Part shown: one piece after another, positions 1-64,000 of the stretch
Layout: each line of letters starts with the position of its first letter
Numbering within the stretch: position 1 is the first letter of the stretch
Source: Orobanche coerulescens
Lineage: Eukaryota; Streptophyta; Magnoliopsida; Lamiales; Orobanchaceae
Direction of reading: 5' to 3'
Assembly (NCBI GenBank): GCA_033398695.1
Contig: CM065801.1
Location: 52,958,358-53,022,357, forward strand
Length of the DNA: 64,000 bases
Made by a program: the position numbers and the translations under genes
The notes under the pieces: model-generated
Databases searched by the model: none
Seen by the model: the letters and a program-made list of their open reading frames with translations, nothing else
What the model was told of the DNA's origin: nothing

Positions 1-1358
1 AAACCTCGATCATATTCATAAAACCAACTAATCCAACTCACAAATACGAACTCATATCCACAATACAATCCGTAACTCGATGATCACAAATAACAATCAA
101 AAACCGATCAACTAACACAATGATTCTACAATATCCCGATTAAACACATATCCAAACAACCCGAACCAATCAAACACGAATTCAAAACCACAATACGATT
201 CCGCAATCCGAACATCATATCCATAATCAATTTAACCAAGTGTCTAAGCATTACCGATTCCAAATTCAATCTTAAATACGATACAAGTTTCCTCCTTGTA
301 AATTTATAATAAAAACGAATTACCGATTATCATCATCAATCCGGACAATACGATCAATTCAACATTATAGAATACTATATTCCAAAGGTTTCAAATATTT
401 CCATTATCCGAATTGAACACTTATTCTGTAACACCCCCAGATCAAACCGGGAATATTACATGCCGCAGACCCTCTCCGTGAGGATCCACCAGGCTAGACA
501 TCAACACAACACATTACATTACATACTGACGAATCAAAATAACGAATCAATAGACCGATTTGGTCTTCCGTCACTGACTTACAAATCAAAATACATAAAC
601 TCATCCAGACTCATACACATGCAAGGGTAAAATACTTGCAACGACGAACAATAAGACAGCGGAAAAGACAATACAATGGACTTCGACTAACTGAAGTCAA
701 AACTGGCCTTCGTGTGATTAGTATCATTCGTCTTTCATCATCCCTCGCACCGATCCTGTGTATTGCTCCCGAAAACCTGCATGTACCTGGACACAATACA
801 GATATCCACCCCCCGATTACTCGGGGGTTAGCAAAACTCCACTGTTTCGCTAGTGCAAGTATAAAGTGCAAATACGAGCCATACACAACACATTGCGAGA
901 ATACAACGAAAGACTTCCCGAGATATATTTAGTTAAAAATAGTTCAAGTCTTGAAAGTAGAAGCGAAGCAAGTAAGCACTTTGAAAATAATTCCAAATCT
1001 CTGGAGTTTTGAAAACATTAGAAGTTGAAAAGTTCTTAATTCCTCGAAAGTCATTTAGGGTCACAGCCCCAAAGTTCATTTTCCAAAATGCAAATCCGTT
1101 AACAAAACGCCGGGTCCACGACCCAACCATTCCGGTCACAAAACACAGGGTCCACGACCCGATCATCCACTTCAATTCACTTACAAGTGCACATTACACA
1201 TAACACATTAATTTTATGCCATTCTAGCCAAGCACCAAGACTCGATATATAATGTCTCTTGACCCCGAGCACAAAGCATTGTAATACTCCGGACAATATC
1301 ACAATTAACGAAAACATCAACGTCATCCTCAAGATGAAAACCACAACTGGTAACCCGC

Positions 1359-1569
1359 GGCCGTACCCCTTAGTATCGACCCCCAGACATCCCGTCGGAC
1401 ACTCCGGGTGGGAAACCACTTCTGCGGCCGTACCCCTTAGTATCGACCCCCAGACATCCCGTCGGACACTCTGGGTGGAAGTTCATCCACACACGCACCC
1501 AAGTCCACTTCCGTGGCCGTACCCCTTAGTATCGACCCCCAGACATCCCGTCGGACACTCCGGGTGGAA
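1359..1569. repeat. Tandem repeat with CCCGTCGGA core in S1, three copies
   Basis: Three nearly identical copies of a unit of about 54 bp start at 1359, 1426 and 1515, each beginning GGCCGTACCCCTTAG and ending CCCGTCGGACACTCCGGGTG. Spacers between copies differ. The CCCGTCGGA core also recurs in the tandem repeats of El-C and El-D LTRs, so it is a shared LTR module. Its function is unknown. Confidence 0.85.
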
Positions 1570-2777
1570 GGAACAACACACACAGACGTTCCAAAATCAC
1601 AGTTGCAACCCACAAGCCTCGAAGGTCAATCACAGTATATATAGTCGAGGTACCTTACTAGAATGGCCAGTTCATCCAACATATACTCACGACCAAGTAA
1701 TAATACGATTCATGCTAGAATTTCAACGATGCAGCTAGTACAAATAACATAGCAACGAGGGAAAATACCTATCCAACCACGCCGAACGACACAATGAGAC
1801 AGGATCATCAATAGGCATACGTTCCATACATATCTCAAGGAAAGGTTAAGCTATAAATCCTCAACGTCATAATCACACAAAACAATACCCCACACATACT
1901 TAGACAAGCATATTTAACAACGAAATCATACGAGTCATCTTTAAAGGAAGTATTGAAAAGCATATCAATTCCTTTGAAAGTTAATTATAGGTCTTCATAA
2001 ATCACGTATCGTAAATTACCAACTAATATATCCACAAAACACGTAATGTATGGGCAAGATACTTGCCTCGAATAAGAACAACGCGGAGAATCGATCGAAG
2101 TAGGTTGGCACGAACCGACTACGAACCCGCCGACTCCACCGCACGCCAACATGCGATAATAAACTATGAAGGACAAGAACAACAATGAAATGAATTCCAT
2201 AACACGACTCAAAGCCGTTGAATTCAAAGAACGAATGACGAAAGTTCAAGTGTTTTCCCTAAAACGGCCAAGAACACGATTCGTCCCGACAAAACACGAA
2301 AATGGAATTCTAAGTCGAAATATGGATATACAATCCATGGAATATGTTTAACAACATCATTTAACCACAATTTATCCAACAAAAACAGGTGGAAAACGAG
2401 ATCGAGAACAAATCCCCCAAAAAGTCGATTCGAAGGAAATCAAGAATATACTTCGATTCGACGAAGAACAATGGATTAAATGATGTTAAACACAAGAATA
2501 CTACCAAGATTAATCATACCCATCATGGATTAATCAACAACATGGAACGAATCGAATAAAAATGCAAAAACCCCCAAATTCACGAAATTAGGGTTCTAAG
2601 GGAGATTACCTTGATTCGCTGGATCAAAGGATGATAACGGATGATTGGTTGATGTTATAACCTCAAGAACTTCATGAATTTGTTGTTAAACAACATGGCT
2701 CCACGATCTCTAAGTCTCCAGCCGCAGAAGAGAAAGGTAGGAAATGAAAAACGAGATGAAATGTGACTGCTCTGTCA

Positions 2778-2785
2778 TATTTATA
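2778..2785 (-). promoter_or_regulatory. TATA box of S1 LTR
   Basis: On the minus strand the sequence is TATAAATA, 11 bp downstream (element sense) of the palindrome array that begins at 2797. The position fits a U3 promoter, since the element is transcribed on the minus strand. No transcript data are available. Confidence 0.6.
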
Positions 2786-2796
2786 CTGGGCCGGAC

Positions 2797-3067
2797 TAGC
2801 GCGCGCTAGGCTGCCGAGCTAGCGTGCGCTATCGGCCCAGGCCGCAGTCCAGTGCCCACACTGCCCTACTGACTCGGCCAGGTAGCGTGCGCAGCCTTCC
2901 GTCCGTAGCGCGCGCTACCTGCCGGTCGTAGCGTGCGCAATGCCCGACAGTAGCGTGCGCTACCTGCCGAGCATGACCGATTCCAGAACCCTGGACTCCA
3001 CTGTCCAGACCCGATAGCGTGCGTTAGGCCAGCCGATAGCGTGCGCTACACCTGCCGGTTAGCGCGC
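2797..3067. promoter_or_regulatory. Phased palindrome array in S1 (TAGCGTGCGCTA type)
   Basis: Twelve-base palindromes and near-palindromes start at 2797 and 2820; then 2883, 2906, 2929 and 2951; then 3015, 3037 and 3060. Spacing within groups is 22-23 bp. The last site is interrupted by S2 and the array continues at 4216 and 4243. Variants include TAGCGCGCGCTA and TAGCGTGCGCTA. If the S2 duplication is 4 bp (gcgc), the site at 4216 falls 23 bp after 3060 and completes a third group of four. Confidence 0.8.
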
Positions 3068-4196
3068 TGTCACGGGGTTGGGTTTGAGCACTCGAAAGCT
3101 CCTCGGACCCGTGCGACACTAGACTAGAATTGCCTCGATCTAGCTAGTAAGCCTAACTCACTCGGTTGCTAAGTGTGTAAGAAGGGGTTTATACTTTGGA
3201 GTTGAGAGAAAACTTCACTATTTCACAATCACTTACAAGTACAAGAATGTTGAGTCTTTGAGGGTTGGGTGCAAATGAGCCAACCTCAAGCCTATTTATA
3301 CTACTCCTAGGAACCTAGAACATTCTACTCCACCTCCTCATTTGGAGGGTTCTAGACCTATCTACAACATTACAATTCTAGAACCTAAACTCTAGAATCA
3401 TCCACACTTGTCTACAATATACAAGTCTTACAAACACAAGTCTAGAGTATTCTACAAGTACAAGACTAAGTACAATCTAGAATACTCCACAACCTTCAAG
3501 TGCTACATCCTTCTAGGAGGGTCCTAGAAGGTTCTTCCATCATCCCGGGCGCACGGCCCGTCTCTGTCCGTCCCGGCCCGCATCGGCCCGTCCCGGCCCG
3601 CACCGGCCCGTCTCGGCCCGACCATCTGGGCCCGTCTCTACAATGTTCCAGACTCTTCCCGAACCTCCTGGACCAAGCCGGTCCGCTTCTAGTTGCTTCC
3701 GGTCGAGTCTTTCCTGCTGAGTGGCTCCTCAGCTTTTCAATGTCTACTGCCCCCACAAGGCTTTTTCCGTCTAAGCCTATTATAGGGGGGAGGGTCTCTC
3801 TCGCACCTCGCGCGCACCCGTGCACGCCGGCCGCGCCGGCATCCCACGCCCGCGTCCGGCCGCCCAGCTCGAGTCCTGTTCCCAGACTCGGCCTTGTCCC
3901 GTCGTGCCTTGTCCCACACGACCTGTGCTCGTCCGGCCTTGCCCGCGCCCCCTGCGCTGCCGGACAGTCCCGAACATGTCCAGTCCGGAATGCCCCTTGG
4001 GCGATCCGCTTCCCACAGCGGCGTCCGTGCTCCCACGGCTTACTCGCGTGATTCTCCGTCCGATCACGCCGTCCTGAAGGCTGACTCTTCACATGCAGCC
4101 CGATGCCATCCATGGCGTCCTGCTCGTGCCGGTCCCTCGGCACCCTGTGCGACCGTCTGCGCACACATGTCTCGTTGTCGACTGTCGGCCGTGACA
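3068..4196 (-). mobile_element. S2: solo LTR of the El-E family nested in S1
   Basis: It starts TGTCACGGGGTT and ends CCGTGACA, giving inverted termini TGTCAC/GTGACA. The flanks are gcgcgc on both sides; a 4-bp duplication (gcgc) best restores the palindrome pitch of S1, although 6 bp is also possible. Shared segments with the El-E LTR (35344-36037) include the start and the block near 3720-3790 (CTCAGCTTTTCAATGTCTAC and following). It is longer than that LTR (1,129 against 694 bp), so it is another subfamily. ORFs here are GC-rich shadows, not genes. Confidence 0.8.
3560..3635. repeat. CGGCCCG short tandem repeats in S2
   Basis: A GC-rich stretch contains repeated CGGCCCG units separated by a few bases. 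The El-E LTR has the equivalent at about 35692-35757, so this is a family trait rather than a local expansion. Confidence 0.7.
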
Positions 4197-4254
4197 GCGC
4201 GCAGCCTTCCGGCCGTAGCGTGCGCTACGCCGGTTCCTGCCGTAGCGTACGCTA
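4197..4254. promoter_or_regulatory. Continuation of S1 palindrome array after S2
   Basis: TAGCGTGCGCTA lies at 4216-4227 and TAGCGTACGCTA at 4243-4254. These continue the array broken by S2. From 4255 to 4830 only AT-rich LTR sequence is seen, with no gene. Confidence 0.75.
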
Positions 4255-5731
4255 GGCCGGTTCCTGCCGCACCCGTCCGGCCGGTGCCCGCAATCGTCCG
4301 GCCAGTCCCGCAACCGTCCGGCCAGTGCTCGAACACCAGGGCTCGGCGACTCGATTTCCGAAAACGCACGGAACGAACACGACGAAAAGTTCGCGGACGA
4401 CATCAACAACCCGAAATGAAAACATAATGCAATAATTAATTATACGCGACCAAGAAACGGGTCGAGACAACAATTACAGATACGGATACCCGTAACTTTT
4501 AAGAAATTACAAAATGGCCCAAAACGCCCGGAAATCACGATACGTGATCGAATAACCAAACCGAAGTTCACAACACGTATAACAAAGTTAAACGAACTTA
4601 CGGGAAACTCGAAACAGCAGTTTCGACCGAGATTCGCAAGAATCGAACTCAAGTGCGGAAAAGTCGCTAAAAAGCACGGAACTCAATAAAACGATACCGA
4701 AACGAACTCGGATGACAAAAAGTGCAGAATTAATCATTCTCGAAATGACAAAACGGTCATGAGCGAGTCGTCAAAATGGACTCCGGCCGAAAAATAAATT
4801 TACCGGAAATCAAAGATTGCGGATATTACATATTCAACACGTATGAATTCTCAAATTCAAACATGAATAATAATTCTCATCAAACTCGAAATCATATTCG
4901 TATTCCTATACGAATATTGGATCAAAACACGTAACTTAGTTTTATATATGAATATTCCATATTCATATCCAAAACACCAACATCACTCAAACATGTTCAT
5001 CAATTCATATAATCCAAGAGTTCCTTAAGAACACAACTAATTCCGAAATCACATTCAAAATCCTCAAACGACATAATGTGATGTGTTCTAACATCTAAAC
5101 AATCCTTATTCACAATCCAAGGTGTATATAATGATGGCCTTCAACATATATACTTCTCATAACATCATGAATCACAACAAACTACCAAGAACATCGAGAA
5201 TACTACGATTCCATAATCATAACAACATAATCGAATCATTTGATCACCAATTCATTATCTTCCCTTGACAAAATTCTCGTAAATACCAAGAATCATCACA
5301 ACAATATCAACACAACCATCATTCATACGAAAACGTGTAGAATTTTCCAAGTTCTACTCATTGAGACATTTCATCGAACACTTTGAAGGCATAGTCCAAT
5401 TCAATCGATTATTCAAAGAAATACTCAAATTCGTTCCACAAAACTTCAAGAGTATTGAATGATTACGAGTTTACAATCAAGTTCAATCAACAATCTGAAT
5501 CAAAACGAAGCAAATCGGCCAAAACACCATGAAACCTCAAGAACATCCAAAAACCAAAAGTTTAGGTGTTCTTACCTTCGATCCGGGTGGAAGATGATGT
5601 TAATCCATGATTCCAACTTCCAAAACATGTTGTTATAAGTTGATTATACTAGAAACCATCAATCTATGGTGAAAAAGCGCGGATGGAACGAAGAAAAATG
5701 AAAAATGCCCAAGATGACTCGGTCCAGGCCT

Positions 5732-5737
5732 TATATA
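5732..5737 (-). promoter_or_regulatory. TATA box of El-A left LTR
   Basis: The minus strand reads CCTATATAAGG here. The first palindrome of the array starts 20 bp away at 5758, the same order (array, then TATA in element sense) as in S1, El-B and El-D. This segment is deleted from the right LTR of El-A. Confidence 0.55.
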
Positions 5738-5757
5738 GGCCGAGTCCTGTCGGCACG

Positions 5758-6317
5758 TTACGGCCGTAACCGGCCGTGGCTTACGTACGTAACCGTCCAT
5801 GGCCTGCCCACTGCCCATTTCTGTCGGAACCATTATGGACGTAACCGGCCCCTGCCTTACGTACGTAACGGGCCCTTACCGGCCACGTCCTTACGGCCGT
5901 AATCGGCCAGGCCTGACGCCCAGCGAGTCACTGTCGACAGTGATCAACCATCCCTACGAGTCACGGCCGGACATGCTCGGCCGTCCAGCGAGTCACTGCC
6001 GACAGTGATCGGCCACTGCAGGTCCTCTCGGCCACGACTCGACCGGCTACTCCGTAACGTACGTAACACTTAATCCGTTGCGTACGTAATACGTACGTTG
6101 ACTTGCTACAGTATAATACTCGTATTACGTACGTAATACACCATGTATAACGTACGTAAACCCATCCGTTGACTCACCTGTCCACATCTTCCGCCGAAAT
6201 CCGCCGACCACGGGCCCAACTGTCCGATTCCTCTTGTTACGTACGTAATGCCTTATGCATAACGTACGTAAAGCGTATAATTTAGCGTACGTTATCTCAG
6301 CATCTTAACGTACGTTA
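5758..6317. promoter_or_regulatory. Phased palindrome array of El-A (TTACGTACGTAA type)
   Basis: Sites start at 5758 (TTACGGCCGTAA), 5781, 5833, 5857, 5891, 6055, 6078, 6125, 6148, 6237, 6260, 6283 and 6306. The last four are spaced exactly 23 bp; the pairs 5758/5781, 6055/6078 and 6125/6148 are also 23 bp and 5833/5857 is 24 bp. In the right LTR two sites at 51275 and 51299 are 24 bp apart, showing that the irregular 5857/5891 interval comes from a small deletion in the left copy. The dominant site is TTACGTACGTAA. Confidence 0.8.
5928..6008. repeat. Pair of 16-bp palindromes in El-A LTR
   Basis: TCACTGTCGACAGTGA (5928-5943) is a perfect 16-bp palindrome and TCACTGCCGACAGTGA (5993-6008) is one mismatch away; starts are 65 bp apart. 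The right LTR has the pair at 51336-51351 and 51401-51416. They sit between groups of the 12-bp palindromes. Confidence 0.8.
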
Positions 6318-6628
6318 AGGGCTCTATACTTGGCCAAAATCCAACTGTTCCTGTCCGACGTCTCGACATACTGGATACGAACATATGGCATACTGAATAC
6401 ACATACACTCAACCCAAAAATATTCTCATACGATATACCGGATATCCAAATCAGTTCAATCTGATACAACATATCCTCAATATAACTGTCAATCAAATAA
6501 GTCAATTACACAAGTATAACTATCTCGGTCCTCAATTTATTTTATCCATACTGTATAGATACCAAACTGTACAGTATATCTCAGATAAAATAACGCGAAA
6601 AATTTATACTAAAAATCCGGGTATTACA

Positions 6629-6646
6629 TACTACCCCCCTTAAAAT
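6629..6646 (-). promoter_or_regulatory. Polypurine tract of El-A, split by El-B
   Basis: The minus strand reads TAAGGGGGGTAGTA directly before the El-A LTR, the plus-strand priming site in reverse transcription. The sequence continues after El-B at 16205 (aaaat duplicated) into aagtttcgtcctcgaaactt. The match to the same region of El-B and El-C confirms this reading. Confidence 0.8.
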
Positions 6647-8293
6647 TGTAACACCCCAAACTAGGCGGATATTACAGTGCCGTGAATCCCCGATTGGGAC
6701 CCACCAGGCAAATGAAAACGATGAATTAAATAATATAATTGTAGTACCGAACCACATTATATTACCAAGTACTCCGATGAGGAGTTTAAGTACAACACAC
6801 CAGGATTAAACCGAATACTAGTATATTTTATATGGAGATAAAATACACCACCCTGAACAATTAAACATCTCAAACGGAATTTGCAGTGGAAAATACAAAT
6901 GACGGAATAACTGAAATGACTGAAATGACTGAAACAAACGAAATGACTGGGCCCCCCTACTAGTATCACTAGGACTCCTCGCCGTCAACATGATCTTCCC
7001 GTGCCTTTGCCTTGCCGTGACCTGAAAACAAAATCCCCCAACGGGGTCAGTTACACAGAACAACAATCCTCAAGGCTTGAAAATACACAATCATGATTTA
7101 ACTGAAGTTATGAATTACGCTGAAGAGGAGTATCATAGTACGCCCGTAACGTTCTGTGCAAGTGTACAAGACGAATGACCGGACACACCCGTCCTTGTAC
7201 CTAATTAGCCTCACGGAGTTAAGCGTTACCGTGTGCACGGTCCAATGTATCGGTGAACCCAATACATGACCATCGTGTGCCCGACTAAAAATTCCACACA
7301 GCCACACCCAGCCACGCAATATGAACCCAGAAGGTCATATGAATGAGAATGACCACAATGAATATCAATGAATAATAATTCGACAAGGCCAAGATGACTC
7401 ACCGAGATGAAAATAATAGTGACGTGATTGATAACCCAATGAAATGATTTGGAACCGTCGTTCCTCGTGAATGAAATGATTATTCGATAATTACAAGTCT
7501 CAATATGATTAAATACCATGATGAATGAGTTATGATTATGAGCAATCAACAACAAAAGGAATGAGTATCCTTTTAACCGAGTAAGAATTAACTTACACAA
7601 TACCGATGACAATGTCCTTCCACGAACAACGTCCTAAACGAGATACCGGTCGCTCGAACAACCTTGAATAACACAATATACCAAATATTCGATCATTACA
7701 CGAATCAAATACGATCATAACCGACTCAAACGTCGATACAACAATATCCGAACTCGTAGATGTACTCTAACGAAAACGTTGAGAATATCCTTCCCGTTGG
7801 TTATAACCAAACCCAAATTATCGAACCAACTTCGAATGATTGATTCAAACCAGCAAAACACTATCAATGACATCAATAATCTCATAGAAATCCACAATTC
7901 AAGTTTACAACAACAAGAATCGGAAAATCCCCAATTTAACCGAAGTCAACCCTAAGGGTTCTTGAAATAATTCCGAAAATAGCCAATAAATCCGTAGGAA
8001 TACATTTATCCAAGGTAGATAATCTATATCTAATGTATTCCAACAACAATCCAAGCTTACACGAAGAAATCGGAAGGAAAAACCCAAAAATCCGAAATTC
8101 TAGATCCAAGAGATTAATACCTTTGATTTGATGATAAGGAGATGATGAAATGATGATAATCCAACTCAAAGCCTTGAATATGATGATAGGTGATAACAGT
8201 TCGAAGAGAACACTCCAAGTCGCCCGAAATCGCCCGAAGTCGCTCCAAAACGAAGGGAAATGAGAAATGACGAAACTCAGGTTAACTGTCCAA

Positions 8294-8299
8294 TATATA
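8294..8299 (-). promoter_or_regulatory. TATA box of El-B left LTR
   Basis: The minus strand reads CTATATATTGG. It lies 12 bp downstream (element sense) of the first palindrome at 8312. The equivalent in the right LTR is 15391-15396. Confidence 0.55.
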
Positions 8300-8311
8300 G
8301 TCACTCCAGGT

Positions 8312-8878
8312 TAGCGTGCGCTAGCCCTTGTGCGTAGCGTGCGCTAACGGGTAATTTGGGTAGCCCAGTCCCCACTGTCCGAAAACGGTAGCGCGTGCTA
8401 CGTACCTTTTTATAGCGTGCGCTACAACCATACCATTAGCGTGCGTTAATACCCATGGTCAGCGTGCGCTAACGAATTATGTGATGCCCAGTACTGGAAT
8501 CCAGAAACCGTCTGTCCTCTGATCTGACCTCGGTAGCGTGAACTACAACCAATATTTAGCGTGCGCTATAATATCGATTGCGTACGCTAAAAACAACGCA
8601 TAGCGTGCACTATGAATTAATCCAGTGCAGTCCAGTAGCCACTAAACTCAACCTGATCCGTCCTTAGCGCGCGCTACAGCAATTATTAGCGTGCGCTACT
8701 ACAACCCACTAGCGTGCGCTACTTACCAATCGTAGCGTGCGCTACGTATAACTCACCTGCAGTCCAGTACCTTCTGGACTACTGCCAGGGTAACATTAGC
8801 GTGCGCTAATGCTGAGTGGTAGCGTGCGCTACCTATACTCAATTAGCGCGCGCTAGAAAGAGTATGTAGCGTGCGCTA
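8312..8878. promoter_or_regulatory. 18-site phased palindrome array, El-B left LTR
   Basis: Sites of type TAGCGTGCGCTA start at 8312, 8335; 8389, 8413, 8437, 8460; 8534, 8557, 8578, 8601; 8665, 8687, 8710, 8733; 8797, 8820, 8844 and 8867. Within groups the pitch is 21-24 bp, mostly 23. The four groups of four start 145, 131 and 132 bp apart, and the separators share CAGTCCAGTA and CTGGACT words, so this is a higher-order repeat. Spacers between palindromes are unrelated and AT-richer. The array stands directly upstream of the TATA box in the minus-strand direction. Confidence 0.9.
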
Positions 8879-9107
8879 CTCCTCACGCACAACCCACAAT
8901 GAAAATGACGATGATGATAAACACGCCACGGAACTCTAATTATGATAGTGATGAACGACGATTGATACACGATACAATTACTCTGAACGGTGAATACCAA
9001 GATTGAATATGAGTGACAAATGATCATTAATGAGTGAAATTACTGAATGATAAATACTGAATGATAATTACTGAATGACAATTACTGAATTACAACCGGG
9101 TATTACA

Positions 9108-9141
9108 TACACCCCCCCTTAAAAGAGTTTCGTCCCCGAAA
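9108..9141 (-). promoter_or_regulatory. Polypurine tract and adjoining hairpin of El-B
   Basis: The minus strand reads AAGGGGGGGTGTA just before the 3' LTR. Between the pol stop codon and this tract is an inverted repeat (GAGTTTCG, TCCC, CGAAACT on the plus strand, 9125-9141). The same stem is kept in El-A (16209-16228) and El-C (19063-19081, 28168). Confidence 0.75.
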
Positions 9142-11589
9142 CTAAGGATCAAACAACTCGGGATAACTCTCCCGCATACTATCCTCGGTTTCCCAAGTAG
9201 CCTCTTCGATTCCGTGCCTAGACCACTGAATCTTAACCAAAGGAATCGTCTTATTCCTCAACTGTTTGATTCGCCGCTCTAAAACTCGTATAGGATGCTC
9301 CTCATATGAATGGTCGTCAGCGATCTCGATTTCGTCGAACTGAAGTATGTGACTCGGGTCGGCAACATACTTCTGCAACTGAGAGACGTGAAACACATTC
9401 TCGTCGAACTGAGTACCGTGTAGTCTCACTATCTCCTTGATGAATAACTGGGCAAGTCTCTCGGGACCCCAAGTATCCTTGATCTCAAGAAAATGAGCTG
9501 ATTTAGTTAAGCGGTCCACAATCACCCAGATCGTATTCATGCCACGACGACTCGTCGGCAAACTCGTGATGAAATCCATAGAAATGTCTTCCCACTTCCA
9601 TTCGGGAATAGGAAGAGGCATCAGCATACCCGCCGGCCGCTGATGTCCAATCTTAACTTGTTGACAGGTTAAGCATCTCGAAACAAATTCTGCGACTTCT
9701 CGCTTCATATTACTCCACCAGTAATTTTGTTTCAAGTCCTTGTACATCTTGCTAGACCCCGGATGAACAGAATAAGGGGTAGCATGAGCTTCTTTCAAAA
9801 TCGAGTTTTTCAACTCGTCATTCGCCGGTACGCACAACCGATTCTTAAACCTCAAAAGTCCATCCTCGTGGACCACAAATCCAGGGGCTTTCCCCTGAGT
9901 CACATCTTCACGGATGCGCAACAATGAAGGGTCTGAACTCTGATTCTCTCGGATTTCCTCCTCGAGTGACGATGAAATCTCTAACATACAAAGTTGTCCC
10001 TGAACTCGCTGAAGCCAGACCTCGATCTCGGGTCTAAGGAATTCATGATGAAGCTCCTTCTGAACTGTTAAACGAGCAAGCATCTGCTCCTGAATGGACT
10101 TACGACTCAAGGCGTCGGCGACAACGTTCGCCTTGCCCGGGTGGTAAACGATCTCGATATCATAATCTTTGATTAATTCCAACCACCGTCTCTGTCGCAT
10201 ATTTAACTCCTTCTGAGTAAATATATACTTCAAACTCTTATGATCGGTGAATATCTGACAGGTAACGCCATAAAGATAATGACGCCAAATCTTCAAAGCG
10301 AACACCACGGCTGCTAGCTCCAGGTCGTGTGTCGGATAATTAACCTCGTAAGGTCTCAATTGCCGTGAAGCATAGGCAATAACCTTTCTATTCTGCATGA
10401 GCACACATCCGAGACCCTGTCCGGACGCATCACTATAAACCACAAATCCTTCCGTCCCCCGCGGCAAGGAAAGTACAGGTGCTGACATTAACCGTATCTT
10501 GAGTTCCTCAAAACTCCGTTGACACACGTCGGACCACGTGTATTTCTTATCCTTTCGCAAAAGGTTCGTTAAGGGTTGAGCGATTCTAGAAAATCCTTCC
10601 ACAAATCGCCGATAATAACCTGCTAATCCGAGGAAACTTCGAATTTCCTTAACATTCTTCGGAGGTAGCCAATCTCGAATAGCCTCCGTCTTCTGAGGAT
10701 CGACACGAACTCCGTTTGAAGAAATTACGTGTCCGAAAAACGTCACTTCGGACATCCAGAACTCACATTTGGAAAACTTCCCATACAGTTGTTCTCGTCT
10801 CAACACGTCGAGCACTTGATGAAGGTGAAACTCGTGTTCCTCCCGGTCACGAGAATAAATCAAAATGTCATCGATGAAGACAACAACAAACTGATCCAAA
10901 AAGTCGATGAAAACCAGATTCATTAACTCCATGAATACCGCAGGTGCATTAGTCAATCCAAACGGCATAACCACAAACTCATAATGACCATAGCGTGTTC
11001 GAAACGCCGTCCTCGCGATATCCGACTCTCGAATCCGCAACTGATGATATCCAGATCTTAAGTCGATCTTGGAAAATACTGAAGCTCCCTGAAGTTGATC
11101 TAAGAGATCATCAATACGGGGTAAGGGATACTTATTCTTGATCATCTCCCTGTTCAACTCCCGATAATCGATATACAAGCGAAAAGGACCATCCTTCTTC
11201 TTGACAAATAACACTGGTGCTCCCCACGGGGACGCACTCGGTCGAATATAACCCTTCTCGAACAACTCCTCAAGTTGGTTCTTTAATTCCTGCATTTCGG
11301 TCGGGGCCATCCGGTACGGTGCCTTCGATATCGGGGACGTATCGGGCTCCAACTCAATCGTGAATTCCACATCCCTCTGTGGAGGCAAACCAGGAAACTC
11401 GTCTGGAAAAACATCGGCATATTCCCTCACTACCGGAATGTCCGTCAACATTACTGATGATTTCTCGGTTTTGGTCATGTAGCACCAATAACCAACACAT
11501 CCCTGACTGAGTAGTCGCACTGCTTTCATCATATTAATGACCTTACTGCAATGTAGGATTACCTCCCTGAAACACACATTCAACCCCAT
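9142..11589 (-). CDS. pol: El-B pol: RT, RNase H, truncated integrase, chromodomain (815 aa)
   Basis: A long minus-strand ORF that overlaps the protease frame by 47 bp in another frame, which points to a frameshift in an originally single gag-pol ORF. RT occupies about residues 100-260, with [10 protein letters not shown] near 174 and the active-site FIDD near 238. RNase H follows (SDASGQGLG, then [10 protein letters not shown] and ADALSRK). The integrase zinc-binding region (H, H, then CLTC) and the first catalytic Asp ([10 protein letters not shown]) are present. The sequence then jumps from RLHGT to [12 protein letters not shown] near residue 735: the other two catalytic residues and the rest of the core are missing in frame. 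A Tekay-type chromodomain ends the protein ([18 protein letters not shown]). Integration would be impossible. Confidence 0.92.
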
Positions 11590-12052
11590 CGTCTGAAATG
11601 ATAGTGATCATACGCTTACGGACACTAATGATGGCATCATGACGATCCATCCAATCAATACCCAAGATGACGTCGTCCCTCGGCAATTCTACTACGATTA
11701 GGTCCGCTGGCCATACACGACCATGAAACTGAATCGGACAATTCTGAATCTCACGATTACCGATAATTCGTCTACCATCAGGTAGGCCAATGACATAAGG
11801 CTCACAACTAGTAGCACTACCCAGACGTAGTCTACTCAAACATGACTCGGAAATGAAAGAATGCGATGCACCAGTATCAAAAAGGGTACACACAGGTTGA
11901 GATAGAATATCGAGTGTACCTGAAATCATTCGGGCCTCTGGATCATCGGTCTTCTTCATCTCATAAATCCGGGGCTTGCTAGTCCCGGCACCGGACGCTC
12001 CCATCTGCTGGCTATAGGCTCCACCTTTAGTCGCTCCTGTCATTTTAAACAA
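11543..12052 (-). CDS. El-B aspartic protease
   Basis: This 169-aa ORF carries the retropepsin motif [12 protein letters not shown] and continues in the same frame as gag, from which only a TAG at 12185-12187 separates it upstream. It ends within the start of pol, one frame away. The protease cleaves the Gag-Pol polyprotein in retroelement particles. The reading frame is intact across the domain. Confidence 0.85.
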
Positions 12053-13258
12053 CGCTGATTGAGTGGCCTGATTCTGAACGACTGACTGCTTAGGGGCTTG
12101 AGATGGCGTCTGAGTAGGTTTGGAGTCCCTACGGCAAAAACGGGCCTTATGCCCAGCAATCCCACAATTATGACACGTGATAGTCTATCTCGGACACTTG
12201 GTACTGAGATGACCAAGATCCCAACAGTTAAAACAGGTGATGGCCGAATTGGCCGCTCGTGACAGAGATTCCGCGGGTTTAGACGTCACAGGAGGTCGCT
12301 CAGAAAAAGCAGAGCCCGCACGAGGTTTCTTGAAAGTGGCCTGACTGCCGTCGGACTGATTACGGTTCTTGGACTTCTTGCTAGCAGATGAAGGTTGCTG
12401 CTTAGCAATCTCCTTAGCAGTAAGCTCATAGGTGAGAGCTTTCTCGATTAATTCGGCCAACGTGGTGCAATTATGATTAAGCAATTGTAGTCTCATACGG
12501 GGTTTCAGCCTCTTGCTGAAATACTTGATTTTAACTGCCTCGGAATGAATGATAGATGAGGCGAACGGAAGAAGTTCCTGAAATTTCTCGGCAATGGCGA
12601 GAACATCCTCGTCTGATGAGGGGTCGGGGGTGAGTAATTCTGACAGTTTGGCCTCTCTGAGCGGGGCCGGATAATACCTCTCCATCATGAGAGTTTTGAA
12701 ATGATCCCAAGTACATGATCCTTCAGTGGTCTTCAACGACAACTACCAAGAATGTGCGCTCTTACCCAGGTAGTAAGCCGCCACAGAAACTTTGTGTCCT
12801 TCGGGACACTCTACCATAGCAAACAACTTCTCGAAATGCTTGAGCTAATGAATAATATCTGCCGGCTCAGACGAGCCCTCAAAAGTAGGTGGCCTCTGGC
12901 AAGAGATGTCGCCGATGATATTACTCACATTCCTCTCTTGCCTCTGAGGTGGCGGCGGAGGAGCCTGTTGATTTTGATTGACGGAGTTATGCATCGTCTT
13001 CATCAGCTGTGCCATCTGGGTCATTTGGGCCATCATGCCCTGCATAAAAGCGAGTGGGTCAACCCGGGCACCTTCTGACTGAGCCGTGTCCTGCACGACT
13101 CCCGTTAGTGAATGATCGCGTCCAGGTGAATGAGTGGCAGCGTCGCTGCTCGATGAATTAGCATTATTTCTCGCGTTTGCACGTGTATTCACACGAGCTC
13201 TCGGGATTCGGCCCACTCCACGGCCTCGTCCTCCACATCCTCTTCTTGCCCTCTCCAT
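12053..13258 (-). pseudogene. gag: El-B gag with three in-frame TAG stops
   Basis: The start at 13258 gives an Arg/Gly-rich N terminus (MERARRGCGGRGRG). The frame stays constant through the capsid region (WDHFKTLMMERYYP) and two CCHC knuckles (CFNCWDLGHLSTKC and CHNCGIAGHKARFC). TAG codons interrupt it at 12845-12847, 12743-12745 and 12185-12187, the last lying between the two knuckles. Gag forms the particle core and binds RNA. No frameshift is needed, so the damage is by point substitution only. Confidence 0.88.
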
Positions 13259-13726
13259 ACTGAAGTAGGAAAGTCACATGATGATTATATTTCCCGCATG
13301 AATATCACGTTATGATTATGACATGAGATGATGAAAATGAGCATACGCGCTCTAATACAGTGATTACATGAATGATTAACTCAGGTGACATGATTATCTT
13401 GAACAAGTTAACATGATTAATGATTTGATCTTCCTGATCAACAACTGAATAATGAAATGAATTGAGTGATTAACGAGTTAACATGACCGTCCTGGTCAAA
13501 TGAAAATGATGGTTGAGGATTGTTAACTGATGAATTATGAATGAATGATTCTTGCCAGAAATTATACCATGGCGTTAGAAATCTTACAGTTCTTGGTCTG
13601 ATTGGCTCGGCATTTGCACAGGTCACACGTGACGCGAAAGTCCAATGATACTAGTCCAATGACGATGATTTCAAATGAGACATGACTTGGAGGGTAGTAT
13701 TCAAAACCACGCTCCGATACCAACTC
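13259..13726 (-). other. El-B 5' leader with tRNA-Met PBS
   Basis: This non-coding leader between LTR and gag ends with the primer binding site at 13711-13722: the minus strand reads TGGTATCGGAGC, complementary to the 3' end of initiator tRNA-Met with one change from the TGGTATCAGAGC seen in El-C and El-E. Four bases separate it from the LTR. Confidence 0.85.
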
Positions 13727-15390
13727 TGTAACACCCCAAACTAGGCGGATATTACAGTGCCGTGAATCCCCGACCGGGACCCACCAGGCAAATGAAAACG
13801 ATGAATTAAATAATATAATTGTAGTACCGAACCACATTATATTACCAAGTACTCCGATGAGGAGTTTAAGTACAACACACCAGGATTAAACCGAATACTA
13901 GTATATTTTATATGGAGATAAAATACACCACCCTGAATAATTAAACATCTCAAACGGAATTTGCAGCGGAAAATACAAATGACGGAATAACTGAAATGAC
14001 TGAAATGACTGAAACAAACGAAATGATTGGGGCCCCCTACTAGTATCATTGTGACTCCTCGCCGTCAACATGATCTTACCGTGCCTTTGCCTTGCCGTGA
14101 CCTAAAAAAAAAATCCCCCAACGGGGTCAGTTACACAGAACAACAATCCTCAAGGGTTGAAAATACACAATCATGATTTAACTGAAGTTATGAAATATCC
14201 TTAGTTATGAATTACGCTGAAGAGGAGTATCATAGTATGCCCGTAATGTTCTGTGCAAGTGTACAAGACGAATGACCGGACACACCCGTCCTTGTACCTA
14301 ATTAGCCTCACGGAGTTAAGCGTTACCGTGTGGACGATCCAATGTATCGGTGAACCCAATACATGACCATCGTGTGCCCGACTAAAAATTCCACACAGCC
14401 ACACCCGGCCACGCAATATGAACCCATAAGGTCATATCAACGAGAATGACCACAATGAATATCAATGAATAATAATTCGACAAGGCCAAGATGACTCACC
14501 GAGATGAAAATAATAGTGACGTGATTGATAACCCAATGAAATGATTTGGAACCGTCGTTCCTCGTGAATGAAATGATTATTCGATAATTACAAGTCTCAA
14601 TATGATTAAATACCATGATGAATGAGTTATGATTATGAGCAATCAACAACAAAAGGAATGAGTATCCTTTTAACCGAGTAAGAATTAACTTACACAATAC
14701 CGATGACAATGTCCTTCCACGAACAACGTCCTAAACGAGATACCGGTCGCTCGAACAACCTTGAGTAACACAATATACCAAATATTCGATCATTACACGA
14801 ATCAAATACGATCATAACCGACTCAAACGTCGATACAACAATATCTGAACTCGTAGATGTACTCTAACGAAAACGTTGAAAATATCCTTCCCGTTGGTTA
14901 TAACCAAACCAAAATTATTGAACCAACTTCGAAGGATTGATTCAAACCAGCAAAACACTATCAATGACATCAATAATCTCATAGAAATCCACAATTCAAG
15001 TTTACAACAACAACAATCGGAAAATCCCCAATTTAACCGAAGTCAACCCTAAGGGTTCTTGAAATAATTCCGTAAATAGCCAATAAATCCGTAGGAATAC
15101 ATTTATCCAAGGTAGATAATTCATATCTAATGTATTCCAACAACAATCCAAGCTTACACGAAGAAATCGGAAGGAAAAACCCAAAAATCCGAAATTCTAG
15201 ATCCAAGAGATTAATACCTTTGATTTGATGATAAGGATATGATGAAATGATGATAATCCAACTCAAAGCCTTGAATATGATGATAGGTGATAGCAGTTCG
15301 AAGAGAACACTCCAAGTCGCCCGAAATCGCCCGAAGTCGCTCCAAAATGAAGGGAAATGAGAAATGACGAAACTCAGGCTAACTGTCCAA

Positions 15391-15396
15391 TATATA
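15391..15396 (-). promoter_or_regulatory. TATA box of El-B right LTR
   Basis: The minus strand reads CTATATATTGG. As the 5' LTR in element orientation this would drive transcription of El-B. It lies 12 bp from the palindrome at 15409. Confidence 0.6.
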
Positions 15397-15408
15397 GTCA
15401 CTCCAGGT

Positions 15409-15975
15409 TAGCGTGCGCTAGCCCTTGTGCGTAGCGTGCGCTAACGGGTAATTTGGGTAGCCCAGTACCCACTGTCCGAAAACGGTAGCGCGCGCTACGT
15501 ACCTTTTTGTAGCGTGCACTACAACCATACCATTAGCGTGCGTTAATACCCATGGTCAGCGTGCCCTAACGAATTATGTGATGACGAGTACTGGAATCCA
15601 GAAACCGTCTGTCCTCTGATCTGACCTCGGTAGCGTGCGCTACAACCAATATTTAGCGTGCGCTATAATATCGATTGCGTACGCTAAAAACAACTCATAG
15701 CGTGCGCTATGAATTAATCCAGTGCAGTCCAGTAGCCACTGGACTCAACCTGATCCGTCCTTAGCGCGCGCTACAGCAATTATTAGCGTGCGCTACTACA
15801 ACCCACTAGCGTGCGCTACTTACCAATCTTAGCATGCGCTACGTATAACTCACCTGCAGTCCAATACCTTCTGGACTACTGCCAGGGTAACATTAGCGTG
15901 CGCTAATACTGAGTGGTAGCGTGCGCTACCTGTACTCAATTAGCGCGCGCTAGAAAGAGTATGTAGCGTGCGCTA
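15409..15975. promoter_or_regulatory. Phased palindrome array, El-B right LTR
   Basis: This is the counterpart of 8312-8878, with the same groups and pitch. Substitutions are private to each copy: a site that is TAGCGTGAACTA in the left LTR is TAGCGTGCGCTA here, while TAGCGTGCACTA (near 15511) and TAGCATGCGCTA (near 15830) are degraded here only. The comparison shows the ancestral sites were closer to perfect palindromes. Confidence 0.88.
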
Positions 15976-16204
15976 CTCCTCACGCACAGCCCACAATGAA
16001 AATGACGATGATGATAAACACGGCACGGAACTCCAATTATGATAGTGATGAACAACGATTGATACACGATACAATTACTCTGAACGGTGAATACCAAGAT
16101 CGAATATGAGTGACAAATGATCATTAATGAGTGAAATTACTGAATGATAAATACTGAATGATAATTACTGAATGATAATTACTGAATTACAACCGGGTAT
16201 TACA

Positions 16205-16378
16205 AAAATAAGTTTCGTCCTCGAAACTTGCGACCTGTCACCAACAACAGATAAATCCAAAACTTTCCAACTCATCACAAAACAATCAAGTGTCGCCACA
16301 AGCGAATAACCAAACCAATATACTTACAGGTGTGTGAAGTCAATGATCTCCCGTGATACTAGCACATGACTCCAACAC
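16205..16378 (-). other. El-A internal remnant between El-B and El-C
   Basis: It begins with the El-B duplication aaaat, then the hairpin aagtttcgtcctcgaaactt that normally lies beside the polypurine tract, and runs to aacac (16374-16378), the target duplication of El-C. There is no ORF. Together with 6629-6646 and 33181-33383 it makes only about 0.4 kb of internal sequence for El-A. Confidence 0.75.
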
Positions 16379-17388
16379 TGTAACACCCCCAATCCGCCCA
16401 GGGATATTACACGCCGTAGAACCTTTCCTCAAGGATCTACCAGGCTAGTAACAACATGAAACATCTCGACAATGCCTTTAAGGCTAAAATGACTCAGTAG
16501 ACCGATTTGGCCTTTCAATAAAAACATACAACTCGATTACAACTCATACCCACACAGGGGTCAAAACACAACCACACCCGTACAACAGGAAAAATATAGC
16601 AGCGAAAAATAAAGTACAACTGAACCACTACACGATGTACGGTTCCTCATGTGATTAGTATCGATCATCTTTCATCATCCTTCATGCCGACCCTGTGTTA
16701 TGATCCAAAACCTGAATGAAAAAACAGACATCCACCCCCCGAATACTCGGGGGTTAGCAAAACTCCACTGTTTTGCTAGTGCAAGAACAAAGTGCAAATA
16801 CGAGCCATACAATTCACATTCCACGAATAACAATAACCAGGAATCCTCAAAGATCCAAACGAAACGAAAAGTACTTCCCGAGGCAAGAGTTTGAGAAAAC
16901 CTTTCAAAATCGAAATATCATAAATCAATGGAAATAATTTATAAAACGGTTTAGAATGCCATCGAGAGTTTTAATAGAAAACAATTTAGGATTATCAAAT
17001 CCTACTTTTCAAAATCCAAAAGACAAAAGGGGTCACCGCCCCAAAGGTTTACTTTCTGAAAAATGACATTTACCAAACCGTTGGGATTTTAGCCCCAAAT
17101 CCATAAAATGACTTTTACAAAACCATTGGGATTTTAGCCCCAAATCTCGTCAACTCACAGTACACAAGAACGACCACAAGGTTCGTCTTCCAATGTCAAA
17201 ATCCACAATTAAAGGATTTAACACAAACAACAAAATACTCTAGAGCCATCCTAGCCAAGTAGGCCAAACGAACAACTTACCTCTTACACACTTAGTCAAT
17301 GCATGCAATCATGAAAACCGTTCAAAAGCACTCATTTCTGAAAATGCCATAATCAAATCACATTTGCAAAATGCACCACAATTAACCA

Positions 17389-17525
17389 TCGATCCACGTC
17401 TCTGTGGACCCCTACCGAGACCCCGTCGGATCTAGCCCGTAGTGGTTAAAAGCAAGCTCGTCGATCCACGTCTCTGTGGACCCCTACCGAGACCCCGTCG
17501 GATCTAACCCGTAGTGAGCATACAC
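17389..17525. repeat. 72-bp tandem duplication with CCCGTCGGA core (El-C)
   Basis: Two copies start at 17389 and 17461 (TCGATCCACGTCTCTGTGGA, which can fold into a small stem, then CCCCGTCGGATCT). LTR2 has the pair at 26495 and 26567, and LTR3 at 31525 and 31597. Confidence 0.85.
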
Positions 17526-18569
17526 ACACACACACGTTACTCATGCAATACTAACATGATAAGAATGTAAGTTCATTAAGAATACTCACTAGAGATGGCC
17601 ATTAACTCGACACCATTATCAAACTCTTCAAAACACAATAACAAGATTAAATACGGAATACATGATTCCATAACTTTAAACAATAGGAGTATCATCATCA
17701 AATCCTTCAACGTTCAAAATAATCAAATCATAATCAATTCTCAAAACACGCCGTTCAAAAAACACACACGCATTTTCAAAGAAAGCCTTTAACGAGGCCG
17801 AACCGAAATCTTTTGAAACTTCATTTCAAACAACCAAACAAACACACCAAGACGATCACCGATCATCATATCCACAAAATAAGAAAAGTATGGGCAAGGT
17901 ACTTGCCTCGATATCACGAGCAATGGAAAAATGAACGGATATGGCCGGGTAGCCCTCAAATTCCTGAACACTATCTAGAACGCGATAGCACCGAAATTAC
18001 TACGGGAAAACACCACATGAATTATCAATCACCAACGGAATTCAACATCGGAATCATCGAGCACCTATAATCCTCCGTAAGGAATAATAAAACATGATTA
18101 TGACGAGAATCAAGGCGGAAAAAAAACGGAAATCCCAACAAACTATCAAAGGGAACTCATTCGAACATTTAATCGAACATTAAATGTTCAAGACCCTTCA
18201 AGAACAAAGAAATCACCCCTCGGATCGAACGAACCAAAGATATGAGTATCCAATCCGTAGAACAAGTTCAAAACAACGTTTATACAACAATTAATTGATC
18301 AAAAATGGATTGGAATCGAAATCAAAAAGGAAAATCCCCAAATCTACAAAAACAAGGGTTCAAGCCAAAATACCTTGATTTGGATGAAGGATTCAAGTAG
18401 AGGTCGAAAATCTACAACAAGACTTGAGGTGGATGATCTATACAAGTTTGGGAGCACTCAAATCGCCCAACATCACCCTTAGAATCGCCTAGAATGGTAG
18501 GAGGAAGAAGAGAGGAGAAAATGAATGTTTCTCCTCGAAAATCTGCTAAAAAGTGCAGAAAAAGCCCGT

Positions 18570-18668
18570 GTGCCGCGGCACAGGACAAGTGTGCCGCAGC
18601 CCAGGGCCAAAAAAAAACGCCCAGAAATCAGCTTAGTGCCGCGGTCCAGCCGAAGTGTTCCGCGGCAC
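18570..18668. promoter_or_regulatory. GTGCCGCGGCAC palindrome pairs, El-C LTR1
   Basis: Sites start at 18570, 18591, 18636 and 18657, that is, two pairs at 21-bp spacing. LTR2 (about 27673-27771) and LTR3 (about 32701-32799) have the same sites with better-conserved CCGCGG cores. They occupy the same part of the LTR as the TAGCG arrays of other families. I saw no clear TATA box beside them. Confidence 0.6.
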
Positions 18669-21600
18669 ACGGTACAGTCCACTCCAACACCAAAAAGGCA
18701 CATCGTGCAGTCTTGGCTATTTAGACCATAACTCCTTCGTCTGGACTCCGATTGACTCACTGTTTGAACCATTGGAAAGCTAACTTGATGATATATAATA
18801 TTGCAAAGATTTAAAATTTTTGGAGTTTCCAAGAATTAATGGTGACTTTACAAAGTCGAACTCCCACGTTGAAAAGTCGATTTAGGACACGGAACTCAAC
18901 AAAACGACACCGAAACGAACTCGGATGACAAAAAGTGCAGAATTAATCATTCTCGGAATGACGAAACGGTCATGAGCGAGTCGTCAAAACGAACTTCCGC
19001 CGAAAAAAAGAAAATTAACGAAATTCAAAATTGCGGATATTACATTCTACTTTCCTTAAAAGAAGTTTCGTCCCGAAACTTAAAACAAGTAGGGGGGGAG
19101 AAATATACCCGCCAGGAAAACTCGACGAGATACACAAAAATAGAAAACTCGCGCCCAACGGCGAAACGCTGCAAGAAACGCAAAGAGACATACGACGTGA
19201 AAACACGCTCCACGACGACCAATACAACGTCGCCATTAGGGATATAATAAAACCAACAAATGACAAGCGTCATCAAACGGATAATATAGCCAAGTCAATT
19301 ATCCGACAATCACAAAACACAACGAACGAAAGTCAGTATGATTGACCAACCCAACGGTACATCAATCGAAACGCGAGCCAATCGCTGAACCAATACGGAA
19401 TTCCATCGCCCAAGGGTTGGAAGATCGAAAACGAGACTAATTTCCCGAACTTAAGGGAATTACGAAGGAGTCTGAACGTTCAATAATCACGAAACGAGAT
19501 TAACAAAAACCGAACAATTAATGATCGAACCACAACGATCGAGTCAACAAAAAATCGAATAATCATGTTCGGATCACGAAGAACAATAAGGTTCAACCGA
19601 CAACTCCGAAGTTCACATCTCGACTCGAGACGAAACATGATCTGGTGAAAACAAAAAAATGTGCACTCACATAAAATCCACAGGAAAGGGAATAGCAATC
19701 GAAAAAAATCACAACGACAAACGAGTTATTCCGAAACAATACCGCACTCGTTCGATCAACAAAAGCAAGAGGCAGGACAAGCTCAGAAATGTCAACGAAC
19801 ATAAACGAGTCGACAGAGTCGAAAACACAAGAGTTCCAAATCCGATCCACTTCGAATAAAAGAACTAGTAGAACCAGATGATGCCACTTCGAACAAGGTT
19901 CACAAGAATCGAACCGAACCCGAAAAGTCACGGCGATAGCCAGATCGACCCATAACAAGATCGCAGTTCGTTCGGACGATGAAACCGAAATACAGAACAA
20001 GTTCATAAAGTATCAACGAACATGAGCGAATCGATAGACTGGAGAAAGAGAAAATACGGAAGTCAAAATAGTACGGGTATTACCTCCGACCTCGTCCACG
20101 AAATTCACAAAAACAGGAGCAAGGTAACAAGACATTAAACAACCGACACATAACAGAACGATCATCGATGCACACGGTCATACCAAACCAAGCTCTAACA
20201 GCTCGCACATGCGCGATAACGCAGAAATCACCACGAGATGGCAACATTCAATACCAACATCCCACCTCTCACAGAGGGCTAACACAGCAAATGTGTGGAA
20301 AACAACTCAACGCTCACGCCACCAACTCGATCATACTCGGGAGCAAACATCAAAATGACAATGCGAACATCATACATACATACCCAGCCCTCAAACGGGA
20401 ATGGATAGGTTTTAAAAACGAAAACCTCATTTTGAAAATAATTTTGAAGAACACTGGTTGATCTTGAGTATCACCTTTCAAAAAGTACAAACGTGAAACA
20501 TCGTTATCGAGACATTGGAGAACCATTTCGCATTTGATAAAAATGAGGACACTTTCTCTTAGTGAAAACTTTCAGAATATTTGATCCTCGGGTCTAAATA
20601 AAAGTGTTTCTAAAACATTGAAAATATCTCAAAGCATTTTGGTCCTCGAAGTAGAATTTTTTTTTGAAATATATTGTGGCACCTAGGATGTACCACAAGA
20701 AAATAACTCATTTTAAAAGTATGTCTCGAAATTTATTTTTCTAAGATACTCAAGGTTTTCAAAAATCCAATAAGCCAGAATGCCCAAAACTCACACATAT
20801 CGACGTTCACTAAAACAACTCCTAGTACACGCATCAAAGCGTTTAAAATCAAGACAATACATGTCTTTAAACGGAAATAAACGATAAAATACCACAGTCG
20901 AAGACCGCCTAGGATTCAGAACAAAACCACTGACCCCATTTGAGGCCTCTAAGGACCCTCCCGCCCTGGCTAGTGAACAAGTCGAACGCGTATAAGCACA
21001 AAGCTTCCACAATAGAACTTGTAAAACGTGCAAATCGATTCGAAAATCATCAGCAACGGACAAAAACAACAATAAAAAGACATCACAAGCGATGACACTC
21101 CTCGTATAAATCAAATACGAGAGCCGACTAAATACATATCGTGAAATCAAAATCCACACACTACACCATATATGGGTTTCAGCAACACTTGAAAAACTGA
21201 GTTCAAAAGTCCAAAAAGTGTTGCTGAAGGCCAAAAAACAGGCTACGGCTACACTTTGACCAAATTTGAAGGTGTTACAAAAACGGCCGCAACCATAGGG
21301 GTCTAAGGTAACACTTTTTTTGTTTTTGGTAACATGTGAAAAAAGTGTAATAATAGACCCCTATGCCAACACTTTTCTTGTCTGTGCCTACACTAGATTT
21401 TTTGTTGCTGTAGACTTAAGGCCACACTTTTATATATTTAGTGACACAAATGTTTGTGTAGCTGTAGTCCTATGCTAACACTCATGAGGTCTAGTGTAAA
21501 ATTAAATTATGAAACACTTTGACATCTTTAAAAACAACTTTAACACTATGGCTAGACTTATATATGAACAGTTCTAACTTTTACCAATACACTTTTAATT

Positions 21601-21954
21601 TTTGCCAACACGATATATTTTGCCAACAGGAAGAATTATAAATTAGAGTCTATGGCTACAATTTCGCAGGTTTTTACCAATATTTTTCATGGTAAAAAAC
21701 AACATGTTATATTGAAAAAAACAACATTTTTCATGAATATTTTACCAAATATTCAATATATAATCAAACAGCCAACTGCACTTACGTAACCCAACATCCA
21801 AAATCTAACTTAAAATGTCATTCAACAATTAACTTAAGTACTATTTAATAGCTAAGAACAAGTTACCATCGCAATCCATAAATATAACAAAACTACTTGA
21901 GTCACTTAGAAAAATTTCATCATCTCAGCCCCCAAAAAAACACGACAACTCTAG

Positions 21955-22212
21955 TTGCCTCATGGTCTACGTCAAGCAGAACATTTTGCGTCTGCGACTT
22001 CTTTCCTCGCACTATCAGTTGTAGAGCATGTTGTTGTATTTGAGAAGAGCACGCATTATCTCCCTCAGTTGAAGAAGTTCCTAGCCTCCACTGCTATGCT
22101 GGCCAGTTTGTGGTATATGGTTGCCCTTTATGAAAGGAAGTTCCCTGCCTCAGTTGGTCAGTATACCAAAAACACTTGCATACAATTTCAAAATTATTAT
22201 CAAAGAAAATAA
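21955..22212 (+). other. Possible captured host fragment in CACTA
   Basis: An 85-aa open stretch with two hydrophobic segments (around ATSFLALSVVEHVVVF and ASLWYMVALY) has codon-like composition unlike the AT-rich surroundings. I do not recognise the source. The end after about residue 66 looks like read-through into non-coding sequence. It may be an exon acquired by the transposon. Confidence 0.3.
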
Positions 22213-22559
22213 ACCTTGAACTTGGTGCAAACTAATGACAAAAAATAAACCTTGACTAGCACATGTGCAAACACCTTCACTCATATATACTATGTTTAAC
22301 AGTGAGAATCAGAATGACATGTTCAAAATATATTAGTATAACTTAAGTGACAAGCCAGAACTCAAGCGTAACAATACGTTAGATCCTGCTATAGTGAAAT
22401 GAAAGAATATGCATTCCGTTTAGTCCTGCTGATATTGCATAGCAGGGACAAAATGGCGATAACAACATACCCGGAAACAATGCAGCCTACCAGGAGACAC
22501 AACATAGCGACATTCGAAAACAAGAACACCCATTGAGTTATAACATTTCTCCATCACTA

Positions 22560-22790
22560 TACCAAGGACACTTGAATGCAATTTCAACAGTGATTATGAG
22601 AGATAATTAATTGCTCATTTCAGGCACACAGGAACCCCAAGTTCTCGAGACACCCACTTCGATGTGCAACATACCCGGAAATATCACTATGCCTACGCAC
22701 TGTCATACAATTTCAAAAATGATTATCAAAGAAAATGCACTGCTCATTTCAGGGACACAGGAACTTCAAGTTCCAAGACAAACAACACAT
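22560..22790. repeat. Imperfect direct duplication inside CACTA
   Basis: The block around 22590-22650 (tgctcatttcaggcacacaggaacc, then caagttc) recurs around 22715-22775 (tgctcatttcagggacacaggaac, then caagttc). The copy distance is about 125 bp. No gene is recognised. Confidence 0.5.
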
Positions 22791-23193
22791 ATGAACGCTC
22801 ACTTAGATATGCACATCATATATTATGGGGAAAGCATAACGACATGATACGACATAGATGGAAATATTACCCGGATGAGCTGACTCTGTTGCTCTACCTA
22901 CCGGAGACTCCTTCTGCACAGAGAAAATTGCAAAAAGAGGCAATTGAGTTCAGTGTATCGATCAATGGAGAATATGAAGAAAGGAAACGTCATAACAAGG
23001 AAAATATGTGTAAAACCACAAATTCAGGATTACAATTATAGATGCAGAAAACAAAATTTCTTCAACAAAAATAAATTTTACCTACGCCACATTCAGAAAG
23101 GATACATCAAATTTCAATAAATACAATTTAAACAAAACTTCAATAGACATATTCAGTGGAAGAAAATTGAACCGAAAATGAGGGGATAAGGAC

Positions 23194-23557
23194 CTTGGTG
23201 GTGTAAACTTTGTCACCATTTTCGTTGATGTAAAAACGGAGATACATCTTCAGCAAGCGCTCAAAACCACCTTAATCTGCAAAATATCTATCATAAATAT
23301 ATCATTCCTGAGAAGAAACAATCGAGAGATAATCTAAAACCAAAACATATGTAATTCCTAAACCACAAAATTCAAAATCAGCTCAACAAATTGAGTCAAC
23401 AACTGCACAACCACACAAATTGCAAATATAAGATGATTGTCTCGTTGAGGAGAAATCTCAAATTGTGATAGCAGTACATCATAGCAGATTCAGAAATCTC
23501 ATAACAGGTAAAAAATTGGTGCAAATGATTCAGCAACTATAACGGCCAAACCACACC
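23194..23557 (-). pseudogene. NOP10: Captured 5' part of NOP10 (H/ACA snoRNP subunit) in CACTA
   Basis: On the minus strand an ATG at 23247-23245 opens 18 codons reading MYLRFYINENGDKVYTTK, which matches the N terminus of plant NOP10, a small nucleolar protein of H/ACA snoRNPs needed for pseudouridylation. The match stops at 23194 at a GT donor (AAG|GTCCTT). Upstream an acceptor (TTTTGCAG) ends an intron at 23277-23556 whose donor reads ACAG|GTGTGG, so a 5' exon ending at 23557 was also taken. The rest of the gene (about 45 residues) is absent. This is transduplication by a CACTA element; a functional protein is not expected. Confidence 0.75.
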
Positions 23558-24128
23558 TGTATTTCGAATGAATAGCCTTCAATGCTGCCAGTTTCAGAAA
23601 TTGCCGCAGCCATCACGAGGGTCGTTGATGTCAACCCAGAAATAAAGACCGACTCTGAGACGCAGTCCGAGCATGACCCGGTCGTGATTGACTCAGCAAG
23701 AGTGAGTGAGTCAAATCGGAAACCAACTCAGTGAGTAGAAAAAGCAAGCCACGACGAGAAGCAGTCGGGATGCACCGTAAGTACAGATGCGGTAGATCGG
23801 ACTATGCTCTAGTGAAAATGAGGGAAAACCCTAATCACGCGCCGCCAAGAATCGCGGCTGGAATTGCCCAGAAATAAAAAGTGAAAGAGAAACCAAGCGG
23901 CTCCGAATTTCAAATCGCGAGACCAAATCCAGTCCGAGAAATACAGAAAAGAGTACAGAGGGTCGGAAATGGAGGAAACAGTCGCGACCGAGAAGGAACC
24001 TGGGTTAGGTTTCTGTGTGTGTGAAAATCTCATGTAGTATACGTTTCTATGTGTGTGAAAATCGCGATTACAATTTTGTGGGGCAAAGTAGTACAGTGCA
24101 GCTAAGCGGACTTGATGTTTCTTATCTA

Positions 24129-24585
24129 TTGGTATGTCAATGGATCAGGTAGGGTACGTGTATGCCTACTCCATATCCTCCTATTTCGAGTTCGAGTATT
24201 GCCTATCCGGTAATCGGGTACCCAGTGGGTATTCGAGTACCCGTATACCTTATATTTGAGAATATAAATACTTTTTAATATATATCACATATACATAATT
24301 AATAAATTCAATCTAGTATAATAAGTATTTAAGATATAATATCTTATATAATATATAATATATAATGTAATATAATATTTATGTATAATATAATAATAAT
24401 AATAATATATTTATATATTTCAAATGGGTACTCAGATCGGGTAATCGGATCGGATAATTGGGTAATATACTATGCACATACCTTACCCGTACTCGATTAT
24501 AAAATTTCGAGTTCAGTCGATACCCGACCCGATTTCGGGTTTATCAGGCGAGTAGGATCGGGTACGCATAAAGTTGACATCCCTA
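24129..24585. mobile_element. hAT-like MITE nested in CACTA
   Basis: The termini are TTGGTATGTCAA (left) and TTGACATCCCTA (right), imperfect inverted repeats of the TAGGGATGTCAA type. The flanks are cttatcta (24121-24128) and cttatctc (24586-24593), an 8-bp duplication with one mismatch, as expected for hAT. The inside has GGGTACCCG-like words at both ends and a very AT-rich centre (24250-24420). There is no ORF. Confidence 0.75.
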
Positions 24586-25468
24586 CTTATCTCTACCATT
24601 TAACCTTGGAAAATTTTCTAACCATAAAAAGCATGGTGTAATTATACAATCAATTCAAAATAAATTAAAAGAACTATATGGGGTAGGGCATACCGACATA
24701 TGATAAATATACTTAATGTTATGTATTTCTTTTAAATTCCGCTCAAGTCAATATGAAACAATTAACCTTGTTTTTGACAATTATTTTCCGCTGCTGGATT
24801 TTACGGTTGTATTGGAGATTTGAAATCGTTTTAAATTTCGCAAATATTTTAGAAAATGTATGTTTCGTAACAACATGAAATTTCTACAAGTTTTCCTTAT
24901 TATAAAAAAATATACTCATAAAATACCTTAGAAAAATCGGGTCGTTACAGTTGAAAATAATTTATTTGGACCGCCTAAAATATTTTAGCAAGCCCGCCTA
25001 TTTCTTCTAGTGTTTAGTTACACTTCTTTTAAATAGCAACGGCTACATCAAATTTGGTGTTAGCGTAGATATTCAATTTAGTCTATGGTAACACTAATTT
25101 ATAACAATAATACCGTTAGAAAAATATGTAGCCTTAAATCAAATTTGACCAATTTTAAGGTATCTAAGGCTACACTTTTGCTTGTAACATCAAAAAAAAT
25201 GTTGTTGAAAGCCATATATGGTGTAGTGACATAAGGATTCCACCACTTAATAAATAATCATAAAAATAGCTCGTGTCACACGAGGCACAACACAAAGAAG
25301 GGAGACTTACTTCCACAGGTCACACGAAGATGATGATCGCCCCACGATACTAATCACGACCAACAAACTCAAACGACGCGTCGCGACACGACTCAGTCAG
25401 ATAAAATCCGACGAAACAAGACTCAAACAACACGACTTGACCCGACAACCTAGGTTTCCTTAACCTAA

Positions 25469-25480
25469 GCTCTGATACCA
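25469..25480 (-). promoter_or_regulatory. El-C primer binding site 1
   Basis: The minus strand reads TGGTATCAGAGC, complementary to the 3' end of initiator tRNA-Met, 4 bp from LTR2. Confidence 0.88.
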
Positions 25481-25484
25481 TTTA

Positions 25485-28147
25485 TGTAACACCCCCAATC
25501 CGCTCAGGGATATTACACGCCGTAGAACCTTTCCTCAAGGATCTACCAGGCTAGTAACAACATGAAACATCTCGACAATGCCTTTAAGGCTAAAATGACT
25601 CAGTAGACCGATTTGGCCTTTCAATAAAAACATACAACTCGATTACAACTCATACCCACGCAGGGGTCAAAACACAACCACACCCGTACAACGGGAAAAA
25701 TATAGCAGCGGAAAATAAAGTACAACTGAACCACTACACGGTATACGGTTCCTCATGTGATTAGTATCGATCATCTTTCATCATCCTTCGTACCGACCCT
25801 GTGTTATGCTTCAAAACCTGAATGCAAAAACAGACATCCACCCCCCAAATACTCGGGGGTTAGCAAAACTCCACTATTTTGCTAGTGCAAGAACAAAGTG
25901 CAAATACGAGCCATACAATTCACATTCCACGAATAACAATAACCAGGAATCCTCAAAGATCCAAACGAAACGAAAAGTACTTCCTGAGGCAAGAGTTTGA
26001 GAAAACCTTTCAAAATCGAAATATCATAAATCAATGGAAATAATTTATAAAACGGTTTAGAATGCCATCGAGAGTTTTAATAGAAAACAATTTAGGATTA
26101 TCAAATCCTACTTTTCAAAATCCAAAAGACAAAAGGGGTCACCGCCCCAAAAGTTTACTTTCTGAAAAATGGCATTTACCAAACCGTTGGGATTTTAGCC
26201 CCAAATCCATAAAATGACTTTTACAAAACCATTGGGATTTTAGCCCCAAATCTCGTCAACTCACAGTACACAAGAACGACCACAAGGTTCGTCTTCCAAC
26301 GTCAAAATCCACAATTAAAGGATTTAACACAAACAACAAAATACTCTAGAGCCATCCTAGCCAAGTAGGCCAAACGAACAACTTACCTCTTACACACTTA
26401 GTCAATGCATGCAATCATGAAAACCGTTCAAAAGCACTCATTTCCGAAAATGCCATAATCAAATCACATTTGCAAAATGCACCACAATTAACCGTCGATC
26501 CACGTCTCTGTGGACCCCTACCGAGACCCCGTCGGATCTAGCCCGTAGTGGTTAAAAGCAAGCTCGTCGATCCACGTCTCTGTGGACCCCTACCGAGACC
26601 CCGTCGGATCTAACCCGTAGTGAGCATACACACACACACGTTACTCATGCAATACTAACATGATAAGAATGTAAGTTCATTAAGAATACTCACTAGAGAT
26701 GGCCATTAACTCGACACCATTATCAAACTCTTCAAAACACAATAACAAGATTAAATACGGAATACACGATTCCATAACTTTAAAGAATAGGAGTATCATC
26801 ATCAAATCCTTCAACGTTCAAAATAATCAAATCATAATCAATTCCCAAAACACGCCGTTCACAAAACACACACGCATTTTGAAAGAAAGCCTTTAACGAG
26901 GCCGAACCGAAATCTTTTGAAACTTCATTTCAAACAACCAAACAAACACACCAAGACGATCACCGATCATCATATCCACAAAATAAGAAAAGTATGGGCA
27001 AGGTACTTGCCTCGATATCACGAGCAATGGAAAAATGAACGGATACGGCCGGGTAGCCCTCAAATTCCCGAACACTATCTAGAACGCGATAGCACCGAAA
27101 TTACTACGGGAAAACACCACAAGAATCATCAATCACCAACGAAATTCAACATCGGAATTATCGAGAACCTATAATCCTCCGTAAAGAATAATAAAACATG
27201 ATTACGACGAGAATCAAGGCCGAAAAAAACGGAAATCCCAACAAACTATCAAAGGGAACTCATTCGAACATTTAATCGAACATTAAATGTTCAAGACCCT
27301 TCAAGAACAAAGAAATCACCCCTCGGGTCGAACGAACCAAAGATATGAGTATCCAATCCGTAGAACAAGTTCAAAGCAACGTTTATACAACAATTAATTG
27401 ATCAAAAATGGATTGGAATCGAAATCAAAAAGGAAAATCCCCAAATCTACAAAAACAAGGGTTCAAGCCAAAATACCTTGATTTGGATGAAGGATTCAAG
27501 TAGAGGTCGAAAATCTACAACAAGACTTGAGGTGGATGATCTATACAAGTTTGGGAGCACTCAAATCGCCCAACATCACCCTTAGAATCGCCTAGAATGG
27601 TAGGAGGAAGAAGAGAGGAGAAAATGAATGTTTCTCCTGGAAAATCTGCTAAAAAGTGCAGAAAAAGCCCGTGTGCCGCGGCACAGGACAAGTGTTCCGC
27701 GGCCCAGGGCCAAAAAAAAACGCCCAGAAATCAGATTAGTGCCGCGGCCCAGCCGAAGTGTTCCGCGGCACACGGTACAATCCACTCCAACACCAAAAAG
27801 GCACATCGTACAGTCTTGGCTATTTCGACCATAACTCCTTCGTATGGACTCCGATTGACTCACCGTTTGAACCATTGGAAAGCTAACTTGATGATATATA
27901 ATATTACAAAGATTTAAAATTTTTGGAGTTTCCAAGAATTAATGGTGACTTTACAAAGTCGAACTCCCACGTTGAAAAGTCGATTAAGGACACGGAACTC
28001 AACAAAACGACACCGAAACGAACTCGGATGACAATAAGTGCAGAATTAATCATTCTGGGAATGACGAAACGGTCATGAGCGAGTCGTCAAAACGAACTTC
28101 CGCCGAAAAAAAGAAAATTAACGAAATTCAAAATTGCGGATATTACA
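25485..28147 (-). repeat. El-C LTR2 (middle, apparently chimeric)
   Basis: This 2,663-bp LTR shares most variants with LTR3 in its left 2.4 kb (for example T at 25504 and 30534 against C at 16398), but matches LTR1 near its right end (C at 28008 and 28093 as in 18905 and 18990, against T at 33036 and 33121). That pattern fits a crossover between an LTR3-type and an LTR1-type copy. The tandem repeat is at 26495 and 26567. Confidence 0.9.
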
Positions 28148-30514
28148 TTCTACTTTCCTTAAAAGAAGTTTCGTCCCGAAACTTAAAACAAGTATGGGGG
28201 GAGAAATATACCCGCCAGGAAAACTCGACGAGATACACAAAAATAGAAAACTCGCGCCCAACGGCGAAACGCTGCAAGAAACGCAAAGAGACATACGACG
28301 TGAAAACACGCTCCACGACGACCAATACAACGTCGCCATTAGGGATATAATAAAACCAACAAATGACAAGCGTCATCAAACGGATAATATAGCCAAGTCA
28401 ATTATCCGACAATCACAAAACACAACGAACGAAAGTTAGTATGATTGACCAACCCAACGGTACATCAATCGAAACGCGAGCCAATCGCTGAACCAATACG
28501 GAATTCCACCGCCCAAGGGTTGGAAGATCGAAAACGAGACTAATTTCCCGAACTTAAGGGAATTACGAAGGAGTCTGAACGTTCAATAATCACGAAACGA
28601 GATTAACAAAAACCGAACAATCAATGATCGAACCACAACGATCGAGTCAACAAAAAATCGAATAATCATGTTCGGATCACGAAGAACAATAAGGTTCAAC
28701 CGACAACTCCGAATTTCACATCTCGACTCGAGACGAAACATGATCTGGTGAAAACAAAAAAATGTGCACTCACATAAGATCCACAGGAAAGGGAATAGCA
28801 ATCGAAAAAAATCACAACGACAAACGAGTTATTCCGAAACAATACCGCACTCGTTCGATCAACAAAAGCAAGAGGCAGGACAAGCTCAGAAATGTCAACG
28901 AACATAAACGAGTCGACAGAGTCGAAAACACAAGAGTTCCAAATCCGATCCACTTCGAATAAAAGAACTAGTAGAACCAGATGATGCCACTTCGAACAAG
29001 GTTCACAAGAATCGAACCGAACCCGAAAAGTCACGGCGATAACCAGATCGACCCATAACAAGATCGCAGTTCGTTCGGACGATGAAACCGAAATACAGAA
29101 CAAGTTCATAAAGTATCAACGAACATGAGCGAATCGATAGACTGGAGAAAGAGAAAATACGGAAGTCAAAATAGTACGGGTATTACCTCCGACCTCGTCC
29201 ACGAAATTCACAAAAACAGGAGCAAGGTAACAAGACATTAAACAACCGACACATAATGGAACGATCACCGATGCACACGGTCATACCAAACCAAGCTCTA
29301 ACAGCTCGCACATGCGCGATAACGCAGAAATCACCACGAGATGGCAACATTCAATACCAACATCCCACCTCTCACAGAGGGCTAACACAGCAAATGTGTG
29401 GAAAACAACTCAACGCTCACGCCGCCAACTCGATCATACTCGAGAGCAAACATCAAAATGACAATGCGAACATCATACATACATACCCAGCCCTCAAACG
29501 GGAATGGATAAGTTTTAAAAACGAAAACCTCATTTTGAAAATAATTTAGAAGAACACTGGTTGATCTTGAGTATCACCTTTCAAAAAGTACAAACGTGAA
29601 ACATCGTTATCGAGACATTGGAGAACCATTTCGCATTTGATAAAAATGAGGACACTTTCTCTTAGTGAAAACTTTCAGAATATTCGACCCTCGGGTCTAA
29701 ATAAAAGTGTTTCTAAAACATTGAAAATATCTCAAAGCATTTTGGTCCTCGAAGTAGAATTTTTTTTTGAAATATATTGTGGCACCTAGGATGTACCACA
29801 AGAAAATAACTCATTTTAAAAGTATGTCTCGAAATTTATTTTTCTAAGATACTCAAGGTTTTCAAAAATCCAATAAGCCAGAATGCCCAAAACTCACACA
29901 TATCGACGTTCACTAAAACAACTCCTAGTACACGCATCAAAGCGTTTAAAATCAAGACAATACATGTCTTTAAACGGAAATAAACAATAAAATACCACAG
30001 TCGAAGACCGCCTAGGATTCAGAACAAAACCACTGACCCCATTTGAGGCCTCTAAGGACCCTCCCGCCCTAGCTAGTGAACAAGTCGAACGCGTATAAGC
30101 ACAAAGCTTCCACAATAGAACTTGTAAAACGTGCAAATCGATTCGAAAATCATCAGCAACGGACAAAAACAACAATAAAAAGACATCACAAGCGATGACA
30201 CTCCTCGTATAAATCAAATACGAGAGCCGACTAAATACATATCGTGAAATCAAAATCCACATAAGGATTCCACCACTTAATAAATAATCATAAAAATAGC
30301 TCGTGTCACACGAGGCACAACACAAAGAAGGGAGACTTACTTCCACAGGTCACACGAAGATGATGATCGCCCCACGATACTAATCACGACCAACAAACTC
30401 AAACGACGCGTCGCGACACGACTCAGTCAGATAAAATCCGAGGAAACAAGACTCAAACAACACGACTTGACCCGACAACCTAGGTTTCCTCAACCTAAGC
30501 TCTGATACCATTTA
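28148..30514 (-). other. El-C internal region 2 (no CACTA)
   Basis: A 2,367-bp copy of internal region 1 without the transposon; the empty target is aca at 30259-30261. It has the polypurine tract and hairpin at the left and the PBS at 30499-30510. No gag-pol motif is seen in any frame. Confidence 0.88.
30499..30510 (-). promoter_or_regulatory. El-C primer binding site 2
   Basis: The minus strand reads TGGTATCAGAGC (tRNA-Met type), 4 bp from LTR3. Confidence 0.88.
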
Positions 30515-33175
30515 TGTAACACCCCCAATCCGCTCAGGGATATTACACGCCGTAGAACCTTTCCTCAAGGATCTACCAGGCTAGTAACAACATGAAACAT
30601 CTTGACAATGCCTTTAAGGCTAAAATGACTCAGTAGACCGATTTGGCCTTTCAATAAAAACATACAACTCGATTACAACTCATACCCACACAGGGGTCAA
30701 AACACAACCACACCCGTACAACGGGAAAAATATAGCAGCGGAAAATAAAGTACAACTGAACCACTACACGGTGTACGGTTCCTCATGTGATTAGTATCGA
30801 TCATCTTTCATCATCCTTCGTGCCGACCCTGTGTTATGCTTCAAAACCTGAATGCAAAAACAGACATCCACCCCCCAAATACTCGGGGGTTAGCAAAACT
30901 CCACTATTTTGCTAGTGCAAGAACAAAGTGCAAATACGAGCCATACAATTCAAATTCCACGAATAACAATAACCAGGAATCCTCAAAGATCCAAACGAAA
31001 CGAAAAGTGCTTCCCGAGGCAAGAGTTTGAGAAAACCTTTCAAAATCGAAATATCATAAATCAATGGAAATAATTTATAAAACGGTTTAGAATGCCATCG
31101 AGAGTTTTAATAGAAAACAATTTTGGATTATCAAATCCTACTTTTCAAAATCCAAAAGACAAAAGGGGTCACCGCCCCAAAGGTTTACTTTCTGAAAAAT
31201 GACATTTACCAAACCGTTGGGATTTTAGCCCCAAATCCATAAAATGACTTTTACAAAACCATTGGGATTTTAGCCCCCAATCTCATCAACTCACAGTACA
31301 CAAGAACGACCACAAGGTTCGTCTTCCAACGTCAAAATCCACAATTAAAGGATTTAACACAAACAACAAAATACTCTAGAGCCATCCTAGCTAAGTAGGC
31401 CAAACGAACAACTTACCTCTTACACACTTAGTCAATGCATGCAATCATGAAAACCATTCAAAAGCACTCATTTCCGGAAATGCCATAATCAAATCACATT
31501 TGCAAAATGCACCACAATTAACCATCGATCCACGTCTCTGTGGACCCCTACCGAGACCCCGTCGGATCTAGCCCGTAGTGGTTAAAAGCAAGCTCGTCGA
31601 TCCACGTCTCTGTGGACCCCTACCGAGACCCCGTCGGATCTAACCCGTAGTGAGCATACACACACACACGTTACTCATGCAATACTAACATGCTAAGAAT
31701 ATAAGTTCATTAAGAATACTCACTAGAGATGGCCATTAACTCGACACCATTATCAAACTCTTCAAAACACAATAACAAGATTAAATACGGAATACACGAT
31801 TCCATAACTTTAAACAATAGGAGTATCATCATCAAATCCTTCAACGTTCAAAATAATCAAATCATAATCAATTCCCAAAACACGCCGTTCACAAAACACA
31901 CGCATTTTGAAAGAAAGCCTTTAACGAGGCCGAACCGAAATCTTTTGAAACTTCATTTCAAACAACCAAACAAACACACCAAGACGATCACCGATCATCA
32001 TATCCACAAAATAAGAAAAGTATGGGCAAGGTACTTGCCTCGATATCACGAGCAATGGAAAAATGAACGGATACGGCCGGGTAGCCCTCAAATTCCCGAA
32101 CACTATCTAGAACGCGATAGCACCGAAATTACTACGGGAAAACACCACAAGAATCATCAATCACCAACGGAATTCAACATCGGAATTATCGAGAACCTAT
32201 AATCCTCCGTAAAGAATAATAAAACATGATTACGACGAGAATCAAGGCCGAAAAAAATGGAAATCCCAACAAACTATCAAAGGGAACTCATTCGAACATT
32301 TAATCGAACATTAAATGTTCAAGACCCTTCAAGAACAAAGAAATCACCCCTCGGGTCGAACAAACCAAAGATATGAGTATCCAATCCGTAGAACAAGTTC
32401 AAAACAACGTTTATACAACAATTAATTGATCAAAAATGGATTGGAATCGAAATCAAAAAGGAAAATCCCCAAATCTACAAAAACAAGGGTTCAAGCCAAA
32501 ATACCTTGATTTGGATGAAGGATTCAAGTAGAGGTCGAAAATCTACAACAAGACTTGAGGTGGATGATCTATACAAGTTTGGGAGCACTCAAATTGCCCA
32601 ACATCACCCTTAGAATCGCCTAGAATGGTAGGAGGAAGAAGAGAGGAGAAAATGAATGTTTCTCCTCGAAAATCTGCTAAAAAGTGCAGAAAAAGCCCGT
32701 GTGCCGCGGCACAGGACAAGTGTTCCGCGGCCCAGGGCCAAAAAAAAACGCCCAGAAATCAGCTTAGTGCCGCGGCCCAGCCGAAGTGTTCCGCGGCACA
32801 CGGTACAATCCACTCCAACACCAAAAAGGCACATCGTGCAGTCTTGGCTATTTCGACCATAACTCCTTCGTATGGACTCCGATTGACTCACCGTTTGAAC
32901 CATTGGAAAGCTAACTTGATGATATATAATATTGAAAAGATTTAGAATTTTTTGAGTTTCCAAGAATTAATGGTGACTTTACAAAGTCGAACTCCCACGT
33001 TGAAAAGTCGATTAAGGACACGGAACTCAACAAAATGACACCGAAACGAACTCGGATGACAAAAAGTGCAGAATTAATCATTCTCGGAATGACGAAACGG
33101 TCATGAGCGAGTCGTCAAAATGAACTTCCGCCGAAAAAAAGAAAATTACCAAAATTCAAAATTGCGGATATTACA
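30515..33175 (-). repeat. El-C LTR3
   Basis: A 2,661-bp LTR ending GCGGATATTACA, followed by aacac, the target duplication. It is the 5' LTR in element orientation and has the same submodules as LTR1 and LTR2. Confidence 0.92.
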
Positions 33176-33383
33176 AACACGAAGTCTCAATACGATACCA
33201 ACACACACCAATATCACAAATAACAATTTGAAAAGAATCTCAAAAATTTTGGAAACTCCAAAAATCGATTTGACTCAAAAGTCAGAAAAACTCATTTTCG
33301 AAAATCACGCTACTACCGTACCAGTAAAGCCACATAACACACACGCCTGGGTTTCACAAAACCCAAGCTCCGATACCATCTTC
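33176..33383 (-). other. El-A internal remnant with PBS
   Basis: It starts with the El-C duplication aacac and ends with a PBS at 33367-33378 (minus strand TGGTATCGGAGC) five bases from the El-A right LTR. There is no ORF with similarity to retroelement proteins. It resembles the leader just upstream of PBS sites in El-B and El-C. Confidence 0.75.
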
Positions 33384-33399
33384 TGTAACACCCCAAGAA
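33384..33399 (-). repeat. First 16 bp of El-A right LTR, cut by El-D
   Basis: TGTAACACCCC plus aagaa lies between the El-A PBS and the start of El-D. The LTR continues at 48014 (aaaaa, then CCACCCGGGATATTACA). The duplication aagaa/aaaaa has one mismatch. Confidence 0.75.
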
Positions 33400-33859
33400 T
33401 GTAACACCCCGAGATATTCGAAATAATTACAGCGCCATAAATCCTTTGTATAAGGATTTACAAGGCTAATTAGAAGACTACGAGAATAGTACAAAAACGA
33501 CATTAATAAAAGGAAATTTAAACCCGTTCTACAACTCAAATAAGTTCATTATTACAAAGTGTTCCCAAGACAACAACATCATAAACGTACTCGAGTACTG
33601 AAATAACCGGAAAATAAGACAATACAATCCACATCACTGAGCCACTTCATCGTCATGTCGGTACTGTGGCTGCTTCCCCACTCCTCGGCTACCTGAACAT
33701 CAAAACAAATGTCCACCCCGGAAGGGGTTGGCAAAACAATGCTAGTACAAGTATCGCAATACATAAATCATCAATGCATCATAAAACATATAAAACAGAC
33801 TTCCGTCATCGGAATCCAACGATGTGAATCCTCACGATTCCATCAACACAATACAGGTT

Positions 33860-34045
33860 AATCCAACGATCCAGCGTCCTCGGTATAGATCCCTATGATG
33901 ATCCCGTCGGACCAACACATGGTGGAAAACCCGTCCAACGATCCAGCGCCGTCAGCATAGATCCCCATGATGATCCCGTCGGACCAACACATGGTGGACA
34001 TTCGATCCAGCGCCATCAGCATAGATCCTCATGATCGCCTCAGAT
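33860..34045. repeat. Tandem repeat with CCCGTCGGA core, El-D left LTR
   Basis: Units starting near 33863 and 33934 (CCAACGATCCAGCG, then GATCCCGTCGGACC and ATGGTGGA) and a shorter third copy near 34003. The right LTR has the same set at 46106-46290. Confidence 0.8.
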
Positions 34046-34395
34046 CATTTATGACACAACCAATACCATTATGCATACATATAAACACGTTCATCAACGT
34101 AAATATCATGACAACTCAAAGAATATAATCTCATGTTCAACAACACGACTAAATCGTACACACGATCAACAATACAATATCAATAAGCTTAAAGTACGAT
34201 ACTTGCCTCAAAGATGGCAAGAACAAAACACTCCAACGAATCTCAACACACTCGAAGGCCGTCTCCTTCGATCAACGTAGCAAGCTCGAACCTTAACAAA
34301 AGAGAAATAATATAGAATTTATCTTATGTCGTACGAATGTCTAACGACCCTATCTACGGCCGAAAGCTCTAAAAATGTAATCTGCCTGAATTACT

Positions 34396-34610
34396 TAGCG
34401 TACCCTACGTACTCTACGTAACGTGCACTAAGCCTGCCTGTTAGCGTACGTAAACGACGAAGTCTAGCGTACGTTAACTTATGTACCGGCAGTCCTCTCT
34501 GACCAGCCCACTGACTCGGCTGATGACATAACATACGTTACGTACCAAACGTAGCGTACGTTATTCATTCCTGATGGCGCACGTTAATATATACATCTTA
34601 GTGTGCGCTA
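34396..34610. promoter_or_regulatory. Two palindrome quartets, El-D left LTR
   Basis: Sites start at 34396, 34419, 34442, 34465 and at 34529, 34552, 34575, 34599; steps are 23 or 24 bp and the two quartets begin 133 bp apart. Sites vary around TAGCGTACGTTA. This block lies about 700 bp downstream (element sense) of the TATA box. Confidence 0.82.
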
Positions 34611-35315
34611 CCTGTGCATGGCAGTCTACTATTGGGCAGAAAACTGATCTAATGGTGATAAAAACTCATGAAATCTTCAGTGATAAAACATGTCATCTCC
34701 GAGCATACTATGTTCATACGGTTTTTGAAAGATCTCTTACGGATTAAACGACTTCAAGGTACAAGGATACGTATAACCATCACAACATCTTAATTCATCT
34801 TGATCTTCAAGAAAATATCCTAAGTTCAATCCATTGCAATTTTCTAAAATGTATGTTTCCAATATGTAAAGACCTAAGAACTTGCTAATCTCCATGAACT
34901 GGCCAATATCGGTTAGAAGATACATGAATATGCTTAGGAGTCCGAATACTAAAAAGGTTTAATGGTTTATACGATGAAGAAGTGCCGAAACATCGAAAAT
35001 ATCCTTCTAACACATGATGTTCGACTACTCAAGAATTTAACTGACTAGATAATCCCAAATCATGATCAAAACATCCTTCAGAATACTACTAATATTGGTG
35101 AAGAATCACCTACCTCAAAGTAGCGAAGAACACGAATGAACTTGAATAAATCCAACACCGAGAGCTTGGACACCAACCTCCAATGATCTATAATCTTCAA
35201 CTCGGACTAGGATTATGATATGAAGGGTTTAGGATGGAGAGAGTGACTCTCTATGTCTCAGAATTCGGGTTTAGAAAGTGATGAAAGATGAAAAAAATGA
35301 AAAAGGGTGCTGTCC

Positions 35316-35323
35316 TATATATA
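35316..35323 (-). promoter_or_regulatory. TATA box of El-D left LTR
   Basis: TATATATA (minus strand CTATATATAGG) lies beside the truncated palindrome at 35333-35343. Its counterpart is 47537-47544. Confidence 0.5.
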
Positions 35324-35343
35324 GAAAATGGTTATTAGCGCGC

Positions 35344-36037
35344 TGTCACGGGGTTATACTTGCGCCTTGCTAAGTCCTCACCGTGCGGCACTCTTAGGTT
35401 GTCTCAAGCCTAAGTAGTAAGCCTTCTAATCAATAAGACTGCTAGGAAGGAAAGTAAGGAAATGCTTGGGGAAGGTTTTCTCTTATTGCACTGTAGCAAA
35501 TCAGATTTCTAAGTGTGTGTTACAAATGAGCCCCAAGGGGGGGTATTTATACCAATCCTCTTAGGCTAACAAATTACCAACAAAACATTACTATTCCAAG
35601 TATTTACAAGAATGACATCATCTAGAATGATCTATACAATTCTAGGTAATTCTAATAAGTCTTCTTGGAGTCTCCAGCCCCCTCTGGAACGTCCGGCCCG
35701 ACCCGGCCCGAAGTGTCCCGGCCCGGCCCGACCAAGGCCCGATTCGGCCCGTAGAAATATGACCCGATTTCTGACCTTCTGGAACCCTCTTTGACCTTCT
35801 GGAATTGAGTGGTCTCCATCTTGAAGCTTCTAGGGTCTTCTTTCTGAAGAGTGGGTTCCTCGGCTTTTCAATGTCTACTGCTGTCACAAGGCTTTTTTCG
35901 TCTAAGCCTATTATGGGGGGGTAGTCCTATGTGAGCTTGGCCCGGTCCATGCACGCGCGCGAGCCTGCTGCGCGCCCGTCCGGCAGGCTTCGGCCGAATG
36001 CTGTTCGATACCTGCGGCCTTAAGGTGGGGCGTGACA
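35344..36037 (-). repeat. El-E left LTR (3' LTR)
   Basis: A 694-bp LTR from TGTCACGGGGTTATAC to GGGGCGTGACA. It contains CGGCCCG repeats at about 35692-35757. Homologous segments occur in S2 and in 40628-40805. Confidence 0.88.
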
Positions 36038-37464
36038 TTCTCCCCCACCAAAGTCGTGACCGTCCTCGGCACGATGCTTTCCCGATATTCTTCAATCTTC
36101 TGCCGGAATTGCCATAGGTGATCCTCATGTTCCCAGCTATTTTCAACGTCTGGGAGTCCCTTCCAATGCACAAAGTATTCGGTGTATGGGGCCACGCCCC
36201 TTCGTCGAACGTCCCGATGTGAAATGATCTCGGCTACTTCCTTGTCAAAGGAAGTAATCACGGCAGTAGGTGCTTGGTGTGACTGAGCTCGGCCCGGATC
36301 CTCCATGTCCTGATGGTAAGGCTTCAGTTGGCTAACATGAAAGACCGGGTGTATCTTTATCTTCGGCGGTAGTTCCACTCGATAGGAGACTATCCCAACA
36401 CGCCGCTCGATCTTGTAGGGTCCCTCGTATCTTCGGATAAGTCCCTTATGCACAGCCCGAAATGCTTTAAATTGCTGCGGGAGAAATTTCACCATAACTA
36501 AGTCTCCTTCGTTGAACTCGACCGCTCGTCGCTTGATATCGGCCCATTTCTTCATCTTCTTGGCTGCCTTGTCCAATGATGCTCGAGCCAAGTCCGATTC
36601 CTCCTGTAATGACTTAGCAAAGGTATATGCCGCGGGACTCTGTCCCGAGTATCCGGTGGCAATGTTATTCATTGTTGCCGGTTGTCTCCCTGTGGCAAGC
36701 TCGAATGGACTGCGTCCGGTTGATTCACTCTTCTGTAAGTTGTATGAGAATTGGGCCGTGTCTAAGAGTTTGGCCCAATCCCGTTGATTGGCACTCACAT
36801 AGTGCCGCAAGTAGCACTCAAGCAGTGCGTTAACTCGTTCTGTTTGCCCGTCCGTCTGTGGGTGGAAACTTGTTGAGAATGTTAAATTCGAGCCCAATAG
36901 CTTGAAAAGTCCAGACCAAAACTTTCCTGTGAAACGTGGGTCTCGGTCACTCACGATTGTCCTTGGAATGCCCCAATGTTTTACCACATGCTTTAAGAAC
37001 AACTTGGCCGTCTCCAGAGCCGTTACGTCCGCCGGTGCTGGAATAAAGGTTGCGTATTTTGAGAACCTGTCCACCACAACTATGATCGACCCATACCCGT
37101 TTGATTTAGGTAAAGCCACAATAAAGTCCATTGAAACGCTTTCAAAAGGGTGTTCCGGTTTGGGTAATCGTTGAAGTAGTCCACCAGATTGTTGTTGCTC
37201 CACCTTGTCTTGTTGACATACAAGACATGTCCGGACGTATGCCTCAACGTCCTCACGCATCCTGGGCCAAAAGTAGGAATTGTCAATTAAAGCCATTGTA
37301 CGGTGCATACTTGGGTGTCCAGCCCATAGTGTATCGTGGCATTCCTTCATGATGTCCCTCCGTAAGTTTCCCCATTTAGGCACGTACAAACAATTGCCTT
37401 TGGTAAAGAGTAGCTCGTCTCGTTCCCAGAACCGTCTTGTCTTGCCGCTCCTGGCAAGCTCCAT
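35911..37464 (-). CDS. El-E integrase with chromodomain (517 aa open segment)
   Basis: The HHCC zinc-binding region lies at about residues 43-85 (HDTLWAGHPSMHR, CLVCQQ). The DDE core follows: VVVDRFSKYATF, SDRDPRF and QTDGQTERVNALLE, with all three acidic residues present. A GPY-type region (KGLIRRYEGPYKI) and a chromodomain (about 405-465, EYFVHWKGLPDVENSWE) follow; chromodomains bind modified histone tails and guide integration. The frame reads on through the polypurine tract (VGENVTPH) and stops inside the LTR. Upstream the same frame is closed by TAG at 37498-37500. Confidence 0.9.
   Translation of the reverse strand: MELARSGKTRRFWERDELLFTKGNCLYVPKWGNLRRDIMKECHDTLWAGHPSMHRTMALIDNSYFWPRMREDVEAYVRTCLVCQQDKVEQQQSGGLLQRLPKPEHPFESVSMDFIVALPKSNGYGSIIVVVDRFSKYATFIPAPADVTALETAKLFLKHVVKHWGIPRTIVSDRDPRFTGKFWSGLFKLLGSNLTFSTSFHPQTDGQTERVNALLECYLRHYVSANQRDWAKLLDTAQFSYNLQKSESTGRSPFELATGRQPATMNNIATGYSGQSPAAYTFAKSLQEESDLARASLDKAAKKMKKWADIKRRAVEFNEGDLVMVKFLPQQFKAFRAVHKGLIRRYEGPYKIERRVGIVSYRVELPPKIKIHPVFHVSQLKPYHQDMEDPGRAQSHQAPTAVITSFDKEVAEIISHRDVRRRGVAPYTEYFVHWKGLPDVENSWEHEDHLWQFRQKIEEYRESIVPRTVTTLVGENVTPHLKAAGIEQHSAEACRTGAQQARARAWTGPSSHRTTPP
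36038..36050 (-). promoter_or_regulatory. El-E polypurine tract
   Basis: The minus strand reads TGGTGGGGGAGAA immediately before the LTR start TGTCACGCC. It lies inside the integrase reading frame. Confidence 0.8.
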
Positions 37465-37497
37465 GATGTTTCCTGCGAAAGGGTCCTGCCTCAGTCC

Positions 37498-39465
37498 CTA
37501 GCGTATGCGGTCCTTGATGCTTCCCTCGGCCTTAGTCAAGGCTGCAAGCTCGGCCTTCCGGCTCAATGCATCGGCTACTCGGTTAAGTACTCCAGGCTTG
37601 TACTCCAGGGTATAATCGAACTCGGCTAGGAATTCCTGCCATCTTGCTTGTTTTGGCGTGAGCTTCTTCTGAATTTGAAAATAACTTGTGGCTACGTGGT
37701 CTGTTCGTACCACAAACTTTCTCCCAAGTAAATAATGTCGCCAAGCTCTAAGGCAATGTACCACGGAGGTCATTTCCTTCTCATGTACCGAGTACCGTCT
37801 CTCGGTATTATTCAATTTTCTGCTCTCGTAGGCAACGGGATGTCCTAGCTGCATCAATACTCCTCCGATGGCATAATCAGATGCATCGGTCTGAGCCTCA
37901 TAGTCCTTGGCATGGTCTGGCAAGGCAAGAACGGGCTGTTTCGTCACTTCGCCTTTGAGTCGCTCAAAGGCCTCTCGGCACTTATCCGTCCACTCCCATT
38001 TGTGGTCCTTCTTCAGTAGGTCTGTTAATGGTGCGGCTATCCGAGAGTATCCCTAGATGAACTTCCGGTAGTAGTTCACGAGTCCCAGAAATGATCGGAG
38101 TTGGGTTACGCTGGTCGGCGGTTCCCAATCTCGAACGGCTTTCACTTTGGCCTCGTCTATCATTATGCGGCCATCCTTGATACGGTGCCCCAGAAAAGTC
38201 ACTTCCTACTGGGCGAACGAGCACTTCTCCAACTTTGCATAAAGTTCATTGTCCCGCAATGCCTGGAACACCTGTCGCAAGTGTTCTACATGCTTCTCCA
38301 TCGATGATGAGTAAATGACAATATCATCCAAATAAACGACAACAAACTTGTCTATGTATGGTTGAAATACCTCGTTCATCAATGTGCAAAAGGTCGCTGG
38401 GGCGTTTGTAAGCCTGAACGGCATCACAAGGAAATCAAACAAACCATACCTGGTCGCCATGGCGATCTTGGGTTCGTCTCCTTCGACTATCCAGACCTGC
38501 CAATATCCGGATCTTAGGTCGATCATTGAAAAGTATTTGGCACCTCCCAGTTGGTCGAACAACTCTCCAATGAGTGGAATGGGATACTTGTTGCGAACCG
38601 TCAGTTTGTTGAGTGCCCTATAGTCCACGCACATACGTAAGGATCCATCATGCTTCTTCTGGAACAAAACGGGGGATCTATAAGGAGATTTGGATGGTTG
38701 GATCATCTTGGAATCCAACAACTCTTTCAATTGCTTCTGCAGCTCCTTAAGTTCTGGTGATGACATCCTACAGGGTGTCCTCAAAGGTGGCTTCGCATCG
38801 GAAATAAGTTCAATTTTGTGGTCCACATCCCATATGGGCGGCAACTTCTTAGGTAGCTCCGCGGGCATCACGTCCTGGAACTCCTCCAAAATGGCTTGAA
38901 CTTCCTTTGGTATATCCTTGCTTTCAACATCGTTCCCATCATCAGGAACGTAAAATGCAGCGAAGGTCTCTTCCTGCTTTCGAAGTCCTCGACTAAGTTG
39001 CATGTCTGAAAGGGTGCTTGTCCCCTTCGCTTCCCTCCTGGCCGGAATGGCCTGTGTCCTGTCGGAGTCCAAAATGACTAAGGAATCTGAAAATGGAAGA
39101 ATGCAAGCCCGTACCTGATCGAACCATTGTAACCCAAGAACCAAATCGTAGTCATCCATGGTCACTACAGTGAAGGTGATCATTCCCTGCCAGTCACCTA
39201 TCTTTGCTTTCACTCCTCGTGCTTCGCCGGTCACCGGTTTAGCCTGGGTGTTCACTGTCTTGATCGATCCATTTGTTGGAGTGACGGTAAGTCGTAATGC
39301 TTTGGCTACACTGTCCCGCATGAAGTTGTGCGTAGCTCCTGTATCCACTAAATCTTTGATGTGTGTGCCTCCGATCAAGGCATCCACAAACATAGACCCC
39401 TTTCTAGGTCCCTTCGCCGGCTCCACAACGGCTTTGACAGCATTGAGCAAACTCAGTGAGCCCAT
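37498..39465 (-). pseudogene. El-E protease, RT and RNase H with in-frame stops
   Basis: Segments 38206-39465 and 37498-37947 are in one frame. Protease motif [10 protein letters not shown] lies near the start. RT has [10 protein letters not shown] and the active site YLDD ([13 protein letters not shown]). The normally invariant Gly of MPFGLTNAP is Arg (MPFRLTNAP). RNase H shows TDASDYAIGGVL and ADALSRK. TAG codons at 38206-38208 and 38053-38055 break the RT thumb, and TAG at 37498-37500 separates RNase H from integrase. There is no frameshift between 39465 and 36038. Confidence 0.88.
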
Positions 39466-39534
39466 GTGCGCACCATCCGCATCCTCGGTCTCCGTGGTCT
39501 CTTGAATGGTTGCGACCTTCTTCCTCCGAAATGG

Positions 39535-40552
39535 TCAATCGTACTTCAGGTGAGAGGTACTATGACAAATGTGGCAACCTATCGGCTTATCGTTCTCGTC
39601 TACTGGTTGCTTGCCCGAGTATTTGTTTGGCCTGAACCTTGATGGGCGGTCTCCCCCACCTTTGCCTTTATCTGTGCGGAAAGTCCTTGGCTTATCAATG
39701 GTTGTCAACTCCCTTAAGCCCTCGGCCACAGCAATGGCAGTCGCCACGTCCTGGACATTTCGCCTTTCCAACTCTTGCCTCGCAAAGGCTTGAGTCCGTC
39801 CATAAATGCAAACGGCTTGTCGGTTGCCGTCAAGCTTGGTATCTCCAGTACAATTTCTTGGAACTCCTTGACATAGTCTTTGATAGTACGAGTGTGGCTA
39901 AGTCTCTTTAGCCTGCCCCGAGCTTCGAACTCCGTATTCTCGGGATAGAATTGCTTCTTCAATTCGCCCTTGAAGTCTTCCCATGAAGCCATCCTACACG
40001 CACCGCTCTCAATGTCAGCCTGCTTGGTCCGCCACCATAGTACGAATGTGTCTTCTAAGTACAAGGGCGTCGTCCGCAACTTGGTGTCATCATATCGAAT
40101 GTTTGAGGTACCAAAGTACTGCTCCAGGTTCCACAAGAAATTGTCAATCTCCTTGGCGTTTCTCGATCTGTTGAACTTCCCAGGCCTTGGGATGTCAATT
40201 CGTGTGGGTGTCGCACCCACATGTTCTCCATTGGAAATCGACCTCTTCACTGTTGCCATCTCTGTCTTGAGAACTTCCATGCCCTCTTGCATGGCCAAGA
40301 TCATGGCCCGAAAATCGGCCAACTCCTGCCTCATGTCCCCATCACAAGCATTGATAGTAGAAAGAACCTGGTTGTGCAGCTCCTCACCAGCTTCTTCTAA
40401 GTCATCCACCCTTTCGCAACCTCATCGTAGACCTCCTCCAGTCGAGTGACTCGGCTGTCCATGGCAGCAATCCGGTCTATGGACTTGTCTCTGCCCTTCT
40501 TGGTCTTCTCGGCCTGAGTGTTGGGTTGGGTAACGTCGGATGATTGAGCCAT
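39535..40552 (-). pseudogene. gag: El-E gag, frameshifted
   Basis: A start at 40552 (MAQSSDVTQP) gives a coiled-coil-like, charged N terminus. The frame shifts near 40400 and again near 39750. The capsid-like part reads YYVKEF-type gag (IKDYVKEFQEIVLEIP). The single zinc knuckle CHICHSTSHLKYD has its final Cys position replaced by TGA (39535-39537), so one substitution both ends the frame and removes a metal ligand. Downstream the frame leads into protease. Confidence 0.82.
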
Positions 40553-40613
40553 CTTCTTCCTTGCACGATCAGCTAGCAATCTTCGAAACTCCGCCTTGGT
40601 TGTCTCAACCTTG

Positions 40614-40625
40614 GCTCTGATACCA
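40614..40625 (-). promoter_or_regulatory. El-E primer binding site
   Basis: The minus strand reads TGGTATCAGAGC (tRNA-Met type), two bases from the LTR remnant at 40628. Confidence 0.88.
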
Positions 40626-40627
40626 AC

Positions 40628-40805
40628 TTTCACGGGGTTATACTTGCGCCTGGCTAAGTCCTCACCATGCGGCACTCTTAGGTTGTCTCAAGCCTAAGTA
40701 CTAAGCCTTCTAATCAATAAGACTGCTAGGAAGGAAAGTAAGGAAATGCTTGGGGAAGGTTTTCTCTTATTGCACTGTAGCAAATCAGATTTCTAAGTGT
40801 GTGTT
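40628..40805 (-). repeat. El-E right LTR remnant (178 bp)
   Basis: It matches 35344-35521 closely, with the terminal TG changed to TT. After 40805 it passes abruptly into the chromodomain codons of El-D, so a deletion removed about 515 bp of this LTR plus the adjacent El-D end. Confidence 0.85.
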
Positions 40806-41489
40806 GTCCTCTGTTTCCCAAGTGGCCTCTTCAGCTCCATGCCGTGACCATTGTACTTTAACCAAGTGTATTAGTTTATTCCTCAATTGTTTGATCCGAC
40901 TCTCCAGTATCTTGATTGGTCTCTCCTCGAAGGTGCCGTCATTAGCTATCTCGATCTCATCAAACTCAATGATATGACTGGGATCCGGTACATACTTCCG
41001 CAATTGGGATACATGAAACACATTGTGGACGTGACTCAGCGATGGCGGTAAGGCCAACCTATATGCTAAATCCCCAACCCTCTCGAGGATCTCAAATGGC
41101 CCGATATATCTCGGACTTAGCTTACCTTTCCTCCCAAAACAGAAAATTCCTCGTGTAGGAGACACCTTTAATAGTACGCAGTCCCCAATGTCGAACTCTA
41201 GAGGGCGACGACGTACATCTGCATAAGACTTCTGTCGACTCTGGGCAGTCAACAGTCTTTCCCGAATCAAAGCTATCTTCTCTTGAGTCTGAACTATCAA
41301 TTCCGGTTCCATCCCGATCAAGTTCGAAGAATCATCCCAGCACAGGGGCGATCGAAATCTTCTCCCGTACAAAGCTTCAAACGGTGCCATCTTAATAAAA
41401 GCATGCCAACTATTATTGTAGGTGAATTCAATCAACGGCAAATGAACTTCCCAATCAGTTGACCAAGCCAAAGCACAAGCTCTAAGCAT
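40806..41489 (-). pseudogene. El-D integrase C-terminal half and chromodomain
   Basis: This holds the part of integrase deleted in El-B: NNSWHAFIKMAPFEALYGRR, the GPF region (KLSPRYIGPFEILERVG) and VFHVSQLRKYVPDPSH, then the Tekay-type chromodomain (HLVKVQWSRHGAEEATWE). The frame is closed upstream by TAG (41520-41522) and TAA (41514-41516). The C-terminal end is cut at the junction with El-E, after WETED. Confidence 0.85.
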
Positions 41490-41519
41490 GTCTTCTACTG
41501 TTTGTATAGTCCTTTAGGA

Positions 41520-42044
41520 CTAACCGTCCATCTGAGGATGATAAGCCGTGCTAAAGTTCAGCTCGGTCCCCAAAGCCCTATGAACTGCCTTCCAAAAGTG
41601 CGACACGAAGCGACCATCCCGATCTGAAATAATGGTCTTTGGTGTCCCATGTAATCTGACTATCTCTGCAATAAATACTCGCGCCAAATTCTCGGGTCCC
41701 CAAGTATCTTTAATTCCTAGGAAATGAGCCGACTTGGTTAGTCGATCAACTACAACCCAAATCATGTTCATTCCCGTCTTGGTCCTTGGCATACTGATGA
41801 TGAAATCCATCGAGATATCCTCCCACTTCCACTCAGGAATTGGAAGTAGTTTTAACATTCCGGCAGGTCGCTGATGTTCAATCTTAACCTGCTGACAAGT
41901 CAAACACTTCGAAACGTACTCTGCTACGTCCTTCTTCATATTTCCCCACAAGAAGTTTTGTTTTAGATCCTTATACATCTTACTGCTGCCTGGGTGAATA
42001 GAATAGGGAGCGCTGTGAGCTTCCTTCAAAATTGTCCGTCTCAA
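41520..42044 (-). pseudogene. El-D integrase N-terminal half
   Basis: Zinc-binding region ([24 protein letters not shown]) and core with the first Asp ([11 protein letters not shown]) and the second (SDRDGRF), ending at PQMDG before a TAG. The catalytic Glu would lie just beyond the stops. The frame is shifted relative to RNase H. Confidence 0.85.
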
Positions 42045-42228
42045 ATCATCATTCGGGAACGCAAAGTCGACTTTGAAATCTCAGAACTCCATCATCTTGT
42101 ATCACAAATCCTGGGGCTTTTCCTTTCTTTACTTCGTCACATAACCGAAGGATCAGAGAATCGTTCAACTGCTTAGATTTGATTTCCTCGACTAGGGACG
42201 AAGTCAGTTCCATCACATATAGTTTCCC

Positions 42229-43053
42229 TTAGATTTCTGGTGACCATACTTTAATCCCTTCGCGGATCAGTTCTCGTTGAATGCTGGTATGGGACGTAAG
42301 TGCTTCCACCACTCGAAGAGAAACAGGTTTACGGCTCAATGCATCGGCTACTATGTTTGCTTTACCCGGATGATAGAGAATTTCCAATTCGTAATCCTTG
42401 ATCAATTCCAGCCACCTTCTCTGCCTCATGTTTAATTCTTTCTGACTGAAAATGTACTTGAGGCTTTTATGATCTGTAAATATCTGACAATGAGTGCCGT
42501 ATAAATAATGTCGCCAAATTTTCAAGGCAAAGACCACAACTGCTAACTCCAGATCGTGAGTCGGGTAATTAACTTCGTACGATTTTAATTGCCGAGAAGC
42601 ATAGGCAATCACCTTATCCTTTTGCATCAACACACATCCCAGACCCTGATTTGAAGCGTCGCTATATACCATGAACCCATCAGTTCTATCTGGTAATGCT
42701 AAAATGGGTGCTGTAGTCAGTCTCTTTTTAAGTTCATCAAAACCAGCCTGGCATTTCTCATCCCATGTGAACTTTTGAGTTTTCTGTAACATCTGAGTGA
42801 GTGGATGAGCAATTTTGGAAAATCCCTCTACAAAACGGCGATAATATCCAGCAAGTCCCAAGAAACTCCGGACTTCTTTCACGTTATTAGGAGCTTCCCA
42901 TTCCAAGATTGCTTCGACTTTCTTCGGGTCCACCTGAACTCCGTCAGCTGATATCACATGCCCAAGGAAGGTTACTTCCCTAAGCCAAAACTCGCATTTG
43001 GAAAACTTCGCATAAAGCTGTTCATTTCTCAAGGTGCTCAAAACCACACGCAA
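42229..43053 (-). pseudogene. El-D RT thumb and RNase H
   Basis: This continues the RT frame after TAG at 43069-43071. RNase H motifs are [22 protein letters not shown] and ADALSRK. It ends at TAA (42229-42231). Confidence 0.86.
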
Positions 43054-43068
43054 ATGCTCGGCATGCTC

Positions 43069-43962
43069 CTATGTGTATTTCAAATAGATCAAGATGTCAT
43101 CAATGAAAACGACCACAAACTTGTCTAGGTATTCTAAGAATACCCAATTCATCAATTGCATAAATACCGCAGGAGCGTTGGTAAGTTCGAATGGCATCAC
43201 CACGAATTCATAGTGCCCGTACCGGGATCTGAAAGCAGATTTTGGTATATCCGATTCCTTAATTCTCAACTGATGATATCCTGATTGCAAGTCAATCTTC
43301 GAGAATACCCTTGCCCCTTGCAGTTGATCAAACAAGTCGTCGATCCGAGGTATAGGATACTTGTTCTTGATCGGCACCTTGTTTAGCTCCCTGTAATCAA
43401 TACATAATCGGAGGGATCCATCTTTCTTCCGGACAAAGAGAATGGGCGCTCCCCAAGGAGAAACGCTAGGTTGAATATAACCCTTCTGCAATAATTCCTC
43501 CAGTTGCTTCTTTAGTTCATACATCTCGGTTGGAGCCATGCGGTATGGTGCTCTGGAAATAGGAACGGCTCCATGCTCTAATTCGATAGTGAACTCCACT
43601 TCTCTCTGCGGAGGTAACCCAGGTAATTCGTCAGGGAATACATCTGAAAATTCATTCACAACTGGAATAGATGAGAGTTCTACTCCTTCTTCTTTCTTCA
43701 TGGCATAGCACCAAATTCCATGACATCCCTGCTTCAGTAATTTCACTACTTTCATCGCTTTGATTAATCTTCCCGAGCTTCCCGGTCTCCATCCTCTGAA
43801 TAAGTGTTCAGACCCATCATTAGAAATGATATAAATGACCCTCTTTCGGTAATTCAGAATAGCTCCATAATGGTTGAGCCAATCGTCTCCGAGAATTAAA
43901 TCGTCACCATAAATGTCAACTATAATAAGATTCGATGGCCAATCTCTCCCTCCTATAGACAC
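43069..43962 (-). pseudogene. El-D protease end and RT palm
   Basis: RT motifs [10 protein letters not shown] and FIDD ([11 protein letters not shown]) are present. MPFELTNAP replaces the conserved Gly by Glu, which with the Arg in El-E makes two independent losses of this residue. The segment is bounded by TAA (43978-43980) upstream and TAG (43069-43071) downstream in the same frame. Confidence 0.86.
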
Positions 43963-43977
43963 TGGAAAATCTCTAGT

Positions 43978-45465
43978 TTATAGGGTTCCCACAATTTTCT
44001 CTCCGCTCGGTAATCCCACAACGTAAGGTTCACAATCATACAAGCACGAGATCTTCAAACGATTAACACAGTTCAAAGATATAAAAGAATGCGTAGCTCC
44101 TGAATCGAATAAGACACTAACTGGTTGCAAAAGGATCTGAATCATACCTGATGCAACAGCCGTGTTCTGATCGTCTGACTTCTTCATCTCGTAAATACGC
44201 GGAGGAACGGACCCAGCGCTAGATGCTTCTCTTTTCCCAACATTCTGCTGCTGGAAACCACTTTGCTGCATCTGGTTTACACTAGTGTCCTTCGGAACCG
44301 GTGCAGGAGTGCGAGTACCAAAAGATCGAGTCGCATTACTACAAAATGTTGCGCGATGCCCTTCCTGTCCACACTCGAAACAGGTCACAGCGGGTGCGGA
44401 ACAGTCACGTCGAACATGCCCCGCTTTGCCACAGTTATAACATTTCTTCCTCGCTCAAATGCAAGCAGTCGGTCTTTGCCGGAACTTCTTTCCACCTCGA
44501 GAAGGATGTGGAGGCCTCTTGGATGAATGAAATGAGGACTGGCCCCTGCGGGGCCCACTACTCTTATTCGCCGTAAAGTTGCCAGACACTTTCTGCTTCT
44601 TTGCTTCCGTTGATTTCTCTACTGCCGCCTCTTTCATATCGTAGGCCAGCGCCTTGTCCTGATACTGTCGCAGGGTGGTACATTCAAATCCGGACATATA
44701 TTTTTGAATCTCCGGCTTCATCCGCATGTCAAAATGAAAAATCCTCTCCGCCTCAATTCTGACCAAGTGGCGCACATAAGTCAACTAGTGATTAAAAGTC
44801 TTAATCACGTCGGTCACAGATGCCTCTGAATTTTGTGGTGCGAAAAACTCCCGGACTCGGGCCTCCATAACTGGGCGAGGGCAATACTGCGCTTCCATCA
44901 TTAATTTGAACTCCGTCTAGTCAACATTATGCTCCTCAGGTCGAATGGCCTCCCGCCAGTCAAAAGCCTCCCCCGTCAGAAGATACTGGGCGACCGGAAC
45001 CTTTCTGTCGTTGGGACAGTTAATCCCTCCAAAGATCTTCTCTAACTCCTTCAACCAGTGATCCCAAGAAAGCGTCTCAGCAGAACCGTCAAATTTTGGA
45101 GGGTGCAATTTGACAACCTCGGTAAGCCATTTGTCCCCCCGATTAACCTCGTTATGCTGCTGTCCCATCATTGTCTGCATGCGATCAACAACCTGAGCAA
45201 ACTGGTTTATCTGAGCAACCACCTGTTGAAGCACTCCCGGCACGTTAGGATCTGCATTATTATTTGCTGATCCCTGCTGTCCTCCGGAATGGGAATCTGT
45301 TCGACTAGCGTTATTTCTAGGGTAGACACCAAATCTTCCTGTCTCGCATTTCCACGTCCGCGTCCACGACCGCGTCCGCATCCACGACCTCCCATCAACA
45401 TACTGTAAACACAAATACTCAATATCCAGGGCAACTTTTCTAAAAGAAAGTCCGTCAATATTCAC
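43978..45465 (-). pseudogene. gag: El-D gag and start of protease
   Basis: A likely start at 45395 (MGGRGCGRGRGRGRG) is in another frame from the rest, so a frameshift lies near 45350. The main frame has stops TAG 44917-44919 (where Trp is expected), TAG 44785-44787 and TGA 44455-44457. Two CCHC knuckles follow the TGA in frame (CYNCGKAGHVRRDC and CFECGQEGHRATFC), then the protease motif LFDSGATHSFIS. Confidence 0.85.
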
Positions 45466-45640
45466 AAAAAGGATTTAAAATAAAACGGTAGTAACTGAGA
45501 TTAGGAGACTTACAACCACGGTCCACACGACGATACTGGCTCAGCAGTGATGTTACAAACGACCCGTAAATAACGTAAACACACCCAACTAAAACCCGAC
45601 TGCCAAGATATCCATGAATCTTAGCTCCGATACCATATTC
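45466..45640 (-). other. El-D 5' leader with tRNA-Met PBS
   Basis: A short non-coding leader. The PBS at 45624-45635 reads TGGTATCGGAGC on the minus strand and lies five bases from the LTR. Confidence 0.85.
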
Positions 45641-46105
45641 TGTAACACCCCGAGATATTCAGAATAATTACAGCGCCGTAAATCCTTTGTATAAGGATTT
45701 ACAAGGCTAATTAGAAGACTACGAGAATAGTACAAAAACGACATTAATAAAAGGAAATTCAAACCCGTTCTACAACTCAAATAAGTTCATTATTACAAAG
45801 TGTTCCCAAGACAACAACAACATAAACGTACTCGAGTACTGAAATAACTAGAAAATAAGACAATACAATCCACATCACTGAGCCACTTCATCGTCAAGTC
45901 GGTACTGTGGCTGCTTCCCCGCTCCTCGGCTACCTGAACATCAAAACAAATGTCCACCCCCGAAAGGGATAGCAAAACAATGCTAGTACAAGTATTGCAA
46001 TACATAAATCATCAATGCATCATAAAACATACAAAACAGACATCCGTCATCGGAATCCAACGATGTGAATCCTCACGATTCCATCAACACAATACAGGGT
46101 AATCC

Positions 46106-46290
46106 AACGATCCAGCGCCCTCGGTATAGATCCCCATGATGATCCCGTCGGACCAATGCATGGTGGAAAACTCGTCCAACGATCCAGCGCCCTCAGCATA
46201 GATCCCCATGATGATCCCATCGGACCAACGCATGGTGGACATTCGATCCAGCGCCCTCATCATAGATCCTTATGATCCCCTCGGATCATT
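46106..46290. repeat. Tandem repeat with CCCGTCGGA core, El-D right LTR
   Basis: Units begin near 46106 and 46178, with a short third near 46247; each has GATCCCRTCGGACC and ATGGTGGA. Confidence 0.8.
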
Positions 46291-46618
46291 TATGACACAA
46301 CCAATACCATTATGCATACATATCAACACGTTCATCAACGTAATAATCATGACAACTCAAAGAATATAATCTCATGTTCAACAACACGACTAAATCGTAC
46401 ACACGATCAACAATACAATATCAATAAGCTTAAAGTACGATACTTGCCTCAAAGATGGCAAGAACAAAACACTCCAACGAATCTCAACACACTCGAAGGC
46501 CGTCTCCTTCGATGAACGTAGCAAAAGAAATAATATAGAATTTATCTTATGTCGTACGAATGTCTAACAACCCGATCTATGGCTGAAAGCTCTAAAAATG
46601 CAATCTGCCTGAACTACT

Positions 46619-46833
46619 TAGCGTACGCTACGTACTCTACGTAACGTGCGCTAAGCTTGCCCGTTAGCGTACGTAAACGACGAAGTCTAGCATACGCTAA
46701 CTTATGTACCGGCAATCCTCTCTGACCAGCTGACTGACTCGGCTGATGACATAACGTACGTTAAGTACCAAACGTAGCGTACGTTATTCTATCCCGATAG
46801 CGCACATTAATATATACATCTTAGCGTGCGCTA
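46619..46833. promoter_or_regulatory. Two palindrome quartets, El-D right LTR
   Basis: Starts are 46619, 46642, 46665, 46688 and 46752, 46775, 46798, 46822: steps 23, 23, 23 and 23, 23, 24, with 133 bp between quartets. Sites are variants of TAGCGTACGCTA and TAACGTACGTTA. Confidence 0.85.
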
Positions 46834-47536
46834 CCTGTGCATGGCAGTCTACTATTGGGCAGAAAACTGATCTAATGGTGATAAAAACTCATGAAATCTT
46901 CAATGATAAAACATGTCATCTTCCAGCATATTATGTTCATACGGTTTGTGAAAGATCTCTTACGGATTAAACGACTTCAAGGTATAAGGATACGTATAAC
47001 CATCACAACATCTTAATTCATCTTGATCTTCAAGAAAATATCCTAAGTTCAATCCATTGCAATTTTCTAAAACATATGTTTCCAATATGTAAAGACCTAA
47101 GGACTTGCTAATCTCCATGAACTGGCCAATATCGGTTAGAAGATACATGAATATGCTTAGGAGTCCGAATACTAAAAAGGTTCAACGGTTTATACGATGA
47201 AGAAGTACCGAAACATCGAAAATATCCTTCTAACACATGATGTTCGACTACTCTAGAATTTAACTGACTAGATAATCCCAAATCATGGTCAAAACATCCT
47301 TCAGAATACTACTAATATTGGTGAAGAATCACCTACCTCAAAGTAGCGAAGAACACGAATGAACTTGAAGAAATCCAACACCGAGAGCTTGGACACCAAC
47401 CTCCAATGATCTATAATCTTCAACTCGGACTAGGATTATGATATGAAGGGTTTAGGATGGAGAGTGACTCTCTATGTCTCAGAATTCGGGTTTGGAAAGT
47501 GATGAAAGCTGAAAAAAATGAAAATGGGTGCTGTCC

Positions 47537-47544
47537 TATATATA
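47537..47544 (-). promoter_or_regulatory. TATA box of El-D right LTR
   Basis: TATATATA, 12 bp from the palindrome block at 47557, placed downstream of it in element sense. This is the 5' LTR, so it would be the active promoter. Confidence 0.6.
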
Positions 47545-47556
47545 GAAAATGGTTAT

Positions 47557-47863
47557 TAGCGCGCGCTAGTCCATATTCATAGCGTGCGCTAACGGCTATA
47601 CGAAACTTACTAACTTCACTGTACTCAGCGTTTAGCGTGCGCTATCCTCATATCATTAGCGTGCGCTACCGCGTTGACTTGGCTTTTTCCGAAAGCCGTC
47701 CAGGTTCATCCCGACATAATTCGACCAAGATCCGCGGCCTGATCTCACCTACCAACACGTCTCAATCATGCTGACCACGTATAGCGCGCGCTAAGGTTCA
47801 TATATAGCGTGCGCTACTAAACCCAAATTAGCGTACGCTACGCCTAGTCGATAGCGTGCGCTA
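47557..47863. promoter_or_regulatory. Promoter-proximal palindrome block, El-D right LTR
   Basis: TAGCG-type palindromes start at 47557, 47580; 47633, 47657; 47782, 47805, 47829 and 47852. Steps within groups are 23 or 24 bp. The left LTR lost this block when El-E inserted at its first site. Confidence 0.85.
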
Positions 47864-48954
47864 CAAGTGCAAAATCACAATATTGAACGCAATCATGCAA
47901 TCATGCGCTCAACAACACCGGATTATGAAATACGGAAAATAATACTCAGATCAAAATACAACAAATACAATATCACAAGGTTCACATACACATCAAAAAT
48001 CTCGGATATTACAAAAAACCACCCGGGATATTACAGCGTCGTGGGGCCCGCGCCGGAACCCACCAGGCTGAAAACCATTTCAAAAACGTTTAAAATGCAA
48101 AAAGGCCAATGACGGTAATATTTTAAATACTCGAATATTTACCAAAACATAGTTCTCAAATACCGTCATAAAATACCCTTTGAAGATACAAGGCGAAGTG
48201 CCAAATCTCGATAGTTCAAACTGTACGTTAAGATGCCGCTTAAACGTACCGAAAGATAATTTAGGAAAAAGGGTTTGACGAAATAACCCAAGTTCGCAAA
48301 ATGCCAAAAAGCCCCTTTAAAATACACACACGCGGCGGATAAAGATACACAGTTCAAAAATACACATTTGCAGCGGAAATGAATAACCAGAAAAGAAATA
48401 CTCGATACTCCAAAACATGCCACCACCAGTATCACATCGGGAAGCTCATCCCTCCACGACCGCTACTAGCTCGATCTCCGAGTACCTAAAAATAAAGCCC
48501 ACGACGGGGTCATTCACAATACTCAATAATGATACCGATCACATCATCATAGATAATTACATACCAATGTAATAATACTGTAAGAATACTAGCAACGCAA
48601 TCTTACCGACATAACCTTACCAATCCATAACAATCCAATCCTTACCATAATCCACATTTCGCATCCTCGAATGACGAAATGAACTTAACAATAATTATTT
48701 GTATTGAATTTCAAAAATACCAACAATCCTCAAAACATCATCATAACTCCTAATCATGAAATAATTCACCCGTGCCAAATCCTGTCCATCAGATTACACA
48801 ATCAAATCTCAACCTGGGTAAACCAATAACATACAACATATATGTAGATCAACTACCACAAAACAATGAATACAAATCCCGAAACAACGACGTACATCCC
48901 GAATGCTCATACGATCAATAACACTGATCAACCAATACATCACTGAGAATATCA

Positions 48955-49160
48955 TCGACATGATAACTCCAATACGACCAATAAAGGATCAACAATAACC
49001 GAGAGTACCCTCAACATGGTAAACTCCCAACACGATCAACAAAGGATCAACTATAACCGAGAATCCCCTCAACGAGGTAAACTTCAAATGATCAACAAAG
49101 GACCAACAATAACCGAGAATACCATCAACAAGGTAAACTCCAAACGGTCAACAATAAAGG
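48955..49160. repeat. Tandem repeat of about 60 bp in El-A LTR
   Basis: Three imperfect units each contain AAAGGAYCAAC, TAACCGAGA and ATCAACAAGGTAAACT-like words (around 48985, 49042 and 49095). Confidence 0.75.
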
Positions 49161-49614
49161 ATCTCAAAGAAATAACCTCGACTGTCGAACATACCCCTCG
49201 GGCGTATGAACAACCAGTCGTAAACCGTCGAACATACCCAACCATAAATAGAGGATGAACAACTAAACAATATGGCTCAAAGATGGAAGTCATAGTACGC
49301 CCGATCCGGAAATGTGTCCGCGCACAAGCCACCCCGGGTATCGATCAAATACACGTGTGGTCTTATACCTAATTAGCCTCACGAACTACGTCTCGTGTGC
49401 ACGGTTCAATGTGGAAATATCAACACATAAACATCATGTGCCCGGCTAAAAATCTTACATAATAACCAATCAGCACGCATATATGACTCCAGATATGTCA
49501 CGATCCAACATGACAACGAAACTCAAAGAAACGCATATCCAATAAGGATCAAAGGCTCACCGAAGTGAACAACAACAGACTGACAATGAAAAGTCGACAC
49601 AACTAATCAATATC

Positions 49615-49770
49615 CAAAATAACAATCCTGGGATCACAAACCCCAAAGGATAATCCATACGATCAACAATCTCAGACAACAGTTCTGGGATCAACATCCC
49701 TCAATGAGACGATCAACACAACCATTAATACCAACAATAGTCCTGGGATCAACATCCCTCAACGAACAAC
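49615..49770. repeat. CTGGGATCAACATCCCTCAA tandem units in El-A LTR
   Basis: Three units contain CCTGGGATCA (about 49626, 49683 and 49742) followed by CATCCCTCAA-like words; the motif can form a short stem (GGGAT and ATCCC). Confidence 0.7.
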
Positions 49771-51495
49771 CAATACGAATCTCAATATACGAAGCCTCAA
49801 CGTAAAACATATACAACAACTCAACATAATAATTAACTCATAACTGAACAATACATAAATTACCTCAAAGCCGAAGACAACATCCTTTCCACGGACAACA
49901 TCCCTGAACGAATACACAGTTATACAAATAATCTCAAATAAGGTACCATCCATTCAATACCAATAAAACTTTATCCCGATACTTATGTCATCACGATCCT
50001 CGATATCCGATATTCTATATCCTTGACCAAAGATAACTCACGTCTTCCTTGAACACAATTAAATCATATACCTTATGATTTATTACAACCAGAGTACGAT
50101 ATACCAACCATTATCCCGATAACTTACATTTCTAACAACATTGCTATACGAATTATAAATGAAATGAAAACAAAACTATTCATTAAATATTATAAACTGA
50201 ACAAGTAGAAACTTGCCTCGATACCGATGCCACGAAGCCATTACCAAAATCCATTGCCTTCGTCTACGAGCTCCTCAGCCCCGACCAAAAGCAATCTACG
50301 AACTCTTCAACTTCAACCGCAATACAACGGTCATAATCCACGATCAAAACATATCAACCTATTGCAATAACCGATTAACACACATTCGATAAAAATCAAT
50401 AACCGACATACCCAACCAACAAACTCAATGGTTCAACGAAACCTCGATCATATTCATAAAACCAACTAATCCAACTCAACAAATACGAACTCATATCCAC
50501 AATACAATCCGTAACTCGATGATCACAAATAACAATCAATAACCGATCAACAAACACAACGATTCTACAATATCCCGATTAAACACATATCCAAACAACC
50601 CGAACCAATCAAACACGAATTCAAAACCACAATACAATTCCACAATCCGAACATCATATCCATAATCAATTTAACCAAGTGTCTAAGCATTACCGATTCC
50701 AAATTCAATCTTAAATATGATTACAAGTTTCCTCCTTGTAAATTTATAATAAAAACGAATTACCGATTATCATCATCAATCCGGACAATCCGATCAATTC
50801 AACATTATAGAATACTATATTCCAAAGGTTTCAAATATTTCCATTATCCGAATTGAACACTTATTCAACACGTATGAATTCTCAAATTCAAACATGAATA
50901 ATAATTCTCATCAAACTCGAAATCATATTCGTATTCCTATACGAATATTAGATCAAAACACGTAACTTAGTTTTATATATGAATATTCCATATTCATATC
51001 CAAAACACCAACATCACTCAAACATGTTCATCAATTCATATAATCCAAGAGTTCCTTAAGAACACAACTAATTTCGAAATCACATTCAAAATCCTCAAAC
51101 GACATAATGTGATGTGTTCTAACATCTAAACAATCCTTATTCACAATCCAAGGTGTATATAATGATGGCCTTCAACATATATACTTCTCATAACATCATG
51201 AATCGCAACAAACTACCAAGAACATCGAGAATACTACGATTCCATAATCATAACAACATAATCATAACGGGCCCTTACGGCCGTTACCGGCTACGTCCTT
51301 ACGGCCGTAATCGTCCAGGCCTGACGCCCAGCGAGTCACTGTCGACAGTGATCGACCATCCCTACGAGTCACGGCCGGCCATGCTCGGCCATCCAGCGAG
51401 TCACTGACGACAGTGATCGGCCACTGCAGGTCCTCTCGGCCACGACTCGACTGGCTACTCTGTAACGTACGTAACACTTAATCCGTTGCATACGT

Positions 51496-52458
51496 TGTTG
51501 CGTGGCGATTAATACGCCTTGATGGCGATCGGCCTAAAATATCAGAGAGCCAACCATAGAAGACATACTCTGGGCAAACGCCCAGCGATCGGCACATACG
51601 GCAATCGTCTTTTGGTACGCAACGATCGGCTTTTGATATCTGGCGATCGTCTTTGATGTCCGAACCAGAGACGATCATCTCGTGCCACGTATGGATCCAA
51701 CATCCATCAAAGTCGTCGAAGACCGAATCTTAGATGGTGGCCCACGTGCAGATACACAAAGGGCACCGACAGATAAGACATTTGACCCCAGCCTGTCACC
51801 TACCTCACCTACCGACAGGGCCGCCGAAAGGTACAAAGTGGGTCCTCCCCGGACAGCGATTCAGGACGCGTGCAGGCTTCCCATTGGCTCGCACAGCTGG
51901 TCGCCAGCAGCAGCCCCAGACTTTAAGGGAACAACTCACGTGACGGGACGATCGGCCATCTTATTATAATATAGAAAACGGCGGTCGCCCGCGATCGCCG
52001 GAGAGGTCCCAACAGCTTTGTCTCCTATTAATAGGAGGCTCACAACAAGTGTCAGGGAGGATGAGATTTTACAGTGAATATAGTGCAAATTATACACAGA
52101 GAGAGAATCAAAGACTCATCTGGCAATCACTTATACATTCATACTCATATTCATATACACTTATCATACAACCGAAGCAAGGACTCACAGATCTACATAT
52201 CTAGTTCTTCCGTCAATCTACACGCTCTACAGCTTAGACAACTAGAAGTCTTTACACTCATTGTAATAGATTCTAACATTAATATTTGTACTCGACAGTA
52301 TATTTATTAATAACATCTCGTGAGAGCATTCAAGCCCGGGATTAACAACCCCGACAAATCTTGTGTTATCTATTTTCTCACGGAAGTGTTCTCGCATTTG
52401 TTTGCTATCCATCCATTCCAGCAATATCTATCTCCGGATAATATTCTGGGTAGCAACA
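51496..52458 (+). repeat. El-F1 5' LTR
   Basis: A 963-bp LTR with many CGATCG-like words. It aligns with 54721-55779 but is clearly diverged. The TATA region is degraded (CCTATTAATAGGAGG near 52025) compared with CTCTATAAATAGAAGG in the second LTR. The ORFs inside are not genes. Confidence 0.8.
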
Positions 52459-52460
52459 AT

Positions 52461-52478
52461 TGGCGCTAGAGGAAGGGG
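52461..52478 (+). promoter_or_regulatory. El-F1 primer binding site
   Basis: TGGCGCTAGAGGAAGGGG lies two bases after the LTR. It begins with TGG, as needed to pair with a tRNA CCA end; I could not identify the tRNA with certainty. Confidence 0.6.
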
Positions 52479-52586
52479 ATCTAACCCTCAATTTTTTATT
52501 CCTACCGTCTCGAAGAACACTAACTGTTCTCCGGGGCATATACCTGAAGAAACACTCACTGTTCTTCAGAGAAAGATTTCAGAATC

Positions 52587-53816
52587 ATGTCTTCCGCCTC
52601 CGCGTCGAAGAAAGCCGCTGGCCAGCCCGCCAGACGCCTCGTTCCGTCTCAGTCCGAGCCATAGCCGATGGCGGAGGGTAGCCGCCGCGGTCCAAGATGC
52701 TCGATCCCGCCCCTGGGGGATGGCCCAAGTCTCTCACTCGATTAGTTCCGAACCGCGGAACAGATCGAGGAGGCCATGGCCATCCTACAGGAGCAACGGA
52801 GTGCTCTCGACGCGCCTCCCGCTTTCACCCCATCGGTCATCCGCCGGATGACCGAACGTAAGTTCAAGGTATTGCTGACCAGGCGATCGCCAGGAGGCTC
52901 CCATTCGCAAGAGGAGGCGCTCGCCAGCCGGGGCACCTCTGTTTTCGATCGCCTCAGCAGCGACCCATCTTGGCGACCGGGGCAGTCCTGCCCCAGCCAT
53001 GAGACGACGGAGCTCGAGTCCGTCACCAGGAGCTCGGCCTATCCGACTCCCAGAAGGCAGCCCAGCCGTCTGGATCCCCCTCGCCAAATAGCTGAGGTCG
53101 GCAGCAGCGGAGTCAGGAGATCGGTACACGATCGCCTCTGCTCCCGCTCCAAAAGCCGATCCGCGAGCGACCATGCTGCAGCGATGGCCGCAATACAGCG
53201 CCAGCTTGACGACATGAAGGCGCTCATGGAATCCGGGGCAGGCGCCAAGAACAAGATCGTCGGGCCAAGCGAGCCGCTCGCGGTCCACATCGAGCTCGCC
53301 CCCGTGCAGCACAAGATCGCTCCCCCCCAAACACCTCTGTACGAGGGGAGGTCAGACCCCGAAACACACCTGAACAAGTTCAACATCTACATGACCGGGT
53401 GTGGGGCATCTGACGCGACCAGGTGCCGAATGTTCCCTATGACGCTGGACGACCTTGCCCACAGGTGGTACACTTCATTGCCGCCTCGGTCCATCGGCTC
53501 CTTTAACCAACTGGCGACCGACTTCACAGCGCACTTCGCCACCAGGGCCGCTCGGCCAGAAGGTCCCCATCGCATGTTGCAGATCAAGCAAGGGTAAGAA
53601 GAGTCCGACTCGGACTACATCGACCGTGTGAACAAGATCATCCTCAACGGCGAACCCATAAGCGATGAGATCGCCCTCTATACGGTCCTAGGAGGATTCC
53701 ATGGTCTTTCGCCTATGTTCAGGCATCTTACGAAAGAGCAACCCTCAACCTACGCGACCTTCCGAGCTAAAGCCGCAGACTTTCTGGCCAGGCAAAGGTT
53801 TCTTCTTAGCCTATGA
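52587..53816 (+). pseudogene. gag: El-F1 gag with three in-frame stops
   Basis: The ATG at 52587 (MSSASASKKA) is in frame with the rest. TAG at 52662-52664 and 52743-52745 stand where El-F2 gag has Gln, and TAA at 53595-53597 stands where El-F2 has Lys (RRGKDESD). The capsid-like Retrotrans_gag core is well kept (MTGCGASDATRCRMFPMTLD, DLAHRWYTSLPPRS). The sequence ends after FLARQR, where pol is deleted. Confidence 0.85.
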
Positions 53817-54720
53817 GCAGCGCGATCGGCACCCGAACGACGATCTCCCGCCCGATCGCCGGTATCAACCTATGAATAATGCGATCGGCAGCCGAGCGAC
53901 GATCACAGTCTTCCAGCCCGATCGCCATCATCAAGCTACATCACCAAAACCCGGAGGACTCGTTCGCCATCGACAGTTCACCATCTAACATGATGGACTA
54001 AGCCACGAGATCGCCTCCACTGCACATCATAAAGCCATGGTCCTGGTAGTCGATGGAACCGGCTGCTTCGGCAATGCAAGGTCCCTTTGGGCCAAGATCG
54101 CCCTCCCTTCGTTTAAATACGAGGCCGGCGTAGTCTGAGGGCCCTCCAAAACTAATCAGTGTACACGATCGCCCGCCCTCAAAGGTTCATCATCTAACAT
54201 GGTGAACCCGGACAATGTGACGCGTCACTACCCCCGTCTCAACGTACACCATCGAGGTTCGCCATCTTCATGGCGGGCCGAGGTGGAAGCAGAGCTAATA
54301 AGCCGCGGAAGTGGAGTTGATTAATCCGACGACGCCCCGCGCAAGGACTCCTCTAGACCAAGACCGCACGCCCTTTGTTTAAATACGAGGCGAGGCGCAG
54401 CCTAACAGAGGACCCTCACAATAAAATGAGCCACGAGACAGACAATGTCGTTCGCGCACAAGACACGGTCATGGAGTCGGTCCATCGAACTCCGCGACTG
54501 TGCACGGTTCCTCAGCGACGAAACAATCAAGTTTCTACGAGGGATCGGCCCATGTTGTTTTTTGCAGGTACAAGACCGAAAGATAGCTAGCCAATCGATC
54601 AGATCGCCCAAGTCCGAAACCAAAGTCCGCTCAACGGGTTGCCCGTCCTCATCTTACACGATCGCCAGCAAGAACCACCTCGCCCCATGTCTTCAACATC
54701 GGAGCAAGCTGGGGGGCAAT
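53817..54720 (+). other. El-F1 3' non-coding region and polypurine tract
   Basis: It matches 61850-62330 of El-F2. It contains two copies, about 265 bp apart, of a module with TTTAAATACGAGGC and GAGGACCCTC-like words (54113, 54377). It lacks the antisense ORF of El-F2. The polypurine tract is at 54704-54720. Confidence 0.75.
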
Positions 54721-54879
54721 TGTTGTGTCGAGAATTATACTCTCCGACCGGCGATCACCTCAGGGATCGGGCGACCTAGCCATAGCCGAGCAGCCGATAT
54801 AGATCGGTCGATCGAAGGTCCCAGGACAAGTCCCGGTGCCGAGCGATCGATATCTAAGACGATCGCCTCTCGGTATTTG

Positions 54880-55020
54880 GCAATCGACTCCTGGTGACCG
54901 ACTAGCAGACGATGATATCTCGGCACTTGACGATCGACCCTTGGTGACCGACCGATGCCGACCCCTGGTGACTTGCCGATCGACCCTTGGTGACCGACCA
55001 ATGCCGACCGCCTCATGCCG
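54880..55020. repeat. CCTTGGTGACCGAC tandem units in El-F LTR
   Basis: Units of GATCGAC plus CCTTGGTGACCGAC recur near 54886, 54932 and 54977, with a partial copy (CCCCTGGTGACTTG) near 54961. Confidence 0.75.
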
Positions 55021-55352
55021 CTCGAAGCCGATGGTCACCCAGTCGGCAATGGCCGAAGCTCAGGACAGATCCCACGTGCAGTGCCAAGACAAGATCCGCA
55101 TATCACGGATCGTTGACCACAGCCTGTCAGCATCTTTCCACCAGCCGACAGGCCCGCCGAAAGGTGTCAGTAGGACCGCCTGTGACAGCAACTCCGGACA
55201 CATGCTGGATCCTCATTGGACCGCACAGCTGGCTGCCAGCAGCTGCCTTGGACTTTAGGCAGACAACCCATGTGACTTTAAGATGATCGCCCCATTATTT
55301 TATTGGCCGAAAGGCGATCGCCCGCCAGGAATCAAGACTCCTCAGCCCTCTA

Positions 55353-55360
55353 TAAATAGA
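55353..55360 (+). promoter_or_regulatory. TATA box of El-F2 LTR
   Basis: A perfect TATAAATA preceded by CTC and followed by GAAGG. It is placed about 425 bp before the LTR end, as expected for a U3/R boundary. Confidence 0.7.
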
Positions 55361-55781
55361 AGGCTCTCTGCACTTGGACAGCTCTCGGATTCCCGTCGTA
55401 TTTTTCCTCTCTGAACAAGCAATACACTACAACTTAGCTTTCTCCTACTCTTGGCAACAGCTATCTCTCGGTTCATTCTTCTCTCTCCGCCTCTCTCATA
55501 CAGAAGGCGATCGGCCGAGAGCAAGAACATCAAGGCTTCGCTCAAGAGCTGGACTAACAGGGTCTTTTTACACTCATTGTACTTAGATTCTCACATTAAT
55601 ACTTGTATCCACGAATATTTGTATTAATAACATCTCGCGAGAGCATTCAAGCCCTGGCCTAACAAACCCGGCAAATCTTGTGTTATTTCTCTTCTCTCGG
55701 AAGTGCTCCCGCAACCTTGTTTGTTGTCCGTCCATTCCAGCAGTATTTCATCTCCGGATAAATATTTCGGGCAACAACAAT

Positions 55782-55798
55782 TGGCACTAGAAGGAGGG
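55782..55798 (+). promoter_or_regulatory. El-F2 primer binding site
   Basis: TGGCACTAGAAGGAGGG follows the LTR by two bases; it differs from the El-F1 PBS at several positions. The tRNA is not identified. Confidence 0.6.
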
Positions 55799-55908
55799 CA
55801 ATCTAAACCTTCATTTTTATTCCTACCATCTCGAAGAACACTCACTGTTCTCCGGACATATACTTGAAGAAACACTCACTGTTCTTCAACAGAAAAGCCT
55901 TCAGAAAA

Positions 55909-57456
55909 ATGACATCTGCTACGACTTCCAAGAGAGCCACCCTAAGATCCGCCGGAAATCTCATTCCGGCCCGGACCGAATCCCAACCCACGACGGAAGG
56001 CGACCGTGGCGACGTTAGGCTCTCACTCCCGCCCTCGAGGGCCGGTTCTAGCCTCTCACTCGATCAGTTCCAGACTGCGGAACAGATCGAGGACGCTATA
56101 GCCATCCCCAGGGAGCGACGGAGGGCCTGCGACTCGCCCACCATCACTCCGTCGGCCATCCGCCGGGCAGGCAAGCGAAAGCTTAAGGGGATCTATGTTG
56201 AGAAATCGACAGAAATCCCCAAGCCGCAGGATAAGGCTCTCGTGAGGCGGGACAATTCCATCTACAGCCGCCTAGGGAGCGATCCCTCATGGCGACCCGG
56301 ACACTCAGGACCCAGCCGGGAGACATCAGAGTCCGAATCCTTTACCAAGAGTTCGGCATATCCGACTCCCAGGAGACAAGCCGGTCAGCGAGCCCCCGCT
56401 CGCCCAAGAAATGAACCCACTGGGAGGGAACTCGTCATTCACCACGGGGCCAGGGGATCAGTACACGATCGCCTTGGCTCGCGCTCTGGGAGCCAATCGG
56501 CGAGCAGTCAGACGACGGCGATAGCCACCATGCAACGCCAGCTCGACGAGATGAAGGCGCTCCTGGAAAATGGGGCAGGCACCGGGAGATCGATCTTTGG
56601 GCCAAGCGAACCACTCGCGGTTCAGATCGAGCTCACCCCAGTCCAACCAACGATCAATCCCCCACAAACACCTCTATATGAGGGGAGATCAAATCCGGAA
56701 ACCCACTTGAGCAAATTCCGGATCTACATGACCGGATGCGGAGTAGCAGATGTGACCAAGTGTCGAATGTTCCCATTATCCCTGGGCGACCTCGCCCATA
56801 GGTGGTACATCTCACTACCACCTCGCTCAATCAACTGCTTTGAGAAGCTGGCGAAAGACTTCACGTCGTACTTCACCGCCAAAGTCACTCGCCCTGAAGG
56901 CCCCCACCGCATGATGAAAATCAGGCGGGGGAAGGACGAATCGGATGAAGATTACATCGACCGGGTAGACGAGATAGTCCTCATCGGCGATCCCATCAGC
57001 GACGAGCTCGCCCTCTACACAGTTCTGGGTGGATTCTGCGGGCACTCACCCATGTTCAGGCACCTCACCAAGGACATCCCTCCGACCTACTGGGTCTTCC
57101 GCGTCAGAGCCGCCGACTTCTTGGCCAGGCAGAGGATGCTCTCCCTCCGCTTAGACGAGGGACCGTCCGGAGAAGGAAAGGCGCCATCCCATGTCCAGAA
57201 GAAGGCGGTCGCCAAGCCCAGAAAGGCGGTCACCAAGCCGCCTGGCGAGTTCAAAGCCTTCGAGGATGTAGAGGTCCACCTTCTCCACAACCTCAACTTA
57301 TCTCCGTCCCACATCTTCAACGCAATCAAGGGGCGCGAGTGGCTTTCCAAACCAAATCCAATAAGGGACCACGGTCATCTAGACCGTAGCAAATTCTGTG
57401 CCTACCACAAGAGTCCCGGCCACAACACCAGCCAATGCCGCGACCTCCTCAGATAG
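55909..57456 (+). CDS. gag: El-F2 gag (about 515 aa, to first TAG)
   Basis: I prefer the ATG at 55909 (MTSATTSKRA) to an in-frame ATG at 55864, which lies in the leader, because El-F1 gag starts at the equivalent place. The capsid core (MTGCGVADVTKCRMFPLSLG, DLAHRWYISLPPRS) and HMFRHL-type helix region are intact. A CCHC-like knuckle (CAYHKSPGHNTSQC) lies near the end. TAG at 57454-57456 interrupts the frame where Gln is expected. Confidence 0.88.
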   Translation: MTSATTSKRATLRSAGNLIPARTESQPTTEGDRGDVRLSLPPSRAGSSLSLDQFQTAEQIEDAIAIPRERRRACDSPTITPSAIRRAGKRKLKGIYVEKSTEIPKPQDKALVRRDNSIYSRLGSDPSWRPGHSGPSRETSESESFTKSSAYPTPRRQAGQRAPARPRNEPTGRELVIHHGARGSVHDRLGSRSGSQSASSQTTAIATMQRQLDEMKALLENGAGTGRSIFGPSEPLAVQIELTPVQPTINPPQTPLYEGRSNPETHLSKFRIYMTGCGVADVTKCRMFPLSLGDLAHRWYISLPPRSINCFEKLAKDFTSYFTAKVTRPEGPHRMMKIRRGKDESDEDYIDRVDEIVLIGDPISDELALYTVLGGFCGHSPMFRHLTKDIPPTYWVFRVRAADFLARQRMLSLRLDEGPSGEGKAPSHVQKKAVAKPRKAVTKPPGEFKAFEDVEVHLLHNLNLSPSHIFNAIKGREWLSKPNPIRDHGHLDRSKFCAYHKSPGHNTSQCRDLLR

Positions 57457-58638
57457 CTCTGGCGACTGTTTGAGGAAGGCAAACTGGACAACGTGGTCAC
57501 CAAGCCAGAACCTAGGATGGAAAGGACCGGAGGGCGCGAGCGCCGACAAAATGAAAGAACTCCTCCCAATTCGGTCGCTAGAATCGAGCATGAACCGGAG
57601 TACTCAGATGAGTCTATCCCTCCAATCAACCCTGGCGGTCGGATCAACATGCTTCAAGCAGGAGGTGGAAACCTTGGGGGGCTTTCCCCGTTTTCCACCA
57701 TGTCAAACAGGAAGCGAAAGGCCGAGCTGAGGGTGTTCGCCGGGGTCCATGTCGTGGTACCTCCAGAGCCGACCATCTCTAAAGACGCGCTCATCACCTT
57801 CTCCAACAAGGACATGGAGGGAGTACAATGCCCCAAAGAGGATGCATTGGTGATCTCTGCTTATATCCTTGGAAAGATGGTCGATCGCGTATTGGTCGAC
57901 AATGGGAGCTTCTGCAACATAATATTCAAATCCGCCCTAGACCAGCTCGGCAACTTGACCAAATTCATCAAGCCATTCGACACCGTGCTCCAAGGGTTCG
58001 GCGACAACACAGTCTAAGCCTACGGAAGGATCAAGCTCTCTGTCGAGCTAATATGCTTTTACGATCCCAAGGTCAGGATTACTAGGAACCTAAATTTTGT
58101 AATCATAGATAGGCCCAACATCTATAATGGGTTCCTAGTTCGCCCCTTTCTAGAAAATTTTGAGGCGGTCGCCTCGTCTTTCTTTTACTGTATCAAATTC
58201 CCCACTACCGATGGGACGGTCGGTACTGTAAAAGGAGATCACCTAATGGCAAAAAGATGTTTGAATTACTCCTATGTCGTTACTTCTTTCAATACTTCCC
58301 ATGCTATGTATAACATTGAAACGATCGACGATCAACCCATGGAGATCGACGAGCCAAGCACATCATACCAACCCTACTCAGAGGACGCCATCTCGGTTCG
58401 ATTAACGGACGACATCGAGCCAAGGATCGGTTTCGAGCCAAGTCTCGACATCGATCCAAGGATCGAGTCCGGAAATCGTTCCAAACGAGAGGCGACCATC
58501 CCCATCGAAGAGTTGGAGAATATAATGATAGATCCGGCTCATCCAGAATGGGAAGTACAGATCGGCGCAAGCATCAACCGTGAATTAAAAGGGGATCTGA
58601 TCAATTTGCTACGTAAGAACATCGGAGTCTTTGCCTAG
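57457..58638 (+). pseudogene. El-F2 gag-pol spacer and protease
   Basis: The frame continues without shift. The protease active site reads VLVDNGSFCNIIF (DNG type, usual in Tat). TAA at 58015-58017 and TAG at 58636-58638 (where FAW is expected before SHQDM) break it. The remainder up to the RT is acidic spacer with no recognised domain. Confidence 0.82.
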
Positions 58639-58650
58639 TCGCATCAAGAT

Positions 58651-61002
58651 ATGGTTGGCATAAGTCCTGAGCACGCTTGCCACTATCTAAAGATCGACCC
58701 GGCAATGAAGCTTGTTCACCAAAACCGTAGGAAATTCGGTCCCGAGAAATACGCGGCGCTCGACATAGAATTCCAAAAGTTACTCAATAACAAATTAATC
58801 GGGGTAGCTACAGACGAACCACAATGGGTCGCCAACGCGGTACTCGTCAAAAAGCCAACTGGTTCCTGGAGGTTATGCATCGACTTCACCGACCTCAACG
58901 CGGCATGTCCAAAAGATCACTTTCCGATGCCTCATATTGATCACTTGGTCGATAGTACAGCAGGTTGCGAAATGATGTCATTTATGGATGCCTTCGCCGG
59001 ATATCATCAAATCCCAATGGCGGGGAAAGACATAAAACACACATCTTTCCACACGGAAAAAGACATATACTTTTGGGTCCGAATGCCGTTCGGCTTGAAA
59101 AACGCAGGGGCAACCTACCAACGATTAGTCAACAGAATGTTCGCCAATCAGATCGGCAAGACCATGGAGGTCTACATTGACGACATCGTGGTCAACAGCC
59201 TCAAAAAGGAAGATCATCTCAATGATCTCGCCGAGACGTTCGCCATCCTCGAGAAGTTCAACATGAAGCTGAACCCCAAGAAATGCAACTTCGGGGTGGG
59301 CTCCAGAAAATTCCTGGGGCACATCATGAGCCAAAGGGGGATCGAGGCGAACCCCACCAAGATTCAGGCGATCCTTGACATGCAGGAGCCGCGGAACATC
59401 AAGCAGGTGCAACGCCTCACTGGTTGTCTAGCCGCCCTCAACCATTTCGAATCCCGGCTCGGCGATAAAAGTAAGCCATTCTTCGCGACCATAAAGAACA
59501 AGAAGTTCGCATGGACGAAGGAGAGTCAGGTAGCGTTCGCCAAAATAAAGGAATATCTATCTAACCCCCAGATCCTGGCAAAGTCGATCCCCGGTGAGAA
59601 ACTATTCCTTTATCTGGCAGCCTCGGAGGTCGCACTGAGTGCCGTTTTGGTGCAAGCGGAGGGACAAGTCCACTTGCCGATCTACTATGTTAGTCAAGCG
59701 CTCCATGACGCGGAAACACGATATACACCATTGGAGAAGATCACCTACGCCCTTGTCATGAGTGTCCGTAAGCTAAGGGCTTATTTCTTCGAACATCAAG
59801 TGGAAGTCCTGACAACTCTACCTCTAAGGCAAGTTCTACACCGACCAGACACCAACGGGCGACTCCTCAATTGGTCACTGGAGATCGCCAAATACGGTAT
59901 CACACACGCTCCTCGCACGGCGATCAAAGGCCAAGCTCTGGCGGACTTCGTGGTAGAACTAACGTTCCCTCATAGTCCAACCCAGATCGGCCGACCTGCC
60001 TGGAAGCTATATGTGGATGGCTCGGCGACCAATTCGCGAACAGGGGCAGGGATTGTCCTCATCAGTCCCGATGGACAAAGTTTCACTAATGCTGTGCGTT
60101 TTAGTTTTCGTGCGACCAACAATGAAGCCGAATACGAAGCCTTGGTAGGCGGGCTCGATCTAGCCCTCGCCCTGGATGTTCGTCGCCTCCATATCTTCAT
60201 GGACTCCCTCTTGGTCGTGAACCAAGTCATGGGAGAATATGAGGCGCGCAGCAAACAGATGGTCAAATACCAAGAGCTGTTCGCCGAAATGTGCACGAAA
60301 TTTGAGGAAGTGCTTTTCGAACAAGTCCCGAGAGAGCACAACTCCCAGGCCGATGCCCTGTCCAAGCTAGCATCATCTGATGGGGCAGCCGATTTCTCTA
60401 ATATCCAAATTACAAAATCAGCAAGGCCGGCGATCGACAGAAACCTGGTTACCACGGTTGTTGTTGCCGAGGAAAACTGGATGACTCCATTCATCAAATA
60501 CTTAAAGGACGTAACAGTCCCCGACGACCGTATCAAAGCTCGCCAACTCTGGCTACGTGCGACCAGATACACGCTATTGGACGACCGACTTTACAAGCGA
60601 GCTTTCAGCCTTCCCCTCCTCAAGTGTATTACACCGGAGGAAGGTCGGCTCGTCTTAGCCGAAATCCATGATGGGACCTGCGGAAACCATGCTGGCGGAC
60701 GAGCTCTCATCCATAAAACAACCAGGCAAGGTTTTTTCTGGCCATCACTTCAGAAGGATGCGATCGCATATGCCAGATCGTGTCATAGGTGTCAAGTAAT
60801 GGGACCAAACATTAAACTCTCCCCCGAACAGCTCACCTCCATGTACAGCCCTTGGCCATTCGCGCAATGGGGCATCGACCTTATAGATCCCTTGCCGATG
60901 GCTCCAGGAGGCTGTAAGTTCGCCATCGTAGGGGTCGAATATTTCACCAAATGGGCTGAGGCCGAACCGCTAAACAAGATCGGCCAAGGGCAAGTGATCT
61001 AG
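58651..61002 (+). CDS. pol: El-F2 RT, RNase H, second RNase H and integrase start (783 aa)
   Basis: RT lies at about residues 60-230 (FMDAFAGYHQI, MPFGLKNAGATYQ, VYIDDIVV). The first RNase H (about 310-430) starts at LYLAASEVALSAVLVQ. A second, archaeal-type RNase H follows (about 450-575: LYVDGSATNSRTGAG, NEAEYEALVGGL, FMDSLLVVNQ, REHNSQADALSKLAS), the dual RNase H of the Tat lineage. The integrase zinc region (HDGTCGNHAGGRALIHK, CHRCQ) and first Asp (GIDLIDPLP) come next. TAG at 61000-61002 ends the segment. Confidence 0.92.
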   Translation: MVGISPEHACHYLKIDPAMKLVHQNRRKFGPEKYAALDIEFQKLLNNKLIGVATDEPQWVANAVLVKKPTGSWRLCIDFTDLNAACPKDHFPMPHIDHLVDSTAGCEMMSFMDAFAGYHQIPMAGKDIKHTSFHTEKDIYFWVRMPFGLKNAGATYQRLVNRMFANQIGKTMEVYIDDIVVNSLKKEDHLNDLAETFAILEKFNMKLNPKKCNFGVGSRKFLGHIMSQRGIEANPTKIQAILDMQEPRNIKQVQRLTGCLAALNHFESRLGDKSKPFFATIKNKKFAWTKESQVAFAKIKEYLSNPQILAKSIPGEKLFLYLAASEVALSAVLVQAEGQVHLPIYYVSQALHDAETRYTPLEKITYALVMSVRKLRAYFFEHQVEVLTTLPLRQVLHRPDTNGRLLNWSLEIAKYGITHAPRTAIKGQALADFVVELTFPHSPTQIGRPAWKLYVDGSATNSRTGAGIVLISPDGQSFTNAVRFSFRATNNEAEYEALVGGLDLALALDVRRLHIFMDSLLVVNQVMGEYEARSKQMVKYQELFAEMCTKFEEVLFEQVPREHNSQADALSKLASSDGAADFSNIQITKSARPAIDRNLVTTVVVAEENWMTPFIKYLKDVTVPDDRIKARQLWLRATRYTLLDDRLYKRAFSLPLLKCITPEEGRLVLAEIHDGTCGNHAGGRALIHKTTRQGFFWPSLQKDAIAYARSCHRCQVMGPNIKLSPEQLTSMYSPWPFAQWGIDLIDPLPMAPGGCKFAIVGVEYFTKWAEAEPLNKIGQGQVI

Positions 61003-61698
61003 TTTATCTGGAGAAACATCATATGCCGATTCGGCCTGCCCCAGACCATCATCTCCGACAACGGGAAGCAGTTCAACGGCTTAGAAGTCATGCAATTTTG
61101 TGAGAAGTGGGGAATCAAAAGGTTGTTCTCGGCTCCCTATCACCCTCAGACGAACGGGCAGGTAGAGGCTGTGAACAAGATCCTCAAACACACAATTAAA
61201 GCGCGACTCGAATCCAGGCTAGGACGATGGGCAAGCGAGCTCCCAGACGTTTTGTGGTGTTATCGAATGACGACCCGTAATTCAACCGGCAAAACCCCAT
61301 TCGCCCTCGCCTTCGGAACAGAGGCGGTGATTCCCTCGGAGATCGCCGTCCTCAGCCATCGAACCGAATAAGATATGACGACCGACAACAATGTGGCCCG
61401 ACGGATCGACCTCGACATGCTCGAAGAACGACGACTAACCTCAGAAATGAGGAACACATTCCATACAAGAAGATCCAAGAAGTTCTTCAATTCGAAGGTC
61501 AAGGAGAGAAGGTTTCAGGTGGGCGATCTCGTCCTCAAAAAGATCCAGACCCGCATAGGTGTCTTTGGTCCGAACTGGGAAGGCCCTTTCAGGATATCTA
61601 AATGGCTAACTAAGGGAGCCTACGAACTTGAACATCCTGACGGTACTCCGGATCAATATCCCTAGAACGCCGTACATCTGAAGAAATACTACCAGTGA
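61003..61698 (+). pseudogene. El-F2 integrase core and C terminus
   Basis: The same frame carries the second Asp (TIISDNGKQFN) and the Glu region (HPQTNGQVEAVNKILKHTIK). The C-terminal part has DLVLKKIQTR and a GPF-like NWEGPFRI. TAA at 61369-61371 and TAG at 61663-61665 (Trp expected before NAVHLKKYY) interrupt it; the natural stop is TGA at 61696-61698. No chromodomain is present, as usual for Tat. Confidence 0.85.
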
Positions 61699-62766
61699 AA
61701 ATTTTGTATTCAGTTTCAACTGCCTAATGTACAAGGAATATAATGAGATTTTTTCCTATCCCATCTATTCTGGCGATCGCCCCACCAGGCATATCGCATA
61801 TCACCGACGATCGTCGTTCATGACGATCCGAGGTAGAATCAATGCAGCCATGGTCCTGGAGGTCGATGGAACCGACAACTTCGCCCATGCAAGGTTCCTT
61901 TGGGCTGAGATCGCCAGCCCTTCGTTTAAATACTAGGCCGGCATAGCCGAAGGACCCTCCAAAACTAATCAGTGGACACGATCGCCCGCCCTCAAAGGTT
62001 CATCATCTAACATGGTGAACCCGGACAATGCGACGCGTCCCTACCCCGTCACAACGTATACCGTCGAGGTTCGACATCCAACATGCCGACCCTAGGTAGA
62101 AAAGTGCATACAAAGCCGCGGACGTGGAGTCGAATAAACCAACAATGCCCCGTGTAAGGACTCCTCCAGACCAAGATCGCCCTCCTTTCGTCTAAATACA
62201 AGGCAGGCGCAGCCTAATGGAGGACCCTCACAATAAAGTGAGTCGCGGGATAGGCAATGTCCCTCACACATAAAGACACAGTTGTGGAGGTCGGTCCATC
62301 GAACTCCGCGACCGTGCGCGATTCCTCAAAATCGGCAAACTGAGGATAGCTGACCAAACATACTATTTTTGCTCCCTTACTTACAATAAGTAAACAAAAA
62401 CAAGGGGCAAAAGAGGCGAGCTAATCCTAAATGCGATCAGAAAGAAGGAACCGTACCCGATCGGCTTCGCTCAAACACACGCAGGACGATCGGAATTGTT
62501 CGACAAAATTTACAAGTAAGAATTTCCAAACATGTCAATACATTCAAACATTCAGACAATCGGTCGGATGAACAAGACTTTGGAAGCAATCATACACATA
62601 CTTGTAAAAATTCGCACGCAAACATTCAAAGGCGATCATACATGAAAAGACACAAGTGCGAAAAAGGAATATTTTATTCATAACAAAGACTCCGTACATT
62701 ACGAAGCCCGAGGGCAATACAAAGAGAAAGCAAAAAATTATAGGTGAAAGGAAACAAAGAAGTCAC
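61699..62766 (+). other. El-F2 3' non-coding region with duplicated module
   Basis: There is no ORF of note. A module with TTTAAATAC and GAGGACCCTC words appears near 61924 and again near 62189, 265 bp apart, as in El-F1. From 62350 to 62766 nothing is recognised beyond low-complexity AT-rich sequence. Confidence 0.7.
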
Positions 62767-64000
62767 TCAGGGCCCCTCCGGCTGGTCTTCGCCCGCAGGA
62801 GGCGGATCGGCATGCGCTCCCCCTTCGGCCTCAGGATGAATGAGTTTATCCGGAAAAGGATACCAACTCAAGTCGATCCCAAAGTCGACGAGGTCCAGGA
62901 TCGGCAGAGAAAACTCCGGATGTAAAGGGTGCTCGAGTACATAGACTTTAAAGCTCTCCATCAAAGGACCGATCTCGATCCCCACCTTTTTGGCGGCTCG
63001 GACGACGTCGGCATAGGCCACGTAATAGGAGAACTCGCCGACGAGTGCCACATTGAGGTAGGGATCGGTCTCGATCGCCTTTAGCTGCCCTCTCAGCTCA
63101 GCGGTCGTCTTCTCAGCTTCTGCCAGTTCGACCACCTTAGCGGCCGTTTCCCCCTTGGCTTTCTCCAAGTCTCCTTTCGCCGCCTCCAACTCACGGTTGA
63201 GCCGATCCACCGACGCCTTCAGTACGGCCACCTCCTCCGGCGAAGCTGCATGCTTCCGGCGAGCTTCTTTCTCCTGGTCACGGAACCGATCGGACGTTTC
63301 CTTGGAGCAGCTCAGCTCTTGATTCAGTCGGTCGAGGTCCTGTTTAGCTCGTTTGGCCGTCTCTATATACTCCTTCTCCATAGACTGGATCCGGCTGGCG
63401 TATTAAATGTTTGTGTTTCGCGCGGCCTCGAGGTCGCTATGGAGGCGAGCAGAAGAATGTCGCCCCTCAAAATCCCTGGCAGCTTGGACGGCCATCGTCT
63501 CCGTCTGGAGAGCCAAGGCAATGGTCGCCTGCATGGAGTCTCCAGATCGCCGACGAGCGATCGCATCGAGGTCGGTCGTCCAAGCCTTGGGCAGTGAGGT
63601 GATGGCCTGCTGGACGTAAGTAGGGACGTCGAGGGACTTTTGCGGAGCCTTACTCGACAAGAAATCCAGCACCATAGGAGCGACGTCCGGGTCAGCAAGA
63701 CGGACCCTACAGCACAAACAAAATAGACAAAGGAATTAGAATATACCTAATTAAATTTTCCAGCTCGGAAAGTTCAATCCGATCTCACCTGTTGACCAGC
63801 TCAGGATCGTGGACAAAATAGGGCTTTCCCCGAGAAGTCTCGGCCTCAACGATTGCCGCTCTTTTCAAAAAGTCGACCGGGGACCTGGAGCCGGACGCCG
63901 AGGGCCTGGGACCAGACCCCTCCGCCATCGGAATGGAAGAGACGGGGGGGGCGGCGATTGGCGGCTCCAAAATAGCTAAATCCGCCTCATCCGTCGGCAG
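62767..64000 (-). pseudogene. El-F2 antisense ORF (aORF), coiled-coil protein with one intron
   Basis: Three open segments on the minus strand join into one protein running off the window. Exon 1 (64000-63789, Pro/Ser-rich, ending FVHDPELVNR) is spliced over an 82-bp intron (63788-63707, donor AG|GTGAG, acceptor CTGTAG|G) to VRLADPDVAPMVLDF. Exon 2 is open except for TAA at 63403-63405 and continues in frame into a long coiled coil rich in Glu, Lys, Ala and Leu (63381 to about 63070), then a globular end (NVALVGEFSYYVAYADVVRA) and a Pro/acidic tail ending at 62767. Antisense ORFs at this place are known in Tat elements; their function is unclear. No enzymatic motif is seen. Confidence 0.75.
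63707..63788 (-). other. Predicted spliceosomal intron in aORF
   Basis: GTGAGATC at the donor and TTTGTGCTGTAG at the acceptor, 82 bp, T-rich near the acceptor; removal keeps the reading frame (LVNR then VRLADPD). Confidence 0.7.

Follow-up and report, generated by a model that had tools for sequence, protein, structure and literature searches.

Phased CpG dyads upstream of the TATA box in LTR retrotransposons of Orobanche coerulescens: a candidate platform for a host DNA-binding protein

The El-B element and its array of dyads

The analyzed window is a 64,000-bp stretch of the Orobanche coerulescens genome (contig CM065801.1), and coordinates without an L number refer to it. It contains an LTR retrotransposon, El-B, with the following features:

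6647..9107, minus strand: El-B LTR (3' copy in sense), delimited by self-comparison, with a TGTAATACCC start and a GGGTGTTACA end
8294..8299, minus strand: TATA box (TATATA), starting 13 bp past the proximal El-B site in sense
8312..8878, minus strand: El-B U3 array of 18 sites, from a motif scan and self-comparison
9113..9120, minus strand: purine tract (AAGGGGGG in sense) adjoining the U3 end of the El-B LTR
9142..12742, minus strand: El-B gag-pol frames (Pfam: capsid-like, protease, RT, RNaseH, integrase zinc-binding; Ty3/gypsy)
13727..16204, minus strand: El-B partner LTR, 96.9% identical to the left LTR
15409..15975, minus strand: 18-site array of the partner LTR, with the same sites

The minus-strand direction of the genes, the purine tract and the TGTAATACCC start place the array in U3, at sense positions 230-796 of the 2461-bp LTR, with the TATA start 13 bp further on. 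In the three long El-B frames tested with Pfam, we found only gag and pol domains and, in particular, no Chromo domain, a mark of the Del (Tekay) integrase; one is present in the 35911-37497 frame (E 2.6e-11), with a sub-cut-off match in the 40785-41513 frame (E 7e-4). For the El-B RT frame, the highest identity within a listing of the 120 best protein matches was to Rumex salicifolius, 75% over 87% of the query.

The 18 sites form groups of 2+4+4+4+4. A recount bore out the initial annotation in the number of sites, the within-group steps of 21-24 bp and the distances of 145, 131, and 132 bp between quartet starts (8389, 8534, 8665, and 8797). The grouping in fours applies to these quartets, while the first group (8312, 8335) is a pair. 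TAGCGTGCGCTA is exact in 10 of the 18 sites, the remaining eight having one or two changes. The sites had been described as full twelve-base palindromes, but the commonest word, TAGCGCACGCTA in sense, has 5-bp arms flanking a TG/CA core and is not fully palindromic. Pair identity is 0.90 for the sites and 0.33 for the 13 spacers, compared to 0.31 (sd 0.014) after shuffling; the spacers are thus unrelated, as had been claimed, and their near-shuffled identity rules out a simple tandem repeat, again in agreement with that claim.

The sites greatly exceed chance expectation. With at most two mismatches, TAGCGTGCGCTA has 119 strand-matches in the window, a near-palindrome often being scored on both strands, while 100 dinucleotide shuffles of the window, counted likewise, yielded a mean of 1.91 and a maximum of 5. 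The pitch also shows up without a preset word: in a motif-free scan for any 12-mer with at least five of six dyad pairs, the spacing spectrum of the window peaks at 23 bp. When duplicate LTR copies were masked, 23 bp was still the top spacing, with 17 pairs, the largest counts in 100 local simulations being 5 at 23 bp and 9 at any spacing.

Arrays in other LTRs of the window and the genome

Four LTR families in the window (A, B, C, and E) share the motif class and the 23-bp pitch, and in all four a TATA box starts 12-21 bp beyond the U3 array. A further family, F, has dyads of another type.

2797..3048, minus strand: family A array, 8 sites, in the LTR at 427-4830; TATAAA starts 12 bp beyond it in sense
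4216 and 4243: two further family A sites
5758..6317, minus strand: array of family E with 13 called sites, most of them with the core ACGTACGT; TATATA starts 21 bp beyond it in sense
16379..19044, minus strand: family F LTR, with further copies at 25485-28147 and 30515-33175
34396-34610: second family C array in the other LTR copy, with the same layout as the next
46619..46833, minus strand: second family C array, downstream of TATA (R/U5), consisting of 4 sites, a 64-bp step, and 4 sites
47557..47863, minus strand: U3 array of family C with 8 sites; its LTR probably spans 45641-48035, and TATATA starts 13 bp beyond the array in sense

The frames between the C LTRs are Ty3/gypsy by Pfam. The LTRs of A, B, C, and F end with GGGTGTTACA, a U5 att with GGG at -8 to -10, that is, Del type A; the end of E was outside the comparison. 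The family A LTR is 4.4 kb long, seemingly solo, and inserted in another LTR, of which an uninterrupted copy lies at 50439-51263. No run of the general motif was called in the family F LTR, which carries GTGCCGCGGCAC-type dyads in two pairs with a 21-bp pitch (two turns) at 18570-18668, another word in about the same LTR part as the arrays. The wider rule may thus be phasing of a CpG dyad in U3.

Taking one copy per LTR, we derived the general motif TWRCGNNCGYWA, T[AT][AG]CG-NN-CG[CT][AT]A, from 57 window sites. Positions 1, 4, 5, 8, 9, and 12 (T..CG..CG..A) are near invariant, in 54-56 of the 57 sites, a uniformity partly built in because the sites were chosen by similarity; positions 2 and 11 are A/T, position 3 is G/A, and position 10 is C/T. 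The six flanking bases on each side carry 0.02-0.17 bits. Over seven site sets in the window, five after dropping duplicate LTR copies, site identity was 0.71-0.94 and spacer identity lay within about 2 sd of the shuffled level. Half-site coupling was strong with families pooled, but within arrays the half-sites do not co-vary (P 0.33 and 0.12), and so the symmetry rests on the sites themselves. Coupling was therefore dropped as proof of dimer recognition; of the case for the dimeric protein proposed by the initial annotation, the dyad symmetry of the sites stands.

Searching the host genome (3.65 Gb, 1279 contigs) with the El-B array yielded 5967 candidates at first pass; the 40 that were scored were 94-100% identical to the query and left at most one base of it uncovered. 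Exact TAGCGTGCGCTA pairs 0-30 bp apart number 242,417 genome-wide, 131,744 of them at exactly 23 bp, and the reversed-pattern control gave 0. Of the 100 pairs heading the genomic listing, 94 had steps of 22-24 bp. The 100 heading the listing for step 23 had 64 distinct spacers in 21 types; in this same hundred, spacer positions carried -0.04 to 0.17 bits, with the last base (G or T) at 0.54. Hence, the two checks set beforehand came out in favor of the array, as other genomic copies keep the 23-bp pitch and the spacers are not conserved as the sites are.

We also sampled 200 kb systematically, taking 10-kb stretches, twenty in all, from round coordinates of six contigs. It held 184 perfect TWRCGNNCGYWA matches, step 23 being dominant, which extrapolates to about 3.4 million perfect sites in the genome, a rough figure because the sites are clustered. 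Defining an array as at least four sites with at least two short steps, we found 16 arrays in 10 of the 20 stretches, with run lengths of 4 (25 cases), 3 (7), 2 (29), and 1 (14). When 20 arrays were compared with the sites masked, three pairs were clearly related (E below 1e-10) and seven weakly.

A TATA box lies within 60 bp of 11 out of 15 sampled arrays (a single 4-site array was excluded from the 16), starting 13-44 bp past one end, and at 10-30 bp in seven of the 15, compared to 2.7% of random points. The distance from TATA to the array was inspected for helical phasing by eye only, and we make no claim on it. In each of the ten informative arrays, the off-centre core is CA when read in the direction of TATA, as scored by the majority of sites (a single site in one array); two of the ten repeat an already counted family. 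The remaining four of the 15 have no TATA box within 60 bp; three of these are weakly similar to the family C downstream array or to each other, and the fourth has a like layout. Arrays of this second type, without a nearby TATA box, are seen at 46619-46833, L038:5208-5421, L040:1561-1774, L048:9729-9941, and L049:6388-6680; they mostly consist of 4 sites, about 64 bp, and 4 sites, lie downstream of TATA in family C, and are perhaps an internal enhancer or have a second function. Further short runs of TTACGGCCGTAA-type words, a GC-centred dyad variant, occur with 21-23 bp steps in L034, L040, L046, and L047.

Arrays are found in LTRs of both superfamilies, Del-type Ty3/gypsy and, in at least one case, Ty1/copia. 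Upstream of seven of the 11 promoter arrays, at a distance of 154-530 bp, lies a Del-type LTR start, a pattern with 58 occurrences on both strands of the 200 kb; among the other four, one had only 32 bp searchable and three had no Del-type start. One of these three is the L051:6195-6714 array, downstream of which, in sense, there follow the word TGGTATCGGAGC, which we take to resemble the usual plant primer-binding site, then a copia-type gag (PF14223, E 3.4e-11) and a zinc knuckle. The copia case is direct for this array, two more being joined to it by DNA similarity: L037 is related to L051 by non-site sequence, and L048 to L037 downstream of the array. Between gypsy and copia-type arrays, no similarity was found at E 0.01 in the sequence between sites. 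A word and a pitch common to elements that encode different proteins point to a host factor. Array-bearing families may descend from distant common ancestors and do not count as wholly independent cases, and exchange of a U3 module between gypsy and copia elements is possible.

Beside the array-bearing LTR of L037, a frame at 7033-8512 has a BED zinc-finger match barely above the cut-off (20.7 vs 20.6 bits). As an element-encoded binder it was rejected, since by eye it resembles a hAT transposase remnant and no homologue was found at E 1e-5.

Pitch, gap classes and CpG decay

According to the initial annotation, the dyads lie on nearly one face of the DNA. With 10.5 bp per turn, 23 bp make 2.19 turns, or about 69 degrees per step, and so successive dyads do not face the same side; same-face helical stacking within a group is ruled out.

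The gaps between runs follow a rule of their own. They cluster near 43, 53, 64, and 75 bp, in classes about 11 bp apart, and none of 38 gaps falls within 56-60, 68-72, or 79-85 bp, these empty ranges being taken from the same data as were tested. The 38 gaps come from one hand-chosen array per family, with 44-48 bp excluded as doubled steps. Against a smooth null of jittered sets, the observed value was reached in 0 of 1000 sets at each of five site thresholds. The classes also appear separately in gypsy (25 gaps, 0 of 1500) and copia-type arrays (13 gaps, P 0.0027); in the window alone, the test is weak (P 0.007 for all gaps and 0.09 for unique ones). The best period varies from 10.75 to 12.15 bp depending on the subset, and this range does not separate one helical turn from half of 23 bp; one helical turn is the likely gap period.

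To follow the fate of the sites after insertion, we compared the two LTRs of each element. In the El-B pair, all seven site differences are at CpG, and divergence is 0.032 in sites and 0.031 in spacers; in the El-C pair, six of eight site differences are at CpG, with divergences of 0.083 and 0.076. As sites diverge as often as spacers, the inserted copies are seemingly unprotected, and no site protection from CpG decay after insertion is seen between LTR pairs.

We also compared 21 aligned El-B copies (the 20 best hits to the array and the window copy), in which shared variants were counted more than once. Here, C>T or G>A accounts for 34 of the 38 site differences at CpG. CpG columns vary at 0.024 within sites and 0.028 within spacers, compared to 0.058-0.073 elsewhere in the LTR, the last comparison being biased, because the copies were chosen by array similarity, while that between sites and spacers is unbiased. 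In non-CpG columns, sites are 2.3 times less variable than spacers, 0.0109 (32/2937) compared to 0.0250 (171/6840). This low variation would fit constraint while the elements were active, followed by decay.

Candidate function, alternatives and known systems

Judging from sequence, we consider it fairly probable that a dimeric DNA-binding protein of the host uses the array as an enhancer platform in U3. A host-encoded protein would bind each 12-bp site, most likely as a dimer, which we infer from the dyad alone. Neighboring proteins would bind cooperatively along a run, each rotated about 70 degrees from the last, the runs would be held in helical register, and the assembly would activate the LTR promoter. 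More weakly, the CpG in each half-site suggests that binding could be methylation-sensitive, in which case silenced copies would not compete for the factor. The cooperative platform of the initial annotation is retained as a promoter-proximal platform of protein sites, given that it is TATA-adjacent and that sites and pitch persist while spacers differ; the element-encoded protein named there as one possible binder is less likely, and a host protein appears more likely.

CpG decay bears on the possibility that the arrays are bound by a host factor for silencing or methylation, the plant thereby recognizing and repressing the elements. Site CpGs decay after insertion much like those elsewhere in the LTR, as expected if methylated, and the large number of target sites would suit recognition. 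However, harmful sites should be lost, whereas many families keep or regain them at a fixed pitch, next to the TATA box and oriented to it, which makes repression of this kind unlikely. An element-encoded anti-silencing or auto-activating protein has a precedent in VANC of VANDAL transposons, whose targets are described as dense, same-orientation short motifs in non-coding parts of plant transposons (PMC5735166, PMC10398659), much as the arrays appear here. Still, VANDAL is a DNA transposon with an element-encoded binder and a YAGTATTAY motif within tandem repeats (same sources), unlike the arrays here, with non-repeat spacers and a motif found across superfamilies. Given the same motif and pitch in Ty3/gypsy and Ty1/copia LTRs, and only gag and pol domains in the tested El-B frames, we find such a protein quite improbable as the binder.

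The sites could also act as nucleic acid, by forming hairpins between neighboring palindromes in U3 RNA or by serving as a small-RNA source. The El-B array does fold better than 100 shuffles (z -5.4 in sense and -8.2 in antisense), but this is expected of any palindrome set. Moreover, the most frequent core in sense, CA, puts two A.C mismatches into inter-site pairing, the wobble-friendly TG being antisense, the pairing bases inside a site do not co-vary within arrays, and hairpins leave the TATA link and the gap classes unexplained; we regard this explanation as very doubtful. Shifted self-alignments of the El-B array, identical in about 65% of some 480 columns with the sites counted in, indicate that segmental duplication may have contributed. 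A neutral, functionless tandem repeat arising by slippage or reverse-transcriptase template switching is hardly tenable, though, as sites and pitch are kept with spacers near chance identity, are common to families without detected similarity in the sequence between sites, and are oriented to the TATA box.

For the preferred host dimer, two candidate binders come weakly from the motif. The BZR1-type site is CGTGCG, which fits the TG core only. NAC sites have a CGT core, e.g., T[TAG][GA]CGT[GA], and their inverted repeats are described as usually spanned, TTGCGTG-6n-CACGCAA (PMC4106437). Compared by eye with the NAC half-site, TAGCGTG and TTACGTA fit, the halves being closer together than in published palindromes, while CG- or GC-centred sites lack the CGT core. 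In addition, we noted by eye common short words in the El-B separators (8347-8388, 8472-8533, 8613-8664, and 8745-8796) and those of A, C, and E, namely GGACAGTGG, ACTGGACTGC, and CCGAGTCAGT in sense, and GGACAG recurs directly past the TATA box in families B and C; these are perhaps sites of a second factor.

A broader proposal, which we hold only tentatively, is that both LTR superfamilies share one host-read promoter grammar, a genome-wide cis-regulatory code consisting of the dyad word, the 23-bp pitch, runs of two to four, gap classes of about one turn, and orientation to TATA. The amplification of LTR families depends partly on which proteins read their promoters; if the proposal is true, then, with roughly 3 million sites (a rough figure), a single host factor with methylation-sensitive binding would set much of the activity of the mobile genome. 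With one quantitative grammar across families that have no detected inter-site similarity, a single probe could be enough to retrieve the reader protein, and insertions of a few bases could test the rules for pitch and gaps. A methylation-sensitive factor would link silencing directly to enhancer occupancy, a possible explanation for CpG-rich stretches upstream of TATA in Sirevirus and Del LTRs.

Stress-responsive LTR enhancers such as Tnt1 BII and the ONSEN heat-shock elements have repeated host transcription-factor sites in U3, in far fewer numbers than the arrays here, and we know of no shared genome-wide 23-bp grammar for them. Sirevirus palindromes are reportedly the subject of a 2016 paper in Genome Research. 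By analogy, the best reading is that the arrays would work like Sirevirus palindromic RM boxes, which lie upstream of TATA in these Ty1/copia LTRs and for which a regulatory role was proposed and experiment called for (Bousios et al., 2010, PMC2829016). The RM cores given there are CGG-CCG, with one exception, compared to TWRCG-NN-CGYWA here; the CGG-CCG signature is not found in the 57 sites (TWRCGNNCGYWA), and family F has GCCGCGGC-type dyads. In the section on RM boxes, there is no mention of a fixed pitch, of runs of four, of orientation, or of gap classes (PMC2829016). While Sireviruses are Ty1/copia, the El-B and C frames are Ty3/gypsy by Pfam, and one sampled array is in Ty1/copia. Del LTRs, the same lineage type as judged by LTR ends, carry 5' CpG islands, reported as absent from the eudicot Del elements studied (Cruz et al., 2014, PMC4029996); in the text of that paper, "palindrom" occurs 0 times, whereas here the CpG-rich stretch is a phased dyad array.

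Thus, palindromic boxes upstream of TATA in Sireviruses and 5' CpG islands in Del are already known. As far as the literature was searched, the different core and the fixed 23-bp pitch with runs of four appear to be new; the same holds for the orientation to TATA, for the gap classes, and for the occurrence in two superfamilies. A literature search with the motif letters gave no LTR paper among the matches listed, and the available portion of PMC3354754, on ACGT pairs in Arabidopsis, describes no array of this kind.

In prokaryote and virus collections, searched for two such words at array spacing, we found two stray pairs (L001, L002) and one phage array (L003). At L001:12696-12730, in a high-GC viral contig, two TAGCGTGCGCTA words lie in opposite orientation 23 bp apart; we judged this pair unrelated. 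The phage array, L003:5761-5931 (IMGVR_UViG_3300033463_001428, with terminase and portal), showed no DNA similarity to the window. It has eight TTACGTACGTAA-like dyads around ACGTACGT, with 22-23 bp steps and unrelated spacers, four of the eight being perfect to the general motif. The array, perhaps an operator array, directly precedes a small gene without a Pfam match; the top PHROG hit of this gene (E 1.4e-8) has an unknown function, and the second is an Arc-like repressor (phrog_582, E 1e-4).
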